Below, piece by piece: positions 1-64,000 of a stretch of DNA of 64,000 bases. Source of the DNA: Lachnospiraceae bacterium. Lineage in GTDB: Bacteria > Bacillota > Clostridia > Lachnospirales > Lachnospiraceae. The first letter of the stretch is position 1. Every line of letters begins with the position of its first letter. Both the position numbers and the translations under genes were made by a program. The stretch covers positions 124,001 to 188,000 of the forward strand of contig SVEQ01000003.1 in the NCBI GenBank assembly GCA_015057325.1, written 5' to 3'. The notes under the pieces are model-generated. The model did no database searches and had not been told where the DNA came from. It was given only the letters and a program-made list of their open reading frames with translations.

Positions 1-1395
1 TTCTTCCATCATTTCATCAAGGATTTTGGCACACGCCATAAGTTCACTATCGTTACTGCAAGCTGTTATACTATGCTCGATATAGTCTTTGGTCTCCTGC
101 ATAGAATTAAAAAGCACGGGCATATTCGAAAATACCGCCCCCATTACTGCTCTGTTAACATCCTTGGTGTGTTTTGCAAAAAATGCACTAAACTCATCAA
201 CGAGCTCATCTCTCTTTTTGTTAATGTAATTAACATCACCGGCACTTAAATCAATACTTTCCTTATCAAGATCAATGAATAAACTGTTACCCATCAGCTT
301 TGATATTTTGGAAAGATTATTGAATATCTTCTCTGCCATTATCCATGATATTTCGTCTGTCTTTTCAAGCGCATCCGGCAAAATACTCTCAAATTGCAAA
401 ATGTCCTCACCCAAAATCTCCTGGCGACCTTCTATTACATAGAACTCATCATCAACCTCAGAAGGAATATCACTATCAGATATAAATGCACCATGAAGAC
501 TCTTAATCATATTCTCGCAGGACTTAATACTTTCCTGCTCATTTTGCTGATAACCTATTGATAAAAGCACGCTGTAAAGCGCATTCACAATCTCCATTGC
601 AAGCAAATGATTACTTACCAATTCTGTTAAATGACTTGTCGTTAATCCAAACTGCTCCATAACAGAGGAAAACGTATCTGCTTCCATTTTCTTATAATCT
701 GTCGTTTCCAACAAATTAATCAAATTATAGATTTCCGGATATAAAGTCTCATACTCATCAGGCTTCTTAAGAAGAGCCGTTGAACGAAGCATGTCCACAA
801 AATCATCTATAGCCTCTACATCCGACCCAATATAAATGTTAAGCGTAGCATTAAGATAGTCAAAGAACTTACTTTTAGTCATTCTGACAGGAAGTTGTGC
901 CGTAACCATCTGAATTTTGCTGTTAATAACCATTTTGTCATTATCACTAAACAGATACTTAAATACCCTCTCACAAAGATCATCGGCATTAACTTCATAT
1001 TTTTCTCCAGTAATGCCATACTCTATACGATTGAGAATATACTCATATATTGAAAGTGCATCCGTGTAAGCCGTGAGCACAAACATTCTGTCCGTAAGTT
1101 TCTTTCTAATATCATGAAGCTTGTCAACTGCTTGCGATACATCTTCGCTTTTGTTGATAAGTGTTGAAAATATTATAGAATGAACCTCTTCAAGCAATGA
1201 AAGCAATGCTTCATCTTCATGTATAACTCCACCCTCATCTACAACCTCTTTCATTGTGTAGTAGTTAAGTGTCAACCTTATCATATTGTATTCATATACT
1301 GCATTCATATACGAATTACCGTATATTGGCAAGTTTGTCTCAATATCTTTATTCTTCGAAATATTCTTAATAGCGCTTCTTTCTTCTGACTTCAT
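1..1395 (-). CDS. hypothetical protein, 3' end cut by window
   Basis: An open frame runs from an ATG at 1395 down to base 1 without a stop, giving at least 465 residues; the C-terminus lies outside the window. The protein begins MKSEERSAIKNISKNKD and appears soluble and helical, with many acidic residues and no signal peptide or membrane segment. I recognise no domain or catalytic motif. It lies just upstream of the rhomboid-like gene on the same strand with only 16 bases between them, so the two may be cotranscribed in an order that starts here only if the operon runs further left. Function is unknown. Confidence 0.7.
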   Translation of the reverse strand, partial: MKSEERSAIKNISKNKDIETNLPIYGNSYMNAVYEYNMIRLTLNYYTMKEVVDEGGVIHEDEALLSLLEEVHSIIFSTLINKSEDVSQAVDKLHDIRKKLTDRMFVLTAYTDALSIYEYILNRIEYGITGEKYEVNADDLCERVFKYLFSDNDKMVINSKIQMVTAQLPVRMTKSKFFDYLNATLNIYIGSDVEAIDDFVDMLRSTALLKKPDEYETLYPEIYNLINLLETTDYKKMEADTFSSVMEQFGLTTSHLTELVSNHLLAMEIVNALYSVLLSIGYQQNEQESIKSCENMIKSLHGAFISDSDIPSEVDDEFYVIEGRQEILGEDILQFESILPDALEKTDEISWIMAEKIFNNLSKISKLMGNSLFIDLDKESIDLSAGDVNYINKKRDELVDEFSAFFAKHTKDVNRAVMGAVFSNMPVLFNSMQETKDYIEHSITACSNDSELMACAKILDEMMEE

Positions 1396-1411
1396 AGTTA
1401 TCTCTCATTTC

Positions 1412-2272
1412 TTATTTTTTGTGCTCGTGTGTAAATAAATGATTCTGGCAATATTCGTAGTTGCCCTTACATCTTGAACAATAACGAAACTCTAACGACG
1501 GATTGTCCTCTTCCGTCTGCCCGCAAATAGCACACTTATGTCTTGTAAGCAATTGTGTCTGCCTAACCTCCTGCTTATAACGTCTTTTTCTCTTCTTGTG
1601 TGCCGGAGTCACACGACCTTTGCCTTTGAGCATTACATAGAAAATGATGAAATTAAGTACCGACATAATAACAGTAACCATACCTGTATAATATTTCATC
1701 AAACCACAACTTATAATTGACACCAAAAGATATGCAATATCAAGATATCCAAGCCATTTAACTTTGATTGGAATTATAAAGTACAAAAGCACCTGCATAT
1801 CAGGGAATAAGAATGCATATGCAAGAAACATACTCATGCAAAGATAATAAGTAGATGCACCATACCATCCGAGTTCGCTATACATATTGATAAGCTCCGA
1901 CTGACCTGTCAAAACCATAAATGCATAAACAATCATTATACCTAAATCCGTAAAAATGATTCCGGAAAGAATATACACGGTATATCTGAAATCGCCCCAC
2001 ACATTTTCAAGAGTTCGTCCAACATAGAAATAAAACATCAATGTAATTATTACAAAAACGCTTACCGCAGATGGCGGAATAACCACCCATGTTATAAGAC
2101 GATATACCTGTCCATGCATAACTTTTGAAGGATCTAATGATATAAGTTCCAAAGACCCGGGTGCAAATATCTCAAGCAAATATCCGATTGCAAAGCACGT
2201 AATCAGTATTAATGTAAGATTTGGAATAGAAAACTTTCCAAACTTTCTTTCTAACTTTGTCATAAAATCCAT
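1412..2272 (-). CDS. rhomboid-like multi-pass membrane protein with C-terminal zinc ribbon
   Basis: This 286-residue protein has about six hydrophobic segments between residues 15 and 215, followed by a basic stretch (KKRKRRYK) and a cytosolic tail with two Cys pairs (CAICGQ and CSRC) plus His residues, which looks like a zinc ribbon. The spacing of segments and the HGQVYRLITW stretch after the first helix resemble rhomboid proteases. However, the expected GxSG serine motif is replaced by GAST, and I see no clear catalytic His, so it is probably a non-proteolytic rhomboid relative. An AAGGG ribosome site precedes the ATG. It lies directly downstream of the lipoprotein gene at 2294-3013. Confidence 0.6.
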   Translation of the reverse strand: MDFMTKLERKFGKFSIPNLTLILITCFAIGYLLEIFAPGSLELISLDPSKVMHGQVYRLITWVVIPPSAVSVFVIITLMFYFYVGRTLENVWGDFRYTVYILSGIIFTDLGIMIVYAFMVLTGQSELINMYSELGWYGASTYYLCMSMFLAYAFLFPDMQVLLYFIIPIKVKWLGYLDIAYLLVSIISCGLMKYYTGMVTVIMSVLNFIIFYVMLKGKGRVTPAHKKRKRRYKQEVRQTQLLTRHKCAICGQTEEDNPSLEFRYCSRCKGNYEYCQNHLFTHEHKK

Positions 2273-2293
2273 TACAAAATCATCCCTTTATAA

Positions 2294-3013
2294 TTATTCT
2301 TCAATAATGCCCGTATCATCAAGGGCTTCCTGTGTATCTTCTGAAGTTTCTTCTGAAGAATCCCCTTCCGATTCTGTAGCAGTTTCTTCGGTAGGTGTTT
2401 CTTCTTGCGTATTTTCATCTAAATTTTGTGTTGTCACCTGTGATTCAATAACTGTAGGAACAATTGTTATCTCGTAAGAATCGCCTTCAAACTTATCTTC
2501 ATAGTATTCCTTGTAACACAGTATATATTCAGCCCTATCCGGAACAGTAAAGAGAATCGATTTGTGAATTGTTTCTCCCTGCTTCAATGTGAATACATTA
2601 TCCATAAAATCATTAGAGCCAAGTTCTGTGTTACCATATCCTGTCACAAGCCCTTCTTCCTCTTTGTCACTATAATCAAGTGTAAAATCAGTAATGCTCA
2701 TTGGAAGATCTTTATCATAAGTATTGGTAATCTCAAGCGTTACAACAAGATATGTCTTGCCATCTCCTGCCATATACAGACCATCCTGAAACTGATAAGT
2801 TCCGCATTTCTTAGATTCTGTTATCGTATAATCAAAGAATACGGTGCTTACCTTGTCGCCCGCTTGCGCCTCAACAAGCCCACCGTAACTTCTTCCATCC
2901 TCTGCTTTCTTTGAGCCATTCTTTTCTGAACCATTCCCACATCCTGTAATCAATGTACATGTAAATGCAGCAACAGTCAGACATAAACACATCTTTTTAA
3001 TTATTCTATTCAT
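2294..3013 (-). CDS. lipoprotein with DUF4352-like immunoglobulin-type domain
   Basis: The 239-residue product starts with a lipoprotein signal peptide whose lipobox ends LITGC, placing the lipidated Cys at residue 25. The central part (about 55-185) has the alternating beta-strand pattern of DUF4352-type extracytoplasmic domains, including YLVVTLEITNT. The C-terminal 45 residues are a Thr/Glu/Ser-rich linker. The start codon overlaps the stop of the GNAT gene by four bases (ATGA), so the two are translationally coupled. A similar lipoprotein lies at 11073-11876. The exact role is unknown; exposure on the outer face of the membrane is inferred from the signal. Confidence 0.7.
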   Translation of the reverse strand: MNRIIKKMCLCLTVAAFTCTLITGCGNGSEKNGSKKAEDGRSYGGLVEAQAGDKVSTVFFDYTITESKKCGTYQFQDGLYMAGDGKTYLVVTLEITNTYDKDLPMSITDFTLDYSDKEEEGLVTGYGNTELGSNDFMDNVFTLKQGETIHKSILFTVPDRAEYILCYKEYYEDKFEGDSYEITIVPTVIESQVTTQNLDENTQEETPTEETATESEGDSSEETSEDTQEALDDTGIIEE

Positions 3014-3441
3014 GAATTAACAACTCCATTCAAATATTGAATCATTCCGGGGCCTAGAGTGCTTGTGGGTCTTGCAATAAATCCATGCTTTTCATAAAAC
3101 TTTTCTCTGCCTTTTGCACACATAAGACCAAACATCATTTCCGTATCAGGCTCCGCCAAGCCCTTAACATAATCGGTAAGGTTATTTAATATTTGTGAGC
3201 CAACACCTTTGCCCTGATACTCAGGCAATACTATCAAATCCTGGACATAGCATATAACAGAACCATCGCCTACCACTCTGCCCATGCCGATTAGTCTGCC
3301 ATCTTCATATGCCCCCATTAAATAGAGACTGTTATTAAGTGCTTGTAAAGCCTGACTATCAGATAAATGTTTCCATTTCACCGCACTTCTTATAGAAAGA
3401 TACTCATTAAGTGTAATCTTGTTAGCTATATATTCTATCAT
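3010..3441 (-). CDS. GNAT family N-acetyltransferase
   Basis: This 143-residue protein shows the acetyl-CoA binding signature of GNAT enzymes in VLPEYQGKGVGSQIL (around residues 75-89), following the strand ICYVQDLIV. The C-terminal part (EKFYEKHGF) matches the usual beta-5/alpha-4 region. Such enzymes transfer an acetyl group from acetyl-CoA to an amine; the substrate cannot be told from the sequence. Three bases separate it from hisF upstream, and it overlaps the downstream lipoprotein gene, so it sits within a run of cotranscribed minus-strand genes. Confidence 0.85.
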   Translation of the reverse strand: MIEYIANKITLNEYLSIRSAVKWKHLSDSQALQALNNSLYLMGAYEDGRLIGMGRVVGDGSVICYVQDLIVLPEYQGKGVGSQILNNLTDYVKGLAEPDTEMMFGLMCAKGREKFYEKHGFIARPTSTLGPGMIQYLNGVVNS

Positions 3442-3443
3442 TG

Positions 3444-4205
3444 TTACAATCTAACCGAAACATCCTTGCTGTTAAGATAATTCTTCAACTTATTTATCTC
3501 TAACTCCTTGTAATGAAACAAGGAAGCTGCAAGGGCTGCATCTGCTTTTCCTTTCGTAAGGGCTTCATAAAAATGTTCCATGGTTCCGGCTCCGCCCGAC
3601 GCAATAACCGGTATAGAAACCGCTTCACTCACCTGTCTTGTAAGTTCAACATCGTAACCCGCTTTTGTACCGTCACAATCCATACTTGTAAGCAAAATCT
3701 CACCTGCACCAAGTTTCTCCGCCTCAATCGCCCATGAAACAGCATCTAACCCCACATCAATTCGCCCGCCATGTTTATATACATTCCAGCCCGAACCATC
3801 ATTTCTTCTCTTTGCATCTATTGCAACCACTACACATTGGCTTCCAAACTTGTCAGCCGCATCACTTATTAGTTGTGGATTGTCAATAGCTGCGGAATTA
3901 ACGGATATCTTATCCGCACCTTCTCTAAGTATTGCTTTAAAATCTTCAACAGTTCTTATTCCACCACCAACGGTAAACGGAATAAAAACCGTTTCAGCAA
4001 CACGTCTCACCATATCAATAACTATATTTCTGGCATCCGAAGAAGCTGTTATATCAAGAAAAACAAGTTCATCCGCACCTGCTTTATCATACGCCTTTGC
4101 AACCTCTACCGGATCACCCGCATCTCTTAAGTTAACAAAATTAACTCCTTTGACAACCCTGCCACCCGTAACATCAAGACAAGGTATAATTCTCTTAGTA
4201 TGCAT
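3444..4205 (-). CDS. hisF: imidazole glycerol phosphate synthase, cyclase subunit HisF
   Basis: HisF uses ammonia delivered by HisH to convert PRFAR into imidazole glycerol phosphate and AICAR, linking histidine and purine synthesis. The protein begins [12 protein letters not shown], with the catalytic Asp of [12 protein letters not shown], and has the second catalytic Asp region ([14 protein letters not shown]) and the phosphate-binding [10 protein letters not shown] place the start at 4205 because GGAGG lies just upstream and the 253-residue product then has the usual family length; a start five codons earlier is open but has no better site. HisH is encoded 41 bases upstream. Other his genes are not in the window. 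Confidence 0.95.
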
Positions 4206-4246
4206 TATTCTATCCTCCAAAAATCAAGGCTTTGTAGTCAACCTTA

Positions 4247-4852
4247 TTACAAGTCAATAAAGTTCTTAAGTATTGCAAGTCCAACCTCGCCACTTTTTTC
4301 CGGATGAAACTGACATGCAAACACATTGTCTTTCTCAACGCTGGCATGAATATGTGTTGAATATTCGGTAGTTGCTGCAACCTCATTCTCGTCATCTGCC
4401 TTCAAATAATATGAATGAACAAAATACACATAAGAGTTTTGAGGGACTCCCTTAAACAGCTTTGCTCCTTCACTAATATTTAATGAATTCCAACCCATAT
4501 GCGGAATCTTAAGTTCCGGTGCATCCGGAATTCTTAAAATCTTACCTTTAAGAACACCAAGTCCTTCAACACCCGGTGCTTCATCACTACTTTCGTAAAG
4601 CAATTGCAATCCGAGGCATATGCCTAGGAACGGTATTTTCTTATCAACAACATCATATATAACTTCATCAAGTCCATACTCTTTAAGTTTCCCCATGGCG
4701 TCTCCAAAACTTCCAACACCCGGGAGAATTACCTTATCACTATGTAAAATTGTATTTTTGTCTCTTGTTATAACTGCTTCCTGTCCAAGATACTGTAATG
4801 CCTTTTCGACACTTTTGATGTTGCCGGCATCGTAATCTAAAATTGAAATCAT
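4247..4852 (-). CDS. hisH: imidazole glycerol phosphate synthase, glutaminase subunit HisH
   Basis: HisH is the class I glutamine amidotransferase partner of HisF and supplies ammonia through the HisF barrel. The 201-residue protein has the nucleophile elbow GICLGLQLL (Cys near residue 79) and the catalytic His/Glu pair in CQFHPEKS. It starts MISILDYDAGNIKSVEKAL, as is typical. It lies directly upstream of hisF in the same orientation, and nine bases downstream of the acidic membrane protein gene. Confidence 0.95.
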   Translation of the reverse strand: MISILDYDAGNIKSVEKALQYLGQEAVITRDKNTILHSDKVILPGVGSFGDAMGKLKEYGLDEVIYDVVDKKIPFLGICLGLQLLYESSDEAPGVEGLGVLKGKILRIPDAPELKIPHMGWNSLNISEGAKLFKGVPQNSYVYFVHSYYLKADDENEVAATTEYSTHIHASVEKDNVFACQFHPEKSGEVGLAILKNFIDL

Positions 4853-4861
4853 GTTGTCACC

Positions 4862-6733
4862 TTACTCTTCCGCAAATCCTTCTGTATAACTTTCTATTGT
4901 CTTCATGTATTCGTAATCGCTAAGTTCATTAATCGCAACGGCCTGTTCTAACGTTATTCCGTATTGCGTCTCTAATGCATTCTGTATTTGAGCAAAGGAA
5001 TAATCCAAATCGCTTACAATATCCAATTCCTGTGCCTCATCATAATTATCATAATACTTTTGTACACCACGAAGAAGTGAATCAAGAGCTTTCCTTTGTC
5101 TTCCAAGAGAGATATTATTCTCATAAGATTCATATAAACGCTCAACATACATAACCGTATAAATACGTTCCTTAAGTTCTTTATCCTTCTCTTTGACCTC
5201 TACTCCCTTAATCTCATCATACGCCTTATGATACTTCTGTTTTGCAAAATAATTAGCCGCATGTTGTATTGCAAGTTTGTAATTAAAATCAACAGACGAA
5301 AGATACATAAATGCCGCTCCTCCAAGGAACACCGAGAAAATAAATATAACCATAGGTTTGTTAAGTTTCTTCTCCGGTTCTGCATTGGCAGCTTCAGCCT
5401 CAAGCGCTGCTTTTTTCTTAGCCTTCTTCTCTGCCTTTAAGCGTTTTTTGTCTGCATCTGCTCTTTTCTTATCGGCATCCTTCTTGCTCTTGGCTTCTTT
5501 ATTCTTTTCTGCCTTGGCAGCTTTCTTCTCTTTAGCAGCTTCTTTGGCGGCAGCCTTGGCTTTTTTCTTTTCTTCCTTTGCTTTGAGTTCCTCTTCTGTA
5601 GGGAAATCATCCTCATCAGGCTCACCAAAAAGAATCTCCATAAAGGTTCTCTTTTTCTTCTTCGGCTTATCATCTTCCGGAAGTTCGGTAATATCGTCAA
5701 GCCCATCCACAAGCGATGTATCTGCTGCAGATGCATCTTCTGATGCTCCCGGTTGTTCATCCATGTCAAGTAATGATAACAAATCATCATCAAGTGATTC
5801 TAACGGCTCACCACTTGAAGTTTCTGCTTGAGCAGAGTTATCACTTCCCATATCACCATCTTCTGACAAAAGATCATCAAGAGAAAACTCCTCAAGCGGG
5901 TCCATCTCATCATTATTGTTGGACTCTTCCTGTCCAAAATCATTAGAATCGCCTGATTCTTCAAGGGCTGCTTCTAACATATCTTCTAATGAAGCTTCCT
6001 GTTCTTCTTCAGGTTCATCACTTTGCTGTTCTGTTTTTTCTTCATTAGTTTCGTTGGATGTATCTTCATTTGCATCAGTAGGAATAGAGTCTTCTTCTAG
6101 CAAACTATCCAAAAACGAATCAGCGTCAAAACTGTCCTCATTAAGATCTGCATTATCTCTTAATTCTTCATTTATTTCGCTGCTCGATTCCTCTTCTTTT
6201 GAAGTATTCTCCTCATCTGATTCAGCTGATCCAATTATCTCTTCCAAATCTTCAAGATCCTGATCTTTCACATCCTGACTACTTTCTGAAGAAACCTCCT
6301 CAGCATTATCATCTTTGTCCGATGATTCATCAGACATAAAATCAGGAATAGACAAATCGCCCTCAAAATCCTTAAGCAACTCATCTATATCTTCATCCGA
6401 AACATCTCCGCTTAGCTTTGTTACATCAAGGTCATCAAAATCAATATCCGAGAAATCCATATCCCCAATGTCCAAATCGGCAAGACTGTCTAACTTGTCA
6501 AGTTCATCAATTTGTTCCTCAGAAAAATCTAAATCTATATCCGGCATTCCACCAAGAGCATCGTTCTCAAGATCAAGGTCAAACGCCTCATCACGAGACA
6601 TAGCTTGCCCATCTTGAAACTTCTTCTTCTCGTTGGTTATCTGTTCGTCCAATTCGTTTTCTATGTTGTAATCGATATCATTATCCAGAGAAAATTCATT
6701 CAATAGATTGTCAAGATAATTCTCATCCATCAT
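4862..6733 (-). CDS. large acidic, low-complexity protein with one transmembrane segment
   Basis: The 623-residue protein is dominated by Asp, Glu and Ser up to about residue 355, with repeated short motifs of the kind DDLLSxD. A Lys/Ala-rich, probably coiled-coil stretch follows (about 355-450), then one hydrophobic segment (MVIFIFSVFLGGAAFMYL, about 458-476) and a helical C-terminal domain of roughly 145 residues. There is no N-terminal signal, so the acidic part is most likely cytoplasmic and the C-terminal domain outside. I do not recognise a family. The start may be either of two adjacent ATG codons. It is the first gene of the apparent hisH-hisF run. Confidence 0.75.
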   Translation of the reverse strand: MMDENYLDNLLNEFSLDNDIDYNIENELDEQITNEKKKFQDGQAMSRDEAFDLDLENDALGGMPDIDLDFSEEQIDELDKLDSLADLDIGDMDFSDIDFDDLDVTKLSGDVSDEDIDELLKDFEGDLSIPDFMSDESSDKDDNAEEVSSESSQDVKDQDLEDLEEIIGSAESDEENTSKEEESSSEINEELRDNADLNEDSFDADSFLDSLLEEDSIPTDANEDTSNETNEEKTEQQSDEPEEEQEASLEDMLEAALEESGDSNDFGQEESNNNDEMDPLEEFSLDDLLSEDGDMGSDNSAQAETSSGEPLESLDDDLLSLLDMDEQPGASEDASAADTSLVDGLDDITELPEDDKPKKKKRTFMEILFGEPDEDDFPTEEELKAKEEKKKAKAAAKEAAKEKKAAKAEKNKEAKSKKDADKKRADADKKRLKAEKKAKKKAALEAEAANAEPEKKLNKPMVIFIFSVFLGGAAFMYLSSVDFNYKLAIQHAANYFAKQKYHKAYDEIKGVEVKEKDKELKERIYTVMYVERLYESYENNISLGRQRKALDSLLRGVQKYYDNYDEAQELDIVSDLDYSFAQIQNALETQYGITLEQAVAINELSDYEYMKTIESYTEGFAEE

Positions 6734-6836
6734 TACACCTCATTTATCAACTTAATACACAAACATAGTCATTTTACCATATCTTTCGGATTTTAACAAG
6801 GAACTTCCATTATATCGGAAGAAAGATTTTGGGGGA

Positions 6837-6887
6837 TTGATTTTTTACGAAAATTTATTATAATGAAAATATCATTTAGGAGGAGGA
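6837..6887 (+). promoter_or_regulatory. sigma-70-type promoter and ribosome site of the 66-residue gene
   Basis: A TTGATT box at 6837-6842 and a TATAAT box at 6859-6864 are separated by 16 bases. They are followed by a strong AGGAGGAGG ribosome site at 6879-6887, eight bases before the ATG at 6895. The gene downstream is monocistronic and stands between two genes of the opposite strand. Confidence 0.7.
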
Positions 6888-6894
6888 TATATAT

Positions 6895-7095
6895 ATGAAA
6901 TCAACATTATATGTTGAATACCAGGAGAAACAGTTATCTGAGAAGGATTTGATCGCAAACGCAAAGAAACTCTGGACTTCAGAAGGAAAGAAAGCTTCTG
7001 AGCTTTCTTCACTAGATCTTTACGTAAAGCCTGAAGAAAGTACTGTTTACTGTGTATTCAACGAAGACATCACAAGCTCTTATAGCTTAGATTAA
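6895..7095 (+). CDS. DUF6465-like small protein
   Basis: This 66-residue protein (MKSTLYVEYQEKQLSEKDL...) has the short pattern I associate with DUF6465, a small family of Lachnospiraceae: an N-terminal YVEYQ strand, a Lys-rich helix and the LDLYVKPEESTVYCVFNED segment. Its function is unknown. It has its own promoter and ribosome site and a hairpin terminator at 7123-7141. In an ancestor without the neighbouring insertion this gene would have faced cheV across a single shared terminator. Confidence 0.75.
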   Translation: MKSTLYVEYQEKQLSEKDLIANAKKLWTSEGKKASELSSLDLYVKPEESTVYCVFNEDITSSYSLD

Positions 7096-7118
7096 TCAGT
7101 ATTGGTATAACAACAACA

Positions 7119-7144
7119 AAAAGGACTGCTTAATGCAGTCCTTT
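7119..7144 (+). terminator. hairpin terminator, left copy of a duplicated sequence
   Basis: GGACTGCTTAATGCAGTCC at 7123-7141 is a 7 bp stem with a five-base loop, preceded by A residues and followed by TTT. The same hairpin with the same A and T flanks recurs at 10089-10107. About 25 bases are identical in direct orientation, which fits a target-site duplication around the insertion between them. Confidence 0.8.
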
Positions 7145-7146
7145 CT

Positions 7147-7336
7147 GACTGTAGACAAAGCCGGTTGCGGAACGATAGTTCTGCAACCGATTTTTCTTTT
7201 TAAGCTAAAGAATCCCTTTTTAGTCATTGGTCTTTTGTATGGAAATAGGGGAGTGATACCTTTATCAATAAGTAGTTTTGCTCTTGCCTTTGCATGTGTT
7301 GCATCCACAAATACTTCTGTTATAATCTTGTAGGCG
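7147..7336 (-). pseudogene. IS1182-type transposase remnant, internally deleted
   Basis: On the minus strand the bases from 7336 to about 7163 read VFVDATHAKA, then AKLLIDKGITPLFPYKRPM and TKKGFF, then SLKRKIGC. These are three separate pieces of an IS1182-family transposase, joined by deletions: the ADxTH-like catalytic strand, a central PYKRPMTKKGFF motif, and a C-terminal tail. The sequence ends in GACTGTAGACAAAG (7147-7160), which recurs inverted at 10035-10085 and is probably the IS terminal repeat. No intact transposase remains. The end of the diguanylate cyclase gene runs into this remnant. Confidence 0.7.
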
Positions 7337-8816
7337 CTCCCATCTGTTTAAGCTCCTGTTTGCGCTGATACATCATCTGATCAGCTCTCTCAAATACATC
7401 ATGAACAAGCTGATCCTGTTTTGTAAGTTCAGAATAACCGATCGCGATAACTACTTCTTTCTTTTTGATGCTTTCCTCTATGGCACGATTTATATCATCG
7501 ATCACTTCTAACATGGTATCGAAGCCTTTCTCCTGAAGAATGACTACGAACTCATCTCCGCCTATCCTGTAGACAGCTCCATGAGTAAAATGCTCACATA
7601 TAAGCGAACATGCCTCTTTTATAAGCTTGTCTCCTGCAGCATGTCCCAAAGTGTCATTGACGATCTTAAGTCCGTTTATATCACATACGACCAAAGCCAA
7701 CTTATCGATTTCATTCTGTCTGATCTTCTGGTTAAGATATGTTTCCGCTTCCGAATATGCATGTTTATTTCTTACACCCGTCAGCGAATCGGTATTTGCC
7801 ATGTTTCTGAAGTTATTGGAGTTTGCCTTTTCTGCTTCAAGATCCTTTTTCGACAGAGCTTTCAGCATAAATAACAGAACAAGGAAGAACAGAGCGGAAA
7901 AGACCACTGTGAAGACTATCTGCCTTTTGCTCGTTGTTAGACTTCTCTCACTGATACTGCGGATCCTGTCCTGAATAACGCTCTCGCGGATAAGGACTAC
8001 CATCATCCAGTCCGTTTTCTCTATCGGTACATAGACCAGAGTCTCTTCTGTACCGTTGGCTATATAGGTTATGCTTCCTTCCACTGCATTAAAAAAATTG
8101 TCACGGTTTTCATTCAATGTCTTTTCGTCGATAACATTTCCTATTGCCGTAAAAAGATTGTGTTTTGAAACATACGGTCCAAGTTCGGTACCCGAAATGT
8201 TTTCTCCGTTTTTGCTGTAAAGTCCGAAATATGTTCTGCCTTCATCTTCAAAAGCGAGCAGGTTTACTATCTCTCCGACGTCTATCTGAACAAAGCTTGC
8301 TCTGTATCGCTTGCCGGCAATGCTAAGATCCGGTGTGGGAGCAGCTAGGCACAGCTGTTTTGCAGAGCCGTATATTGAAACCGTGCTGACGCTCTTTTCA
8401 TCCATTTTTTCATCTGAAAGGAAATCATGACGGCTGCCGCCTGTGTAGGTTGTATATTGTGTATGAACGATCTTGTCGTCATCTACAAGAGCAAATCGGT
8501 CAAGTGACAGCAATGATTTTATGTTTCCCAGAGTGGCGCGAAGTTCTTCTTCCGATCCAATCTTCTCGTTATTTATGTATGCCACAGCTTTTTCCATATG
8601 GTCAAAGTTGCTGTTTATCAGATTGGTGATCGTTTTTGCACGACGGTCCGCCATTGCTTCAAGATAAAATGAGCTAACCTCAGAAACAGCTTCATTTGTA
8701 GCTGAAACGGTCTGTTTGGAAGACAGGATCGCATTTGAGATGATCATGGCCATAAGCATGACGCCGCCTACGACAGCTGTCAGTATGAAGTTCTTTTTAG
8801 TTATCCGTGTTTTCAT
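7320..8816 (-). CDS. membrane-bound diguanylate cyclase (Cache-like sensor plus GGDEF)
   Basis: The 498-residue protein has a membrane segment at about 13-33, an extracytoplasmic region of about 265 residues compatible with a Cache-type sensor, a second membrane segment at about 300-322, and a C-terminal GGDEF domain. The active-site motif is intact in YRIGGDEFVVIL (near residue 419), with VCDINGLKIVNDTLGH upstream, so it should make cyclic di-GMP from two GTP. The inhibitory RxxD site usually found five residues before GGDEF is not present. Its ATG overlaps the stop of the sugar-binding lipoprotein gene by one base (TGATG), implying coupled synthesis. Both genes are visibly richer in G and C than their neighbours and lie inside the IS-bordered insertion. 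Confidence 0.9.
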   Translation of the reverse strand: MKTRITKKNFILTAVVGGVMLMAMIISNAILSSKQTVSATNEAVSEVSSFYLEAMADRRAKTITNLINSNFDHMEKAVAYINNEKIGSEEELRATLGNIKSLLSLDRFALVDDDKIVHTQYTTYTGGSRHDFLSDEKMDEKSVSTVSIYGSAKQLCLAAPTPDLSIAGKRYRASFVQIDVGEIVNLLAFEDEGRTYFGLYSKNGENISGTELGPYVSKHNLFTAIGNVIDEKTLNENRDNFFNAVEGSITYIANGTEETLVYVPIEKTDWMMVVLIRESVIQDRIRSISERSLTTSKRQIVFTVVFSALFFLVLLFMLKALSKKDLEAEKANSNNFRNMANTDSLTGVRNKHAYSEAETYLNQKIRQNEIDKLALVVCDINGLKIVNDTLGHAAGDKLIKEACSLICEHFTHGAVYRIGGDEFVVILQEKGFDTMLEVIDDINRAIEESIKKKEVVIAIGYSELTKQDQLVHDVFERADQMMYQRKQELKQMGAPTRL

Positions 8817-9928
8817 CAGTCATCACCATACAGCAGCTCAAGCATTATAGCTGCATCTTCCTGATATATTACTGTAGTTATCTCATCCGTCTTTTCCTTA
8901 AACAGATCACCCGGCTTGTTGCCGTCTGCGATCTTTACTGCGGTCTGGATCGTATCAAATCCGATCGAATAGCAGTCCTGTACTCCAAGGCAATAGATAA
9001 CCCCGTCTTTGAGATAATGCAAAGCTTCCTGGGCGTGATCCATACCAACGATGACTGTACTGCTGCCTGTTTCGATCACAGCTCTTGCGGCCCCGACAGG
9101 ATTACTCATGTTGCAGCAGATGATCCCGTCAAGATCAGGATTATCCTTAAGGATATTCATAGTCAGTTCATACGCAAGATCAACGGAGTCCATATCATAC
9201 TCCGTAGCTACTATTTCCATATCAGGGTATTGAGCGATCGTATCCTTTGCTCCTCTTGCTCTGTCTTCATGACAGGGAGCTCCGACACTTCCCACCAGGA
9301 TTGCTACCTTACCCTTGTATCCTAACTTTTCACACAATGCTTTAGTCAGGTCTGCGCCGTCTTCATAGTTATGCGTGTTGCCGACATATGCTATTCTCTT
9401 GCATCCGTCAACAGCGTCAGAACTTGAAAAAGTCATTACCTTGTCCCCTGAATCCACCATTTCATCAAGGATCGGAGAGATGATCACATCATCGGCAACA
9501 TCGACACCGATAACATCAAAATTCCTGTCTTTAGCTTCAAGCAGTCTCTTCTTCTGATCCTCGGCAGAGGCTGCTTCCGGTGCCATGTACTCATATGTGA
9601 TAGTTATACCTTTTTCAAGATACTGTCTCTGGGCATCTTCCATACCAAGGGCTACCGCATCCCACCAGGGATGGATCGTCTTATATGTAAAATAGAAATT
9701 ATAATGATCCTTTTTAGGCTTATAGTCATCCAGCTCATGATCAAAATCCACGGCGCTTCTTACCAGATTATCCGATTTGGAACTTACCTGGGCCGTATCT
9801 TCATGCTCTGCTACAGGCGCATTCACATCAGAATCGATATTGGACGAATTAAATGAGCATGACGACAAAAAAATCGTCGATAAAAGCATGATTGATAATA
9901 TGCGGTTGATTTTGAGACGATTTCTCAT
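8816..9928 (-). CDS. periplasmic-binding-protein-like lipoprotein (sugar type, PF13407-like)
   Basis: A lipoprotein signal ends LSSC with the Cys at residue 24. The remaining 346 residues have the type-1 periplasmic binding fold of ribose/xylose binders: FYFTYKTIHPWWDAVALGME at the start of lobe 1, DVIGVDVADDVIISPILDEM, a hinge region with ICCNMSNPVGAARAV, and IVGMDHAQEAL. No transporter permease or ATPase lies nearby. Instead the gene is translationally coupled to the diguanylate cyclase downstream, so the likely role is to sense a ligand outside the cell and report to that membrane enzyme. This link is inferred from gene order. Confidence 0.85.
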   Translation of the reverse strand: MRNRLKINRILSIMLLSTIFLSSCSFNSSNIDSDVNAPVAEHEDTAQVSSKSDNLVRSAVDFDHELDDYKPKKDHYNFYFTYKTIHPWWDAVALGMEDAQRQYLEKGITITYEYMAPEAASAEDQKKRLLEAKDRNFDVIGVDVADDVIISPILDEMVDSGDKVMTFSSSDAVDGCKRIAYVGNTHNYEDGADLTKALCEKLGYKGKVAILVGSVGAPCHEDRARGAKDTIAQYPDMEIVATEYDMDSVDLAYELTMNILKDNPDLDGIICCNMSNPVGAARAVIETGSSTVIVGMDHAQEALHYLKDGVIYCLGVQDCYSIGFDTIQTAVKIADGNKPGDLFKEKTDEITTVIYQEDAAIMLELLYGDD

Positions 9929-10034
9929 AACATATACCTCCGAATAATTCAGATTCTACCAGTAAACCTGTTTCTTGATAAGAAGATCTTTTTTATGTAT
10001 ATTCGTCAACTACAAAGTGAGCCATGGCTCACTT

Positions 10035-10085
10035 CAGACTGTAGACAAAGTCAGGGGCATTGCCCCTGACTTTGTCTACAGTCTG
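10035..10085. repeat. 51 bp perfect palindrome made of two abutting IS ends
   Basis: The arms 10035-10059 and 10061-10085 are exact reverse complements of 25 bases around one central T. Each arm contains GACTGTAGACAAAG, also seen at the end of the transposase remnant at 7147-7160. This looks like the two inverted ends of an IS1182-type element left side by side after loss of the interior. A smaller palindrome, GTGAGCCATGGCTCAC, lies just to the left at 10017-10032. Confidence 0.7.
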
Positions 10086-10112
10086 AAAGGACTGCTTAAT
10101 GCAGTCCTTTTC
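10086..10112 (-). terminator. hairpin terminator downstream of cheV, right copy
   Basis: GGACTGCTTAATGCAGTCC at 10089-10107 is identical to the hairpin at 7123-7141, and the flanking AAA and TTT also match. Read on the minus strand it lies about 20 bases after the cheV stop and would end that transcript. The two copies probably arose from one bidirectional terminator when the DNA between them was inserted. Confidence 0.8.
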
Positions 10113-10127
10113 GTGTATAATCAATTA

Positions 10128-11054
10128 TTATATTTCTTCATCAAACGGTTTTCTACCGTTAATAATAAGATCATCGATTGTTGCTACCAACTGACCAATC
10201 TCAGGTTTGGAAATCTGTGCATCTGCACCGAGTTTCTCACCTTTACGCTTCATATCATCATTGATAAGAGATGAGAAAATTACAATCGGCAAATGTTGCA
10301 ATGCTTCATCATTACGCACCAATCTGATTAATCTGTGACCATCCATCTGTGGCATCTCGATATCAGTGATAATACACTTAACACCGTAATCGACACCGTT
10401 ATTCTTCTTGAGTTCTCTAAGTTTATCCCATGCCTCCTCACCATTTGAGCAAACATTAAGGTTAACGTATCCTGCCTGTGTAAGAGCGTCTGTAACAAGC
10501 TTCTGAAGCATCGGTGAATCCTCTGCAAAGATGATCGGTGAATTGTTACGCTCTCTTTCACCAAGTTGTGCAACCTCTGACATCTTAAGACTTGTTTCAG
10601 GACATATTTCTTCAACAATACGCTCAAAGTCAAGGACTATAATAAGATTCTCAAGTTTCTTGATAATACCTGTTGCAATACCTACTCCGGGAGCATTAAC
10701 CGTATTGTCAGGTTTTACAATGTCTACCCAAGACACACGGTGTATTCCCAATACCTGGTCAACTTCAAATGCAATATTTAGATTGTTGAAGTTGGTAATT
10801 ATAAGCATCTGACCTTTCTGGCCTGCTTCCCCAAAACCTAATGCTCTACCCAAATTAATTACAGTTATAATTGTATCTCTCGGCATAAAAATACCTTCAA
10901 TACATGGGTGTGAATTAGGAATTGGTGTAATGTCTGTCATGGAAAGAATCTCTCTTACCTTGGCAACATTAATGCCGTAGTGATTACCGTTAATAGTAAA
11001 CTCGAGAACTTCCAACTCATTTGTTCCACTTTCCAGCAAAATATTTGTGTCCAT
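10128..11054 (-). CDS. cheV: chemotaxis coupling protein CheV (CheW domain plus receiver)
   Basis: The 308-residue protein has a CheW-like domain at about 14-155, which docks chemoreceptors to the CheA kinase, followed by a receiver domain at about 175-300. The receiver carries an acidic pair (FAEDSPM), the likely phosphorylated Asp in CIITDIEMPQMDG (near residue 228), and a conserved Lys in ISKPE. CheV proteins adjust receptor arrays through phosphorylation by CheA. A chemoreceptor gene lies at 50204-51916 in this window; other che genes are not seen. A lipoprotein gene is immediately upstream on the same strand. Confidence 0.93.
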   Translation of the reverse strand: MDTNILLESGTNELEVLEFTINGNHYGINVAKVREILSMTDITPIPNSHPCIEGIFMPRDTIITVINLGRALGFGEAGQKGQMLIITNFNNLNIAFEVDQVLGIHRVSWVDIVKPDNTVNAPGVGIATGIIKKLENLIIVLDFERIVEEICPETSLKMSEVAQLGERERNNSPIIFAEDSPMLQKLVTDALTQAGYVNLNVCSNGEEAWDKLRELKKNNGVDYGVKCIITDIEMPQMDGHRLIRLVRNDEALQHLPIVIFSSLINDDMKRKGEKLGADAQISKPEIGQLVATIDDLIINGRKPFDEEI

Positions 11055-11072
11055 AAATCAAGAACCCCCTTA

Positions 11073-11876
11073 TTATAGTATCGTAATAACATTTTCTTGG
11101 TTATTATATTTCACCTTCAAATCCATAGATTGAAGCTTACTCTTCATATCTTCAGATATTTGAAATACAAGAACACCCTCTTGAGTCTCCCCATTAGACA
11201 AGGTTGTCTTCATTGTACCAAGATCATTAAGTAGTATCGTTAACATGGGCTTTGCTGCATTCTTGCCATTACATACGATTCTGTAATCAGCATCTTTGTC
11301 AAGTAATGATACATTGACATTTTCCTGCGTCCCATTGGATACGTTAAATCTCAAAACCAACAGTTGATAACCCTCTGCGGCATCGAGCGATAAAAACTGA
11401 CCCTCTTCATCAGTTGCAGGATAATGATCAGTCACAACATAATCTTTGTATGTGATTGAAACACCCTCGATTCCAAGAATCTGTGCAATATCGGAAATAC
11501 TTGAAACCTCTTCATCCTGTGACTGTGAATCCGTCGCATCATCTATACCATCTATGTTATTGTCAACAAAATTATCTTCCTGCGTGTCAGCTTCAGTAGT
11601 TGCTTCTGTTGTCTCCTGAACTTCTTCAGATGTAACTTCTGAAGTTTGAGGCTCATTCATCTCATTCTCCAAAGCCTCTTCTTCCATCTCAAGTTCAACC
11701 TTATCTCCTTCAGACAACTTATCATTGTAATTAGGATTATACTTAAGCAACATTTCTCCGGCATACTCCGCAATGAGCCTTGTCTCATTCTCATTCAAAT
11801 CAATAACCTCAGTGCAACCGGTAAGCATTAAGCATGCAGGGAACAGTAAAACCAAAGGTAAAAATCTTTTAAGCAT
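11073..11876 (-). CDS. lipoprotein with DUF5067/DUF4352-like domain
   Basis: The 267-residue protein has a lipoprotein signal ending MLTGC, with the Cys at residue 21. A Glu/Thr/Asp-rich linker covers about 60-130. The C-terminal half has the beta-sandwich pattern seen in DUF4352/DUF5067 proteins, including YQLLVLRFNVSNGTQ. It resembles the lipoprotein at 2294-3013 in layout. It is probably anchored on the outer face of the membrane; its function is unknown. It precedes cheV by 18 bases. Confidence 0.7.
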   Translation of the reverse strand: MLKRFLPLVLLFPACLMLTGCTEVIDLNENETRLIAEYAGEMLLKYNPNYNDKLSEGDKVELEMEEEALENEMNEPQTSEVTSEEVQETTEATTEADTQEDNFVDNNIDGIDDATDSQSQDEEVSSISDIAQILGIEGVSITYKDYVVTDHYPATDEEGQFLSLDAAEGYQLLVLRFNVSNGTQENVNVSLLDKDADYRIVCNGKNAAKPMLTILLNDLGTMKTTLSNGETQEGVLVFQISEDMKSKLQSMDLKVKYNNQENVITIL

Positions 11877-11940
11877 ACCTTTCCCTCTAATCTGATTATA
11901 ATATTAGATATTGACATTATACCACGAATTCAAAGTTTCT

Positions 11941-13464
11941 TCAACATTTTTCGGTAATACAATTTTGTTTGGCTTTTTCCAATTCAAAATAAAAAACAAC
12001 TCCGCCATCGACATTATAAGCACCATAATCCCTGCCATGAAGTTTCATAGTAGCCGCCACAATTGAAAGGCCTATACCGCTTCCACCATATTCTCTTGTT
12101 CTTGCCTTATCGACCTTGTAAAACTTAATCCAAATTTTAGAAAGTTCTTCCTCCGGAATGTTATCGCCATCGTTATAGACATTGATTCTTACAACATCTT
12201 CTTTTTCCTCTATACCGATTCTAACCTTTCCATTCTCCGGTGAATAGTGAATTGCGTTAGTGAGATAATTTGAGTATACTTCTTCTATCATAAACTCATC
12301 TCCCCACACGCAAACAGTATCTTGGTAAGGAAAATCAAAATCGATATTTTTCTGTTGCAGTAAAATATCAGAGGACTGATTGATGTTTTTCATAAGTTCA
12401 ACAATATCAAACCGCTCAAGAGTTATCTTATCTGTTCCAAACTCAAGTTCATTAAGTGCCATGAGTTTTTTGACCATGGTATTCATACGGTCTGCTTCAT
12501 CCATAATGACTTCGCAATAGAAATCCCTGCTTTCTGAATCATCAGATATATTCTCCTTAAGCCCTTCAGCGTAGCCCTGAATAAGAGCAATTGGTGTCTT
12601 TAACTCATGAGAAACATGTGAAAGGAACTCTTTTCTCATTTCGTCAATCTGATTCTTCTTTTCTATATCTTTTGCCAATTTGACATTAGCGGTTTTTAAT
12701 TCTGATATCGTAGCCTCTAATTCTTTCGACATTGAATTGATACTATTTCCAAGTTCACCTATCTCGTCCTGCGAATTAGTAGTTACTCTTGTATCAAAAT
12801 CAAGTTGTGACATCTTTTTAGCAGCCACAGCCATTTCGTGAATTGGTTTCACATAATAATTGCTGGCCACAAACATAGATATACATCCAATGATAATTGA
12901 GAATACACCGACATACGAGTATAGTGCCAAAGTTATCTTAACGTTATCATCAAGCCTCGCACCCGAAGAACGCAAAGCAATCAGACTACCGTCATCAAGT
13001 ACACCCGTAAGATCATAAAACTCTCCATTCATCGAAGAATCATAGTTCTTCGTAAACTGATATCTTCCCTTGTTTCCATCAATTAATAATTCGCTAAGAC
13101 CCAACTCATCCTGTCCTTGCAGAAGTGATGCTAACGATTGCATGCTTTCTAACATTTTACTCTCTTCATTGATGTTTGTATATCTCGTTCCGTCATTAAC
13201 ATCAAAAATAAACACCGAGATATCGCCTCTCGACATTATATTGTTAAGCAAATCGGTTGTCTGCTGTTTGTCTGTTCTTTCCGTAGAAAAAACAACATTA
13301 ACATCATTGTAAATGCCTATCATTCTCTGCTTAAGTCTGCCAACAAAAAAATGTCTTATGCTTAGCCAGGTTATCGCAACAGAACCAAATATAGTAAGTG
13401 CCATTAACACCATTAAAAGCATCGTAAGTTTGAATCTTAATGAATGTTTGAATTTCTTTTTCAT
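11941..13464 (-). CDS. two-component sensor histidine kinase (HAMP type)
   Basis: The 507-residue protein has membrane segments at about 14-36 and 180-202 flanking an extracytoplasmic sensor region of about 140 residues. It then has a HAMP linker, a HisKA dimerisation domain with the phospho-acceptor in FLSHVSHELKTPIAL (His near residue 287), and a HATPase domain with N box NAIHYSPE and glycine box YGGSGIGLS. It phosphorylates the response regulator encoded directly upstream, from which it is separated by one base. The signal sensed is unknown. The kinase C-terminus is Cys/Lys-rich but otherwise normal. Confidence 0.95.
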   Translation of the reverse strand: MKKKFKHSLRFKLTMLLMVLMALTIFGSVAITWLSIRHFFVGRLKQRMIGIYNDVNVVFSTERTDKQQTTDLLNNIMSRGDISVFIFDVNDGTRYTNINEESKMLESMQSLASLLQGQDELGLSELLIDGNKGRYQFTKNYDSSMNGEFYDLTGVLDDGSLIALRSSGARLDDNVKITLALYSYVGVFSIIIGCISMFVASNYYVKPIHEMAVAAKKMSQLDFDTRVTTNSQDEIGELGNSINSMSKELEATISELKTANVKLAKDIEKKNQIDEMRKEFLSHVSHELKTPIALIQGYAEGLKENISDDSESRDFYCEVIMDEADRMNTMVKKLMALNELEFGTDKITLERFDIVELMKNINQSSDILLQQKNIDFDFPYQDTVCVWGDEFMIEEVYSNYLTNAIHYSPENGKVRIGIEEKEDVVRINVYNDGDNIPEEELSKIWIKFYKVDKARTREYGGSGIGLSIVAATMKLHGRDYGAYNVDGGVVFYFELEKAKQNCITEKC

Positions 13465-13465
13465 A

Positions 13466-14149
13466 CTATTCCTTTTCTACGGAAAACTTATATCCCATTC
13501 CCCATATAGTCTTAATGTAATCTCCGCAATCTCCTAATTTACTTCGAAGTTTTTTCACATGCGTATCAATAGTTCTTGCATCACCAAAATAATCATAGTT
13601 CCACACATTATTAAGAATCTTTTCCCGCGAAAGCGCAACTCCCTGATTAACAACAAAATAGTTAAGAAGTTCAAATTCCTTATAACTTAAATCTATACTC
13701 TTACCATCAACTTTAACAGTATGTGCAGAAATATCCATCTCAATATTACCTGCGGTTAAATGTTCCTCTTTAGAAAGACCCGAAGTTCTTCTAAGAATTG
13801 CATCTACTCTTGCAACAAGTATTTTGGGGCTAAACGGTTTTGAAATGTACTCATCCACTCCAAGTTCAAAGCCTAAAAGTTCGTCTCTCTCATCCCCTTT
13901 TGCCGTAAGCATAATAATCGGGACATCCGAAAGTGCTCTAATCTCCTTACATGCCTGCCAGCCGTCCATTTTCGGCATCATAACATCCAAAATAATCAAA
14001 GCAATTTCCTTATCAGCAACGAAGGTATCAACAGCTTCTTCACCGTCTGCAGCCTCTAAAACAATATAATCTTTTTTCACAAGAAAGTCCCTAACAAGTT
14101 TTCTCATTCTGCTTTCATCATCAACAACAAGAATTTTAATCTGCCCCAT
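13466..14149 (-). CDS. OmpR-family response regulator
   Basis: This protein of about 227 residues has an N-terminal receiver domain with the acidic pair in VVDDESRMR, the phosphorylated Asp in IILDVMMPKMDGW and the conserved Lys in ISKPFS. A winged-helix DNA-binding domain follows, ending GMGYKFSVEKE. I favour the second of two adjacent ATGs (14149), which sits five bases after GGAGGT; an upstream start at 14167 is open but poorly placed. It forms an operon with the kinase downstream. Targets are not evident. Confidence 0.93.
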   Translation of the reverse strand: MGQIKILVVDDESRMRKLVRDFLVKKDYIVLEAADGEEAVDTFVADKEIALIILDVMMPKMDGWQACKEIRALSDVPIIMLTAKGDERDELLGFELGVDEYISKPFSPKILVARVDAILRRTSGLSKEEHLTAGNIEMDISAHTVKVDGKSIDLSYKEFELLNYFVVNQGVALSREKILNNVWNYDYFGDARTIDTHVKKLRSKLGDCGDYIKTIWGMGYKFSVEKE

Positions 14150-14180
14150 CATGCACCTCCAAATCAACCTGAATTTAATC

Positions 14181-14209
14181 AGGGGACAAGTATTTATCCA
14201 TGTCCCCTT
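14181..14209 (-). terminator. hairpin downstream of the 182-residue membrane protein gene
   Basis: AGGGGACA at 14181-14188 and TGTCCCCT at 14201-14208 form an 8 bp stem with a 12-base loop. It lies between the stop of the gene at 14241-14789 and the start of the response regulator. There is no strong T run on the minus side, so termination efficiency is uncertain. Confidence 0.5.
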
Positions 14210-14240
14210 AATATAACACTTATTTATGGTAAAAATGTGT

Positions 14241-14789
14241 CTATTCCTTAATATTAAGTTCTTTTTCTTTCTCTTTGACAGCTGCTTCCCTAGCTTCTAA
14301 CTCTTCTGCCCAGCCTGAATATTTGTTGAGAAGTTTGTTCTCTGTATTGACATAATGAACATCAGGATTAACAAAAGCAATAACAAACATCCCTACTATC
14401 ATAACAACAAGTGCAATAATAACTATAGCCATTTTCTTACGGCTTAACATTAAGTTATTAACTTTCTCTTCTAACGCCTCTCTTTTGATATCGTCAAAGA
14501 TTGCTTTCGGAGACTTCGTAGAAAATGTTATTGCAGGAAGTTCCTCTTCTGAATATCCAAAATCATTAAGCAACGAACATCTTAACTCATGCAAAAAATT
14601 AACACCCACCAACGTCTTAAACATGTCTCGCTCAATCAGTTTGGTATAGAGTGAGTAAGTTGCATTTGAATCCGTCAAAGGTGTCTTTTGTTTGATAATG
14701 TCTATATTCTTTTGTTCTTTGGCCGCTAACTCGGCATCAGCCTTATTAGAAAATACAAAACCATCAACCACAAATGAATTCTCTTCCAT
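14241..14789 (-). CDS. hypothetical protein with one transmembrane segment
   Basis: The 182-residue protein has a charged, helical N-terminal region of about 115 residues, one hydrophobic segment (MAIVIIALVVMIVGMFVIAFV, about 118-140) and a C-terminal region ending in a Glu/Lys-rich coiled coil. I do not recognise a family. Before the prophage integrated, this gene lay immediately downstream of ssrA, since the left attachment site is only 26 bases from its start codon. It may therefore depend on a promoter within or created by the prophage end. Confidence 0.7.
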   Translation of the reverse strand: MEENSFVVDGFVFSNKADAELAAKEQKNIDIIKQKTPLTDSNATYSLYTKLIERDMFKTLVGVNFLHELRCSLLNDFGYSEEELPAITFSTKSPKAIFDDIKREALEEKVNNLMLSRKKMAIVIIALVVMIVGMFVIAFVNPDVHYVNTENKLLNKYSGWAEELEAREAAVKEKEKELNIKE

Positions 14790-14814
14790 AAGACATCTTC
14801 CTTCATTTCATAAT

Positions 14815-14836
14815 AAATGGAGCTGGCGGGAATCGA
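14815..14836. other. attachment site, left copy (attL)
   Basis: These 22 bases are identical to 22311-22332, which form the last part of ssrA (T arm 3' side, acceptor strand and discriminator). After base 14836 the sequence diverges from ssrA, so this copy is not part of a working tmRNA. It marks the crossover region of the prophage integrase. Confidence 0.88.
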
Positions 14837-14923
14837 TTTCCCGTTATATCCCTTGATTAACGTTTTAACGTCAATTACGATTTTTATTGTATCTTATTTT
14901 TTATATGTTTTCAAGTGTAAATG

Positions 14924-14943
14924 TGTGTAGTAATTGTGTAGTG
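14924..14943. repeat. putative integrase arm-type repeats, left end
   Basis: TGTGTAGT occurs at 14924-14931 and 14935-14942. The same octamer, in both orientations, clusters next to the right attachment site (22256-22263 direct; 22285-22310 inverted). Tyrosine integrases commonly bind short arm repeats beside the core site, so this is a plausible arm site pair. The role is inferred from position. Confidence 0.45.
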
Positions 14944-14981
14944 TTTATGATGCACTTTCGTGTATTTCCTTAAGTGATATT

Positions 14982-15040
14982 CCTTAGCTTCTAAGGTGTC
15001 CAATGATACTTAGTGCCTTTGGCACTTAGTAGGCTTGGAC
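14982..15040. other. two adjacent hairpins; candidate replication origin or packaging signal
   Basis: CCTTAG (14982-14987) pairs with CTAAGG (14991-14996). Right next to it, 14998-15040 folds into a longer hairpin: six outer pairs (GTCCAA with TTGGAC), a small internal loop, then ten of eleven inner pairs closed by a TTT loop at 15018-15020. No coding sequence is supported here. The position at the prophage end ahead of rep, in DNA that is single-stranded in the virion, suits an origin or a packaging hairpin; which one cannot be told by eye. Confidence 0.5.
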
Positions 15041-15093
15041 GGATACTGCCGTGTAAGAAAGTATATCTTTTGTGTAGACTAAATAAAAAGGGG

Positions 15094-15330
15094 GTGTTTA
15101 TTATAAAAAAAATACATAAATCATGTTTTACTTCTTTCCATTGTTTAACAAACGATTGTCCAAATATACAATATGATTTTGCTGATTCTAAATATGGATT
15201 CGGTATTGCTGACGATATGGGCTTAGAAAAAATTAATTGTTCTGAGTGTATTTATAATTCTTATGCGTGTGATGATTGTCTTTTTCAGGGTTCTAATGAT
15301 TGTTTTATGTTAAGAAAGGAGCGATTATAA
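15094..15330 (+). CDS. Cys-rich small phage protein, start codon uncertain
   Basis: The frame encodes about 76-78 residues with a cysteine-rich pattern (FHCLTNDCPNIQ, then INCSECIYNSYACDDCLF and DCF) that suggests a small metal-binding fold. Its stop TAA overlaps the ATG of the next gene. No ATG lies near the AAAAAGGGGG ribosome site at 15085-15094; the codons at the usual distance are ATT (15100) and ATA (15103), while GTG at 15094 overlaps the site itself. An upstream ATG at 15013 lies within the hairpin and has no ribosome site. I give the GTG as the outer bound. By position next to rep it may act in replication or regulation. Confidence 0.6.
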   Translation: MFIIKKIHKSCFTSFHCLTNDCPNIQYDFADSKYGFGIADDMGLEKINCSECIYNSYACDDCLFQGSNDCFMLRKERL

Positions 15331-15434
15331 TGTTAATGAATTCTTTTGAAAATCAGATGTATTTTATTATTGGTTCGTTTTTTGTAACTGTTTTAATGAT
15401 TATTATTATTTTTTATATTTTATGGCATGATTAA
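15330..15434 (+). CDS. 34-residue single-pass membrane protein of the prophage
   Basis: A short frame starts at the ATG overlapping the stop of the Cys-rich gene, with AAAGGAG eight bases upstream. The product, MLMNSFENQMYFIIGSFFVT followed by VLMIIIIFYILWHD, is almost entirely one hydrophobic helix. Tiny membrane proteins are common in filamentous phages as minor coat or assembly proteins, but those usually sit in the morphogenesis block rather than beside rep. Confidence 0.6.
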   Translation: MLMNSFENQMYFIIGSFFVTVLMIIIIFYILWHD

Positions 15435-15495
15435 TTATTTATATATATTTATGGACTTGACCTAGTATCATTTTTCTGCCATAGGGGGATTTTTT

Positions 15496-16521
15496 ATGTT
15501 GTATTGTTGTGATTCTTATCGTGATTATGCTTATTTGAAAAAGCTTGGTAATTCTTATAAGTTAATTAAGTGTAATACGGTTAAAATTAAAGGATTGGAA
15601 AAAGTTGATATTGTTAATAAAAAAGAATCTGTTTTTGTTGCTGACGGTTATCATATAAATAAATTAGATAAAGAATATAATATTGCTAATTTTTCATGTG
15701 GTAATTCTACTTTATCTTTTGACGAACATTCTAATGATGAAAAACTTAATAATAATATTTGTAGGGCTCGTAACAAAATTATTGAATATGTTTTATGTAA
15801 TGATTTTGATTATTTTATTACTATTACTCTTAATCCTGATTTATTTGATAGACATAATTTAAAATGTTTTATCAAAAAGTTAGGTGTTTTTATTCAGCAT
15901 TATAATGCTCGTCAAAACTGTTGTTTAAAATATATTTTTATTCCGGAGCAACATAAAGACGGTTGTTGGCATTTACATGGTTTTATTATGGGTTTGCCTG
16001 TTGAAAGATTAACATTGTTTGATATTAATTCAAAAGATAATTTACCTTTGTATATCGTTAATAAAATTAAGAGTGGTAATAATCTTTATTATTTCAAGCC
16101 TTTTCTTGATAAGTTTGGTTTTAATGTTATTGAGCCTATTCATGATAAAAAAGCAAGTGTTTTGTATATGTGTAAATACTTAACTAAAGATATTTCTAGA
16201 AATGTTCGTGAGTTGGGTAATCATTTATATTATTGCTCAAAAGGTTTAAAAAAAGCTGAGGTTGTTAAACAAGGTCAATTTTTAGATTCTTCTTTTGATT
16301 TTGATTATTCAGGTCAATATTGTTCTGAAAGTTTTTTTGATTCTTTAGATCAGGGTGGTTTGAATAGTCTTATTGATAAGATTGGTTCTGCTCCTGTTTC
16401 TTTAGATGATTATAAACGTGGTTATCGTTTAAAAGATGGATTTTATCAGTATATTGATTCTGATACAGGAGAAGTATTTGGTAATATTCCTGATATTATG
16501 TATGAAATGGAGTGTGTATAA
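15496..16521 (+). CDS. rolling-circle replication initiator (HUH endonuclease)
   Basis: The 341-residue protein carries the three motifs of HUH replication initiators in order: a hydrophobic strand FDYFITITLN (about 107-116), the metal-binding His pair in CWHLHGFIMG (about 158-167), and the catalytic Tyr motif in VLYMCKYLTKD (about 217-227). Such enzymes nick one strand at the double-strand origin, stay joined to the 5' end through Tyr and start rolling-circle synthesis; this is the pII role of Ff phages. The ATG at 15496 follows AGGGGG by seven bases. A short frame and a bidirectional terminator follow. Confidence 0.88.
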   Translation: MLYCCDSYRDYAYLKKLGNSYKLIKCNTVKIKGLEKVDIVNKKESVFVADGYHINKLDKEYNIANFSCGNSTLSFDEHSNDEKLNNNICRARNKIIEYVLCNDFDYFITITLNPDLFDRHNLKCFIKKLGVFIQHYNARQNCCLKYIFIPEQHKDGCWHLHGFIMGLPVERLTLFDINSKDNLPLYIVNKIKSGNNLYYFKPFLDKFGFNVIEPIHDKKASVLYMCKYLTKDISRNVRELGNHLYYCSKGLKKAEVVKQGQFLDSSFDFDYSGQYCSESFFDSLDQGGLNSLIDKIGSAPVSLDDYKRGYRLKDGFYQYIDSDTGEVFGNIPDIMYEMECV

Positions 16522-16522
16522 T

Positions 16523-16603
16523 ATGAAAATGTTAATTAAATTATGTCGTTTGTTAGAATCATTTTTTAGATTCTTAAAAAATCTTTTATATATGTTTAAA
16601 TGA
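16523..16603 (+). CDS. 26-residue amphipathic peptide frame after rep
   Basis: An ATG two bases after the rep stop opens a 26-residue frame, MKMLIKLCRLLESFFRFLKN plus LLYMFK, which is basic and hydrophobic. It ends just before the terminator. There is no separate strong ribosome site, so translation would have to be coupled to rep. It could be a real small protein or chance coding in T-rich DNA. Confidence 0.35.
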   Translation: MKMLIKLCRLLESFFRFLKNLLYMFK

Positions 16604-16606
16604 ATA

Positions 16607-16631
16607 AAAGCGCTTCTTGTGAAGCGCTTTT
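16607..16631. terminator. bidirectional terminator between rep and repressor units
   Basis: AAAAGCGCTTC pairs with GAAGCGCTTTT around a TTGT loop. A residues precede and T residues follow on both strands, so it can stop rep transcription from the left and the repressor operon from the right. Confidence 0.85.
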
Positions 16632-16914
16632 ATAATGCATTCATTAATTGTCCAGTAATCATTAATTTTACAATAAACATTATTATTATGAGAATTAATA
16701 ATAATGTTAATAATTCGTAAAAGGTCCTTTTTGAATCTATTAGTTTTTTTTCTTCATTTATTTTCTTTTGTTCTTGAATATATATTTTTTCGTCAGGTGT
16801 CATTTTGTGATATTTTATTGCTTTATATATTTTGTATGCAGCAAAACTGATAATAATTATTATTGGTGTATATACAATTAAATATCCTATTATCATTCTT
16901 GTTAAGTCATTCAT
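16630..16914 (-). CDS. small membrane protein cotranscribed with the phage repressor
   Basis: The 94-residue product has a hydrophobic segment at about 7-27 and a second at about 69-89, separated by a charged stretch (TPDEKIYIQEQKKINEEKK). The gene overlaps the end of the repressor gene by eight bases and is the only other gene on this strand in the prophage. Genes placed with the repressor are usually expressed in the lysogen, so a role in immunity or superinfection exclusion is possible. I recognise no family. Confidence 0.65.
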   Translation of the reverse strand: MNDLTRMIIGYLIVYTPIIIIISFAAYKIYKAIKYHKMTPDEKIYIQEQKKINEEKKLIDSKRTFYELLTLLLILIIIMFIVKLMITGQLMNAL

Positions 16915-17116
16915 TTATTTTATCCTTTGTAAATGTCAAAATGTCTGCTGGTTCAATATCTAAAATATTACATAGTTTATCTAATGTATTTATTGTTATA
17001 CTTTGATTTTTTGTAAGTTGGTCAACTGTATTTGCATTAAATCCGTTTTTTCTTAACCACGCTTTATTTAATCCTTTATTTTCTAAAACTATAAATAGTT
17101 TTTCATATGTTATCAT
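16907..17116 (-). CDS. Cro/C1-type helix-turn-helix repressor
   Basis: From the ATG at 17116, which follows AAAAAGGGGG by five bases, the protein has 69 residues: MITYEKLFIVLENKGLNKAW and so on. It shows a single five-helix XRE domain with NTVDQLTKNQSITINTLDKL as the turn and recognition region and IEPADILTF at the end, as in small phage repressors (PF13443-like). An upstream in-frame start at 17143 has no ribosome site. Two matching palindromes at 17153-17170 and 17190-17207 directly upstream are its likely operators, so it should repress its own and the rightward phage promoters. Confidence 0.85.
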   Translation of the reverse strand: MITYEKLFIVLENKGLNKAWLRKNGFNANTVDQLTKNQSITINTLDKLCNILDIEPADILTFTKDKINE

Positions 17117-17152
17117 TTTATCCCCCTTTTTGTCAATATGCACAAATATGAA

Positions 17153-17170
17153 TGTCTAATTTTTTAGACA
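17153..17170. promoter_or_regulatory. putative repressor operator 1
   Basis: TGTCTA-ATTTTT-TAGACA is an 18 bp palindrome, extendable to 22 bp, 37 bp upstream of the repressor ATG. The same half-sites and spacing occur in the second copy 37 bp away, as expected for binding by a dimeric C1-type repressor. Confidence 0.65.
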
Positions 17171-17189
17171 TTTGTTTATTTTTACGTCT

Positions 17190-17207
17190 TGTCTATTTTT
17201 TTAGACA
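17190..17207. promoter_or_regulatory. putative repressor operator 2
   Basis: TGTCTA-TTTTTT-TAGACA repeats the half-sites and six-base spacer of operator 1. It lies in the 284 bp non-coding region between the repressor and the rightward structural genes, placed to control both. Confidence 0.65.
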
Positions 17208-17282
17208 GTATTAAAATAATTATGTAATTGATTTTTCATATTATATCACAATAAATATTGTTTGTAATTAATTTATATTTTG

Positions 17283-17302
17283 TGAGTACCCTTCGGGGTA
17301 CT
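17283..17302. other. GC-rich hairpin in the phage intergenic region
   Basis: GAGTACCC and GGGTACTC (17283-17290 and 17295-17302) form a perfect 8 bp stem closed by a TTCG tetraloop. It stands out in very AT-rich DNA and has no T run after it, so it is not a normal terminator. It may be a strand origin, packaging signal or mRNA 5' structure of the structural operon. The rest of 17117-17400 holds the operators and no gene. Confidence 0.5.
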
Positions 17303-17400
17303 CCCCCTCTGATATATTCGCTTTTGCGTTTATATACATATATGCATATACCGAATGTGTAGCGGTCATTACACAAATATTATGAAAGTAGGTATTTAAT

Positions 17401-17667
17401 ATGAGTTATTTAGTTGTTGGTATTGAGAATCGTACATCTAAAAAGGGCGATAATTATCATCTTTTGCATGTTAGTCAACCTTTTACTGATGTTCGTTATG
17501 GTGTTGGTTCAAAAACATCAGTCGAGTATATTTCTAATAAATATTTTCCGGCTGGTCTTGGTGTTGGTGATACTGTCGAGTTTTCTTACGGAAAATCTTT
17601 CGACGGAAAAGCATATGTAAATGGTGTCACAATCTCGGAAGACGTTCCGACTATTCCAAAAAAATAA
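17401..17667 (+). CDS. phage single-stranded DNA-binding protein (pV-like)
   Basis: This 88-residue protein is predicted to be all beta, with patches typical of OB-type ssDNA-binding proteins (YLVVGIENRTSKKGDNYHLL, then VGDTVEFSYGKSFDGKAYVNG). Its size and place immediately before the coat gene match the gene V protein of filamentous phages, which coats new single strands and blocks conversion to double-stranded form. The call rests on position, size and strand pattern, not on a signature motif. Confidence 0.7.
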   Translation: MSYLVVGIENRTSKKGDNYHLLHVSQPFTDVRYGVGSKTSVEYISNKYFPAGLGVGDTVEFSYGKSFDGKAYVNGVTISEDVPTIPKK

Positions 17668-17694
17668 TTATGAAAGGTTAAAAGGGTGGTCATT

Positions 17695-17871
17695 ATGTTT
17701 TTAACAGAAGGTGCTTTGAGTGTTGATACTGCTCTCACAACTGCTACATCGTTGTTTAACTGGGTTGTATCTTCAATTACTAGCAATCCGATTCTTACGG
17801 CTGCTTTTGTTGTATCGGCTCTTATTCCAGCTGGTATTGCAATTTTCCGTCATCTTAAGAATGCGGTTTAA
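17695..17871 (+). CDS. major coat protein (pVIII-like)
   Basis: The 58-residue product starts MFLTEGALSVDTALTTATSL and has a short acidic and polar N-terminus, a long hydrophobic helix (about 31-51, ILTAAFVVSALIPAGIAIF) and a basic end (RHLKNAV). This is the layout of filamentous phage coat proteins, whose basic tail faces the DNA. There is no separate cleavable signal peptide. The ATG at 17695 follows AAAGGGTGG; a GTG nine bases upstream is less likely. A strong terminator directly after the gene should keep its expression above that of the next genes. Confidence 0.82.
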   Translation: MFLTEGALSVDTALTTATSLFNWVVSSITSNPILTAAFVVSALIPAGIAIFRHLKNAV

Positions 17872-17885
17872 TTTGTTTCATGTTG

Positions 17886-17923
17886 GGGGGCATGGGTTTG
17901 TTTTATGCCCATGCTCCCTTTTT
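17886..17923 (+). terminator. terminator between coat and adsorption genes
   Basis: GGGGGCATGGG at 17886-17896 pairs with CCCATGCTCCC at 17908-17918 (one G-U pair), followed by five T. It lies between the coat gene and the adsorption gene, the same place as the partial terminator between genes VIII and III of Ff phages, which sets coat protein levels. Confidence 0.85.
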
Positions 17924-17941
17924 GTATTTGTGAGGTGTTGT

Positions 17942-19213
17942 ATGAAAAATAGATTTTATCTTTTATTTTTTATAATTTTATTTTTTCCGGTAATTCATGC
18001 TAATGCTGGCGGTGGTGCTGGATCTTCTTTTGATGTTGATTCGGATTCTAATGGTCCTCTTATTGTTGTTGATGATTATGAGACTAATGATAAGGAGCAG
18101 ATTACTTCAGGTGTTTATGCTTATTATGAGGGCGATACTGCTAAATATTTGTATTTGTCTTGTTCTTCGGGATTGTATATTGAGAAAAGGGGGAATGGTT
18201 TAATTCTTCATTCTTTTCCGTCTGCTTCTTGTTCTTGTCATTATGTAAGTACTTATTCCAATGGGTCTTCATCTTCTTCTGATTCTGATTTTGGTAGTAG
18301 TGTTTCTTCTGGCCTTCCGTGTACTTATCGTGACGGATATAATGATTATAATGATTATTCAACAAATTTACCTATTTTTGATTCGTCTGATTCTGATTAT
18401 ACTTCTAAAATAGAATCTTATAGAGTTAATGGCGATAAATCGGGTGCTGTTAATTCTTCTAAGTATAATAAGATAGATGATTATGATTCTTCAATCCCTA
18501 TCCCTCATAATTTTAAAGTTATAAAGGGTGTTAAGCAAACTATTGCCGGAGTAGAAAATAATTTTATTGAACATTTTAATCGTGAGATTGTTCTATCTTG
18601 GGATCAGGAAGATATTACGGACAATATGCAATATATTATTGAAGCAAACGTTTGTTATAAATATAACACTGTTTCGGAAGGTTTTAAAAATTATACGGGT
18701 ACTTATCAGGAAGTAGCTTCTTCTTCTTATGGTTCTTCGAAAAGTATGTCTGTTTCTCTTGGTACCGATACTATGAATAATCTTTTACATCCTGAAGCCG
18801 GACGTATTTTGACTAAAACGTATTTTCGTATAAGAAATAAAGTTGGTCAAAAAACTTCTAACTGGGTTACTATCTGTGTTGATTATGTTAATGAAACTGC
18901 TACGGCTTCAGAGGAATCTTTTGATGATTCTACTATTGATGTTGATTCGGATGAGTATAATGATTCGGATGTTAATAAAGATTCTGATTCGAGCAATGGT
19001 GGTAATGGTACTAATGGTCGAAGTGTTAATATTAACGGCATTATGTCTTATATTCGTGATGGCTTCGGTTTACTTGGTAACGGTGGCATTATTGCACTTA
19101 TGAGTCGAACCTTTCTTTATCTTCCAAATAGTATTTGGACTTTATTAAAGTTCTTTGTTGCAATGATGATTTCCGTTGCAATGATTAAGCTAGTAAAGGA
19201 TGTGGTTTTATAA
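17942..19213 (+). CDS. adsorption protein (pIII-like), secreted and C-terminally anchored
   Basis: From the ATG at 17942, 423 residues are encoded. A signal peptide (MKNRFYLLFFIILFF..., cleavage near HANA) is followed by Asp/Ser/Gly-rich linkers, a central beta-rich domain (about 190-315), another Asp/Ser-rich spacer with a Gly/Asn stretch, and a hydrophobic C-terminal segment (LLKFFVAMMISVAMIKL). This signal, receptor-binding domains, glycine/serine linkers and C-terminal anchor are the plan of pIII. It should bind the host receptor and cap the virion. The frame continues upstream to 17720 but that part overlaps the coat gene and the terminator. Confidence 0.8.
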   Translation: MKNRFYLLFFIILFFPVIHANAGGGAGSSFDVDSDSNGPLIVVDDYETNDKEQITSGVYAYYEGDTAKYLYLSCSSGLYIEKRGNGLILHSFPSASCSCHYVSTYSNGSSSSSDSDFGSSVSSGLPCTYRDGYNDYNDYSTNLPIFDSSDSDYTSKIESYRVNGDKSGAVNSSKYNKIDDYDSSIPIPHNFKVIKGVKQTIAGVENNFIEHFNREIVLSWDQEDITDNMQYIIEANVCYKYNTVSEGFKNYTGTYQEVASSSYGSSKSMSVSLGTDTMNNLLHPEAGRILTKTYFRIRNKVGQKTSNWVTICVDYVNETATASEESFDDSTIDVDSDEYNDSDVNKDSDSSNGGNGTNGRSVNINGIMSYIRDGFGLLGNGGIIALMSRTFLYLPNSIWTLLKFFVAMMISVAMIKLVKDVVL

Positions 19214-19366
19214 ATGGATGTTCTTTCTAAACTTTTTCAGGTGCTTGGTTATATCATAAATTATAATATGAATATTTTTGGCTATTCTATTTCTTTTATG
19301 AATATATTTGCATTTGTGATTATTGTTGGTGTTTCTGCTTTATTTATTCGTAATTTATTGAGTTAG
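19214..19366 (+). CDS. 50-residue phage membrane protein
   Basis: The ATG follows the adsorption gene stop without a gap. The product (MDVLSKLFQVLGYIINYNMN...) has an amphipathic N-terminus and one hydrophobic helix (IFAFVIIVGVSALFI) ending with a basic residue, RNLLS. By size and place it resembles minor virion proteins (pVI or pVII/pIX type), but no family match can be claimed. Confidence 0.65.
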   Translation: MDVLSKLFQVLGYIINYNMNIFGYSISFMNIFAFVIIVGVSALFIRNLLS

Positions 19367-19376
19367 GGGGTATTAC

Positions 19377-19508
19377 ATGAGTATTATAATTGTTTTTCTT
19401 GTTTGTTTTATCCTTTTTCTTATTTCTTTTACTGTGGATTGTATTGTTGACATATATTTTATGTGTCAGGATAGAAAATATTATGAGGAGTTGACTAAAG
19501 ATGATTGA
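19377..19508 (+). CDS. 43-residue phage membrane protein
   Basis: A TAGGGGG ribosome site lies seven bases before the ATG. The product, MSIIIVFLVCFILFLISFTV and a short charged tail ending YYEELTKDD, has a single N-terminal membrane helix. It overlaps the next gene by eight bases. It is probably a minor coat or assembly protein. Confidence 0.6.
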   Translation: MSIIIVFLVCFILFLISFTVDCIVDIYFMCQDRKYYEELTKDD

Positions 19509-19689
19509 TTTAACTAGTTTTAAGTATATTCTTGAGATTCCGGATGTAGTAACAAATGAGATGTGGTTTGAATTTGCAGTTCGTTGTTATAATCTCGGGC
19601 TTACTATGTCTTGGTTCTTTATTTTGCAATTTATTTATAATGTTATTTTTGTTAATTTTTCCAAACTTTATAAAAGGGGGTCTAATTAA
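19501..19689 (+). CDS. 62-residue phage membrane protein
   Basis: This protein starts MIDLTSFKYILEIPDVVTNE and has a hydrophobic helix at about 32-52 followed by a basic end (KLYKRGSN). Its start overlaps the preceding gene and its stop overlaps the next ATG by one base, so translation of this block is tightly coupled. It is a candidate minor structural or assembly protein; no family is recognised. Confidence 0.65.
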   Translation: MIDLTSFKYILEIPDVVTNEMWFEFAVRCYNLGLTMSWFFILQFIYNVIFVNFSKLYKRGSN

Positions 19690-19817
19690 TGGATGTTATT
19701 ACATGGTTAATGAATGAAGGTACTGTTTTGGATGGTACTGTAATTGCTAATATTGTTTTTTTGGCTATTATTATTGAGCTATTTGGTATTTGCTCATATT
19801 GGCTTCGTCGTTTTTAA
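19689..19817 (+). CDS. 42-residue phage membrane protein
   Basis: AAAAGGGGG precedes the ATG by eight bases. The product MDVITWLMNEGTVLDGTVIA... has one hydrophobic helix (NIVFLAIIIELFGICSYW) and ends LRRF. It is the fourth small membrane protein in the morphogenesis block, directly ahead of the assembly ATPase. Confidence 0.6.
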   Translation: MDVITWLMNEGTVLDGTVIANIVFLAIIIELFGICSYWLRRF

Positions 19818-19829
19818 GGGGGTTTTTAT

Positions 19830-20702
19830 ATGATCATTATTTATTTGTTTCTAGTTTTTTTGTGTGTTTTTTTTCCTTTAACAAGGTTTTTAATTTGTAA
19901 TCTTCCTGTTATTGTTTATGGTGCTATTAAGGATCTATTTATTTATATAAAATATAAGCGTTGGAATGAATGCAATGCTTATGGTCGTATTATTTCTTAT
20001 TGTGGTTTGTTCGGTCAGGGTAAAACTAAAGAATGTGTTCGTTTTATTGTCGGTCAATATAACCGTTATAATGGTAGAATGATTTTCGATTTTAATAAGA
20101 ATAAATGGGTTCAGCAGCAGATTGTTGTTTATAGTAATGTTGATTTGAATATTCCTTATGTTAAATTAACAAGTCTTCAGCAATTAGTTGATTGTCAATA
20201 TTCTGAAACTGGTACTGTTAATTTATTTTTGATTGATGAAGCTTCCGTTGTTTTCAATTCTAGAGAGTTTAAAACTAATTTTAGCACTCCGGCACTTAAT
20301 ACAATTTTGACTTCTCGTCACCATAAAATTGGAGTGTTCTTAACTTCTCAACGGTTTAATCATATGGATGCTTTACTTCGTCAGGTTACGTCTTATGTTT
20401 ATGAGTGTAAGTATTTTAAGCCTTTGCGTATTCAACAAATAAAAATATTTGATGCTTGGGAGGTTGAAAACTGTAGTAATCTGTTACTTATGAAACCTCT
20501 TAAGGTTTGTTATTCTTATTCTTCTGATAAGATATACAATAATTATGATACTAATGCTATGGTTGAGGATATTTCTAAAAAATGTGTTGATAATGGCTTT
20601 TATGATGATTCTATCGTATTAGGTCTTCAGGGTAATTCTTCTCAAGATAGTTCTCTAGTTTCTCATCCAAGAAGAAAATTAAAGAAACGTATTAATAAAT
20701 AG
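19830..20702 (+). CDS. Zot-type phage assembly ATPase (pI-like)
   Basis: The 290-residue protein has a Walker A motif GLFGQGKT (near residue 59) and a Walker B motif VNLFLIDEASVVF (near 131), followed by LTSRHHKIGVFLTSQRFNHMD, the pattern of Zot/pI proteins that drive filamentous phage assembly and extrusion. Its membrane segments are at the N-terminus (about 2-30); the usual pI protein has its membrane segment after the ATPase domain. The ATG follows AGGGGG by seven bases. No secretin is encoded nearby, as expected without an outer membrane. Confidence 0.87.
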   Translation: MIIIYLFLVFLCVFFPLTRFLICNLPVIVYGAIKDLFIYIKYKRWNECNAYGRIISYCGLFGQGKTKECVRFIVGQYNRYNGRMIFDFNKNKWVQQQIVVYSNVDLNIPYVKLTSLQQLVDCQYSETGTVNLFLIDEASVVFNSREFKTNFSTPALNTILTSRHHKIGVFLTSQRFNHMDALLRQVTSYVYECKYFKPLRIQQIKIFDAWEVENCSNLLLMKPLKVCYSYSSDKIYNNYDTNAMVEDISKKCVDNGFYDDSIVLGLQGNSSQDSSLVSHPRRKLKKRINK

Positions 20703-20710
20703 TAAATCAT

Positions 20711-20752
20711 GCATGGTATTGGACGTTCAGGCTTGCCACGTCCATACCATGC
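20711..20752. other. long hairpin between assembly genes and integrase
   Basis: Bases 20711-20725 pair with 20739-20752 (14 pairs with one bulged base) around a 13-base loop. It directly follows the assembly ATPase gene. An A-rich, not T-rich, stretch follows on this strand, so it could end the structural transcript only weakly; in the virion it would form a stable fold and might be the packaging signal. Confidence 0.5.
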
Positions 20753-20777
20753 AAAAAGAGAAAAAGGGGGTATTGTT

Positions 20778-21929
20778 ATGGCTCGTTCAAAAGGTCAAGG
20801 TTCTATTACACTTCGTAAAGATGGTTTGTATATGGGTCGAATAATGCGTAATGGCATTTCTAAAACTTTTTATAATAAAGATAAAAAGATTGTAGAACGT
20901 CAGCTTTTAGAGTTTTCTAAAATGTCACAATCTGATTTTGATAAGAAAAATCTTTCTGTAAAGTTTCAAAAGTATTTACATGATTATATTTATACTTATA
21001 AGTATGGTCATATTAAAGATACTTCTTTTGATAGATTAGATACTATTTATCGTGTTCATATTTTAGGTTCTTCAATTGGTGTATTACCTTTATGCGAATT
21101 GAGTGATGTTAATGTTCAGATATTTATTAATGGTAAATGTAATTCTAATTTATCTTATTCAACTGTAAAAAAAATATATGAATTGGTTCGTTCTGTTCTT
21201 TATTATGCTTATAAAAAGAATGATATTTCTATTGATATAGGCGGTATTATTAAAATGCCTTCTTCTGAACATTTTAAGCCTACTAAAGTTATTGAGATTT
21301 ATTCTGTTGAGGATATGGATAAGATTATTTCTTTTATTAGCAATCCAAATAATAAGAAAGATAGACGATTTTTAAGATATGCAGATTCTTTTTTAATTAT
21401 GTATTATACCGGATTGCGTGCCGGAGAATTGCTTTGTTTAAAATGGGATGATGTTGATTTTATTAATAGAGTTATTCATATTAATAAATCAGTTTCTATT
21501 GTTTGTGATCGTGAGCGTTCCGGCTCTGACGGAATGCATTATAACAATGTTGTTACTTCGCCTAAAACAGTAAAATCGATTCGTGATATTCCTATTTCTG
21601 ATAATTGTTATGCTGCTTTTCTTCGTTTGCTGGATTCATATGATTATTTTGTTTGTAAATGTGATTATGTTGTATGTTCTTGTAAGAAAGATTTTATTAG
21701 GTTGCGTTCTTTTGAAAAAAAATTCAAGCAGATATGTGAGCGTGTAGGAGTAGAATATAAAGGTATTCATGCTATTAGACACACTTTTGCTAGTCGTTTA
21801 ATTGATAACAATGTTTCGCCTAAAGTGGTTAGTGATTTACTTGGACATTCTAATGTGGTTTTTACTTTGAATAGATATGTTCATATAGATAATGATTCGA
21901 AAAAAGAAGCTGTAAATTATTTGTTGTAA
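20778..21929 (+). CDS. tyrosine-family site-specific integrase
   Basis: From the ATG at 20778, seven bases after AAAAAGGGGG, 383 residues are encoded. The N-terminal part has the AP2-like (SITLRKDGLYMGRIMRNG) and core-binding domains. The catalytic domain carries Arg in YYTGLRAGELLCLKWDDVD, the HxxR box in IHAIRHTFASR, a His in LLGHSN and the nucleophile Tyr in NRYVH. It should recombine the 22 bp core in ssrA with the phage circle. Filamentous phages often borrow host XerCD; carrying an own integrase is the other known strategy. A few Cys-rich residues (CKCDYVVCSC) interrupt the catalytic domain. Confidence 0.93.
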   Translation: MARSKGQGSITLRKDGLYMGRIMRNGISKTFYNKDKKIVERQLLEFSKMSQSDFDKKNLSVKFQKYLHDYIYTYKYGHIKDTSFDRLDTIYRVHILGSSIGVLPLCELSDVNVQIFINGKCNSNLSYSTVKKIYELVRSVLYYAYKKNDISIDIGGIIKMPSSEHFKPTKVIEIYSVEDMDKIISFISNPNNKKDRRFLRYADSFLIMYYTGLRAGELLCLKWDDVDFINRVIHINKSVSIVCDRERSGSDGMHYNNVVTSPKTVKSIRDIPISDNCYAAFLRLLDSYDYFVCKCDYVVCSCKKDFIRLRSFEKKFKQICERVGVEYKGIHAIRHTFASRLIDNNVSPKVVSDLLGHSNVVFTLNRYVHIDNDSKKEAVNYLL

Positions 21930-21969
21930 TTGTGTAATATGAGATATATTGAGAAAGTGAGGTGTATGA

Positions 21970-22227
21970 ATGAAAGTTCAATTGAGTATCAATGATAAGT
22001 TAATGGAACGTACAGACGGATATGCTAAAAAAAATTATATGAAACGTTCCAATTTGGTATCATTAGCATTAACGGAATATCTCAATGATCGTGAAACAAT
22101 GTTATTGGTTAAAAATCTTTCATTGGCTATTGGAAAAATCGCTGATAGTGGTAAGATTGACGCTGATACAATGGAAATAATTAAGGATTTTGAGAGATTT
22201 TCAAAATTGGTTATAAAAAAGAAGTAG
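21970..22227 (+). CDS. ribbon-helix-helix DNA-binding protein
   Basis: The 85-residue product begins MKVQLSINDKLMERTDGYAK, followed by MKRSNLVSLALTEYLN, the strand-helix-helix pattern of CopG/Arc-type regulators. It lies between the integrase and the right attachment site, the usual place for an excision or integration control gene. A GTGAGGTG site precedes the ATG. The function as recombination directionality factor or integrase regulator is inferred from place only. Confidence 0.8.
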   Translation: MKVQLSINDKLMERTDGYAKKNYMKRSNLVSLALTEYLNDRETMLLVKNLSLAIGKIADSGKIDADTMEIIKDFERFSKLVIKKK

Positions 22228-22245
22228 TAAATTATTTGTTGAATT

Positions 22246-22310
22246 GTGTAATATTTGTGTAGTAGTCTTTTTCTATACTTTGCAACTACACAAATTACAA
22301 CTACTACACA
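22246..22310. repeat. putative integrase arm-type repeats, right end
   Basis: The direct copies TGTGTAAT (22246-22253) and TGTGTAGT (22256-22263) are followed by inverted copies within 22285-22310 (ACTACACA twice). They match the TGTGTAGT repeats at the left end. Their closeness to the crossover site supports a role in integrase binding. Confidence 0.45.
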
Positions 22311-22332
22311 AAATGGAGCTGGCGGGAATCGA
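22311..22332. other. attachment site, right copy (attR) within ssrA
   Basis: These bases are identical to 14815-14836 and include the T arm 3' side, acceptor strand and discriminator of tmRNA. Integration keeps ssrA intact because the prophage end restores the same sequence. Confidence 0.88.
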
Positions 22333-22655
22333 ACCCGCGTCCGAAAACTCTTCCATCATGGCATCTCCCATTACAGTCGATTTATAAACATTCCCTCAAC
22401 CAATTGCCAACCGACAGGCTATCAGTCTTGGTAGCTTCATAATTCTTTTGATGTGTCAAAGCTTTCACACCAAAGTGCCCCGCTGTTTTGATGCCTTATC
22501 CCAAGCCACGAGCTAACTTAGGTAAGACAGCTGCCATTAGGCAGCGTACGCTAACTTATTGTCTGCGTTTATATTTAATTCCGAGTTTTTAGATGGTCCC
22601 GGACCATCAATGGCTTCCATGATTTCTAAATCCCCGTCGAAACCAGTACAACCCC
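22314..22655 (-). ncRNA. ssrA: transfer-messenger RNA (tmRNA)
   Basis: On the minus strand the gene starts near GGGGTTGTACTGGTTTCGAC, the conserved tmRNA 5' end, and closes with the T arm GGTTCGATTCC and acceptor CAGCTCC, which pairs with the 5' GGGGTTG. The tag frame runs from 22566 to a TAA at 22537-22539 and encodes ADNKLAYAA; with the first alanine brought by tmRNA itself the tag is AADNKLAYAA. tmRNA with SmpB frees stalled ribosomes and marks the protein for degradation. CCA is not encoded after the discriminator A. smpB and rnr are encoded just upstream, the usual set. Confidence 0.96.
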
Positions 22656-22699
22656 TTAGATTGACTGATTGGAAACTTTTGTTTCACTATATATATCGT

Positions 22700-22726
22700 A
22701 ACCACTTTACAATTTGTAAAGTGGTT
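22700..22726 (-). terminator. hairpin after the 134-residue membrane protein gene
   Basis: AACCACTTTAC pairs with GTAAAGTGGTT around an AATTT loop, 14 bases beyond the stop of the gene at 22740. There is no T run on the minus side. It may end the upstream transcript or protect it, leaving ssrA with its own promoter. Confidence 0.5.
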
Positions 22727-22739
22727 GATATCAAAACAA

Positions 22740-23144
22740 TTATTCTTCTGACGAAGCCTCTGTATCTGCTTCTGTTGTATCTTCAGAAGTCTCTTCTGAA
22801 GCGGCCTCTGTTGACTCTTTTGAAGAATCCTCACTCGACTCCTCTGAAGTATCTTCAGGATTGTCAGCAGCTGCTTCTCTAGCTGCGTCAATTAACTTAA
22901 CGGTTTGAAGTTCATCATTATGATTCTCTTCAATATAATCACCAACAAAAGACTGCAATGTTGAATCGCCAACAAACTTAGGTATCTTTCTATATATATT
23001 AATTCCAAGCGGTACACCGATAATTACACCGATAACAATTGCTGCTGTAATACACTTTGCGGCAAATCTTGCTTTTCTCTTCTTTTCAAGTGTCTTTCTG
23101 TTTTTCTTTTCGTACTTTCTTCTGTCAACTTTCTCCTGACTCAT
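22740..23144 (-). CDS. hypothetical membrane protein with Ser/Glu-rich tail
   Basis: The 134-residue product has a very basic N-terminus (KKNRKTLEKKRKARFAAK), one membrane segment (CITAAIVIGVIIGVPLGINIY, about 31-51) and an outer part that ends in about 40 residues of Ser, Glu, Thr and Ala in repeats such as EETSEDTTEA. I recognise no domain. It lies between smpB and ssrA on the same strand. Confidence 0.7.
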   Translation of the reverse strand: MSQEKVDRRKYEKKNRKTLEKKRKARFAAKCITAAIVIGVIIGVPLGINIYRKIPKFVGDSTLQSFVGDYIEENHNDELQTVKLIDAAREAAADNPEDTSEESSEDSSKESTEAASEETSEDTTEADTEASSEE

Positions 23145-23235
23145 AACTGCCTCCTGATTATTTCAAAGTCTAGTATAGAATACCACATTTCTTCAAAAAA
23201 TGAAATACCAATTTTCGTGAATTATTAGTTGTTCA

Positions 23236-23709
23236 TCAACCTTTCACATTTCTTATTTTGAACTCTTTCTCTGCCTCACGTTTCATATCCTTCTTGGCTA
23301 TGTCCTTACGCTTATCATACAGTTTCTTACCTCGTGCAAGACCTATTTCAACCTTAACAAGACTATCTTTAAAGTATACACGAAGTGGCACAATCGTATA
23401 TCCCTTCATCTTGGCCTGTCCCATAATCTTATTAATCTCATATTTGTGAAGCAACAACTTGCGTGGTCTTAATGGGTCTTTATTAAATATATTACCTTTC
23501 TCATATGGCGCAATATGCATTTGGCGAATTACAACCTCGCCGTTTTCAACGGCAACAAATGCTTCCTTGATACTGCACTGTCCCATTCGAAGAGATTTTA
23601 CCTCTGTACCAACCAGTGCAATTCCTGCTTCAAATTTCTCATCTATAAAATAATCAAAATACGCTTTTTTGTTGTTAGCAATCAAACGCTCACCTTTTTG
23701 TTTTGGCAT
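23236..23709 (-). CDS. smpB: SsrA-binding protein SmpB
   Basis: SmpB binds the tRNA-like part of tmRNA and places it in the empty A site of stalled ribosomes. The 157-residue protein has the hallmark strands [28 protein letters not shown] and the basic C-terminal tail ([20 protein letters not shown]) that enters the mRNA channel. Length is normal. It starts 12 bases after rnr and is followed by the small membrane protein gene and ssrA. Confidence 0.97.
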
Positions 23710-23721
23710 TTAACTCACCTC

Positions 23722-25875
23722 TTATTCCGTATAAAGTTCAAAATCTATTGTTCGTAATTGTTTGTCAACTCTTACCGCTTCTACCATGACCTTCTGTCCG
23801 ATTCTGTAAGTCGTTCCTGTCTGTTTCCCGACTATCGTCATACTGTGTTCGTCATACAAATAGAAGTCATCAGGAATAGTTGCCATACGAACCAAGCCCT
23901 CAACCGTATTAGGCAATTCAACAAAGAAACCATAATCCGTAACACCTGAAATGATGCCTTCAAACACCTCACCTAAATGTTTGGTCATATATTGAACTTT
24001 CTTTAATTTTTCAACTTCTCTTTCTGTTTCCTGAGCAATTCTTTCTCTTCTTGAATTGTCAAAAGCAACCTCCGGCAACAAGTTATTATAATGCACTATC
24101 CTTTTATCCGTCAATTCACCATGAAGGTTTTCTTTGATAATCCTGTGAATCTGCAAATCCGGGTAACGTCTTATTGGTGATGTGAAATGACAATAATATT
24201 TAGCAGCAAGTCCAAAATGTCCGGTGCACTCCGTCGAATATTTAGCACGGTGCATACTTCTCAAAGTAATTCTGCTTATAAAATCCTCTTCTTCAGTTCC
24301 CTCTATCTTATTAAGCAGTTTCTGTATTTCTTTTGGATAAATTTTCTCACCATTTAATTTTATGTTATATCCGAAACCGCTAATTATCTTAACAAGCTTC
24401 TCATACTTTTCTTTATCAGGTTCTTCGTGAACACGGAACTCAAAAGGAAGTTCCTGCCAATAATAATCCTCGGCAACGGTTTCATTTGCAAGAAGCATGA
24501 AATCTTCAATTATCATGTGTGCAGGATTTCTCTGTCTAACTCCTATCTCAATCGGCACACCGTCCTCAGACAAAGTAATACTTGCTTCCGGAAAATCAAA
24601 ATCTATCGAGCCTCTTTTCATTCTTTTTTCTCTGATTAACTTCGACAGAGAAAGCATGTCCTCAAACATCTCAATATAATCATCATACTCAGACTCATTT
24701 TCAATTGTGTCCGGATTAATATCTTCTGACTTAATCGCACCGGATTTAATTAACAATTCATATACCTTATCATAAGTCATGCGCTTATCGACATTTATAA
24801 GTGTTTCCGCAATCTTGTGTCCGGTAACGTTACCGTCTTTATCAATATCCATAATGCAGGAAAGCGCAAGTCTGTCACAACCTGCATTTAATGAACATAT
24901 TCCGTTAGATAGTTTATGTGGGAGCATTGGAATAACACGGTCTGCCAAGTACACACTTGTGCCGCGCTTTAATGCCTCTCTGTCAAGACATGAGTATTCC
25001 TTAACATAGTTTGAAACATCAGCAATATGAACTCCAAGCGTATATCCCGTCTTAGTCTTTTGAAGAGATATAGCATCATCCAAATCCTTTGCATCTGCAC
25101 CGTCAATGGTTACCATCTTAACATCTCTAAGATCAAGTCTGTCACCGCATTCATTGATATCAACATCATCGGAAATTAACGAAACCTCACTCATAACCTC
25201 TTTAGGAAACTCTATATCCAAGCCGTATGCTTTAATAATTGAAAGAATATCAACACCGGGATCATTTACATGACCGAGTACCTCGATAATCTCTCCTTCA
25301 GGCTTATGCTTCTTATCTCCATATGAGGTTATTTTAGCAACCACCTTGTGTCCGGTTACGGCATCCATGGATTTTCTCTTCGGGATATAAATGTCGTCGC
25401 CAAGTTTTCTGTCATCAGCAACAACAAAACCGAAGTTCTTTCTCTTCTGGAAGTATCCAACCACGTATGCATTGGCGCGTTCGGTTATATTAATAATCTC
25501 CGCCTCTTTTCTCTTTCCATAGGAAGATACCAGTGGCTTAATAATAACCTTATCCCCATTCATGGCACCTTTCGAGAGACGTGCGGATATATAATAATCG
25601 TCCTTCTCCCCTTCCACAGCAACAAAGCCAAAGCCTTTTTGATTTCCTGTATATGTCCCGCTAAATGTGTGCCCTGCTAAAGATTCGTATTTACCTCTTT
25701 TTGACAGTAACACTTTGCCTTCATCAACAAGTTCCTTGAGCATCTGCCTGAAATCATCACGATTTTCCTTGGGCACCTGCAAAAGAAATGCAAGTTCTTT
25801 CTGCTTTAACGGCTTGTAATGCTTGTCATTTATCAATTGTAGTATTTTCTTTTTGTTATTATCGTAATCTGACAT
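23722..25875 (-). CDS. rnr: ribonuclease R
   Basis: RNase R is a 3'-5' exoribonuclease that removes structured and non-stop mRNAs and works with tmRNA. The 717-residue protein has an N-terminal winged-helix region, cold-shock domains (about 65-215), the RNB catalytic domain with metal-binding Asp residues in TIDGADAKDLDDAIS (about 254-268) and a C-terminal S1 domain (about 630-715). Length is normal for Firmicutes. secG lies 82 bases upstream, separated by a terminator. Confidence 0.96.
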   Translation of the reverse strand: MSDYDNNKKKILQLINDKHYKPLKQKELAFLLQVPKENRDDFRQMLKELVDEGKVLLSKRGKYESLAGHTFSGTYTGNQKGFGFVAVEGEKDDYYISARLSKGAMNGDKVIIKPLVSSYGKRKEAEIINITERANAYVVGYFQKRKNFGFVVADDRKLGDDIYIPKRKSMDAVTGHKVVAKITSYGDKKHKPEGEIIEVLGHVNDPGVDILSIIKAYGLDIEFPKEVMSEVSLISDDVDINECGDRLDLRDVKMVTIDGADAKDLDDAISLQKTKTGYTLGVHIADVSNYVKEYSCLDREALKRGTSVYLADRVIPMLPHKLSNGICSLNAGCDRLALSCIMDIDKDGNVTGHKIAETLINVDKRMTYDKVYELLIKSGAIKSEDINPDTIENESEYDDYIEMFEDMLSLSKLIREKRMKRGSIDFDFPEASITLSEDGVPIEIGVRQRNPAHMIIEDFMLLANETVAEDYYWQELPFEFRVHEEPDKEKYEKLVKIISGFGYNIKLNGEKIYPKEIQKLLNKIEGTEEEDFISRITLRSMHRAKYSTECTGHFGLAAKYYCHFTSPIRRYPDLQIHRIIKENLHGELTDKRIVHYNNLLPEVAFDNSRRERIAQETEREVEKLKKVQYMTKHLGEVFEGIISGVTDYGFFVELPNTVEGLVRMATIPDDFYLYDEHSMTIVGKQTGTTYRIGQKVMVEAVRVDKQLRTIDFELYTE

Positions 25876-25922
25876 ATTCCTTCTCCAAACAATTACTCTA
25901 TTTTGAGTAACAAAAAAAATAA

Positions 25923-25945
25923 GCTGCTACATAGTATGTAGCAGC
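25923..25945 (-). terminator. terminator after secG
   Basis: GCTGCTACAT and ATGTAGCAGC form a perfect 10 bp stem with an AGT loop. On the minus strand it is followed by TTATTTTTTTT. It lies 12 bases after the secG stop and ahead of rnr, so rnr expression needs read-through or its own promoter. Confidence 0.88.
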
Positions 25946-25957
25946 AGTCATTATCTG

Positions 25958-26200
25958 TTAGTTCAATACTTTAGAACTCATAAGTAATGCCAATCCTAAG
26001 AATAAAATAACAAGAATTGTTGTAGCCAAAACAAGATAAGCTTCTTTTGAACGACCTTTGTTCTTGCTCCAATAGGTATCGCCTGCTGCAGCTCCTCCTG
26101 CCAAACTACCCAATCCGTTATCCTTGGATTCCTGAGCTAATACTATTATAGTTATTATTACACATATTATCATAAACACAATTGTTAATGCTGTCTTCAT
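25958..26200 (-). CDS. secG: preprotein translocase subunit SecG
   Basis: SecG is the small third subunit of the SecYEG channel. The 80-residue protein has two membrane helices (about 3-21 and 57-76) joined by a Gly/Ala-rich loop with the typical QESKDNGLGSLAGGAA sequence. It heads the conserved secG-rnr-smpB-ssrA neighbourhood. Confidence 0.95.
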   Translation of the reverse strand: MKTALTIVFMIICVIITIIVLAQESKDNGLGSLAGGAAAGDTYWSKNKGRSKEAYLVLATTILVILFLGLALLMSSKVLN

Positions 26201-26312
26201 TACAAACTTTCCTCCTTATCTCAAAACTCACTATTCCGTATAATATCACAATAAAACCATATTGGCAAGGATAAATTTATATTTCCTGAAGTTAAGTTTT
26301 AAGATTCTATAA

Positions 26313-27179
26313 TTATTGTTTGCTATTGGCTTCTTTATAATCATGTCTGATCATATCCTTAAGCTTCATTGATAACTTCTTGATTCCCGGCGATATATTC
26401 TTATTGGCCACAATCGGATATATATATTTGGCAGCTTCTTTGTACTTGCCCTTTCTGTAGGCAAGATACGAAAGCAGATATTCAACCGTAGGCTCATCCA
26501 TTCCACAAAGTGGATAATCCTCGCTTGTATTGGCCATAGAGAAACCTTCGTAAGCATTATCAAGGCACTCATTCTCATCCGCTTCTAACTTTGTTTTCTG
26601 TTCTTCACTAATAGTTTCAGCCTCTTCTTCAAGCTTACCTCTGATAACCCACGCAAGCTTTAAGCATGTATATGCTTTCTTGCTGCTTTTGGCTTGTGTT
26701 ACAACATCACAGAGAAGCGCCATCTTATATCGCATAATCGCATCATCATAACTGTAAACCAATCCATCGGTATCAAGTCCCATGAACTGTGGTGTAATCT
26801 TGTCCTGAACCTTAACAATCTGCATAGTATCAATTTCGCTAAAGGTTGTTGCAAGAGATGCATATCCGCATATTGGACAAACAAGCGCATCATATTTAAT
26901 CGGATCGATCCCCTCGTATTTGGGTCTTAAATCAATACCATGACCAAGCGGTCTCATTTTGCTTGCAAAAATTGCAGGCGCATCAAAATCAAGCCCACAA
27001 CAAGGGCACTCAATATTCTTCTCGTAGAGATAGTCTTCTTCCTCAAGGACTTTTTCTTCTTCCTCAAGTTCTTCTATCCCCTCAATCCCGCCGACCATTT
27101 CGACTTCTTTCTTTTTGAATACTTCAATATTGTCCTCATTCTCAAAACCAAGAGAACTCAAATCCGAAAATAAACCCAT
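26313..27179 (-). CDS. DUF2225 family protein
   Basis: The 288-residue protein has an acidic N-terminus (EELEEEEKVLEEED), then a zinc-ribbon-like pair of Cys motifs (CPCCGLDFDAP and CPICGYASL), followed by helical repeats of tetratricopeptide type. This matches DUF2225, common in Firmicutes. The helical part suggests a scaffold role; no activity is known. It stands alone between secG and gpmI on the minus strand. Confidence 0.85.
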   Translation of the reverse strand: MGLFSDLSSLGFENEDNIEVFKKKEVEMVGGIEGIEELEEEEKVLEEEDYLYEKNIECPCCGLDFDAPAIFASKMRPLGHGIDLRPKYEGIDPIKYDALVCPICGYASLATTFSEIDTMQIVKVQDKITPQFMGLDTDGLVYSYDDAIMRYKMALLCDVVTQAKSSKKAYTCLKLAWVIRGKLEEEAETISEEQKTKLEADENECLDNAYEGFSMANTSEDYPLCGMDEPTVEYLLSYLAYRKGKYKEAAKYIYPIVANKNISPGIKKLSMKLKDMIRHDYKEANSKQ

Positions 27180-27222
27180 AGCAAATCCCCCATAATAGCA
27201 TAAGTTTTCGGGTTACATGAAA

Positions 27223-28755
27223 CTATCTTACGATAAGGCTCTTTCCTGTCATCTCAGCAGGCTGCTCCATTCCCATTATCTCTAAAAGAGTAGGAACTAT
27301 ATCCGCAAGACAACCGCCCTCTCTAAGCTTAACATCATCGTAATTAACGAGTATAAATGGTACCGGATTGGTTGTATGAGCTGTGTGTGGCTCACCGGTC
27401 TCATAGTCAATCATCTTCTCAGCATTACCGTGGTCTGCACAAATGAACATTACACCGCCAACCTCTTTGACAGCCTCAACTGCACTTCCAACGCACTGAT
27501 CTACTCTCTCAACAGCCTTAACCGCAGCATCGATAACTCCTGTATGACCTACCATATCAGGGTTAGCAAAGTTGATTACTATAACATCATACTTGTCACT
27601 CTTAATTGCTGCATTTAACTTCTCAGAAACCTCAGGTGCACTCATTTCAGGCTGAAGATCATAAGTTGCAACTGCAGGTGACTTAACAAGTATTCTCTCT
27701 TCATTCTCATTAGGCTCCTCAATACCACCATTGAAGAAGAATGTAACGTGAGCATATTTCTCTGTCTCTGCGAGACGAAGCTGCTTCTTGCCGTTCTTTG
27801 CAAGATACTCACCAAATGTATTAACAATCGACTGCTTCTTAAATGCAATAAGCTTATTAGGAATAGTCTCATCATAATCCTTAAAGCATACATATGTAAG
27901 AGGCACGCGACCATTTTTTCTCTCAAAACCTGTAAAATCATCATCGCAGAAAGCTCTTGTTATCTCTCTTGCACGGTCAGGACGGAAGTTGAAGAAAATA
28001 ACCGAATCATTAGCTTCAACAATTGAAACAGGCTTTCCGTTCTCTGTAATAACAGTCGGAAGAACGAACTCGTCTGTCACGTCATTAGCGTATGACTCTT
28101 CCATAGCTTTAACAGGATCTTCTGCCATAACGCCCTCTCCGTAAACGAGTGAAGCGTATGCCTTTTCTACTCTGTCCCATCTGTTATCTCTATCCATTGC
28201 ATAATATCTTCCTGAAAGGGAAGCAACCTTACCTACACCAATTTCCTTTGTCTTTTCAATAAGTTCAACAAGGTAATCCTTTCCTGATGCCGGAGGTGTA
28301 TCTCTTCCGTCAAAGAACGGATGAATAAATACTTTCTCCAAGCCCTGCTTCTTACAAAGCTCAAGAATTCCGTATAAATGTGTATTGTGGCTATGTACAC
28401 CACCGTCTGATAAAAGTCCCCATAAATGAAGGCTTGTATTGTTCTTCTTACAGTTATCAATTGCTGCAAGCATAGCTTCATTCTCAAAGAAATCACCGTC
28501 TTCGATAGCCTTAGTAATTGAAGTAAGATCCTGATAAATGATACGGCCTGCGCCCATATTCATATGTCCTACCTCTGAGTTACCCATCTGTCCGTCAGGA
28601 AGACCTACAGCAAGACCTGAAGCATTACCCTTAACAAAAGGGCATTCCTTCATAAGTTTGTCCATAACCGGAGTATTAGCCATTGCAATGGCATTACCCT
28701 CAGTCTTATCATTTAATCCATAACCATCAAGTATCATTAAAACAACCGGTTTCAT
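27223..28755 (-). CDS. gpmI: 2,3-bisphosphoglycerate-independent phosphoglycerate mutase
   Basis: GpmI interconverts 3- and 2-phosphoglycerate with two Mn ions. The 510-residue protein has the N-terminal DGYG metal site, the phosphoserine motif GQMGNSEVGHMNMG, the transferase-domain segment with FFDGRDTPPAS and the C-terminal metal site in FICADHGNAEKM. Length is typical. Other glycolytic genes (tpiA, pgk, gapA) lie 4-8 kb further along on the same strand. Confidence 0.97.
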   Translation of the reverse strand: MKPVVLMILDGYGLNDKTEGNAIAMANTPVMDKLMKECPFVKGNASGLAVGLPDGQMGNSEVGHMNMGAGRIIYQDLTSITKAIEDGDFFENEAMLAAIDNCKKNNTSLHLWGLLSDGGVHSHNTHLYGILELCKKQGLEKVFIHPFFDGRDTPPASGKDYLVELIEKTKEIGVGKVASLSGRYYAMDRDNRWDRVEKAYASLVYGEGVMAEDPVKAMEESYANDVTDEFVLPTVITENGKPVSIVEANDSVIFFNFRPDRAREITRAFCDDDFTGFERKNGRVPLTYVCFKDYDETIPNKLIAFKKQSIVNTFGEYLAKNGKKQLRLAETEKYAHVTFFFNGGIEEPNENEERILVKSPAVATYDLQPEMSAPEVSEKLNAAIKSDKYDVIVINFANPDMVGHTGVIDAAVKAVERVDQCVGSAVEAVKEVGGVMFICADHGNAEKMIDYETGEPHTAHTTNPVPFILVNYDDVKLREGGCLADIVPTLLEIMGMEQPAEMTGKSLIVR

Positions 28756-28784
28756 AATATCTCTCCTTATCCTATATAATTATT

Positions 28785-29279
28785 CTATAAATCATAGACC
28801 TTATGATGAAGAAAACGCTTCATGTGCTCTATACATCTCTCATTGAGTTCTAAAAGCACGAGTTCTTTCTTATCATTGTTTTCTATAATAACCGCAACAC
28901 TTTTTGCATCCGCCTGTTTAGAGGTGTAATTATATTGTTTTGCAAACTTTTCTCCGGATATTCTGTTTGAATCCGAAGGACAGATATAACTAATCTGCGA
29001 TGCGTCGAACTGCTTCTTGAGCGTTCTTCTGCTTGCCGCATATATAGCCGACACCTCGACACTTCCGTTGGTGATTGTGTACTCATACTCTACGCTTTTC
29101 TCCTTACTGAAGAAAACGATAAGAACAATACCGCCTGCAATGAGTAATATACCCACAAGGTCAAACAGTAAAGCCACAACACCTAATACGATACACAAAA
29201 TGCCACCAAACACGCCAAGATAAAAGTTTGCTTCAGCCTTTGACTTTACGGCATATTCAACGTAATCATCTTTTAACAT
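28785..29279 (-). CDS. DUF6106-like small membrane protein
   Basis: The 164-residue protein has two adjacent hydrophobic segments (about 19-56) and a cytosolic C-terminal domain containing VEYEYTITNGSVEVSAIY and RRTLKKQFDASQISYICPSD. The order of helices and the EYEYxxxNG motif match what I recall of DUF6106, frequent in Lachnospiraceae. Function is unknown. It lies 29 bases ahead of gpmI. Confidence 0.6.
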   Translation of the reverse strand: MLKDDYVEYAVKSKAEANFYLGVFGGILCIVLGVVALLFDLVGILLIAGGIVLIVFFSKEKSVEYEYTITNGSVEVSAIYAASRRTLKKQFDASQISYICPSDSNRISGEKFAKQYNYTSKQADAKSVAVIIENNDKKELVLLELNERCIEHMKRFLHHKVYDL

Positions 29280-29313
29280 CGTGTCCGTCCTTTCACTATT
29301 TACATATAATTAT

Positions 29314-30690
29314 TTATGATAAATATTCATCAATAGCAGCTGCTGCCTTCTTACCTGCACCCATTGCAAGAATAACTGTAGCTGCACCTGTAACAGCATC
29401 TCCACCGGCATATACGCCCTGTTTTGAAGTCGCACCAACTTCATCAGCTTTAATACCGCCAAATGATTCCGTATCAAGACCCTCTGTTGTGTCCTTGATA
29501 AGAGGGTTAGGTGATGTACCGATTGACATTATCATACAATCACATTCTATATCTGTAAACTGACCTTCCAACGCAACAGGTCTTCTTCTTCCTGACTCAT
29601 CAGGCTCTGAGAGTTCCATCTTCTGGCAGTGAATAGACTTAACCCAGCCGTCTTCTCCAACAACCTCTAAAGGATTGGTAAGAAGCTCGAACTTGATTCC
29701 CTCTTCCATTGCATGCTCAACCTCTTCTGCTCTTGCAGGAAGCTCCTCCATAGAACGACGATATACTATTGTAACATCAGAACCAAGACGCTTAGCACAT
29801 CTTGCAGCATCCATTGCTACGTTACCACCACCGACAACAACCGTCTTCTGCGGACGCTTAATAGGAGTTGAAGAATCCTCCTTATATGCCTTCATAAGAT
29901 TAATTCTTGTAAGGAATTCATTTGCTGAATATACACCATTTAAGTTCTCACCGGGAATTCTCATAAATCTTGGAAGTCCCGCACCTGAACCGATAAATAC
30001 AGATTCAAAACCGTAATCCTTCATAAGTTCATCAATTGAAATAGTCTTACCGATTACTACGTTAGTCTCAATCTTAACACCAAGCTCCTTAAGACCGTCA
30101 ACCTCTTTCTGAACGATTGCCTTAGGAAGACGGAACTCAGGAATACCATATGCAAGAACACCACCAGCAACGTGTAACGCCTCAAATACAGTAACCTCAT
30201 AACCCTTCTTTGCAAGATCACTTGCACAAGCAAGACCTGAAGGACCAGAACCGATAACAGCTACTTTATGTCCGTTAGAAGCAGGCTTCTTTGCTGCCTC
30301 CTTGCAATTAGCATTATGATAATCTGCAACAAAACGCTCAAGACGTCCGATTGCAACAGGCTCTCCCTTGATTCCTCTGACACATTTTGACTCACACTGT
30401 GTCTCCTGTGGACATACACGACCACAAACAGCAGGAAGCGAACTGCTCTCATTTATAACCTGATAAGCACCTTCAAAATCGCCCTCTGCAACCTTTGCTA
30501 TAAACTCAGGTATGTTAATCTGAACAGGACATCCTGTAACACATGGTTTGTTCTTACAGTTAAGACAACGTCCTGCCTCGTCTATTGCCATCTCTTTTGT
30601 ATAACCGAGAGTTACCTCGTCAAAGTTTTTATTTCTAACATCCGGTTCCTGTGCAGGCATCGGATTCTTATTCATGCTCATATTAGGCAT
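29314..30690 (-). CDS. nfnB: NADH-dependent reduced ferredoxin:NADP+ oxidoreductase, large subunit (NfnB/GltA-like)
   Basis: The 458-residue flavoprotein has two N-terminal [4Fe-4S] Cys clusters (CLNCKNKPCVTGCP and CGRVCPQETQCESKC), an FAD-binding GxGxxG (VIGSGPSGLACAS) and an NADPH-binding GGGNVAMDAAR, ending with an FAD motif VYAGGDAVTGAAT. Alone it resembles the small subunit of glutamate synthase, but the partner gene 42 bases upstream encodes the NfnA-type subunit. Together they form the electron-bifurcating transhydrogenase linking NADH, NADPH and ferredoxin. The call depends on this pairing. Confidence 0.88.
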   Translation of the reverse strand: MPNMSMNKNPMPAQEPDVRNKNFDEVTLGYTKEMAIDEAGRCLNCKNKPCVTGCPVQINIPEFIAKVAEGDFEGAYQVINESSSLPAVCGRVCPQETQCESKCVRGIKGEPVAIGRLERFVADYHNANCKEAAKKPASNGHKVAVIGSGPSGLACASDLAKKGYEVTVFEALHVAGGVLAYGIPEFRLPKAIVQKEVDGLKELGVKIETNVVIGKTISIDELMKDYGFESVFIGSGAGLPRFMRIPGENLNGVYSANEFLTRINLMKAYKEDSSTPIKRPQKTVVVGGGNVAMDAARCAKRLGSDVTIVYRRSMEELPARAEEVEHAMEEGIKFELLTNPLEVVGEDGWVKSIHCQKMELSEPDESGRRRPVALEGQFTDIECDCMIMSIGTSPNPLIKDTTEGLDTESFGGIKADEVGATSKQGVYAGGDAVTGAATVILAMGAGKKAAAAIDEYLS

Positions 30691-30732
30691 CTTTGTTGTT
30701 CCTCCTTGTTATCCTCTTATTCTTTCGGTTGA

Positions 30733-31569
30733 TTATCCCTGCTTTAACAGGTTACATGCTTCATCACGTGCTTTCTGCTCAAACGGCTTATAAACAGCAC
30801 CTCTTGACATTGCCTCGTCAAAATCAACAAGGAAACCGTCAAAATCAGGTCCGTCAACACACGCAAACTTTGTCTCTCCTCCAACCGTAAGACGACAACC
30901 ACCACACATTCCGGTTCCGTCAACCATAATCGGATTCATACTAACAACTGTTTTAACATCATATTTCTTTGTTGTTGCAACAACAAACTTCATCATAATA
31001 AGCGGTCCGATTGCTATAACTTCATCAAACTCTTCACCTGACTTGAGCAATTCGTCAAGGGGTGTTGTAACAAGTCCCTTTTCACCCGCCGAACCATCAT
31101 CTGTCATCAATATGTATTTTGAACTAACTGCTTCAAACTCATCTTTAAGGATAATCAAATCCTCACTTCTGAAACCTACAATTGAAGTAACTTCAGCTCC
31201 CTGCTCGTGAAGTGCCTTTGCTACCGGATATGCGATTGCACAACCAACACCACCACCAACAACAGCAACCTTCTTAAGTCCTTCTATCTCTGTTGCTTTA
31301 CCGAGCGGACCTACAAAATCATGAATGAAATCGCCCTCATTTAATGAGTTTAAAATCTCTGTTCCTGCGCCGACAATCTGGAATATTATGTCAACTGTTC
31401 CCTTCTCACGATCATAACCTGCAATCGTAAGTGGAATACGCTCGCTGTCTTCCTTTGCGCGGAATATTATGAACTGTCCTGCCTTTGCCTTTTTAGCAAC
31501 CAAAGGTGCTTCTACGGACATAAATGTTACCGTAGGATTGAGTTCCTTCTTCTTAACAATTTTGTACAT
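30733..31569 (-). CDS. nfnA: NfnA-type FAD/[2Fe-2S] subunit
   Basis: The 278-residue protein belongs to the dihydroorotate dehydrogenase electron-transfer subunit group. It has an FAD-binding barrel (RIPLTIAGYD), an NAD-binding domain (VAVVGGGVGCAIAYPVAKAL) and a C-terminal [2Fe-2S] site (GTGMCGGCRLTVGGETKFAC). It precedes the GltA-like subunit in one operon, the standard nfnAB order. In anaerobes the complex uses NADH and reduced ferredoxin to make NADPH. Confidence 0.88.
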   Translation of the reverse strand: MYKIVKKKELNPTVTFMSVEAPLVAKKAKAGQFIIFRAKEDSERIPLTIAGYDREKGTVDIIFQIVGAGTEILNSLNEGDFIHDFVGPLGKATEIEGLKKVAVVGGGVGCAIAYPVAKALHEQGAEVTSIVGFRSEDLIILKDEFEAVSSKYILMTDDGSAGEKGLVTTPLDELLKSGEEFDEVIAIGPLIMMKFVVATTKKYDVKTVVSMNPIMVDGTGMCGGCRLTVGGETKFACVDGPDFDGFLVDFDEAMSRGAVYKPFEQKARDEACNLLKQG

Positions 31570-31664
31570 ATTGATACCTCTTTCTTAATTAAAATCCAAC
31601 GCACAATGCGTCAAACAGAATACATTATAACTTCTTTCTGTTAATATGAAAAGTCTTTTTTTCA

Positions 31665-32933
31665 TCAAGTTCCGAAATATGAGAAATGCATATAGTCTTT
31701 TCTATTGCCCCAGAAGCCTCTTGAGAAACCGTATCTGTTCATAATTCTTACAAAGTCACACTCCAAAGGAATTGAATATGCGCTCTTTTTCGGCTTCCAG
31801 AAACTGCCCGACATTACCTTCTTACCATCAATCATGTAATTCTCATTAGGGTTAACGTCTATCGCAAGACCATACATATGCTGTCCGGTTCGGTAAGAGT
31901 AAGCCCCTATATCGTGAATTACCTGTTTCTCGTCACTTTCATATACTTCCTTAAATATCTGCTTAACTGTAGGTGCAAGGTTCTTATTTACGGTAAGATA
32001 TTTGACTCTTGTAATCTTCTTTCCGTTTCTTCCGTTCTTAAAGTCCCAAACTTTAATCTTGATTGTTTTCATTTGGCGTCTTGCTTTCGCTTCAGTTTTG
32101 AAGTTCTTGTCTCTCTTCTTCTCAGTTCCGAAAGCACGTTTAACTTTCTGATAATATCCTTCAGATGCATATGCGTAATAATCCATTGCTATGCCCTTAA
32201 CATCCGAAGAAAAGCTTAAAACCCTATTACCGTTAATTGTCTTATATGCATATATTCGGTAATAGTACGTAACACCGTTTGTGAGTTTTTTATAGGAAGC
32301 ACTTAATGTTGAAAGCGAAAAATCAGATACCTGTGTATATAACTGCTCATTACTTGTATCGGGCCATGTCATATTACCTTTTTCATCCATGTCTGTAAGA
32401 AGATAAACAACATAACCTTCTGCACCTTCAACAGGTGACCAACTGATAGTCGAACCGTTCTTGCCTTTTCGTTTGCCGGATGTTATAACAGGACCAGCAC
32501 CCGGATATAACACTTCTATATCTTTAACCGTAATTATTGTTTTCTCGCCTGTTTCATCACCGTATTGATCTTTTGCATATGTAAATGCTGATACTTTATA
32601 ATAATACGTTGTGTATGGTGTCAATACACTACTATCCGAATATGTTGTAAGGTTATCATCATATTCATCATCATCCCAATAATAACTATATGAAGAATAT
32701 TTTGTTTTACTACAGGTACCGACATTCTCGTAAGGACCTGTTTTTGTTGATGCTCTCTCTATCATATAGCCATCAAAATCCGCGCCTTCTTCATGTGTCA
32801 TCTTAAGTCTTACCATATGATCACTTGTAAAATCATATTCGAGTGTAAAATCATTTTGTGCATAAGCCTTAATTGGCAAAAGTATCATTAACAATACAAA
32901 TGTCAAAAAAGACAGCGATAATCTTTTGTACAT
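31665..32933 (-). CDS. secreted protein with fibronectin-like domains and M15 (VanY-type) peptidase domain
   Basis: A Sec signal peptide (cleavage near AYA, residue 25) leads into two fibronectin III-like regions (about 30-130 and 150-250). The C-terminal 120 residues form an M15 D,D-peptidase domain with metal ligands in GQHMYGLAIDV (His and Asp near residues 350-360) and YMHFSYFG at the end. Such enzymes trim D-Ala-D-Ala ends of peptidoglycan. The Fn3-like part probably holds the enzyme in the wall. It is 422 residues long and monocistronic. Confidence 0.82.
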   Translation of the reverse strand: MYKRLSLSFLTFVLLMILLPIKAYAQNDFTLEYDFTSDHMVRLKMTHEEGADFDGYMIERASTKTGPYENVGTCSKTKYSSYSYYWDDDEYDDNLTTYSDSSVLTPYTTYYYKVSAFTYAKDQYGDETGEKTIITVKDIEVLYPGAGPVITSGKRKGKNGSTISWSPVEGAEGYVVYLLTDMDEKGNMTWPDTSNEQLYTQVSDFSLSTLSASYKKLTNGVTYYYRIYAYKTINGNRVLSFSSDVKGIAMDYYAYASEGYYQKVKRAFGTEKKRDKNFKTEAKARRQMKTIKIKVWDFKNGRNGKKITRVKYLTVNKNLAPTVKQIFKEVYESDEKQVIHDIGAYSYRTGQHMYGLAIDVNPNENYMIDGKKVMSGSFWKPKKSAYSIPLECDFVRIMNRYGFSRGFWGNRKDYMHFSYFGT

Positions 32934-33049
32934 ATAACGACTCCTTTTCGATATAAAAAATTATTATCCAACAACAAACTCAAATTTAATGATAACACAT
33001 ATACGTGTTATTCTCAACGCAAAATAACTGATATCTCTATAACAAAAAA

Positions 33050-33071
33050 CAGCCGGCATAAAAGCCGGCTG
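33050..33071 (-). terminator. terminator after tpiA
   Basis: CAGCCGGC and GCCGGCTG form a perfect 8 bp stem with an ATAAAA loop. On the minus strand a TTTTTTG tail follows. It lies 25 bases after the tpiA stop and would end the gapA-pgk-tpiA transcript. Confidence 0.9.
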
Positions 33072-33096
33072 CAAAATTTACATATAGCAGTAAAAA

Positions 33097-33849
33097 TTAT
33101 TTGTTGTAGTTAACAATCTGACCGAAGTCTGCCTTAAGAGAAGCTCCTCCAACAAGACCACCGTCGATGTCAGGTTTTGCAAGAAGCTCTGCAGCATTAC
33201 CTGCATTCATAGATCCACCGTACTGGATACGTACTGCGTCAGCTGTTGCAGCATCGTAAATCTCAGCGATACAATCACGGATTCCCTTACATACTTCCTG
33301 TGCCTGATCAGATGTTGCAGTCTTACCTGTACCGATTGCCCAGATTGGCTCGTAAGCGATAACAAGCTTCTTAACATCATCAGCTGCTACACCGTCAAGG
33401 TCTGACTTAATCTGAAGACGAATCCAGTCCATAGTAACACCCATCTCTCTCTGCTCTAAAGACTCACCGCAGCAAAGAATTGGTGTAAGACCAGCCTCGA
33501 TTGCCTTCTTAACCTTCTTATTAAGAAGAACATCATCCTCTTTGAAGTAATCACGACGCTCTGAGTGACCGATGATAACATACTTAACACCAGCATCAAC
33601 GAGCATTGCAGCAGAAACCTCACCGGTATATGCTCCGCTCTCTTCAAAGTACATGTTCTCTGCACCAACCTCAACGTTAGTTCCCTTAACTGCCTCAACA
33701 ACAGGAACGATATCTACAGCAGGTACACAATATACTACATCTACATCATCATTAGCAACTAAAGGCTTTAACTCCTCAACAAGCTTAACAGCCTCTGAAG
33801 GAGTCTTGTTCATTTTCCAGTTTCCTGCAATTATTTTCTTTCTTGCCAT
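33097..33849 (-). CDS. tpiA: triosephosphate isomerase
   Basis: TpiA interconverts dihydroxyacetone phosphate and glyceraldehyde 3-phosphate. From the ATG at 33849 the protein has 250 residues and begins [17 protein letters not shown]. It has the catalytic His in IIGHSERR and Glu in [16 protein letters not shown]. An upstream in-frame start at 33906 would add 19 unrelated residues and is rejected. pgk lies 157 bases upstream. Confidence 0.97.
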
Positions 33850-33901
33850 CTCTAATCTCCATTCATTTCTATATATTCGCCAAATATTCAAAGCTCCGCC
33901 T

Positions 33902-34004
33902 CTCAACTAAGTTCACACTTCGTCTTCGACTCGTGTTCACTAAGTATCGATGCGTAAGTTCCGACTATAATTCGAACTTCACCTTCGGTTCGTTCTCATC
34001 AAGT
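33902..34004. repeat. two diverged copies of a ~45 bp intergenic repeat
   Basis: Between tpiA and pgk, 33902-33946 and 33960-34004 align with each other over about 45 bases (shared AACTT.AC.TTCG, GTTC.C and AAGT blocks). A shorter related stretch appears in the opposite sense near 63057-63084. No gene is supported here. The origin is unclear; an intergenic repeat family of the host is the simplest reading. Confidence 0.4.
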
Positions 34005-34006
34005 CG

Positions 34007-35218
34007 TCACTTATTATTAGCAGCTGCCACTCCAGGAAGTTCCTTACCCTCTAAGAACTCAAGTGAAGCTCCACCACCTGTTGAAATGTGGCTCATCTTG
34101 TCACCGAATCCAAGCTGGTTACAAGCTGCTGCTGAATCACCACCACCGATGATTGTTGTAGCATCTGTATCAGCCAATGCCTGAGCTACAGCGATTGTAC
34201 CTGCAGCAAGTGTAGGGTTCTCAAATACTCCCATAGGTCCGTTCCAAACAACAGTCTTAGCAGTCTTAGCTGCATCTGCGAAGAGTTCTCTTGTCTTCTC
34301 ACCGATATCAAGACCTTCCATATCAGCAGGAATTGAATCTGAAGGTACTGTTGAAACTTCGATAGGTCCATCGATTGGATCAGGGAATCCCTTAGCGATA
34401 ACTGTATCGATAGGAAGAAGAAGCTTCTTACCAAGCTTATCAGCCTTATCAAGCATCTCCTTACAGTAATCAAGCTTTGTATCATCTACAAGTGAAAGTC
34501 CAACCTCTTTACCCTGAGCCTTTAAGAATGTGTAAGCCATACCACCACCGATGATAAGAGTATCACACTTCTCAAGAAGATTAGAGATAACATTTAACTT
34601 ATCAGCAACCTTAGCACCACCAAGGATTGCAACAAAAGGGCGAACAGGATTCTCTACGGCATTACCGAGGAAATCAATCTCCTTCTGCATAAGATATCCA
34701 ACTACAGCTGTATCAACAAGTGAAGCAACACCTACGTTTGAGCAGTGAGCTCTGTGAGCTGTACCGAATGCATCGTTAACGAATACGTCACAGATAGACG
34801 CAAGATCCTTTGAGAAAGCCTCTCCGTTCTTTGTCTCTTCTGCACGGAAACGTGTATTCTCAAGTAAGATTACATCTCCGTCATTCATAGCCTCTACAGC
34901 AGCCTTTGCGTTAGGACCAACAACCTCAGGATCTGCAGCAAACTTAACATCCTGACCAAGGAGCTCTGAAAGTCTCTTAGCTACAGGAGCAAGTGTCTTA
35001 GTCTGCTTGTCCTCTTCTGTCTTAACCTTTCCAAGGTGTGAGCAAAGGATAACCTTACCACCATCAGCGATAAGCTTCTTGATTGTAGGAAGTGCAGCTA
35101 CAAGACGATTCTCATCTGTAATCTGACCATCCTTTAAAGGTACGTTGAAATCACAACGGCAAAGTACTCTCTTGCCTTTTACGTTGATATCATCTACTGA
35201 TTTCTTGTTTAATGACAT
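34007..35218 (-). CDS. pgk: phosphoglycerate kinase
   Basis: Pgk transfers phosphate from 1,3-bisphosphoglycerate to ADP. The 403-residue protein has the substrate-binding CRCDFNVPL and SHLGKV motifs, the hinge and nucleotide region GGAKVADKL, and the C-terminal [14 protein letters not shown] site lies just upstream of the ATG. gapA lies 103 bases upstream, separated by a hairpin. Confidence 0.98.
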
Positions 35219-35265
35219 TATTAAATCCTCCTATAAAATAAATTATTTAAATGAAACAAAAGAAG

Positions 35266-35287
35266 GTCCGGTCCAATAAGACCGGAC
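35266..35287 (-). terminator. hairpin between gapA and pgk
   Basis: GTCCGGTC pairs with GACCGGAC around CAATAA. On the minus strand a short CCTTCTTTTG tail follows. It may give partial termination so that gapA is expressed above pgk and tpiA. Confidence 0.75.
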
Positions 35288-35321
35288 CCCCGTTAGGTCA
35301 AGTTATTAACTAAAGTTAAAA

Positions 35322-36359
35322 TCAACCAAGCTCGGCGAAGTACTTAATTGTACGAACCATCTGAGATGTGTATGAGTTCTCGTTATCATACCAAGAAACT
35401 ACCTGTACCTCATAGAGATCATCAGCGATCTGGCTAACCATTGTCTGAGTTGCATCGAACAATGAACCAAATCTCATACCGATAACGTCTGAAGATACGA
35501 TAGGATCCTCATTGTATCCGAATGACTCGCTTGCAGCAGCCTTCATTGCAGCATTGATTCCGTCAACTGTAACACCAGCCTTCTTAACAACTGCTGTAAG
35601 GATTGTTGTAGAACCTGTAGGAACAGGAACACGCTGTGCAGAACCGATTAACTTACCATTCAACTCAGGGATAACAAGACCGATAGCCTTAGCAGCACCT
35701 GTTGAGTTAGGAACGATGTTAGCAGCACCTGCACGTGCACGACGAAGGTCACCCTTTCTGTGAGGACCATCAAGAATCATCTGGTCACCTGTGTAAGCAT
35801 GGATTGTGCTCATGATACCACTCTGGATAGGAGCGTACTTGTTAAGAGCATCTGCCATAGGTGCAAGACAGTTTGTTGTACATGAAGCAGCAGAGATAAT
35901 CTTATCATCTGTTGTTAATGTCTTCTCGTTAACTGAGAATACGATAGTCTTAAGATCGTTACCAGCTGGAGCTGAGATAACTACCTTCTTAGCACCTGCA
36001 TCGATATGAGCCTGTGACTTATCCTTTGAGCAGTAGAAACCTGTACACTCAAGTACAACGTCTACATCAAGCTCGCCCCAAGGACAGTTCTTAGCGTCTG
36101 CCTCTGCGTAGATCTTAAGTGTCTTACCGTCAACTGTAATTGTATTAGCATCGTCATCTGCTGAAACTGTGTGAGCACCCTCACCGATCTTTCCGCAATA
36201 TCCGCCCTGAGCTGTATCATACTTGAGCAAATGTGCAAGCATAGAAGGCTTTGTTAAATCGTTGATTGCAACTACCTCATAACCTGCTGCGTCAAACATC
36301 TGACGAAATGCAAGACGTCCGATACGTCCGAATCCATTAATCGCTACTTTTACTGCCAT
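35322..36359 (-). CDS. gapA: glyceraldehyde-3-phosphate dehydrogenase
   Basis: This NAD-dependent enzyme makes 1,3-bisphosphoglycerate. From the ATG at 36359, after AGGAGG, 345 residues are encoded beginning [18 protein letters not shown]. The catalytic Cys is in [15 protein letters not shown] and the partner His in IHAYTGDQ. An in-frame ATG at 36434 lies downstream of the promoter -10 box start region and has no ribosome site, so it is rejected. The gene has its own promoter at 36426-36454. Confidence 0.98.
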
Positions 36360-36425
36360 AGTAAAAATCCTCCTAATAATGTAAATTTCTTTTGTGGCGT
36401 CCTCTCTTTTGACACCCATGCCCCT

Positions 36426-36454
36426 ATCATACATTTTTTGATATTAAAATTCAA
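36426..36454 (-). promoter_or_regulatory. promoter of gapA
   Basis: On the minus strand TTGAAT (36454-36449) and TATGAT (36431-36426) are separated by 17 bases, about 70 bases ahead of the gapA ATG. The promoter faces away from the divergent PHP phosphatase gene. Confidence 0.75.
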
Positions 36455-36542
36455 GAGGAAATTAACAATTTATGGACGTTATTTTCCGCGTATGGTAAAA
36501 TACCCGTATAATAACGTATTTATATGGAAGGAAGGGAATTAT

Positions 36543-37367
36543 ATGATCACGGCAGACTTACACGTTCACTCATCATTTTCATCAGATTCTTCACAATCTC
36601 CCGTTTCTATTATAGAAGAATGTATCAACAAGGGCTTTTCTTATGTATATTTTACGGACCATCACGACATGGATTTTCCGGTTAGCCCCGATAATCCTGA
36701 TATGGATTTCCAGTTAGATTTTGATTCATACATCAAAACTCTTACTAAGTTAAAAGAAGAATACAAAGATAAAATTACGCTGTTAATCGGCGTCGAGCAG
36801 GGAATCTGTCCCGAAGTTGCTCCACGAATATCAGCTCTGTCAAACGCATATCCATTTGACTTTATTATAGGTTCATCACATCTTACCTGCTTATCGGTAA
36901 CTAAGGGTGACCCCTACTACCCTTCATATTATGAAGGCAAGTCATATATCGAAAGCTACCGACAGTATTTTGAATCGGAACTTGAAAATGTGCGCTTAAC
37001 GGACGGCTTTGATGTATACGGTCATCTAGACTATGCAGTACGCTACTGCCCTGACAAGTCCTTTGTATATAACTTTGATGATTACAGAGATGTATTCGAA
37101 GTATTGCTTAAGGAATTGATTTCTCGTGGCAAAGGCATTGAAATTAACACAGCAGGCATAACCAAAATCGGATATCCTCACCCTCACATTGAAGCACTTA
37201 AGCTATATAAGCAATTAGGTGGCGAGATAATCACTGTTGGAAGTGACGCACATGTCAAAGAAAACATTGGCTACGGCTTTGATGTTGCAGAAGATATTTT
37301 AAAATCCTTAGGCTATAACTACTACACAATATTTAAGAACAGAAAACCCGAGTTTTTACCACTCTAG
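36543..37367 (+). CDS. PHP-domain histidinol-phosphatase-like protein
   Basis: From the ATG at 36543, which follows GGAAGGAAGGG, 274 residues are encoded. Metal-binding motifs of the PHP fold are present: DLHVHSSFSSDS at the start, FTDHHDMD, GVEQGI, GSSHLT, and GSDAH near the end. This matches HisK-type histidinol phosphatases, which remove phosphate in the next-to-last part of histidine synthesis, although other PHP phosphoesterases look similar. Its distance from hisF and hisH leaves the substrate open. Confidence 0.85.
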   Translation: MITADLHVHSSFSSDSSQSPVSIIEECINKGFSYVYFTDHHDMDFPVSPDNPDMDFQLDFDSYIKTLTKLKEEYKDKITLLIGVEQGICPEVAPRISALSNAYPFDFIIGSSHLTCLSVTKGDPYYPSYYEGKSYIESYRQYFESELENVRLTDGFDVYGHLDYAVRYCPDKSFVYNFDDYRDVFEVLLKELISRGKGIEINTAGITKIGYPHPHIEALKLYKQLGGEIITVGSDAHVKENIGYGFDVAEDILKSLGYNYYTIFKNRKPEFLPL

Positions 37368-37390
37368 AATAAACATATGGAGGAGTTACA

Positions 37391-38119
37391 ATGAAAGAAC
37401 AGTTATACACTATACCCGTTAATGAGGTATTTGAAAGCGACTGCGAGTGCCCTTTATGCAAAATGAAGGAGCAGCTTGAAAGAAATGCTATCGAATATAC
37501 ACTAGGTCCAAGTTATATGGAAGACGATAATCGTGCCATGACTGATGAAGCAGGCTTTTGTGAAAAGCACATTCAGGCACTTTATGGTGAAAAGAACCGT
37601 TTAGGTCTTGCTTTGATTTTAAGCACACACATGCAAAAGATTAACAAGGATTTAAAAGCCATGACTGATAAGTCTACACCCACAGCGACTTCCCTCTTCA
37701 AGAAAAAAGAGGCTACCCCTATCGGCTCTTATGTAGATAAATTAAAAGACCGTTGCTTTATATGTGAGCGTATGAACGACACCTTTGACAGATACGTCGA
37801 TACAATATTTCATTTATACAAAAAAGACCCTGCCTTTGCAGGCAAGGTCCGTAATTCCAAAGGATTCTGCACTTATCACTTCGCTCTTCTTTATGATAAA
37901 GCACCTGACTTTCTCTCCAAAGAAGCGCTTGATAATTTCATCGCAGATATCAAAAACGTATATTTCTCCAACATGGAACGTATGCAGGAGGATATCGAAT
38001 GGTTTATCAACAAGTTCGATTACCGCTATCAGAACGAGCCTTGGAAAAATTCCAAAGACGCACTGCCACGTGCCATATTAAAAACTCATAGTACGATCAC
38101 TCCTGATTCAAAGGAATGA
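37391..38119 (+). CDS. DUF6062 family protein
   Basis: The 242-residue soluble protein begins MKEQLYTIPVNEVFESDCEC and contains two CxxC-type motifs (CPLCKM near residue 19 and CFICERM near 118) plus FCEKH and FCTYHF, suggesting two related metal-binding halves. This layout matches what I recall as DUF6062 of Lachnospiraceae. Function is unknown. It follows the PHP gene by 23 bases with a GGAGG site and ends back to back with glnS. Confidence 0.72.
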   Translation: MKEQLYTIPVNEVFESDCECPLCKMKEQLERNAIEYTLGPSYMEDDNRAMTDEAGFCEKHIQALYGEKNRLGLALILSTHMQKINKDLKAMTDKSTPTATSLFKKKEATPIGSYVDKLKDRCFICERMNDTFDRYVDTIFHLYKKDPAFAGKVRNSKGFCTYHFALLYDKAPDFLSKEALDNFIADIKNVYFSNMERMQEDIEWFINKFDYRYQNEPWKNSKDALPRAILKTHSTITPDSKE

Positions 38120-39811
38120 TTACTTGTTTGGCTTATAAGAACTCTTAAGCGATACAATTCTGTTAAATACAAGGTTGTCTTCTGTAGAGTCTTTGATGTC
38201 TGTACAGAAGAAACCGTTTCTTAAGAACTGGAAACGTTCACCCTTCTTAGTACCTGCAAATGCAGCTTCTAATTTACAATCCTTTAGTTCAACCAAAGAA
38301 TTAGGATTAAGATTAGAGTAATCTTCATTTAAGACCTCTTCTCCTTCCTTAATAAGATTCTCGTATAATCTTACTGTTGCATCAACACAAGTTGCAGCAT
38401 CTACCCAATGGATAGTTCCCTTAACCTTGCGGCCTTCAAAGCCTGAACCCGACTTAGTTGCAGGATCGTAAGTACAATGAACCTCAACAACCTTACCGTC
38501 AGCATCCTTAACAAAATCAGTACAGGTTACAAAGTATGCATTTTTGAGGCGTACTTCATTGCCCGGGAATAATCTGAAATACTTCTTAGGAGGCTCCTCC
38601 ATGAAGTCATCCCTTTCTATATATAACTCTTTGCTAAATGATACCCGTCTGCTTCCAAGCTCCTCATTCTCCTGATTATTCTCAACATCGAGAAGCTCCG
38701 ACTGTCCTTCAGGATAGTTATCAATCACAAGTTTAATCGGATCAAGTACTGCCATCATACGAGGCGCCTTCATCTTAAGGTCCTCTCTTATACAATACTC
38801 AAGCATTGCCATATCAGAAACTGAGTTAGCTTTAGAAATACCGGAAAGTTCTATGAACATACGGATAGCTTCCGGTGTTACACCCTTTCTTCTAAGTGCG
38901 CTGATTGACACAAGTCTTGGGTCATCCCAACCATCAACTACCTTGTCCTCAACAAGCTTTTTGATATATCTTTTTCCTGTTATTACATTCTGAAGATAAA
39001 GCTTTGCAAACTCAATCTGCTTAGGTGGGAACTCAAACTCAAGCTCATTTACTACCCAGTCATAGAGAGGTCTGTGATCCTCAAACTCAAGTGTACAGAT
39101 AGAATGTGTCACACCCTCAACCGCATCCTCAATAGGATGAGCGAAATCATACATAGGATAAATACACCATTTATCGCCTGTTCTGTGATGACTCATTCTT
39201 GCAATTCTGTATATTACAGGGTCACGCATATTAATATTAGGTGACGCCATATCAATCTTAGCACGAAGAACCTTAGAACCATCAGGAAACTCACCGTTTC
39301 TCATTCTTTCAAAAAGGTCAAGATTCTCCTCGACACTTCTGTTTCTGTAAGGGCTCTCCTTGCCCGGCTCCTTAAGTGTTCCTCTATATTCTCTAATCTC
39401 ATCAGCGGTAAGGTCACACACATATGCCTTGCCCTTTTTGATAAGCTTAATTGCACCCTCATACATTGCATCAAAATAATCTGACGCATAGTATATCTTA
39501 TCGCCAAAGTCAGCACCTAACCACTTAACATCCTCAAGAATCGAGTCAACGAACTCAGACTTCTCCTTTGTAGGATTTGTATCATCAAATCTTAAGTTAA
39601 ATGTTCCCTTGTACTCGCTAGCCAATCCAGAATTAAGGATTATAGACTTTGCGTGTCCGATATGAAGATATCCGTTAGGCTCCGGTGGAAATCTTGTAAC
39701 TATCTCCTTATACTTGCCCTCCGATAAATCCTTATCAATTATCTGCTCGATAAAGTTTCTTGATACTACTTCTTCATTATTCGCTTCAACATTATTGTTT
39801 ATATCACTCAT
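38120..39811 (-). CDS. glnS: glutaminyl-tRNA synthetase
   Basis: GlnRS charges tRNA-Gln directly. The 563-residue class I synthetase has the HIGH motif in [15 protein letters not shown] (about 43-57) and the following [10 protein letters not shown]. The region that aligns with KMSKS reads [15 protein letters not shown], directly before VDGWDDPRL. The C-terminal beta-barrel anticodon domain is complete. I take the second of two adjacent ATGs as start. The gene ends next to the DUF6062 gene and marks the border of the island that begins at 39915. Confidence 0.96.
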
Positions 39812-39914
39812 CATATATTCTCCATTTTTTGATTATAAAATTGCTAAACATTATTATGTTTATAACCTATTATAGTATGATTTGTCAACATAGTTAAAAA
39901 ACAATATACTTTTG

Positions 39915-40964
39915 TCATCTTTTTTCTTTTACTGCTTCATCGGCCAAAACATCCGCCTCATGGTTTCCCACAAATAACGTATGTGTTTTAAATATTTTTT
40001 TACATTCTTCTTCCATCAACGTTATTGGCTTTAAATATTTGTTGACATGAGAATAAATATGCATAAATTTTATTTCAACAGAATGTTCTGAGCAGTATTT
40101 TAAAATTTCATCGAAAAACTGCTTATAAACATGATTAAACTTTTTTTCAGTTGTTTTCATCATATCAGCAAGATACCAAAATACATTTTCATTATCGTGG
40201 CAAATATATCCGTTTTCCCCGGATTCAACAATCCAAAGAGCAGCTTTCATAGATGCAAGAAGTTCAGGAAGTTCATTTCGCTCTTTTTCATATTCACTCA
40301 TTTTCTTTTGTGCATCTTTTAATTTACCAATCAGGTCCTTCCCTTTTTGACCCTTAAGAAAATCAATATCTTTATTCTTCATTATTTTATTCGCGTCTTC
40401 AATAATTGAACTTAGATCTGTTCCTTTAAATTTAATTTCGTCTTTAGAATAAGTTTCATTGTTATCTTTCTTCTTCAGGATATAAACTCCGTACCCAACT
40501 TTATCCACTGAGTGCGAACCATCTGTAAAAATATAGGTATTATTATCATTTCCATCGTATTTTATGGCTTTAAAAGAAATTATACCATCAAAGTTTCCAA
40601 TACCATCCCACACCGAACTTTCACCGTGCATCTTGTTTTCTTCGATGTTTTCAACATATACTACTCGCTTCTTTTGATGAACAATATACGCCCCATCATT
40701 GAGTTCTTTTTCTTCTCCGTCCCATTTTTCCTCTTTATAAGTTTCATTTATAACATCTTCAACAGCAACAATGGCATCTGCTTCGTTATCAAATTTGTAT
40801 ATATCAACGCATTCTTTTGTATGCTCGTAATCCTTAACCATTTTATATTTTTCTAATATTGTTTTTTTATTCTCTCCAGAGATAGCTTTGACTACGCTGC
40901 TGTTAAGAATAAATGTACCCGGAAGGAAAACAAGAATATAACCTTTGGCTTTTTTACAACTCAC
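39915..40964 (-). CDS. RNase H-like nuclease lacking the usual N-terminal hybrid-binding domain
   Basis: The 349-residue protein has an RNase H1 fold in its C-terminal two thirds: the first catalytic Asp in YIFTDGSHS (near residue 148), Glu in NELPELLASMKAALW (near 233), a probable third acid in CHDNENV and the last in GNHEADVLADEA, with the handle-like basic helices between. About 75 extra residues separate the first strand and the Glu. The first 140 residues are unrelated to the hybrid-binding domain normally found there; that domain is instead at the start of the large protease in the same operon. It should cleave RNA in RNA-DNA hybrids. It is the last gene of the seven-gene unit. Confidence 0.82.
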   Translation of the reverse strand: MSCKKAKGYILVFLPGTFILNSSVVKAISGENKKTILEKYKMVKDYEHTKECVDIYKFDNEADAIVAVEDVINETYKEEKWDGEEKELNDGAYIVHQKKRVVYVENIEENKMHGESSVWDGIGNFDGIISFKAIKYDGNDNNTYIFTDGSHSVDKVGYGVYILKKKDNNETYSKDEIKFKGTDLSSIIEDANKIMKNKDIDFLKGQKGKDLIGKLKDAQKKMSEYEKERNELPELLASMKAALWIVESGENGYICHDNENVFWYLADMMKTTEKKFNHVYKQFFDEILKYCSEHSVEIKFMHIYSHVNKYLKPITLMEEECKKIFKTHTLFVGNHEADVLADEAVKEKR

Positions 40965-41021
40965 TGCTCTTATCCTTTTATCTTTTACTCTATTTTTATT
41001 ATATCATTACTCTTCAACAGT

Positions 41022-41249
41022 TTAGGGGTTTAAATATTTAGCAACCATTTTCATTACAAAAGCAGAAACAGCTTTGGTATCATATCCGAGAATATTGTCG
41101 GCTTTTTTCTCTTTGAGGACAGATGTTAAATCATTCAGATTTTCATCGTTAATACACTCTAATAGTAATTTTTTAAGATTGTTTGATGCATAACATTTCA
41201 TCTGGACTGATGCTTTTCTATCCGTAATAGTATAAATAGCCTCTGTCAT
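41022..41249 (-). CDS. 75-residue protein of the island, unknown
   Basis: The product MTEAIYTITDRKASVQMKCY... is short, mixed alpha/beta and soluble, with no motif that I recognise. It lies 57 bases before the RNase H gene and 37 bases after the repeat protein gene, in the same orientation as the whole island, which is the main support for it being real. Confidence 0.6.
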   Translation of the reverse strand: MTEAIYTITDRKASVQMKCYASNNLKKLLLECINDENLNDLTSVLKEKKADNILGYDTKAVSAFVMKMVAKYLNP

Positions 41250-41286
41250 TCTCTGTGTTATCTTCCAGTATTCTCTTCCCCAAGAT

Positions 41287-41505
41287 TCATCCGGTTTTTT
41301 CTTTATTATTATCTATCCATGTTTTGGGTACATAATTTGTATCTATCCATGTTTTGGGTACATAATTTGTATCTCTCACACCCCACCCACGTATTTCTCT
41401 ATTCAACTTAAGTACAGAAATACGGGTGTCGTCTACCCATGATTGGGGAACATTATACAAGTCGGGTATAATCCAGTTATCATTCGTTTTGTTCTTATTA
41501 TTCAT
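41287..41505 (-). CDS. small protein with repeated TNYVPKTWID unit
   Basis: From the ATG at 41505, six bases after GAGGGGA, 72 residues are encoded. The C-terminal third contains TNYVPKTWID twice in a row, and earlier a degenerate copy NVPQSWVDDT. The DNA of the two perfect copies (41311-41340 and 41341-41370) is an exact 30 bp tandem duplication. The protein is small, polar and Trp-rich. It directly follows the large protease gene, so an adaptor, inhibitor or substrate role is possible but unproven. Confidence 0.65.
   Translation of the reverse strand: MNNKNKTNDNWIIPDLYNVPQSWVDDTRISVLKLNREIRGWGVRDTNYVPKTWIDTNYVPKTWIDNNKEKTG
41311..41370. repeat. exact 30 bp tandem duplication
   Basis: Two identical 30-base units lie head to tail and encode ten residues each (TNYVPKTWID) in the small island protein. 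Identity without any change suggests a recent duplication or copy-number change. Confidence 0.9.
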
Positions 41506-41548
41506 CGTCCCCTCCTTTCTGCAAGAACACATAATCAAGTCTACAATA

Positions 41549-44500
41549 TTAATCCATTTTCAACATCAATTCTTCAAATTGCTTTCCTGTTAGTCTATTC
41601 TCCTTTACAAGAACACCTGCAATTTTCTGAATCTTTTCTTTTGCATTTTCTATTATTTCTATCGTGCTCTCCATCTCGGTCTTAAGAATCTCGTTCACTT
41701 TAGCTGTATATTCTCCGGCCAATGCTGATTGAAGCACCTCGTCTTTGGATAAGGTAAGCAATCTGTCATCTTCCATACCATACGCACATACTATTTTGAA
41801 TGCAATATCGGTTGCGTTTTGCAAATCAGCGGAAGCTCCTGTGTTAAGTGACTTTTCTTTACCAAAAAACACCTGTTCAGCTGCACGTCCCGCCAATGAA
41901 GTCCTTATCCTTGCAAGAAGTTCCTCTCTCGTATAATCTGTAACATTCTCCTGATTAGAATGTCTCATATATCCACCAAAAGAACCTCTAGACTCAATCG
42001 TAATATAAGAAGGCTTATCTCCACTAATATATGACACATACGCATGCCCAATCTCATGAATAGCAACACAATTATAATAATCCAAAGTACGCTCTTTCTT
42101 TTCCCCAAACTCATATTCTTCAAGAGCATTTAACAAATCCTCATTCGTCATGTATCTTTCTTTCTTTGCAGCATCATTAAATGCGTTACTAAGCACGTTT
42201 TGTAGATTTGCAATACTCCAACCTGGTGTCCTTTCCGCAATACTATGCACCGTATCTTTGGAAACAGTAGTAATATTCTGTTCTTCAAATCTATTTATGA
42301 TATATTGTTCACGCTCACTCTCATTTGGAAGATCCACGAAAATCTTTTTATCAAAACGCCTAAGCAAAGCCGGATCCAAAGAAGCATTCTCACCTTTTTC
42401 ACCTCTGACCAAAAAGTTTGTTGCAGCCAAAACAAAAACAGGTTTATTGCTGTCAGCAATATTGAAACCATCCATTGCCGTAAGAAGAGCATTCAACATA
42501 CCCTCAGTATGATGAGTGTTTTCTGATCCTGTTCTCTTCTTCCCAATTGCATCAATCTCATCAATAAATATTATGGACGGTGCATATTTTTTTGCTTTTT
42601 CAAAAATACGTCTGATATTCGCCTCGCTTTCACCTGTATATTTACTTTCAAACTCAGTTGCGCTGGTTTGAAGAAAAGTCACTTCAGACTCACCCGCCAT
42701 AGCCCTTGCAAGCATAGTTTTTCCCGTTCCCGGTGGTCCGTAAAGAAGTATTCCTTTCGGTGGTTTAAAACCATTCATAAGGAAACCTTTTGGATTTGTA
42801 AGATATTTTACAAAATACTGAAGTTCTTCTTTAGCCTTCGTTGCACCAATAACATCACTAAATTTGGTATTGGGACGTTCTACATTGGATGGCAATGAAT
42901 TATAATCTTTAAGAGCACTCAACAGGTCATCATCCGTCACAGCCCTTTGCTGCTTCACAGCTCTTCGAACTGCACTTTCAAACATATTTTGAATATCCGC
43001 AAGACTCTGTCCCGAGGTTCTTTCTGCTATTGTCTGCACTGCTTCTTCGGAAACAGTCGTAACGTTCCTAGATTCAAGCAACTTACTTATATATTGTTTT
43101 CTTTCCTGCTCTTTTGGAAGTTCCACAAAAATTGTAGAATCAAAGCGTCTAAGCAACGCCTCATCCAGCATTCCAATTCCATCATTTTCCGCTGTTGCCC
43201 CATAGTTTGTAGCAGCCAGAACAAAGACCGGTTTATCAGCATTAGAACTGTCAAAACCATCCATCTCTGTAAGAAGAGCATTCAACATGCGTTCAGTATG
43301 ATGAGTGTTTTCTGAACCAGTTCTCTTCTTTCCAATTGCATCAATCTCGTCAATAAATATTATAGACGGTGCGTATTTCTTTGCCCTTTTGAAAATTCTT
43401 CTGATATTTGCTTCACTTTCGCCTGAATATTTACTTACAAACTCGGTTGCACTGGTTGCGAAAAATGACACATCCGACTCACCTGCCATAGCTCTGGCAA
43501 GCATAGTTTTTCCTGTTCCCGGACTTCCATAAAGAAGAACTCCCTTCGGTGGTCTGGCACCATAACCAAGAATTTCTTTTGGGTTCATAAGATACTTTAC
43601 AAAATATTGAAGTTCTTCTTTCGCCTTTTCAGCACCAATGATATCACTAAATTTATTTTGGGGGCGATCCACATCCGACAACACCGAATACCTATCTTCA
43701 GTTTCCACGGCTGTTTTTATCTTAAGATCATAGAATTCTATTTTACCCACATTATAGCATTTATCGACAAATCCTTTTCTGGTCTTGTAAGTCAATACCT
43801 GATGTCTACGAGCAAGCTTATCCATTACCTTCTGGCAGGATACATCCCAATAAGCTGCCTCTAACTCATCTTGGTAGAATTCGCTATTAATGAATCCACG
43901 AGCACCTATTTTAATCAGGGCATTTTTCTCTCTTTCAGAATAGTTATACTCTGACTTTTCTCCACACAAGATAAAAATCGGAATATTTCCAAACTCCGCT
44001 GCAGTCTTTTGTAACACATCTTTTCCGACCGTTCTTTCATCTGCAATATTTAAACTACGTTCTGTATTTTCCAATCCAAGTGTAAAATCTATTACTACAA
44101 AGAGAACATTACCGTCATGAAGTATTTCCATAAATGCATCTGAATCGGTTGTATTCTTAACTATGATGCCGTTTTCTTTGAACATATCGGACTGTTTATA
44201 ACGAATATCACCAAGTACAGGAATGACAACATTTTTTTCACCGGAATAAATCTCCTTAACTTCATCGCTTGCATTCGTGAAATCGCACTTCCACTCTATC
44301 TTTTCAATCTTTTCAATAGCATTAGGCAACATCTTTTGCATCATAAGATTTGCAAAGTCATATATTTGCTGATTAATCATTTTCCCTGCCAAAGTGGATG
44401 CATTTCTGGCGTCCGCACTCCCACCCATAGAATAAAGCACCGTCTTCGCCAAGTCGCCCTTTCCACTTCTTAAACTCCAGCCGGATCCACGTTCTGCATT

Positions 44501-46288
44501 TATCAGTTGATTCTCAACGTCCTTTTCAACCACTCTCCTAAGTGCATCCGCCTTCAAATGATTAAACATGATAACTGTATAAGATGACAATCTTGACAGT
44601 ATTTCAGGTGGAAAATATGGACTAAACGTTTTAATGTCGATATCTTTTTGCAATGCATCCAATACCACCTTGTCGGGAAGAACAGTCAAGTTCTCATTTT
44701 GGGCACCACTGTACAGTTGTCTACCGGCATTTGTTGTAAATATTATAATAGTATCTTCAAAAGATATATTACAATCGTAATGACGATCAAAGCAGTGTCC
44801 ATCATCCAAAATCTGCAAAAACAAAGTTATAATCGTTCTATGTGCCTTTTCTATTTCATCAAACAAGAGCACACAGTTTGGATTTGCACTTACATAATCT
44901 GTCAGTACACCCGCTTTAGATTTTTCCCAGAGCGAAGAAATACCAGCTATTTCTTCTATTGAGCCTTCACCCGAGTACCCTGACATATCAAAACGCCTGA
45001 AAGGAATACCCAATTCCTCCGCAAAGAGTTGTGCCATAAAAGTCTTTCCTACGCCGGATGGACCTGCAAACAAGAACACACTCCTCGGTCCTTTTCTTTT
45101 ATTTACAGCATGTGTATTATTTTCCGCGTTAAAAAAACTGCGTTCTAACTTATCGATTGCGTCATCCTGTCCGATAACTTTCTCTTTAAGTTTCATCCCT
45201 ATGGATTCAGTACGCATTACAAGTTGCCTAAAAGATGACTTTGTATCCTTCTCATCTATTCTCTTCTCAAAATCAGGATTAACGTAAGGTCCGGACACTT
45301 TTCTAAGTTCCGGATGGTAAGCACTATTTTCTACCATTTCCCGATATAAGTCACTCAAAGAATGACCACCCTGTTTGATAAACTTTTTCATATGCCTGTA
45401 TGTTGTACAATTGTCATTCAAGAGTTTTTCATTAGTATCCTTTGCAAACAACTCACATCTTTTGGAAAGTTCATCTAAATCGATAGTCTCCATACCATTT
45501 TTTTCAAAACGATTATAAAAGTCACGGTACTCGTCCGATTCTTCCCATGATTCTTTAGCAAAGTTGAGCCATTCCGAAGGCTTTATTGATGGTGGGGTTA
45601 TAGAAATATTTCCACTAGTCATTCTCTTATTAAGCATTTTCCTATATATATCAACAAAACTTTGCAAAACAGACATTGGGTCCAATACAAACTCAACCAA
45701 TTTTGTATATAATGAAGCCACATTATATCTACCCACATAAGGATTATTATCATCAACTACATACAAAAGAATCTCTAACCATGGCTTATTTTGATGTGGC
45801 TGTTCAGGTATATTAAGCAACTCATATATTTCTTCTGGTTCCGGAGGTTGTATATAGCCATCTTCTTGTTCTTCATACTGCATAGCGTTGTCATTGTCCA
45901 TTTTCACTGCTTCAAGCCAACCCGGGTCATCTATATTTCCACTTTGGTCAAAATCACCATTTTCATCCGTATACTGAATGTCGGCTACTCCATATGGAAG
46001 AAAACCTTCATTTTTCCAACTTTCTTCCTCAAGATATTCTTTGTTTTCACCTTGATAAACCAGTTCAAATCCTCCTACCTCATTTGAACTCATATATTCT
46101 TCTGCAAGCGCAAATGCATGACGAAGACTACCCTCTTTGTTTTCATCTTCATTTTCAAGTTCTGTCCTATACTCAATACTGTAAAATAATGCCCCAGAAA
46201 AACCTTTTATCTGTTCTTCGCACTTTTTCCAATCGTCAAAAATTCCGGTTTTTCTTCCCTTTTTTACCAAGTATATTTTCTTTTTCAT
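41549..46288 (-). CDS. giant multi-domain AAA+ protease: hybrid-binding domain, ClpB-type AAA+, receiver-like, two FtsH-type AAA+, M41 peptidase
   Basis: The 1579-residue protein starts with an RNase H1/viroplasmin hybrid-binding domain (KIYLVKKGRKTGIFDDWKKC, residues 4-23, with Q26 and F30). A long acidic region follows. A ClpB-type AAA+ module covers about 385-600 (Walker A GPSGVGKT near 408, Walker B VLLFDEIEKAH). A receiver-like fold lies at about 685-815 (VVIDF, IPIFILCG, GARGF). Two FtsH-type AAA+ modules follow (GSPGTGKT near 921, GPPGTGKT near 1183; both with FIDEIDAIGKKR and LLRRFD). The M41 zinc protease has HEIGH near 1411 and the third ligand Asp in GASADLQNAT. No membrane segment is seen, unlike FtsH. 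All active-site residues appear intact. I know no named family with this order. Confidence 0.9.
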   Translation of the reverse strand: MKKKIYLVKKGRKTGIFDDWKKCEEQIKGFSGALFYSIEYRTELENEDENKEGSLRHAFALAEEYMSSNEVGGFELVYQGENKEYLEEESWKNEGFLPYGVADIQYTDENGDFDQSGNIDDPGWLEAVKMDNDNAMQYEEQEDGYIQPPEPEEIYELLNIPEQPHQNKPWLEILLYVVDDNNPYVGRYNVASLYTKLVEFVLDPMSVLQSFVDIYRKMLNKRMTSGNISITPPSIKPSEWLNFAKESWEESDEYRDFYNRFEKNGMETIDLDELSKRCELFAKDTNEKLLNDNCTTYRHMKKFIKQGGHSLSDLYREMVENSAYHPELRKVSGPYVNPDFEKRIDEKDTKSSFRQLVMRTESIGMKLKEKVIGQDDAIDKLERSFFNAENNTHAVNKRKGPRSVFLFAGPSGVGKTFMAQLFAEELGIPFRRFDMSGYSGEGSIEEIAGISSLWEKSKAGVLTDYVSANPNCVLLFDEIEKAHRTIITLFLQILDDGHCFDRHYDCNISFEDTIIIFTTNAGRQLYSGAQNENLTVLPDKVVLDALQKDIDIKTFSPYFPPEILSRLSSYTVIMFNHLKADALRRVVEKDVENQLINAERGSGWSLRSGKGDLAKTVLYSMGGSADARNASTLAGKMINQQIYDFANLMMQKMLPNAIEKIEKIEWKCDFTNASDEVKEIYSGEKNVVIPVLGDIRYKQSDMFKENGIIVKNTTDSDAFMEILHDGNVLFVVIDFTLGLENTERSLNIADERTVGKDVLQKTAAEFGNIPIFILCGEKSEYNYSEREKNALIKIGARGFINSEFYQDELEAAYWDVSCQKVMDKLARRHQVLTYKTRKGFVDKCYNVGKIEFYDLKIKTAVETEDRYSVLSDVDRPQNKFSDIIGAEKAKEELQYFVKYLMNPKEILGYGARPPKGVLLYGSPGTGKTMLARAMAGESDVSFFATSATEFVSKYSGESEANIRRIFKRAKKYAPSIIFIDEIDAIGKKRTGSENTHHTERMLNALLTEMDGFDSSNADKPVFVLAATNYGATAENDGIGMLDEALLRRFDSTIFVELPKEQERKQYISKLLESRNVTTVSEEAVQTIAERTSGQSLADIQNMFESAVRRAVKQQRAVTDDDLLSALKDYNSLPSNVERPNTKFSDVIGATKAKEELQYFVKYLTNPKGFLMNGFKPPKGILLYGPPGTGKTMLARAMAGESEVTFLQTSATEFESKYTGESEANIRRIFEKAKKYAPSIIFIDEIDAIGKKRTGSENTHHTEGMLNALLTAMDGFNIADSNKPVFVLAATNFLVRGEKGENASLDPALLRRFDKKIFVDLPNESEREQYIINRFEEQNITTVSKDTVHSIAERTPGWSIANLQNVLSNAFNDAAKKERYMTNEDLLNALEEYEFGEKKERTLDYYNCVAIHEIGHAYVSYISGDKPSYITIESRGSFGGYMRHSNQENVTDYTREELLARIRTSLAGRAAEQVFFGKEKSLNTGASADLQNATDIAFKIVCAYGMEDDRLLTLSKDEVLQSALAGEYTAKVNEILKTEMESTIEIIENAKEKIQKIAGVLVKENRLTGKQFEELMLKMD

Positions 46289-46307
46289 AGTGTATCCTCC
46301 GCTTGAT

Positions 46308-46691
46308 TTACTTTTTAACTACAATTAATTTTCGAAATTCTTCATACAAATCAGGGTCATTTGGATTATAATGAACACAACCCAATATATTAGGAATGTT
46401 AAGCCTAAAAGATGAACATACAATAATAGGAATATCAATATTATGCTCCTGTAATTCGGCAATAAATGTTTCGCCTGCAGTATCATCCGGTTTTCCGTTT
46501 GAAAACAGCGGAAATTGCATATCTGATATTATCAAATCATACGGGGTATTGTTCTCTATACTATCTAACACTGAAATCATCGCATCATTCTCACATTCAA
46601 CATAAGTAATATCTGTTATCCCCATCCTGTTTAGAGCTCTTTTAATATTATCATGTTTCATTGGATCGTCTTCTACATTCAGTACTCTCAT
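46308..46691 (-). CDS. stand-alone response-regulator receiver
   Basis: The 127-residue protein is a single receiver domain: acidic pair in NVEDDPMKHDN, phosphorylated Asp in LIISDMQFPLF (near residue 57) and Ser in IIVCSS. The conserved Lys of the last loop is not obvious (HYNPND there). There is no output domain. It overlaps the methyltransferase-like gene by four bases and lies 19 bases ahead of the giant protease gene, which itself has an internal receiver-like fold. It may control the protease as adaptor; no histidine kinase is encoded nearby. Confidence 0.83.
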   Translation of the reverse strand: MRVLNVEDDPMKHDNIKRALNRMGITDITYVECENDAMISVLDSIENNTPYDLIISDMQFPLFSNGKPDDTAGETFIAELQEHNIDIPIIVCSSFRLNIPNILGCVHYNPNDPDLYEEFRKLIVVKK

Positions 46692-47686
46692 TTATTATTT
46701 CCTCTTTTTACTTTATATGAAGCATGGCTAACATTTTGGGGAAGATTTTTGACCGGTTTAAAGTGACCAATCCCCTCAATACCTTCCAACCCAATAATCG
46801 CTCCATAAGCTTTATTATTCGTAATGTTATTATCACCCTTCCATGCCGGCATTACCGATTGTAAACGGGGCGTTTGGGGATATTTGTCAAATGGTTCTTT
46901 TTCAATATTAGGATATTTGCTTATTATTTTTTTTATCTTATCATTATCTTTGACCGATTTATGTCCCGTAATAATAATATATGTTGGGTCTATTTTATTC
47001 AAAACCCGTATAATATCATTTTTATTCTGTTCAATCAATTCGTTGAAAGAACTTGGGAAGAAAACTACATCTGCTTTAATGTCTTCTTTGGATTTATCTA
47101 TTATTTTAAAGAAATTTCCTTCCGTTTTTCCAATATTTAAAGCAATATTATCCTTAGGAATTCGGAATCGAGAATCTTCCTTTATTTTCATTGGTCTTTT
47201 CCATTTATTATACTCGTAAGCACGATACTTAATATTTTTAATAGCATCTACATCCCATTTTTCCATATACAACGCTGATTCCAGTCCCCAATAATCCACG
47301 TAGTTACCAGCACCTATCGAATCAATCGTTAACCCATTTTTTTTCACATAGTCTTCTCCTATTTCTTGCAACAATTTTCGATAAATATGATTAAAATGCT
47401 GCGAATACGCATATGCATACTTTACATTATAAACATTATCATAATTTTTATCTTCATATATAGATTCACTTCGCTCACCCTCATTTGAAAGTTTTCCTAT
47501 TCCTTTACTGGCAATATTTTTCAATTCATTTAAATTTTCTTTTCTTAGTTTAATCACATTATTATATGCTTCACCAATAAAACCTTCGTGTTTAATTTCA
47601 CCTTCTTTGTCTTTATAACGATAATACATTACCTTTTGAAGTTCTTCTCTTATTTTTAATTGATCATTATTTTTTTCTTTTGCCAT
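46688..47686 (-). CDS. methyltransferase-like protein of the island
   Basis: From the ATG at 47686, 332 residues are encoded; an upstream TTG at 47713 is less likely. The central part has LTIDSIGAGNYVDYWGLESA, which resembles the SAM-binding loop of class I methyltransferases, then ADVVFFPSSFNELI and LNKIDPTYIIITGHK, resembling later strands of that fold. The N-terminal 110 residues are helical and charged. The catalytic motif is not clear, so a non-enzymatic Rossmann protein cannot be excluded. The gene is the second of the seven-gene unit. Confidence 0.6.
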   Translation of the reverse strand: MAKEKNNDQLKIREELQKVMYYRYKDKEGEIKHEGFIGEAYNNVIKLRKENLNELKNIASKGIGKLSNEGERSESIYEDKNYDNVYNVKYAYAYSQHFNHIYRKLLQEIGEDYVKKNGLTIDSIGAGNYVDYWGLESALYMEKWDVDAIKNIKYRAYEYNKWKRPMKIKEDSRFRIPKDNIALNIGKTEGNFFKIIDKSKEDIKADVVFFPSSFNELIEQNKNDIIRVLNKIDPTYIIITGHKSVKDNDKIKKIISKYPNIEKEPFDKYPQTPRLQSVMPAWKGDNNITNNKAYGAIIGLEGIEGIGHFKPVKNLPQNVSHASYKVKRGNNK

Positions 47687-47705
47687 AATAGTATATTCCC
47701 TTTTC

Positions 47706-48662
47706 TTAATCAAATTTAAATGTTAACTGTTCCATCTGTTTTTCTGTTTTATAAGATTTCACCGGACGTTCAGTAATCTTATCTCCAACCTTTTGGCTAA
47801 CAGTACCACATAGTATCGGAGATGATATATCGTATTTTCTTGCATTCTCTCTAACTACTGCTTCTCGATAGTTTGCATAACAATACTTACATCCATGAAG
47901 ACAGGTATCGAACGCCCCCATCTCATCGCACTTAACACATCGACATTCACTGCGTTGTCCGTCCGGACCAACCTTTAATTCATAACCAATAATAGACTCT
48001 ATCAGATTCTTATCAATGCAACTGTTATGCTCGATACCACAAAATGACAAATCAATTTTTTCTGCGCAGGTTCCAACAACCATACCGTTATCCTTTGCTA
48101 TTTCTGCCAAACTTTTAGCAAATTGATTAATTGCGTCATTTGATATTTCTTTATAATGAATATCATTCATATTGCTCATGTTCTTAGACGTGTATATATC
48201 TACAAAACTAATCACACATTTCTTCGTAAAGCCCTTTAATTGCTCAGCTACTTCTTTGAACCGTTTCAGATGATACTCTGTGGTATATTCATAAGAAAAA
48301 ATTATTGGATCATATCTCCATATAACTCTATCCTGTCCAATTTTATCGGATAGATTTTGAAATGTTTCTATAAGTTCGTGCAAGTCAGGAACATGCGGTT
48401 CCATCTCTTTTCCATATCCCGTAATTGTATATTGAAAGTAATATTTGTATGCCTCCAATTCATTCAATCTTGCAAGCATCGGTTTAGGGTTCTTTGTCCA
48501 GAATACAATACAATCCACCACATCCGGTTTTATATTAACCTTACTAATTTGGCGTGTATTCATCGGATTTCTAACCATATAGAAACCCTCGCTTATCCTT
48601 TTATAAAACCATTCAGAAAAAAAAGCAGGAATATCTGTTCTTCGGCTAACACTTAATATCAT
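47706..48662 (-). CDS. DUF1848 family protein (radical-SAM-like with C-terminal Cys cluster)
   Basis: The 318-residue protein begins MILSVSRRTDIPAFFSEWFY and has VFWTKNPKPM, DRVIWRYDPIIF and a C-terminal Cys cluster (CRCVKCDEMGAFDTCLHG, then CKYCYANY), all typical of DUF1848. Members are thought to hold an Fe-S cluster and to resemble radical SAM enzymes; the reaction is unknown. It is the first gene of the island operon, 19 bases ahead of the methyltransferase-like gene. Confidence 0.88.
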   Translation of the reverse strand: MILSVSRRTDIPAFFSEWFYKRISEGFYMVRNPMNTRQISKVNIKPDVVDCIVFWTKNPKPMLARLNELEAYKYYFQYTITGYGKEMEPHVPDLHELIETFQNLSDKIGQDRVIWRYDPIIFSYEYTTEYHLKRFKEVAEQLKGFTKKCVISFVDIYTSKNMSNMNDIHYKEISNDAINQFAKSLAEIAKDNGMVVGTCAEKIDLSFCGIEHNSCIDKNLIESIIGYELKVGPDGQRSECRCVKCDEMGAFDTCLHGCKYCYANYREAVVRENARKYDISSPILCGTVSQKVGDKITERPVKSYKTEKQMEQLTFKFD

Positions 48663-48754
48663 ATTTTGATTCCTCCTTTATGAATTGCATACTTCTAATC
48701 ATTCAAAACAAATTTAATAATTATAACCCATACTATTTTACCATAAAAAAAAGA

Positions 48755-48788
48755 AAGAGGAAATTTTTATTAACAAAAATTTCCTCTT
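48755..48788 (-). terminator. terminator after tRNA-Thr
   Basis: GAGGAAATTTTT (48757-48768) pairs with AAAAATTTCCTC (48775-48786). On the minus strand a TTTCTTTTTTTT tail follows. It lies 13 bases beyond the tRNA 3' end and separates it from the island. Confidence 0.88.
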
Positions 48789-48800
48789 TATAAACAAGAA

Positions 48801-48873
48801 AGCTAGCGACGGGAATCGAACCCGTGACCTCCTCACTACCAATGAGGTGCGCTACCGACTGTGCCACGCCAGC
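48801..48873 (-). tRNA. tRNA-Thr (anticodon GGT)
   Basis: On the minus strand the acceptor GCTGGCG pairs with CGCTAGC (one G-U pair). The anticodon stem CCTCA/TGAGG holds the loop TTGGTAG, giving anticodon GGT for threonine ACC/ACT. The T arm is CGGGTTCGATTCCCG. CCA is not encoded after the discriminator T. The 3' end faces the island at lower coordinates. Confidence 0.95.
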
Positions 48874-48940
48874 TTGTCTTTGCGACTTGTCTATAATATC
48901 AAAATAACCCTTGTTTGTAAAGAATATTTTTCAATTATAT

Positions 48941-49555
48941 TTAATTTTCTGTAATGGGATAAATTGTCTTTAATTTCTCCCTGATTCTTGATATTGCATT
49001 GTCGATTGACTTCGTTGATTTCCCAAGTTTTGCTGCAATATCATTATAAGAAAGTCCCTCAAGATACATCGGAAGAACTGCCTGCTCCATCTTACTTAAT
49101 CGTGACGTCAAGAGCTCATTTACTCTTAAGACATTTTCCTTATTAAGAATTACATGCTCAGGATCTGAACTTCTGTCAGCCTCAAGATTCTCAATAAGCT
49201 CAATATCACTTTCGCCGGAAGAAGCATAGATTGAAATGTAACTGTTAAGAGGACTGTGTTTTTCTCTGTTGGAAGCTTTGATTGCGGTATATATCTGTCT
49301 CTTAATACAAAGCTGTGCAAATGTAAAAAATGACGCATTGTTGTCTTGCTTGAAACTTTGTATAGCCTTAAACAGGCCTATCATTCCCTCCTGTGTCAGA
49401 TCCTCGGAATCAGCACCTATTAAGAAAAGTGTTCTTGTTGATTTGACAACCAAAGGCGAGTACTTCTTAATCAGATATTCTGTTGCTTCTTCATTACCGT
49501 TTCGTATTTCATCAATTAACTGTTCATCTGTTAAGATATCATAGTTTGAAGTCAT
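48941..49555 (-). CDS. sigH: RNA polymerase sigma factor of SigH type
   Basis: The 204-residue sigma factor has region 2 (LIKKYSPLVVKSTRTLFLIG, EDLTQEGMIGLFKAIQSF and FFTFAQLCIKRQIYTAI) and region 4 (LSYNDIAAKLGKSTKSIDNAISRIREKLK). This is the SigH/sigma-30 form that starts sporulation and transition-phase genes in Bacilli and Clostridia. In many Firmicutes it follows cysS-mrnC-rlmB; here two other genes lie between rlmB and sigH. Confidence 0.9.
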   Translation of the reverse strand: MTSNYDILTDEQLIDEIRNGNEEATEYLIKKYSPLVVKSTRTLFLIGADSEDLTQEGMIGLFKAIQSFKQDNNASFFTFAQLCIKRQIYTAIKASNREKHSPLNSYISIYASSGESDIELIENLEADRSSDPEHVILNKENVLRVNELLTSRLSKMEQAVLPMYLEGLSYNDIAAKLGKSTKSIDNAISRIREKLKTIYPITEN

Positions 49556-49568
49556 AATTAGCTTTCCT

Positions 49569-50096
49569 TTACTGGACAGGTGTTGCGTCTATAGGTATCT
49601 CCTCTGTTGGTGCTTCTGTCGGAGCTTCTGTTGCGGGTGCTTCCGTTGTTGCTTCTGTTGGTGCCTCTGTTGCAGGCGCTTCTGTTGCCGGTGCCTGTGT
49701 TGTTTGTTGTTCCTCTGTATTCTTTTTATCTTTCTTCTTTTTCGAGGAATCCTCATTTACCTTCTTGGTAATATCCTCGATACTTTCTTCAAATTGTTGT
49801 TGCTCTGTTGTCTGTGTCGTAGCATCAGCCTTCTTCTCTGTACTATCGTCTTTCTTAAAAAAACTTTCCGCTGTTGTTGCTTCGGTTTTCTCACGCTTTT
49901 TACTCGTTTCTCCAACGCTGTTGGCAATTATAGTTATAAATCCAAGAAGTAGACATGCTATTGCAATTACAAACAATATCATAAGAATTGTCTTTAACAT
50001 ATCTCTTGGAGGAATGCTATTGTCAACTGAAGCGCTGTTTTCAAGATCAATTTTTTTCTGCTCTGCCTTTTCTTCCTTCTTATTCTCTTTTTTCAT
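49569..50096 (-). CDS. membrane protein with Thr/Glu/Ala/Pro-rich repeats
   Basis: The 175-residue protein has a Lys/Glu-rich start, one membrane segment (ILMILFVIAIACLLLGFITII, about 37-57) and an outer part that becomes a low-complexity repeat of TEAPATEAP type (about 130-170). Such tails often span the wall. No domain is recognised. It lies 13 bases ahead of sigH. Confidence 0.7.
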   Translation of the reverse strand: MKKENKKEEKAEQKKIDLENSASVDNSIPPRDMLKTILMILFVIAIACLLLGFITIIANSVGETSKKREKTEATTAESFFKKDDSTEKKADATTQTTEQQQFEESIEDITKKVNEDSSKKKKDKKNTEEQQTTQAPATEAPATEAPTEATTEAPATEAPTEAPTEEIPIDATPVQ

Positions 50097-50174
50097 ATAT
50101 ATTAAGTCCTTTCATAGTCATCGCAAACTCCACATATAATACAACAAAAAGCATTAATTGGCAAATCAAAAATC

Positions 50175-50198
50175 AACACCACCGTTACCGATGGTGTT
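50175..50198 (-). terminator. terminator after the chemoreceptor gene
   Basis: AACACCA (50175-50181) pairs with TGGTGTT (50192-50198). On the minus strand GATTTTTGATTT follows. It lies six bases after the chemoreceptor stop codon. Confidence 0.7.
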
Positions 50199-50203
50199 AA
50201 TAA

Positions 50204-51916
50204 TTACTCTAATTTAAACTTATCAACTTCGTGATAAAGAGCATCTGAAACCTTACTGCTTGTATCTGCCTGTGTTTCAATCTCTTTCATACTATCATTA
50301 ACCTTACGCGATTTATCGGCAATACTGCTAATACCGTCTGCCGTGTCTTCTATCGTCTGAGTAATCTGTCTCGTTGAAGCCTTCATGAGATCAACATTTG
50401 AGTATATCTCATTACCAACTTCCGAAAAGCTCTGGATTATCTCCCCAAACCGCGTTGTATTTTCCACAAAAGCATCATTACTTTTCTTTAAATGATCATA
50501 ACCACTCATAGCGGTAGTTTCGACAAACTCTATCATTTCCGATGCCTCATTTGCCAAATCATTAACCGCCTTAATTACCTCTTCGGAAATACTTCTAATC
50601 TCAGCTGCAGCTTTGGCGGAATCCTCTGCAAGCTTTCCTATCTCCTGTGCAACTACAGCAAAGCCTCTCCCCGCTTCTCCGGCTCTTGCTGCTTCTATAT
50701 TGGCATTCAATGACAAAAGGTTAGTTTGAGAAGAAATGCTGATGATGTTATCGGTAAGCATATTGATTTGTTCTACAGCTTTCGATTTTTGAATCTTCTC
50801 TTCAAGCTGTTCCTCCATAACATGAACTCTTTCTTCAACTTCGCTTCGTTCATTGTCAGCTTCTCTTCCACTTCTAAGAACATCTTTGCGTATTTTATCC
50901 GAATTACTGATTCCCTTTTCAATCTCATTAATCATTCCATCAACAGAATCTGTAATTGTCGCCATCTTATCATTTATCTCTTTCATCGTTTCAGATGTTG
51001 CTTCCATGGAATCGCTTATCGATTTAATTGTATCTGTTATTTCCTGTGAAGATGCCTCAACCTCATCAATATTAGAAACAATAGTCTTTGAAACCGTTTG
51101 AAGATCATTGGAATTTGATGTAATGCTCTTCATTATATCTCGCATAAAGGCAAGAAGATTATTAACATTATCAGCTATCGTTTCAATCTCATCACCGGTT
51201 CTGATATCAATTTCTTTTGTAAGATCTCCGTTACCAAGTGTTAAGTCTATAACCTTGTTATTAAGCATTGAGAAGTTCTCTCTCATGATTTTTCCAAGAA
51301 CAAACATAATAACAAGACCAATAATAAGCACGACTCCACAAATAAGCACAATAATCTTTGCTATATGCCCCGCCTGCTCACCCACCTTATTGGCACTTAT
51401 ATCAACTCCTACAAGTCCAACCACCTTTCCATCTAAACGGATTGGGCTATAAGCCGTAAGATGTTCTCCCCACTCATCAACTGTTATTTCATCCGCAACC
51501 GTTGTTTTGCCTGTAAATGCTTCCTCCATTGCAGGTTCCTCGTCAAAATCCTCACAGTAATCGGTCGGATCTTCCGGGTCAGGATCTATAACATACTCTG
51601 CACTACCATCATCACGAAGTCTTAAAGCATATACATACTCAACTCCTCCGTTCTCAAGAAAAACTGTAAGTGCATCATATAACTTGCTGTATTCATCGCA
51701 CTCTACACCACCCTCTCTTATAGCCTCAAAATCAGCCCCATCAAGAGTATTGGCAGCACATGCGGCAAGATTCATTGCATTTTCTTTAAGCTGTGTTTCC
51801 ATTGTGTTGCTCATATTGCTGTATATACCCACTCCAAGTATTACATCTGATACAACAAGCAATGCCATAACTATAACAAAAACCTTTGTAGCAATTCCTA
51901 CTCTTCTGTTCTTCAT
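50204..51916 (-). CDS. methyl-accepting chemotaxis protein
   Basis: The 570-residue receptor has membrane segments at about 10-32 and 186-208, an extracytoplasmic sensor of about 150 residues (Cache-like, with [20 protein letters not shown]), a HAMP linker and a long coiled-coil signalling domain with the hairpin tip [20 protein letters not shown] (about 395-414), which binds CheA and CheW. Ligand is unknown. CheV is encoded at 10128-11054. It sits between rlmB and sigH, which are usually close neighbours. Confidence 0.95.
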
Positions 51917-51951
51917 ATTTTGCCCTCCCCAATATTATTAATGACAAAAAA

Positions 51952-52707
51952 TCAAGCTTTTTCCATTCTCTGCCTTACTATCTCATAGGCCAATACTCCC
52001 GCTGCTACGGAAGCATTTAACGAATCAATATCACCCTTCATCGGAATTGAAGCTATATAATCACACTTCTCTTTTACGAGACGACTAACTCCGTTTCCTT
52101 CATTACCGATAACAAGCCCGATTGGTCCGGTAAGATTGTGTCTGTACATGACTTCACCGTCCATATCAGCACACACGAACCAAATTCCTTCGTTCTTAAG
52201 TTCCTCGATTGTCTTGGCTATATTGGTAACTTTAGCAACCGGTGTATAATTGATTGCTCCTGCAGATGCCTTAACAACCGTTGCAGTAAGACCCGCAGCA
52301 CGACGCTTAGGAATAATAACACCATGTGCTCCACAAAGATTAGCAGTACGAATTATTGCGCCAAGGTTATGTGGATCTTCAATCTCATCCAATACAAAGA
52401 TAAACGGTGGCTCGTCTTTATCCTTGGCAGCCTGCAATATATCAGACACCTCTGCATAATCATATGCTGCTGCCTGTGCAATAACGCCCTGATGCTTGCC
52501 AGTCTCTGACATCTGATCAAGTCTTTCCTTGGTTACATAATTAACAATTGTATCCTGCTTTCTTGCAAGCGTCTTGATAGTGTTAACAGCACCGTCATGG
52601 CATCCGTCTAACACATACAATTTGTCTATTGTTTTGCCGGAACGAAATGCTTCCGTTACTGCATTTCTTCCCTCTATTGTATATTCCTCGTATCGCACAA
52701 CTTTCAC
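51952..52707 (-). CDS. rlmB: 23S rRNA (guanosine-2'-O-)-methyltransferase RlmB
   Basis: RlmB methylates the ribose of G2251 in 23S rRNA. The 251-residue SPOUT enzyme has an N-terminal substrate-binding domain and the knotted domain with DEIEDPHNLGAIIRTANLCG, VIGNEGNGVSRLV and SIPMKGDIDSLNASVAAGVL. It follows mrnC by six bases in the conserved cysS-mrnC-rlmB order. Confidence 0.94.
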   Translation of the reverse strand: MKVVRYEEYTIEGRNAVTEAFRSGKTIDKLYVLDGCHDGAVNTIKTLARKQDTIVNYVTKERLDQMSETGKHQGVIAQAAAYDYAEVSDILQAAKDKDEPPFIFVLDEIEDPHNLGAIIRTANLCGAHGVIIPKRRAAGLTATVVKASAGAINYTPVAKVTNIAKTIEELKNEGIWFVCADMDGEVMYRHNLTGPIGLVIGNEGNGVSRLVKEKCDYIASIPMKGDIDSLNASVAAGVLAYEIVRQRMEKA

Positions 52708-52713
52708 CTCATG

Positions 52714-53157
52714 TTATTTCTTTTCGTTTTCCAAAACCTCAAGTCCCATTTGAACAATATCAACAAGTCTTTTGTAATCCTCCTGCAAATACAGATAACC
52801 AAGTACTGCCTCAAAGGCCGTTGCATTTCTGTACTCACTTCTTGTAGCATTTTTTGCCTTGGAATTAAAGTTAGCATTACGACCACGCTTATAGATTGCA
52901 TGCTCTTCTTCTGTAAGACTATCTCTTATTCCCTTCATCATTTTAGCCTGTGCCGTTGCACTAACTATTGACGTAACCTTCTTGTGATACTTTTCAACCT
53001 GCTTGTTGGATTTTGAAACAACCTTTGTACGAATCATCAAATCAAAAATGGCATCACCGATATAGGCAAGGGCAAGCGGGGAATAACTCTCCGGTTTGTT
53101 TTGCTCAATTTTAAATGTATCTTTGAAATACTTAAAAAAGTCTAAACTCTCTTCCAT
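52714..53157 (-). CDS. mrnC: Mini-ribonuclease III
   Basis: MrnC matures 23S rRNA ends and is an RNase III domain without the dsRNA-binding domain. The 147-residue protein has the signature YSPLALAYIGDAIFDLMIRT with the catalytic Asp, and ATAFEAVLGYLYLQ with the second acidic residue. Its start overlaps the end of cysS by 16 bases. Confidence 0.95.
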   Translation of the reverse strand: MEESLDFFKYFKDTFKIEQNKPESYSPLALAYIGDAIFDLMIRTKVVSKSNKQVEKYHKKVTSIVSATAQAKMMKGIRDSLTEEEHAIYKRGRNANFNSKAKNATRSEYRNATAFEAVLGYLYLQEDYKRLVDIVQMGLEVLENEKK

Positions 53158-54560
53158 TTTACGCCTTCTCTTGTATCCTCTAACACAATTCCTTCAGCAG
53201 CTAACATATCTCTTATTTCATCAGCTCTTGCAAAGTTTTTGTCTTTTCTTGCCTGCTGTCTCTCATTGATAAGTGCTTCTATCTCATCATCAAGTTTTTC
53301 CTTTTTTACTTCAGTTATAATACCTAATATATCGCAAAGCTTCTTAACCATATCAAGAGCAGCTTTGACAAGTTCGTTGCTGTTATCTCCACTTACATTA
53401 GAGTTGGTGTACTTAACCAATTCAAATATTGCAGATATTGCATCCGCAGTATTAAGGTCATCCTCCATGGCATCATCAAACTTCTTCTCAAAGTCAGATA
53501 ATCCCTCTTTAATCTTAAGTTCCTCTGCTGTTATTTCCGAATCTTTTGCATTGTTTGCTGCTTCCTCAAGTCTGCTAACTGCGGTTAATATTCTCTCAAG
53601 AGAAGCCTTAGCTGACTCAACTAACTGGTCAGAGAAATTAAGCGGGCTTCTGTAATGAGCAGAAAGAATAAAGAAACGTATTACCTGTAACGGATATTTC
53701 TCACCTATCTCTCTTATTGTAAAGAAGTTACCAAGAGACTTAGACATCTTCTCCCCGTCGATACGAAGGAAACCATTATGCATCCAGTATCTTGCAAACT
53801 CTACATCATTAGCAGCCTCTGACTGTGCAATTTCATTCTCATGGTGTGGGAATATAAGATCCTCTCCACCAGCATGTATATCAATAATATCTCCAATATA
53901 TTTCTTACTCATAACCGAGCACTCAAGATGCCAGCCCGGTCTTCCCTCGCCCCAAGGTGAAGGCCATGAAGGCTCGCCTTCCTTCTTAGGCTTCCAAAGA
54001 ACGAAATCAAGGAAATCCTCTTTCTCGTCTTCACCTGACACCTTAAGTGCATGTTTCTCGTCTCTGTGACCTGCCTCAAGATCATCAATGTTCTTCTTAG
54101 AAAGCTTACCGTAATCCTTAAAGCTTCTTGTTCTGAAATATACGGTACCATTTACTTCATAGGCATGACCTTTCTCGATAAGAACCTTAATCATTTCAAT
54201 CATGTCAGGAATTTCTTCTGTTGCCTTAGGATGTGTTGTAGCCTCCATAACATTAAGGTCTTTCATATCCTTTTTAACTTCCGCAATAAAACGCTCGGAA
54301 ATCTCTGAAGAAGGTACTCCCTCTTCGTTGGCACGCTTAATTATCTTGTCATCAACATCTGTAAAGTTGGATACATAGTTAACATCATAACCCTTATAGA
54401 GAAGGTAACGTCTTAATGTGTCAAAAACAATCATTGGACGTGCATTACCAATATGAATATAGTCATACACCGTAGGTCCGCATACATATATACCGACCTT
54501 ACCGTCATTTATCGGAACGAAGTCCTGTTTTGTTCTCGTTAAAGTGTTATAGATTTTCAT
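53142..54560 (-). CDS. cysS: cysteinyl-tRNA synthetase
   Basis: CysRS charges tRNA-Cys. The 472-residue class I enzyme has the zinc site beginning VCGPTVYDYIHIGNARP (HIGN as HIGH variant), WHLECSVMS and HHENEIAQSEA for zinc, and GEKMSKSLGNFF. It begins MKIYNTLTRTKQDFVPI. I looked for a T-box leader upstream and saw none; ispF ends 56 bases away. Confidence 0.97.
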   Translation of the reverse strand: MKIYNTLTRTKQDFVPINDGKVGIYVCGPTVYDYIHIGNARPMIVFDTLRRYLLYKGYDVNYVSNFTDVDDKIIKRANEEGVPSSEISERFIAEVKKDMKDLNVMEATTHPKATEEIPDMIEMIKVLIEKGHAYEVNGTVYFRTRSFKDYGKLSKKNIDDLEAGHRDEKHALKVSGEDEKEDFLDFVLWKPKKEGEPSWPSPWGEGRPGWHLECSVMSKKYIGDIIDIHAGGEDLIFPHHENEIAQSEAANDVEFARYWMHNGFLRIDGEKMSKSLGNFFTIREIGEKYPLQVIRFFILSAHYRSPLNFSDQLVESAKASLERILTAVSRLEEAANNAKDSEITAEELKIKEGLSDFEKKFDDAMEDDLNTADAISAIFELVKYTNSNVSGDNSNELVKAALDMVKKLCDILGIITEVKKEKLDDEIEALINERQQARKDKNFARADEIRDMLAAEGIVLEDTREGVKWKRV

Positions 54561-54616
54561 TTACTATTATCCTCCAAATTGTTCTTAATAATATCTTCTA
54601 TAAATTAATCGTATAA

Positions 54617-55162
54617 TCAGTTAGCTTTGGGACAGCCCTTACAACCAGCACAATTAACACCCTGTGCCATAGGATCGTAATTGTAATTCTCAACAGTCTC
54701 AAGTAAACATATTGCCTGCGAACTAATGCCCTCACCACTTCCGGTAAATCCAAGTCCCTCTTCTGTGGTTGCCTTGATATTAACCTGGTTTTCCGAAAGA
54801 GAAAGCGCCTCAGCAATTGTTGTTACCATATCAGGAATAAAATCCTTAAGTTTTGGTCTTTGAGCAATGACTGTCGCATCTATATTGCTTATTACAAACA
54901 TCTTCTCATCGAGAAGCTTTTTAACATGTCTAAGCAGTTCTATGCTGTCAGCACCCTTATACTTTTCATCCGTGTCCGGAAAATGTCGTCCTATATCACC
55001 AAGTGCAGCTGCTCCAAGTAGCGCATCCATTATGGCATGCGTTAGAACATCAGCATCCGAATGTCCTAGAAGTCCCTTCTCATATGGAACATTGACTCCT
55101 CCAAGTATAAGCTTTCTGCCCTCAACTAATTTGTGGACATCATATCCCATTCCTACTCTCAT
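54617..55162 (-). CDS. ispF: 2-C-methyl-D-erythritol 2,4-cyclodiphosphate synthase with Cys-rich tail
   Basis: IspF forms the cyclic diphosphate in the MEP isoprenoid pathway. From the ATG at 55162, 181 residues are encoded beginning [20 protein letters not shown], with zinc ligands in DVHKL and [15 protein letters not shown], and [15 protein letters not shown] near the end of the core. About 23 residues are added after the usual end and contain CAGCKGCPK, a possible metal site that I do not know from typical IspF. A start five codons upstream is possible. Confidence 0.93.
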
Positions 55163-55213
55163 ATAAACCTCCTGCAAGCATTGGCTTGCACAATATTATG
55201 TAAACAATTCTGT

Positions 55214-56503
55214 TTATGATCTGTAATCTCCATTAATCTTAACATAATCGTATGTGAGGTCACAGCCCCATGCAGTAGCCTTTGCCTCACCGTCATTTAA
55301 TGTTATGTTAACCATTATTTCATCCTCGGAAAGCACTTCTTTTGCAAAGTCTTCTGAGAAATCCACTCCGTATCCGCCACGACAAACCTCAAGCGTTCCT
55401 TTGGCAGATACCATATCAACATCTATCTTTTCAATAATAACATCACAATCGGCATATCCGATAGCACATGCGATACGTCCCCAGTTAGCATCTTCACCGA
55501 AAATTGCACATTTAAACAATGACGAAGCAACAACACTCTTTGCAACAGTAATAGCTGTATCCAAATCTTTAGCCTTATCAACGGTACACTCGATAAGCTT
55601 GGTTGCGCCCTCTCCGTCTTTTGCAAGCATTCTTGTAAGGTTCATCATCACAATGTAAAGCGCCTGCTTAAATGATTCATAACCTGCATCCTCTGCCACG
55701 ATTTCTTCATTACCTGAAAGACCGTTAGCCATTACACACACCATATCATTAGTTGATGTATCGCCGTCTATTGAAAGACAATTGTATGTAATCTTAGTAA
55801 CCTCGGAAAGTGCCTTCTGCATGAGAGTGGCATCTATTGCCACATCAGAAGTTATAAAGTTAAGTGTAGTTGCCATGTTAGGATGAATCATTCCACTACC
55901 CTTAGCCATACCTCCAAGAGTACATTTTGTTCCATTAATCTCAAATGTTACAGCAACCTCCTTAGGTACTGTATCTGTTGTCATTATTGCATTAACTACC
56001 TTGGCATTACCTTCATAAGAAAGACCGTCTGCCAGCTCATTTATATGATCTGCAATAGGTTTAATAGGAAGCGGAATACCAATTACTCCGGTTGAAGCAA
56101 CAACTACTTCCTCTGACTTGATATCAAGTACCTTTGCAGTCAAATCACACATTTCCTCGGCTACCTTGACACCATCTGTATTACATGTATTGGCATTCTT
56201 TGAATTAACAATAACAGCTCTTGACTTACCACCTGTTTTTGCAAGGTTTTCCTTTGTCACAAGAATAGGTGCACCCTTAACCTTATTGGTTGTATAAACC
56301 GCAGCTGTATTACAAAGTTCATCACTTACAACCATTCCGAGATCATTTTTAGTCGCTTTGACGTCAACACCGTTGGCAACAAGGTCCATTTCATGAGCCT
56401 GCTTCATTGCCATATCAATTCCTGAGTATACTCCGTTTGCCTTGAAACCTTTTGCGGCACATACACCGCCATCAACATAGGTATATCCTTCAAACTGTTT
56501 CAT
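55214..56503 (-). CDS. argJ: bifunctional ornithine acetyltransferase/N-acetylglutamate synthase
   Basis: ArgJ moves the acetyl group from N-acetylornithine to glutamate in arginine synthesis. From the ATG at 56503 429 residues are encoded, beginning MKQFEGYTYVDGGVCAAKGF. The self-cleavage site is present in GSGMIHPNMATTLNFITSD, where the second Thr becomes the nucleophile of the beta chain. An upstream in-frame start at 56566 would add 21 residues over the divergent promoter region and is not favoured. Confidence 0.95.
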   Translation of the reverse strand: MKQFEGYTYVDGGVCAAKGFKANGVYSGIDMAMKQAHEMDLVANGVDVKATKNDLGMVVSDELCNTAAVYTTNKVKGAPILVTKENLAKTGGKSRAVIVNSKNANTCNTDGVKVAEEMCDLTAKVLDIKSEEVVVASTGVIGIPLPIKPIADHINELADGLSYEGNAKVVNAIMTTDTVPKEVAVTFEINGTKCTLGGMAKGSGMIHPNMATTLNFITSDVAIDATLMQKALSEVTKITYNCLSIDGDTSTNDMVCVMANGLSGNEEIVAEDAGYESFKQALYIVMMNLTRMLAKDGEGATKLIECTVDKAKDLDTAITVAKSVVASSLFKCAIFGEDANWGRIACAIGYADCDVIIEKIDVDMVSAKGTLEVCRGGYGVDFSEDFAKEVLSEDEIMVNITLNDGEAKATAWGCDLTYDYVKINGDYRS

Positions 56504-56637
56504 AAAACATTGCCTTCTTTCTCTTTCTTGTTTTCTTATATTATGATCTGTATCTAATCTTGACATCCGTCAAATCTTCACGCATTATATCATATATAAA
56601 TGTATATAACAAATATATATTGAAAGGAGCGTACATC

Positions 56638-56817
56638 ATGTCTAATCTTCCAACAGATCCTATGATACTGTTAAGCTATATAAACACCAAGCTTCGTGAT
56701 GAATACGAAAGTCTTAACGCTATGTGTGAGGACTTACAGCTTGATGAAGAAGCAATCACCTCAAAGCTTTCGACTATCGATTATCATTACGATTCAAATC
56801 TAAATCGCTTTATGTAG
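56638..56817 (+). CDS. DUF4250 family small protein
   Basis: From the ATG at 56638, after GAAAGGAGC, 59 residues are encoded: MSNLPTDPMILLSYINTKLR and so on, with a helical, HTH-like pattern and LDEEAITSKLSTIDYHYD. This matches DUF4250. Function is unknown. It stands alone, divergent from argJ, and its stop TAG lies within the terminator hairpin. Confidence 0.85.
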   Translation: MSNLPTDPMILLSYINTKLRDEYESLNAMCEDLQLDEEAITSKLSTIDYHYDSNLNRFM

Positions 56818-56834
56818 GCAGGATAATCCTGCCT
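56816..56834. terminator. hairpin between convergent genes
   Basis: AGGCAGGA and TCCTGCCT form an 8 bp stem with a TAA loop, overlapping the stop codon of the DUF4250 gene and 14 bases from the end of the permease gene. The T tails are weak on both strands. Confidence 0.65.
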
Positions 56835-56847
56835 ATTATTGTACGCG

Positions 56848-58263
56848 TTATTCTTCGTCTTTATCTTCCGGCAAATCCTCTTCTTTCTTTTTATGTTTTT
56901 CCTCTCGAAGCTTTGCCTCTTTTTCTATAATCTTCTTCTCATTTTCTTCTCTTTGCTTTAATGCCTCTTCCTTTTTTGCCTTATCAAATGAAAAAACTCC
57001 GATACCCTTCCTAATCGGATCATGATTAATCAATACAGGTTTTCCGTCGTCAGGACTGATATAATCAATTTCAAAATACTCTTCCGAATTAAGAGGTAGT
57101 TTTTTCTTTTCAAGTCTTCCCCTGCAAATGGTACTTATAAGTGTATAAATGCATGCAAAACACGGTGCTCCAAGTATCATTCCCGGCACACCAAAGAATC
57201 CTCCGCCGACAAGAATTGCAAACAATATCCACATACTTGAGAGGTTAAGCTTATCTCCCAATATTACAGGTCCGATAATATTGCCGTCCACCTGCTGTAA
57301 TACAACAGCAAATATTGCAAATATAATTCCTGCCTTAACATCAGTCATTAACAATATCAAGACACTTGGTACGGCTCCTATGATAGGTCCGAAGTAAGGA
57401 ATGATATTGGTAACGCCAACAATGATACTAATCAATACTGCATAATCAAGCTGAACAATTGTCATGAATATATAGCATATCAAACCAATGATAAATGAAT
57501 CTACAATCTTACCACTGATGAAACCGCCAAATACCTTGTCCATGTAACGAACACCACGGATAATCTGATTTGCATTTGTCGTATCAAAAAGACTATACAA
57601 AAACTTCTTACCTGTAGCTGCCAATACTTCCTTTTCCAAAAGAACATAGATAGAAATGATAACCGCAAGAACTACATTTAACACAAGTTTAAGACCGCCC
57701 ATGATACCACTTGTTATTCCCGCAACTATCTTGTCCATGTTGGGAAGTACATCATCATTAAGGTAATCTATTGCCTGTGAATACAGTTTTTCCGAAGCAA
57801 CCAACAGATATTCACTCACCTCAGAATGCTTTTTATCAAGCGACATAATCCATTCCGACAAATGATTATAGTAGTTCGGGGCTTCTGTTACGATTTTAAG
57901 TAATGATTGATATATCTGCGGAATTACAAGATAAAGTCCTCCGATAACAAGAAAAAGAAATAATGCAATTGTAAATAACAGACCCAATCCTCTTGAAAAC
58001 TTTTTGACATCTTTTTTCTCCTTGAAAACCTTGTTTCCAACAGGTGTAAAAAGGTAATGCTCGAAGAAATTAAGCACCGGCGTTTGAAGATACGCAAGGA
58101 CAAAGCCTGCTATAATCGGCGCGAGTGTGCCTTTTATCAAGGTCTTTATAGCCTCGTATTCCTTTTTGTGTTCTAAAGTATAATTAAACATAAGCGATAA
58201 CACAACTACAACAAGAAGTGTTATGCCAAGTTTGACATATTTATTATTAAATCTTTTCTTCAT
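56848..58263 (-). CDS. AI-2E family permease
   Basis: The 471-residue protein has about eight hydrophobic segments between residues 10 and 385 with the family's typical features: NFFEHYLF near the first helices, the long amphipathic middle part and GVTNIIPYFGPIIGAVPS and QQVDGNIIGPVILGDK in the second half. A cytosolic tail of about 75 residues is charged (Lys/Glu-rich). Members are named after autoinducer-2 export but many have other or unknown substrates. Confidence 0.88.
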   Translation of the reverse strand: MKKRFNNKYVKLGITLLVVVVLSLMFNYTLEHKKEYEAIKTLIKGTLAPIIAGFVLAYLQTPVLNFFEHYLFTPVGNKVFKEKKDVKKFSRGLGLLFTIALFLFLVIGGLYLVIPQIYQSLLKIVTEAPNYYNHLSEWIMSLDKKHSEVSEYLLVASEKLYSQAIDYLNDDVLPNMDKIVAGITSGIMGGLKLVLNVVLAVIISIYVLLEKEVLAATGKKFLYSLFDTTNANQIIRGVRYMDKVFGGFISGKIVDSFIIGLICYIFMTIVQLDYAVLISIIVGVTNIIPYFGPIIGAVPSVLILLMTDVKAGIIFAIFAVVLQQVDGNIIGPVILGDKLNLSSMWILFAILVGGGFFGVPGMILGAPCFACIYTLISTICRGRLEKKKLPLNSEEYFEIDYISPDDGKPVLINHDPIRKGIGVFSFDKAKKEEALKQREENEKKIIEKEAKLREEKHKKKEEDLPEDKDEE

Positions 58264-58356
58264 AAAATAAGCCTCCCATTATGGTTTATGTATGATTTTC
58301 CAACAGCAATTATTATAATCCATATTCAACCATTAGTCCACAAAAAGAAACAAGAA

Positions 58357-58393
58357 AAAGGAGACAGACGGGCACTTCCCGATTGTCTCCTTT
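58357..58393 (-). terminator. terminator after the stomatin-like gene
   Basis: AAAGGAGACA pairs with TGTCTCCTTT around a loop that itself contains CGGG/CCCG. On the minus strand the tail is TTTTTCTTG. It ends the stomatin/NfeD transcript. Confidence 0.82.
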
Positions 58394-58418
58394 GTATTGC
58401 ATATAATAAATGATTCTT

Positions 58419-59360
58419 TTATGCTTCCTCGTTCTTACCAACTTCAACAACTGACTTTGCAAGTCCTGCAAGTCCCTGAATCTCTGAAGGAATGATAATC
58501 TTTGTAGCCTTTCCATCAGCAGCCTTGCCAAATGCTTCAAGACTCTTAAGCTTGATAACAGCATTACTTGGCGCAGACTCATTTAACAATGTGATACCGT
58601 CTGCATTAGCTTTCTGAATTGCGATAATAGCCTCAGCCTGACCTTCAGCCTCACGAATAGTTGCTTCCTTCTTAGCCTCAGCACGAAGAATTGCTGACTG
58701 CTTCTCTGCCTCTGCCTCAAGAATAACTGACTCCTTGTGACCTTCTGCACGAAGAATTGCTGATTTCTTCTCACCTTCTGCGATAAGAATCTGCTCACGT
58801 CTCTCACGCTCTGCCTTCATCTGTTTCTCCATTGCATCCTGAATAGCTGCCGGAGGAATAATGTTCTTAAGCTCTACACGGTTAACCTTGATTCCCCAAG
58901 GATCTGTTGCCTCATCAAGAGTTGCACGCATCTTTGTGTTGATTGTCTCTCTTGATGTAAGTGTCTGGTCAAGCTCAAGATCACCGATAATGTTACGAAG
59001 AGTTGTGGCTGTAAGATTCTCAATAGCCATAATAGGATTCTCTACACCGTAACAGAAAAGCTTCGGATCTGTGATCTGGAAGAATACAACCGTATCAATT
59101 CTCATTGTAACGTTATCCTTAGTAATAACCGGCTGAGGTGCAAAATCCACAACCTGCTCCTTAAGAGTAACTTTCTTAGCCACCTTATCAATAATCGGTG
59201 TCTTAAGATGAAGTCCTACTGACCAAGTTCCTGCATAAGTACCAAGACGCTCAATAACATAAGCGTGTGCCTGTGGAACAATGCGAATACAACTTGATAC
59301 GATTATTATTACCACAAATAATAAAAACATTAAAAAACCTAAACCTGCTCCTGGTCCCAT
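58419..59360 (-). CDS. SPFH/band 7 (stomatin-like) membrane protein
   Basis: The 313-residue protein has one N-terminal membrane segment (about 6-24), the SPFH domain (about 25-190: RIVPQAHAYVIERLGTYAG, PIMAIENLTATTLRNIIGDL) and a long Ala/Glu-rich coiled coil with repeats such as ILRAEGHKESVILEAEAEKQ. Such proteins form ring-like membrane assemblies and are usually paired with NfeD, which is encoded directly upstream here. Confidence 0.92.
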   Translation of the reverse strand: MGPGAGLGFLMFLLFVVIIIVSSCIRIVPQAHAYVIERLGTYAGTWSVGLHLKTPIIDKVAKKVTLKEQVVDFAPQPVITKDNVTMRIDTVVFFQITDPKLFCYGVENPIMAIENLTATTLRNIIGDLELDQTLTSRETINTKMRATLDEATDPWGIKVNRVELKNIIPPAAIQDAMEKQMKAERERREQILIAEGEKKSAILRAEGHKESVILEAEAEKQSAILRAEAKKEATIREAEGQAEAIIAIQKANADGITLLNESAPSNAVIKLKSLEAFGKAADGKATKIIIPSEIQGLAGLAKSVVEVGKNEEA

Positions 59361-59431
59361 AAAAATAAATCCCCTTTCGATTAGTTAATTTTATATGAAA
59401 ATGCATTATTGCACTATTCATATCTTGTCAT

Positions 59432-59917
59432 TTACACGTTAGATATAATCTCTTCAGAAAGCTTATCCTCATCAACCTTGTCAACAATAAGCTTAACGCC
59501 TGATATCTCGACAACCTTTGCCATATATCCTTCTTTGATAATAACGCTGTCATCTTTTGTTCTTGCAGTCCATTCCATTCCGCCAATCTTACAACGACCT
59601 GTGTCTTTGAGATTATTGATCTCCTCAAGAACCACTGCGTTCTGTCCTACAAGTGCTTCTGCATTGGTCTTTTCTGTCTTAGGCTCAAGATACTTCATTG
59701 CAAGCGGTCTTGTAAGGAATAACAATGCAAGCGCTACTACTACAAAAAGAATAATCTGAACCACAAGATTAGCCCCGCAAAGTGCTGCTATTGCAGCCAC
59801 AAACGCACCACCTGCAAACCATATTGTTGTAAGACCAAGACTTATAATCTCAGTTACAATAAATATCGCCGCAAGCAAAAGCCAGCAAACAACCTCTGAT
59901 CCGATAATCATAATCAT
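59432..59917 (-). CDS. NfeD family membrane protein
   Basis: The 161-residue protein has about three membrane segments (about 8-75) and a C-terminal OB-fold domain (about 95-160, ALVGQNAVVLEEINNLKDTG and GYMAKVVEISGVKLIVDKVD). It is the short NfeD form without a protease domain. The stomatin-like gene follows 71 bases downstream, the standard pair. Confidence 0.9.
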   Translation of the reverse strand: MIMIIGSEVVCWLLLAAIFIVTEIISLGLTTIWFAGGAFVAAIAALCGANLVVQIILFVVVALALLFLTRPLAMKYLEPKTEKTNAEALVGQNAVVLEEINNLKDTGRCKIGGMEWTARTKDDSVIIKEGYMAKVVEISGVKLIVDKVDEDKLSEEIISNV

Positions 59918-59935
59918 TACCCCCTTTTAAGCTAA

Positions 59936-60469
59936 TTATTTTCCATCATATATAAGTAATGAATCTATATCATATTCTGAAAGACGGTCTCTTCCTTTAA
60001 GTCCTGCAAGCTCCATAACGAACTCAATCTTAACAACCTCTCCGCCAAGAGACTCAACCATCTCAATGATAGCTTCTATTGTTCCGCCTGTTGCAATAAG
60101 GTCATCAACTATAACAACCTTATCTCCCGGCTTAATTGCATCCTTGTGCATCTCGATTACGGCAGTACCATACTCAAGTGCATATTCCTTCTCTATTGTC
60201 TCACATGGAAGCTTACCCTTCTTACGAACAGGAACAAATCCCTTATTATAAGCATATGCAACCGGCATTCCGAATATAAATCCTCTTGACTCCGGTCCCA
60301 AAACAACATCAAAATCAACACCTTTGAGATTCTCAATTATGCCGTCAACAGACTTCTTAAGTCCGTCCGGATCCTGCAAAATTGATGTTATGTCTCTAAA
60401 AATGATTCCCGGCTCCGGAAAATCAGGAATACTCCTTACATATTGGTCAATTCCGTATCTATCTTCCAT
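59936..60469 (-). CDS. apt: adenine phosphoribosyltransferase
   Basis: Apt salvages adenine to AMP with PRPP. The 177-residue protein has the family start IRSIPDFPEPGIIFRDIT-like sequence (here VRSIPDFPEPGIIFRDI), GPESRGFIFG and the PRPP-binding motif VVIVDDLIATGGT. I take the second of two adjacent ATGs as start, six bases after GGAGG. NfeD lies 18 bases downstream. Confidence 0.96.
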   Translation of the reverse strand: MEDRYGIDQYVRSIPDFPEPGIIFRDITSILQDPDGLKKSVDGIIENLKGVDFDVVLGPESRGFIFGMPVAYAYNKGFVPVRKKGKLPCETIEKEYALEYGTAVIEMHKDAIKPGDKVVIVDDLIATGGTIEAIIEMVESLGGEVVKIEFVMELAGLKGRDRLSEYDIDSLLIYDGK

Positions 60470-60640
60470 CATTTATCCTCCTGTGAAAAACAACTTGTGC
60501 TATCGCACATCATCAAGTGTTAGAATATCACAACTTAATAATTCTTTCAAGTAAACCTACCAATAAAAATCAACTAATCCGGCATAACATTTTTTGACAA
60601 ATCATATAATGTTTTAATCACATCTTGCAGGTTTCATTTA

Positions 60641-62458
60641 ATGAAGAAGAAAGCACTCATTCTTATATCTGCCGTTATTGTTCTTGCAATATGTTTTGTG
60701 TTCTATTACGTATCAAATCCGATAACCCGCACTTCTTACCGTACCAAGGAGCTTAAGGCAGTCTATAATACCAATACCTTCTTAGATTTTTCCAATGAAC
60801 TTTTCTGTTACGAAGTAAGCTCCAATTCCGTAACACAAGCCTACACTCTGGCAAATCCATCTAATTACAACATCCCTGACACCGAACCAACACTTACTGA
60901 TTTTTCAAACAAGGAATACAAACGAGATAACAGGGAAAAGATATCAAGCAAAACTACAGAAAAACTCCAAAACAAATTAATGGAATTCGACTTGGAAAAC
61001 CTTTCGCAAAACGAACAGATAACTTATGACCTGCTTAAAAATCATTTGGATTTGAGCAACAAATCATCTGATTACTCTTACTATGAAACTCTTCTTGGCA
61101 GCACTACAGGTGCAGCCTCAACTCTTGCCGTCACCCTTTGTGAATACCCGTTAAATGATTCCGAGGACGTAACAACTTATCTTGAACTTTTAACGCAAAT
61201 ACCATCATATTTTCATAGCGTTATTGAATACGAGAACGAAAAATTAAAACAAAACAAGCCTACGCCTGACTTCATATTAGAAAAAAGTGCAACTGAAATG
61301 GAATCATTTATCAAGGCATTAAACAGCAATGACAACTGTTATATAGAAACCTTCAACCTTCGATTAAATCATATCAAAAATCTAACCCCTTCCAAAAAGA
61401 AAGAATATAGCAGCAAGAACAAGTATTATGTAAACCAGTATGTTATTCCCTCATACAAAGAGCTTCTTGACTATATCAACAAAACTTTAAGTAAATCAGA
61501 AACCTGCGACGAGGATGTCTCTTACGGGCTTTCTTCATTTAACAAAGGGAAAGAATACTATGAATTAATAGTAAAGGACGCAACCGGTTCCGGCAAGGAC
61601 ATACAAAATCTTAAAACAAACATCGAAAGGTCGCTTAATGATGCCCTATCAAGCGTTCTAAAGATTGCGACCACCGACCCTGATGCCTACATGTACTACT
61701 GCGACCACCCTGTTGAGAGTAACTATCATTCTCCTGAAGGCATATTGGACGCTTTATCACTCATGATCAGAGATAAATATCCAACACTAGAAAGCCCCGC
61801 ATCCTACAAAGTCAAAACCGTTCCAAAATGCCTGTCCACACTTACAAGCCCTGCCTACTACATGATTCCGCAAATCGACAATTACACCAACAACACAATA
61901 TACATCAACCCACTATATACAAATGAGCAAAATGGAAATCTGTTCACAACGCTTGCGCATGAGGGCTTTCCCGGGCACCTCTATCAGACCGTGTATTATA
62001 ACAGCACAAAACCTCTACCCATTCGTCAGATACTTGATTATCCCGGCTATGTAGAAGGCTGGGCAACCTATGTCGAGCTTGATGCTTTTGACTACATAGA
62101 CTATCCACAATACGCAGACAGTCTTTCAAAACTATACCGATATGACGCTATAATTAACCTTGCTCTATCCTCTCGAATTGATATCGGTGTCAACTACGAG
62201 GGCTGGACAATAAATGATACAAAACGCTTCTTTGAAGATCTTGGATTTAACAGCTACTATGCTTTTGATATATACTCGTATGTCGTAGAAGCGCCGGCTA
62301 AATATTTAAGTTATTTTGTCGGGTATCTTGAAATAGAGGAACTTAAGCAGGAATACAAAAACTACAAAATGGGAAACTATACGGACAAAGATTTTCATAA
62401 GGCACTTCTTGATATCGGACCGGCAGACTTTGAAACCATACGGAAGTATCTATACTAA
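60641..62458 (+). CDS. DUF885 family metallopeptidase-like protein, membrane-anchored
   Basis: The 605-residue protein has an N-terminal signal anchor (ALILISAVIVLAICFVFYYV, about 5-24). The rest matches DUF885, with the zinc motif TLAHEGFPGHLYQT (HEGFPGH near residue 440), the upstream YMIPQIDNYTNNTIYINPL and the downstream GYVEGWATYVE that supplies the third ligand. It is probably an extracytoplasmic metallopeptidase; the substrate is unknown. Its stop codon lies at the edge of the inverted-repeat element that follows. Confidence 0.87.
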   Translation: MKKKALILISAVIVLAICFVFYYVSNPITRTSYRTKELKAVYNTNTFLDFSNELFCYEVSSNSVTQAYTLANPSNYNIPDTEPTLTDFSNKEYKRDNREKISSKTTEKLQNKLMEFDLENLSQNEQITYDLLKNHLDLSNKSSDYSYYETLLGSTTGAASTLAVTLCEYPLNDSEDVTTYLELLTQIPSYFHSVIEYENEKLKQNKPTPDFILEKSATEMESFIKALNSNDNCYIETFNLRLNHIKNLTPSKKKEYSSKNKYYVNQYVIPSYKELLDYINKTLSKSETCDEDVSYGLSSFNKGKEYYELIVKDATGSGKDIQNLKTNIERSLNDALSSVLKIATTDPDAYMYYCDHPVESNYHSPEGILDALSLMIRDKYPTLESPASYKVKTVPKCLSTLTSPAYYMIPQIDNYTNNTIYINPLYTNEQNGNLFTTLAHEGFPGHLYQTVYYNSTKPLPIRQILDYPGYVEGWATYVELDAFDYIDYPQYADSLSKLYRYDAIINLALSSRIDIGVNYEGWTINDTKRFFEDLGFNSYYAFDIYSYVVEAPAKYLSYFVGYLEIEELKQEYKNYKMGNYTDKDFHKALLDIGPADFETIRKYLY

Positions 62459-63194
62459 TTGCTGTTTAATGCACTTTTATTCTTAACGGACGCGTATGGA
62501 TTATCAGATGTATGCATATCCTGTGTCAAATTAACTGTTATATACATTTTCAAAACGGACGCATAACAAATTGTCGATATATTACATTCTGCGTGACGAG
62601 ACATACGGACATAAGAGTTTCTAGGTATTACGGAACAGTTTTCTTATATTACGCGGCACTGTTCCAATTCGACATCCTGTCTCAATGGAACATGCCGAAC
62701 ATCCATGTTCGGCAACCGCTGTATATTCAACGTAATACCAAGAAACTCTAATATCCTCCTGAATGTCACCCAGAATGTAATACACAACAATTCTTTATGC
62801 TGCCGTTCGTTTAGTAATGTATATAACAATCTTTGCGACACAGGATATTGCACACGCAGATAATCTTACGCTGTTCCATGATGTAGGAAAGTGCATCAAA
62901 CCAGCCAACACGTACTGTGCGCGTTGATGCGAGCCGCTTGCGGCGAGTCGCGTCTGGCGTCCGTTTAGGGACATTTTCATGCGAAACTTCATAGCGTATA
63001 TCATGCGTCGAATTATGTTGCAGTATCCATGAGCAGGTACTTCTAAGCCGCCGGCACTTAACGAACACGAAGTGTGAGTTTAGTACCGCTGCGAGCGCAG
63101 AGTAGCGAAAGCGTGCCTGCGTTGGAACTGCAATCATAAGAGACGCTTTAAATAATTAGAAGTTTCGCTCGTAAAATGTAACTAAACAGCAATT
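62457..63194. repeat. 738 bp non-coding element with terminal inverted repeats and a large internal inverted duplication
   Basis: The ends AATTGCTGTTTAAT (62457-62470) and ACTAAACAGCAATT (63181-63194) are inverted repeats with one mismatch in 14. Inside, about 62493-62631 and 62733-62872 are reverse complements of each other at roughly three-quarters identity over some 138 bases, for example TATTACATTCTG.GTGAC and GAGTTTCT.GGTATTACG in both. The 100-base middle has two perfect hairpins (GGAACAGT/ACTGTTCC and GCCGAACAT/ATGTTCGGC). The right third is GC-richer. Frames here are short and do not resemble proteins. It looks like a non-autonomous mobile element or a structured RNA locus. Confidence 0.6.
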
Positions 63195-63281
63195 TTATGT
63201 ATAAGTTTGTGCCATGATGTTAATACTTGAAATAACCGTAAGTGATATACGCTTGCGAACATTTTGAAAGGAGTATGACAC

Positions 63282-63467
63282 ATGGCTAATTTAACAGAAA
63301 AGGAATTATCTTCCTTAAACGCATTACTTAAGGACGAAGAACTTCTTGTTAAGAAGTTTAAAAATCTTTCAGAGCAGGCAACTGATGAGGCAGTAAAAAG
63401 TGAACTTTCAGATATTGCTACAAAGCACCAGTCGCACTTCAACAGACTATATGCATTTTTAGGTTAA
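63282..63467 (+). CDS. small helical protein, spore-coat-like
   Basis: The 61-residue product, MANLTEKELSSLNALLKDEE..., is predicted to be a two-helix hairpin with a ferritin-like look (TDEAVKSELSDIATKHQSHF). A GAAAGGAG site precedes the ATG. It lies 12 bases ahead of a CotF-like gene, and pairs of such small proteins are common in clostridia. Specific function is unknown. Confidence 0.75.
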   Translation: MANLTEKELSSLNALLKDEELLVKKFKNLSEQATDEAVKSELSDIATKHQSHFNRLYAFLG

Positions 63468-63479
63468 GGAGGATATAAC

Positions 63480-63740
63480 ATGGAACCAATGGAAGAAAAA
63501 GAAATTTTAGGAGACGCTCTCTCCACCCAGAAGCATTGCACTGATAACTACAACACCTTCTCAAATGAATGTGTAAATGAAGACCTCAGACAGACAATGC
63601 TTGATATTCTAGGTGAAGAACACAACATGCAGCAGGATGTGTTTAATACAATGCATGACAAAGGCTACTATCCGACACCTGCAGCAGATCAGAAGAAAAT
63701 TGATGATGCCAAGCAGAAGTTTGCAGCAGCATTTTGCTAA
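63480..63740 (+). CDS. CotF-like spore coat protein
   Basis: The 86-residue protein is helical and contains ILGDALSTQKHCTDNYNTF, ILGEEHNMQQDVFNTMHDKG and YYPTPAADQKKIDDAKQKF, a layout typical of the coat protein F family (ferritin-like fold). It forms an operon with the 61-residue gene. A role in the spore coat is inferred from the family; sporulation of this organism is not shown by the window alone. Confidence 0.82.
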   Translation: MEPMEEKEILGDALSTQKHCTDNYNTFSNECVNEDLRQTMLDILGEEHNMQQDVFNTMHDKGYYPTPAADQKKIDDAKQKFAAAFC

Positions 63741-63748
63741 ACAAAAAA

Positions 63749-63772
63749 GGACCGCACCAAACGGTACGGTCC
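63749..63772. terminator. terminator between convergent genes
   Basis: GGACCGCACC pairs with GGTACGGTCC (one G-U) around AAAC. On the minus strand TTTTTTG follows, fitting the oxidoreductase gene; on the plus strand it follows the CotF-like gene but lacks a T run. Confidence 0.82.
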
Positions 63773-63779
63773 ATAACTA

Positions 63780-64000
63780 TCAATCTCTTGCGCATCTGTA
63801 AAGCAAGTCTTCCCAACGTCTGTCAACTTCCTCCTGGAACTGAACAAGTAAATCCTCATTGCCTTTCTTAAAGAGATGCTTGAATCTTCCCTGTGGACGT
63901 AAGAAATCCTCGATAGGAAGCTTCTTTTTAGGCTCGTAATTTAATATCCACTTACCATGGTCAACCTCGAAAAGTGGCCAGTAACAAGTCTCAACACCAA
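63780..64000 (-). CDS. porB: 2-oxoacid (probably pyruvate):ferredoxin oxidoreductase beta subunit, C-terminal part
   Basis: Only the last 73 or so codons are in the window, ending at a TGA at 63782-63780. The visible part reads VETCYWPLFEVDHGKWILNY, then PKKKLPIEDFLRPQGRFKHL, then a helical end. This matches the C-terminus of PorB-type thiamine-diphosphate subunits of pyruvate synthase. The thiamine-binding domain lies outside, so substrate choice between pyruvate and other 2-oxoacids is not certain. Confidence 0.8.
   Translation of the reverse strand, partial: GVETCYWPLFEVDHGKWILNYEPKKKLPIEDFLRPQGRFKHLFKKGNEDLLVQFQEEVDRRWEDLLYRCARD

What the first reader, a model, noticed from the sequence alone, without database searches (positions are those of the whole stretch)
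41549..46288. A 1579-residue protein fusing an RNA-DNA hybrid-binding domain to three AAA+ modules and an M41 protease
The sequence shows YLVKKGRKTGIF...W..C..Q at the N-terminus (RNase H1 hybrid-binding/viroplasmin type), a ClpB-type AAA+ module, a receiver-like fold, two FtsH-type AAA+ modules and an HEIGH zinc protease with its third ligand. FtsH normally has one AAA+ module and membrane helices; here there are none. The plan suggests a soluble machine that recognises hybrid or double-stranded nucleic acid and then unfolds and degrades proteins. I know of no described family with this order. Function is inference.
Basis: partly seen in the sequence, partly recalled or inferred. Interest (0 to 1): 0.92.

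Follow-up and report, generated by a model that had tools for sequence, protein, structure and literature searches.

The report
Hybrid-binding AAA+ protease with RNase H
A bacterium carries, on a small mobile-looking island, a giant protein-shredding machine with an RNA-DNA-hybrid-binding head, next to an RNase H; relatives with the same parts suggest a machine that finds RNA-DNA hybrids and removes both the RNA and nearby proteins.

Summary
Gene 41549-46288 (-) encodes 1579 residues: RNase H1-type hybrid-binding domain (HBD, Pfam E 5e-11), an unnamed helical domain, a ClpA/ClpB-type AAA+, a receiver-like domain, two FtsH-type AAA+ and an M41 protease, with no membrane helix. Eight such proteins, the window's included, lie in seven loci. 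The second FtsH module is a tandem duplication in 3 of 8. RNase H is present at 6 of 7 loci and is fused to the protease C-terminus in L029 (Pfam E 1e-36). The window genes form a 7-ORF array on an 8.9-kb island (39849-48791) at a tRNA-Thr, absent with contiguous flanks from a same-genus genome. Three HBD-less relatives of the chassis show no RNase H in the stretches fetched. Best reading: a horizontally moving AAA+ protease/RNase H system aimed at RNA-DNA hybrids, probably for conflict with foreign elements. Architecture and RNase H linkage are shown; hybrid binding, proteolysis and defence are inferred. Two lysines that I recall as hybrid contacts are absent from the large-protein HBDs, which weakens the binding claim. 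Eight paper searches found no description.

The parts
39849..48791 (.). 8.9-kb island holding all the genes below; absent, with contiguous flanks, in same-genus genome G1359 (L050)
   Evidence: blastn: window 34192-39848 = L050 1-5653 (91.7%), window 48792-50111 = L050 5654-7009 (83.4%); GC 0.349 against 0.402/0.386 in flanks
48800..48874 (-). tRNA-Thr (ggt); the island begins 8 bases beyond its 3' end (the tRNA is outside the island)
   Evidence: ARAGORN, junction
41549..46288 (-). 1579-aa soluble HBD / helical / ClpA-D2-type AAA+ / receiver-like / FtsH AAA+ x2 / M41 protease
46178..46279 (-). hybrid-binding domain, residues 4-37
   Evidence: Pfam Cauli_VI E 5.1e-11; RNase H1 chains in PDB
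45254..45835 (-). helical domain, residues about 152-345, no Pfam family for residues 38-400; shared by 7 of the 8 large proteins (not L025B)
   Evidence: alignment A3; all-helical in AlphaFold2 model, medium-low confidence
44585..45085 (-). ClpA/ClpB-type AAA+ (AAA_2), residues 402-568; Walker A, B and Arg566 kept
   Evidence: Pfam E 1.3e-42, invariant columns
43859..44170 (-). receiver-like domain, residues 707-810; Asp734 invariant in 8; no acidic pair in the first strand (degenerate)
   Evidence: hhalign 94%, E 1.4e-7; A4
43121..43540 (-). first FtsH-type AAA+, residues 917-1056
   Evidence: Pfam, motifs
42332..42751 (-). second FtsH-type AAA+, residues 1180 to about 1319, 68% identical to the first
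41567..42070 (-). M41 zinc protease, residues 1407-1574, HEIGH 1411-1415, Asp1488
   Evidence: Pfam E 2.7e-27
39915..40964 (-). RNase HI-type protein (349 aa, with an insertion; DGS, E, D and HEAD motifs), start codon GTG as listed
   Evidence: profile built without it: E 1.6e-6; the 19 Foldseek hits with E <= 0.001 are RNase H or foamy-virus RNase H/RT structures, best E 2.6e-5, on a weak model; Pfam alone did not see it
41022..41249 (-). 75-aa ORF, C-terminal half of the small helical partner found at all 7 loci
   Evidence: tblastn 32-53% identity at L023, L024, L025, L027, L028, L029
41287..41538 (-). 83-aa ORF with 30-base repeats (NYVPKTWID), resembling by eye the N-terminal half of the partner; L023 and L029 have one ORF of 128-129 aa here
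   Evidence: no Pfam family
46308..46691 (-). stand-alone receiver protein (127 aa), 19 bases upstream of the protease gene
   Evidence: Pfam 5.8e-7, 0.1 bit under cut-off; 36% to the receiver upstream of the L028 protease
46688..47713 (-). 341-aa protein of unknown family overlapping the receiver gene; a relative in 1 of the 5 other family genomes searched (G013, on another contig, 30%)
47706..48662 (-). DUF1848 protein overlapping the previous gene; accessory, not in the stretches fetched for the other loci
   Evidence: Pfam 3.7e-105

Best explanation
A mobile, operon-encoded machine directed at RNA-DNA hybrids. The HBD of the large protein, and of its small partner where that carries one, docks on RNA-DNA hybrid (an R-loop or a primer). 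The ClpA-type ring and the FtsH-type ring(s) of the hexamer thread proteins found there (a stalled RNA polymerase, a replication initiator or other invader-bound protein) into the M41 chamber, while the linked RNase H removes the RNA. The receiver-like domain and the stand-alone receiver protein act as adaptor or switch, as RssB does for ClpXP. The most likely use is clearing or blocking replication or transcription of invading DNA. Shown: domains, motifs, constraint, RNase H linkage including one fusion, island and empty site. Inferred: ligand, substrate, hexamer, defence role.
For: HBD above Pfam cut-off in the window and Pfam-matched in 7 of 7 N-termini scanned; the eighth large protein (L023) lacks it, but an HBD-like gene (E 0.08, below cut-off) lies upstream. 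M41 in all 8. RNase H at 6 of 7 loci: Pfam over cut-off at L024 (3.7e-6), L025 (7.8e-26) and L029 (1.3e-36, fused to the protease), below cut-off at L027 and L028, and by profile and fold only in the window; none found at L023 or in the stretches of 3 HBD-less chassis loci (4.4, 14 and 19 kb). HBD and RNase H in one gene at L024, L027, L028. Walker and HEXXH motifs in all 8; dN/dS at most 0.24 in 6 pairs. Island with empty site at a tRNA. Restriction-modification genes beside two loci: two methylases and a NOV_C protein at L023, a HpaII-type endonuclease inside the cluster at L028. Precedent: HBD+RNase H fused to the RNase LS toxin family was read as aiming at RNA in DNA-RNA duplexes (PMC3710099, passages read). 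RssB, an atypical response regulator, delivers substrate to ClpXP (PMC7226468, start of abstract in listing).
Against: The human HBD residues that I recall as K59/K60 are Tyr/Ser in the window; 5 of 7 large-protein HBDs have no Lys/Arg at either place; the recalled W43 and an aromatic at F58 are kept in all 7. At the other 5 loci I recognised no restriction or other known defence gene, though not every neighbour was scanned. The best PADLOC hits of the window protein are other AAA+ families such as IetA and TRIP13. No relative in viral contigs; none over 80% of the query in phages or plasmids. AlphaFold2 confidence was low for HBD and receiver-like parts. The small receiver gene at L024 is broken by a stop and none was seen at L023, L025 and L029. 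The window's small partner is split into two ORFs.
Confidence: 0.42

Rival explanations
1. Self-directed R-loop and transcription-replication conflict repair: the machine strips stalled RNA polymerase from the host chromosome and RNase H clears the RNA. It is a useful stress gene that spreads on islands, not a defence system.
For: Same biochemistry as the best reading; HBD+RNase HI is an ordinary enzyme in these bacteria (own second-site copy in L003, Pfam 1.7e-21 and 1e-11; 60 further genomes of 250 in the family match only within residues 1-86, mostly in ORFs of about 200-250 aa).
Against: Patchy distribution (large protein in 2 of 250 family genomes, own included), island with empty site, restriction-modification genes at two loci.
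Confidence: 0.23
2. General protein quality control: a soluble Clp-FtsH hybrid for aggregates, as in ClpK/FtsH heat-resistance islands; the HBD and receiver-like domain serve as protein-protein adaptors.
For: Chassis occurs without HBD, and without RNase H in the stretches fetched, in G740, G1294, G1320; clpK and ftsH lie near each other on a plasmid (KY416992, with cls between) and an AAA ATPase and ftsH on others; an HBD can bind a protein (P32 on human RNase H1, PMC3750045, passages read); the recalled Lys contacts are lost.
Against: Does not explain RNase H at 6 of 7 loci and its fusion to the protease in L029.
Confidence: 0.2
3. Toxin-antitoxin or abortive logic: the protease degrades an inhibitor (perhaps the small partner) to release RNase H or another effector (PLD-like, DUF488, phosphatase) when infection is sensed.
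For: Small partner at all 7 loci; variable accessory genes: DUF5710 with PLDc at L025 and L028 (PLDc below cut-off at L028), calcineurin-like phosphatase at L024, L027, L028, DUF488 at L027. RnlB antitoxin requires RNase HI to restrain RnlA (PMC5308261, title and start of abstract in listing).
Against: RNase H alone is not a toxin known to me; accessory genes are not constant.
Confidence: 0.12

Closest known systems
FtsH / HflB (M41 AAA protease)
   Same: FtsH-type AAA+ followed by M41 with HEXXH and a downstream Asp
   Different: No membrane helix; one to two FtsH modules behind a Clp-type AAA+; HBD; NCBIfam FtsH_fam score 556 under its cut-off of 600
RNase H1 (HBD + catalytic domain)
   Same: HBD at the N-terminus; RNase H in cis (L029) or in trans
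   Different: An AAA+/protease of over 1000 residues lies between the two halves or replaces the second
RNase LS / RnlA family with HBD-RNase H N-terminus (PMC3710099, passages)
   Same: HBD+RNase H joined to a conflict effector in bacteria
   Different: Effector there is a HEPN RNase, here a protease
FtsH-containing MoxR-vWA ternary conflict systems (PMC7159879, passages)
   Same: Protein with two FtsH-type AAA+ domains in predicted conflict systems
   Different: There the first FtsH domain is inactive and MoxR/vWA partners define the system; here both have intact Walker motifs and the partners are RNase H and HBD proteins
ClpK/FtsH loci on plasmids (heat-resistance islands, name recalled; nearness)
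   Same: Clp-type unfoldase encoded near an FtsH
   Different: Separate genes; no HBD or RNase H under the matches listed
HBD-less Clp/receiver-like/FtsH-M41 chassis (G740, G1294, G1320; no name found)
   Same: Same order AAA_2, middle region, FtsH AAA+, M41 (M41 not seen in G740, whose contig ends)
   Different: N-terminus Clp-N-like by eye in G740 (Pfam E 0.16, below cut-off), unnamed in G1294, absent in G1320; no RNase H in the stretches fetched; G1320 middle region does not match receivers

Membership tests
FtsH | Score over NCBIfam FtsH_fam TIGR01241 cut-off (600) | tested here: not met
   556.4 bits
FtsH | N-terminal membrane helices | tested here: not met
   maximum hydropathy 1.32
FtsH | M41 with HEXXH and downstream Asp ligand (ligand recalled) | tested here: met
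   HEIGH 1411, Asp1488 invariant
RNase H1 | N-terminal hybrid-binding domain | tested here: met
   Cauli_VI E 5.1e-11, 3bsu E 4.6e-5
RNase H1 | RNase H catalytic domain in the same protein | tested here: not met
   none in residues 38-400 or 569-916 of the window protein nor in the families shown for the whole (25 of 59); separate gene 39915-40964; fused in L029 (E 1.3e-36)
RNase H1 | binding of RNA-DNA hybrid | not testable with these tools
   recalled K59/K60 positions are Tyr/Ser; recalled W43/F58 positions kept
ClpA/ClpB | NCBIfam ClpB (1232) or ClpA (993) cut-off | tested here: not met
   111.5 and 182.6 bits
IetA/IteA anti-phage ATPase | NCBIfam NF042959 cut-off (510) | tested here: not met
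   255.4 bits
MoxR-vWA-FtsH ternary systems | first FtsH domain lacks P-loop and Walker B | tested here: not met
   both modules have Walker A and B
MoxR-vWA-FtsH ternary systems | MoxR and vWA genes in the operon | tested here: not met
   none among Pfam hits (E <= 1) of the six other ORFs of the island
RnlA / RNase LS | HEPN RNase domain | tested here: not met
   none in residues 38-400 or 569-916 nor among the 25 of 59 families shown for the whole protein; no dedicated HEPN search
Response-regulator receiver (internal domain) | profile similarity to receivers | tested here: met
   94%, E 1.4e-7; reversed 0.5%; Pfam alone below cut-off
Response-regulator receiver (internal domain) | full phosphorylation site (acidic pair, Asp, Thr/Ser, Lys; recalled) | tested here: not met
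   Asp734 kept, no acidic pair at strand 1 and no matching Lys seen by eye in A4

The most novel reading that the evidence does not exclude
A new class of bacterial immune or conflict machine: an ATP-dependent protease directed to its place of action by RNA-DNA hybrids, which destroys the RNA strand and the attached proteins of foreign R-loops or replication primers together; in effect RNase H1 with a Clp-FtsH protease built into it, swapped onto a wider soluble Clp/receiver/FtsH-M41 chassis.
Probability: 0.35. Interest if true: 0.9.

Novelty: new variant of a known kind. Interest (0 to 1): 0.72.

Why it matters
If true, it would be the first case known to me of a protease targeted by a nucleic-acid hybrid, joining RNA removal and protein removal in one machine. 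It would offer a testable bacterial answer to how protein-blocked R-loops are cleared, and a compact new candidate defence operon. The soluble Clp/receiver/FtsH-M41 chassis is itself of interest for AAA+ proteolysis.

Tried and rejected
The G321 hit (E 4.7e-4) was read and rejected: no AAA+ or protease motif by eye in the 3.2 kb shown. Two viral-contig scans found no relative. tblastn in plasmids and phages gave no place over 80% of the query; the features named under the listed matches are Clp, ClpK, ClpL, TssH, AAA or FtsH genes, or none. The idea of one ancient duplication of the FtsH module was tested by a tree; it did not resolve (7 of 8 inner branches open). AlphaFold2 of residues 1-878 was too weak (pLDDT 49.6) to settle HBD or receiver-like folds and was not fold-searched; the RNase H model is weak too (49.8; 84 of 349 residues at 70 or more). 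The first receiver comparison was wrong because 11 of the 20 receiver loci were translated on the wrong strand; it was discarded and redone. One search failed on syntax, redone. One search was read out of frame and not used. The 341-aa neighbour and DUF1848 are not part of the conserved core. Locus L026 was dropped from all counts as the same contig as L024. Whole-genome searches are lower bounds: searches scored only the best 2-3 candidates per genome at strict thresholds, and one search finds close relatives only.

Full report
Observation. Residues 4-37 match the RNase H1 N-terminal domain (Cauli_VI, E 5.1e-11); phmmer of residues 1-75 against PDB sequences returns three distinct sequences, all RNase H1. 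Then follow a helical stretch without a Pfam family (residues 38-400), AAA_2 (402-568), a receiver-like stretch, AAA at 917-1056, a second FtsH-type AAA+ with Walker A at 1184, and Peptidase_M41 (1407-1574). All three Walker A and B motifs are intact, HEIGH is at 1411 and Asp1488 is invariant in three sequences. No 19-residue segment exceeds hydropathy 1.32.

Receiver-like domain. Alone it scores only E 0.061 in Pfam. A profile of 11 relatives against 22 receivers (20 of the 66 found in the own genome, plus the window's and L028's small receivers) gives probability 94%, E 1.4e-7; reversed sequences give 0.5%. By sub-set: window clade 92%, all but L029, L023 and G1320 95.5%, G1294 alone 49%, G740 alone 33%, but L029+L023 0.7% and G1320 0.1%, so in those members it is diverged or something else. 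Asp734 aligns with the phosphorylated Asp, but the acidic pair is missing, so I call it degenerate.

Relatives. Residues 1-350 were searched in 250 genomes of the same family: 62 match; 60 of them only within residues 1-86 (the HBD, mostly in ORFs of about 200-250 aa); the large protein itself is in 2 of 250, own and G013. The own genome has a second copy on contig C9. A pattern scan of 84,980 species genomes gave 5 loci, L025-L029; L026 is the G013 contig (same length, same matches) and was dropped. Thus I compare 7 loci with 8 large proteins: window, L023 (own C9), L024 (G013), L025 (two proteins), L027, L028, L029. Record titles of the five loci say Lachnospiraceae (3) or Clostridia (2). 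The linker profile hit 2 of 392 genomes of the order, own and one false hit G321.

What varies. The HBD is matched by Pfam in 7 of 7 N-termini scanned; L023 lacks it but has an HBD-like gene (E 0.08) upstream. M41 is present in all 8. The FtsH module is double in window, L024 and L028, single in the other 5; the two copies of one protein are 68, 80 and 77% identical, and the tree does not resolve whether they arose once. In L025 the second large protein has the small partner domain in place of the long helical domain. dN/dS is 0.108-0.242 in the 6 pairs computed, the 0.108 with saturated dS.

RNase H. The gene downstream of the protease in the window (39915-40964) gets no Pfam RNase H match, but a profile of six other RNase H sequences (five of the loci and the own RNase HI) finds it at E 1.6e-6. 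Its model is weak overall (49.8; 84 of 349 residues at 70 or more), yet all 19 Foldseek hits with E <= 0.001 are RNase H or foamy-virus RNase H/RT structures, best E 2.6e-5. RNase H is also at L024 (Pfam 3.7e-6, fused to an HBD), L027 and L028 (fused to an HBD; Pfam 2.2e-4 and 6.5e-5, below cut-off), L025 (stand-alone, 7.8e-26) and L029, where it forms the C-terminus of the protease protein itself (1.3e-36). The family profile finds none at L023 and none in the stretches of three HBD-less chassis loci (4.4, 14 and 19 kb, a small control). The fusion in L029 is the strongest evidence that protease and RNase H act together.

Other partners. The small helical partner is at all 7 loci (in L025 within the second large protein). 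In the window it is two ORFs, while L023 and L029 have one; whether the window version works is open. A small receiver protein precedes the protease in window, L027 and L028, is broken by a stop in L024, and was not seen at L023, L025, L029. A calcineurin-like phosphatase is at L024, L027, L028; a DUF5710 protein with PLDc at L025 and L028 (PLDc below cut-off at L028); DUF488 at L027; a HpaII-type endonuclease at L028; two DNA methylases and a NOV_C protein at L023. Not every neighbour at every locus was scanned.

Island. In same-genus genome G1359 (glutaminyl-tRNA synthetase 96% identical) the window flanks are contiguous: window up to 39848 is followed by window from 48792. The missing 8.9 kb holds exactly the seven ORFs of the array, all on the minus strand, overlapping or at most 57 bases apart (coordinates). 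It starts 8 bases from the 3' end of a tRNA-Thr (ggt). No 10-base direct repeat is shared by the 100-base stretches at the two ends, and no integrase is among the Pfam hits shown for the island ORFs. GC is 0.349 against 0.402 and 0.386. Two other same-genus genomes also have the synthetase within about 1.5 kb of a sigma-gene relative without the array (L051, L052). The other loci lie beside other genes by eye, so the system probably moves.

Chassis. Wider profiles found AAA_2, middle region, FtsH AAA+, M41 without HBD in G740 (the only hit besides own in 398 phylum genomes; contig ends before any M41), G1294 and G1320 (the only hits besides own in 391 class genomes; M41 E 1.4e-33 and 6.4e-29). 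These searches scored only the best 2-3 candidates per genome, so the counts are lower bounds. The machine body is thus wider than the HBD version.

Function. HBD plus RNase H at the same loci, once in one chain around the protease, makes RNA-DNA hybrid the likeliest ligand. Against it: the residues that I recall as K59 and K60 of human HBD are Tyr/Ser in the window; 5 of 7 large-protein HBDs have no Lys/Arg at either position, though Trp and the aromatic are kept in all 7, and 2 of 3 small-partner HBDs keep an Arg. The HBD of the large protein may therefore bind weakly, or prefer dsRNA, or bind a protein, as P32 binds human RNase H1 (PMC3750045, passages). Precedent for HBD+RNase H in bacterial conflict is the RNase LS family (PMC3710099, passages). 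Precedent for two FtsH-type AAA+ in conflict systems is PMC7159879 (passages), where the first copy is dead; here both look active. The defence reading rests on mobility, patchiness and restriction neighbours at 2 of 7 loci; it is not proven.

Verdict. A real, constrained, probably mobile and, as far as eight paper searches show, undescribed combination of known domains. I rate it a new variant of known kinds (AAA+ protease; RNase H1), with a fair chance of being a new class.

Noticed in passing
41287-41538 and 41022-41249 (-): The small partner is two ORFs in the window but one ORF in L023 and L029; the first ORF contains a 30-base repeat (NYVPKTWID).
   Followed up: partly
L025:9515-19219: Two paralogous HBD-AAA-M41 proteins of different type lie in tandem around an RNase H and a PLD-like/DUF5710 gene.
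   Followed up: partly
L028:15108-16292: A HpaII-type restriction endonuclease gene sits inside the protease/RNase H cluster; a matching methylase was not looked for.
   Followed up: no
L023:1560-5739: EcoRI-type and C5 DNA methylases, a NOV_C protein and an unknown 318-aa protein follow the second copy in the own genome.
   Followed up: partly
46688-47713 (-): 341-aa protein without a family; by eye a stretch DSIGAGNYVDYWGLESAL recalls a methyltransferase.
   Followed up: no
47706-48662 (-): DUF1848 protein with a CLHGCKYCYAN motif that looks like a radical-SAM cluster (by eye); PADLOC has a model RTasDUF1848.
   Followed up: no
L042:1374-2315: Beside the HBD-less chassis in G1294 lie two small proteins, one weakly YbjN-like (E 0.006, below cut-off).
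   Followed up: no
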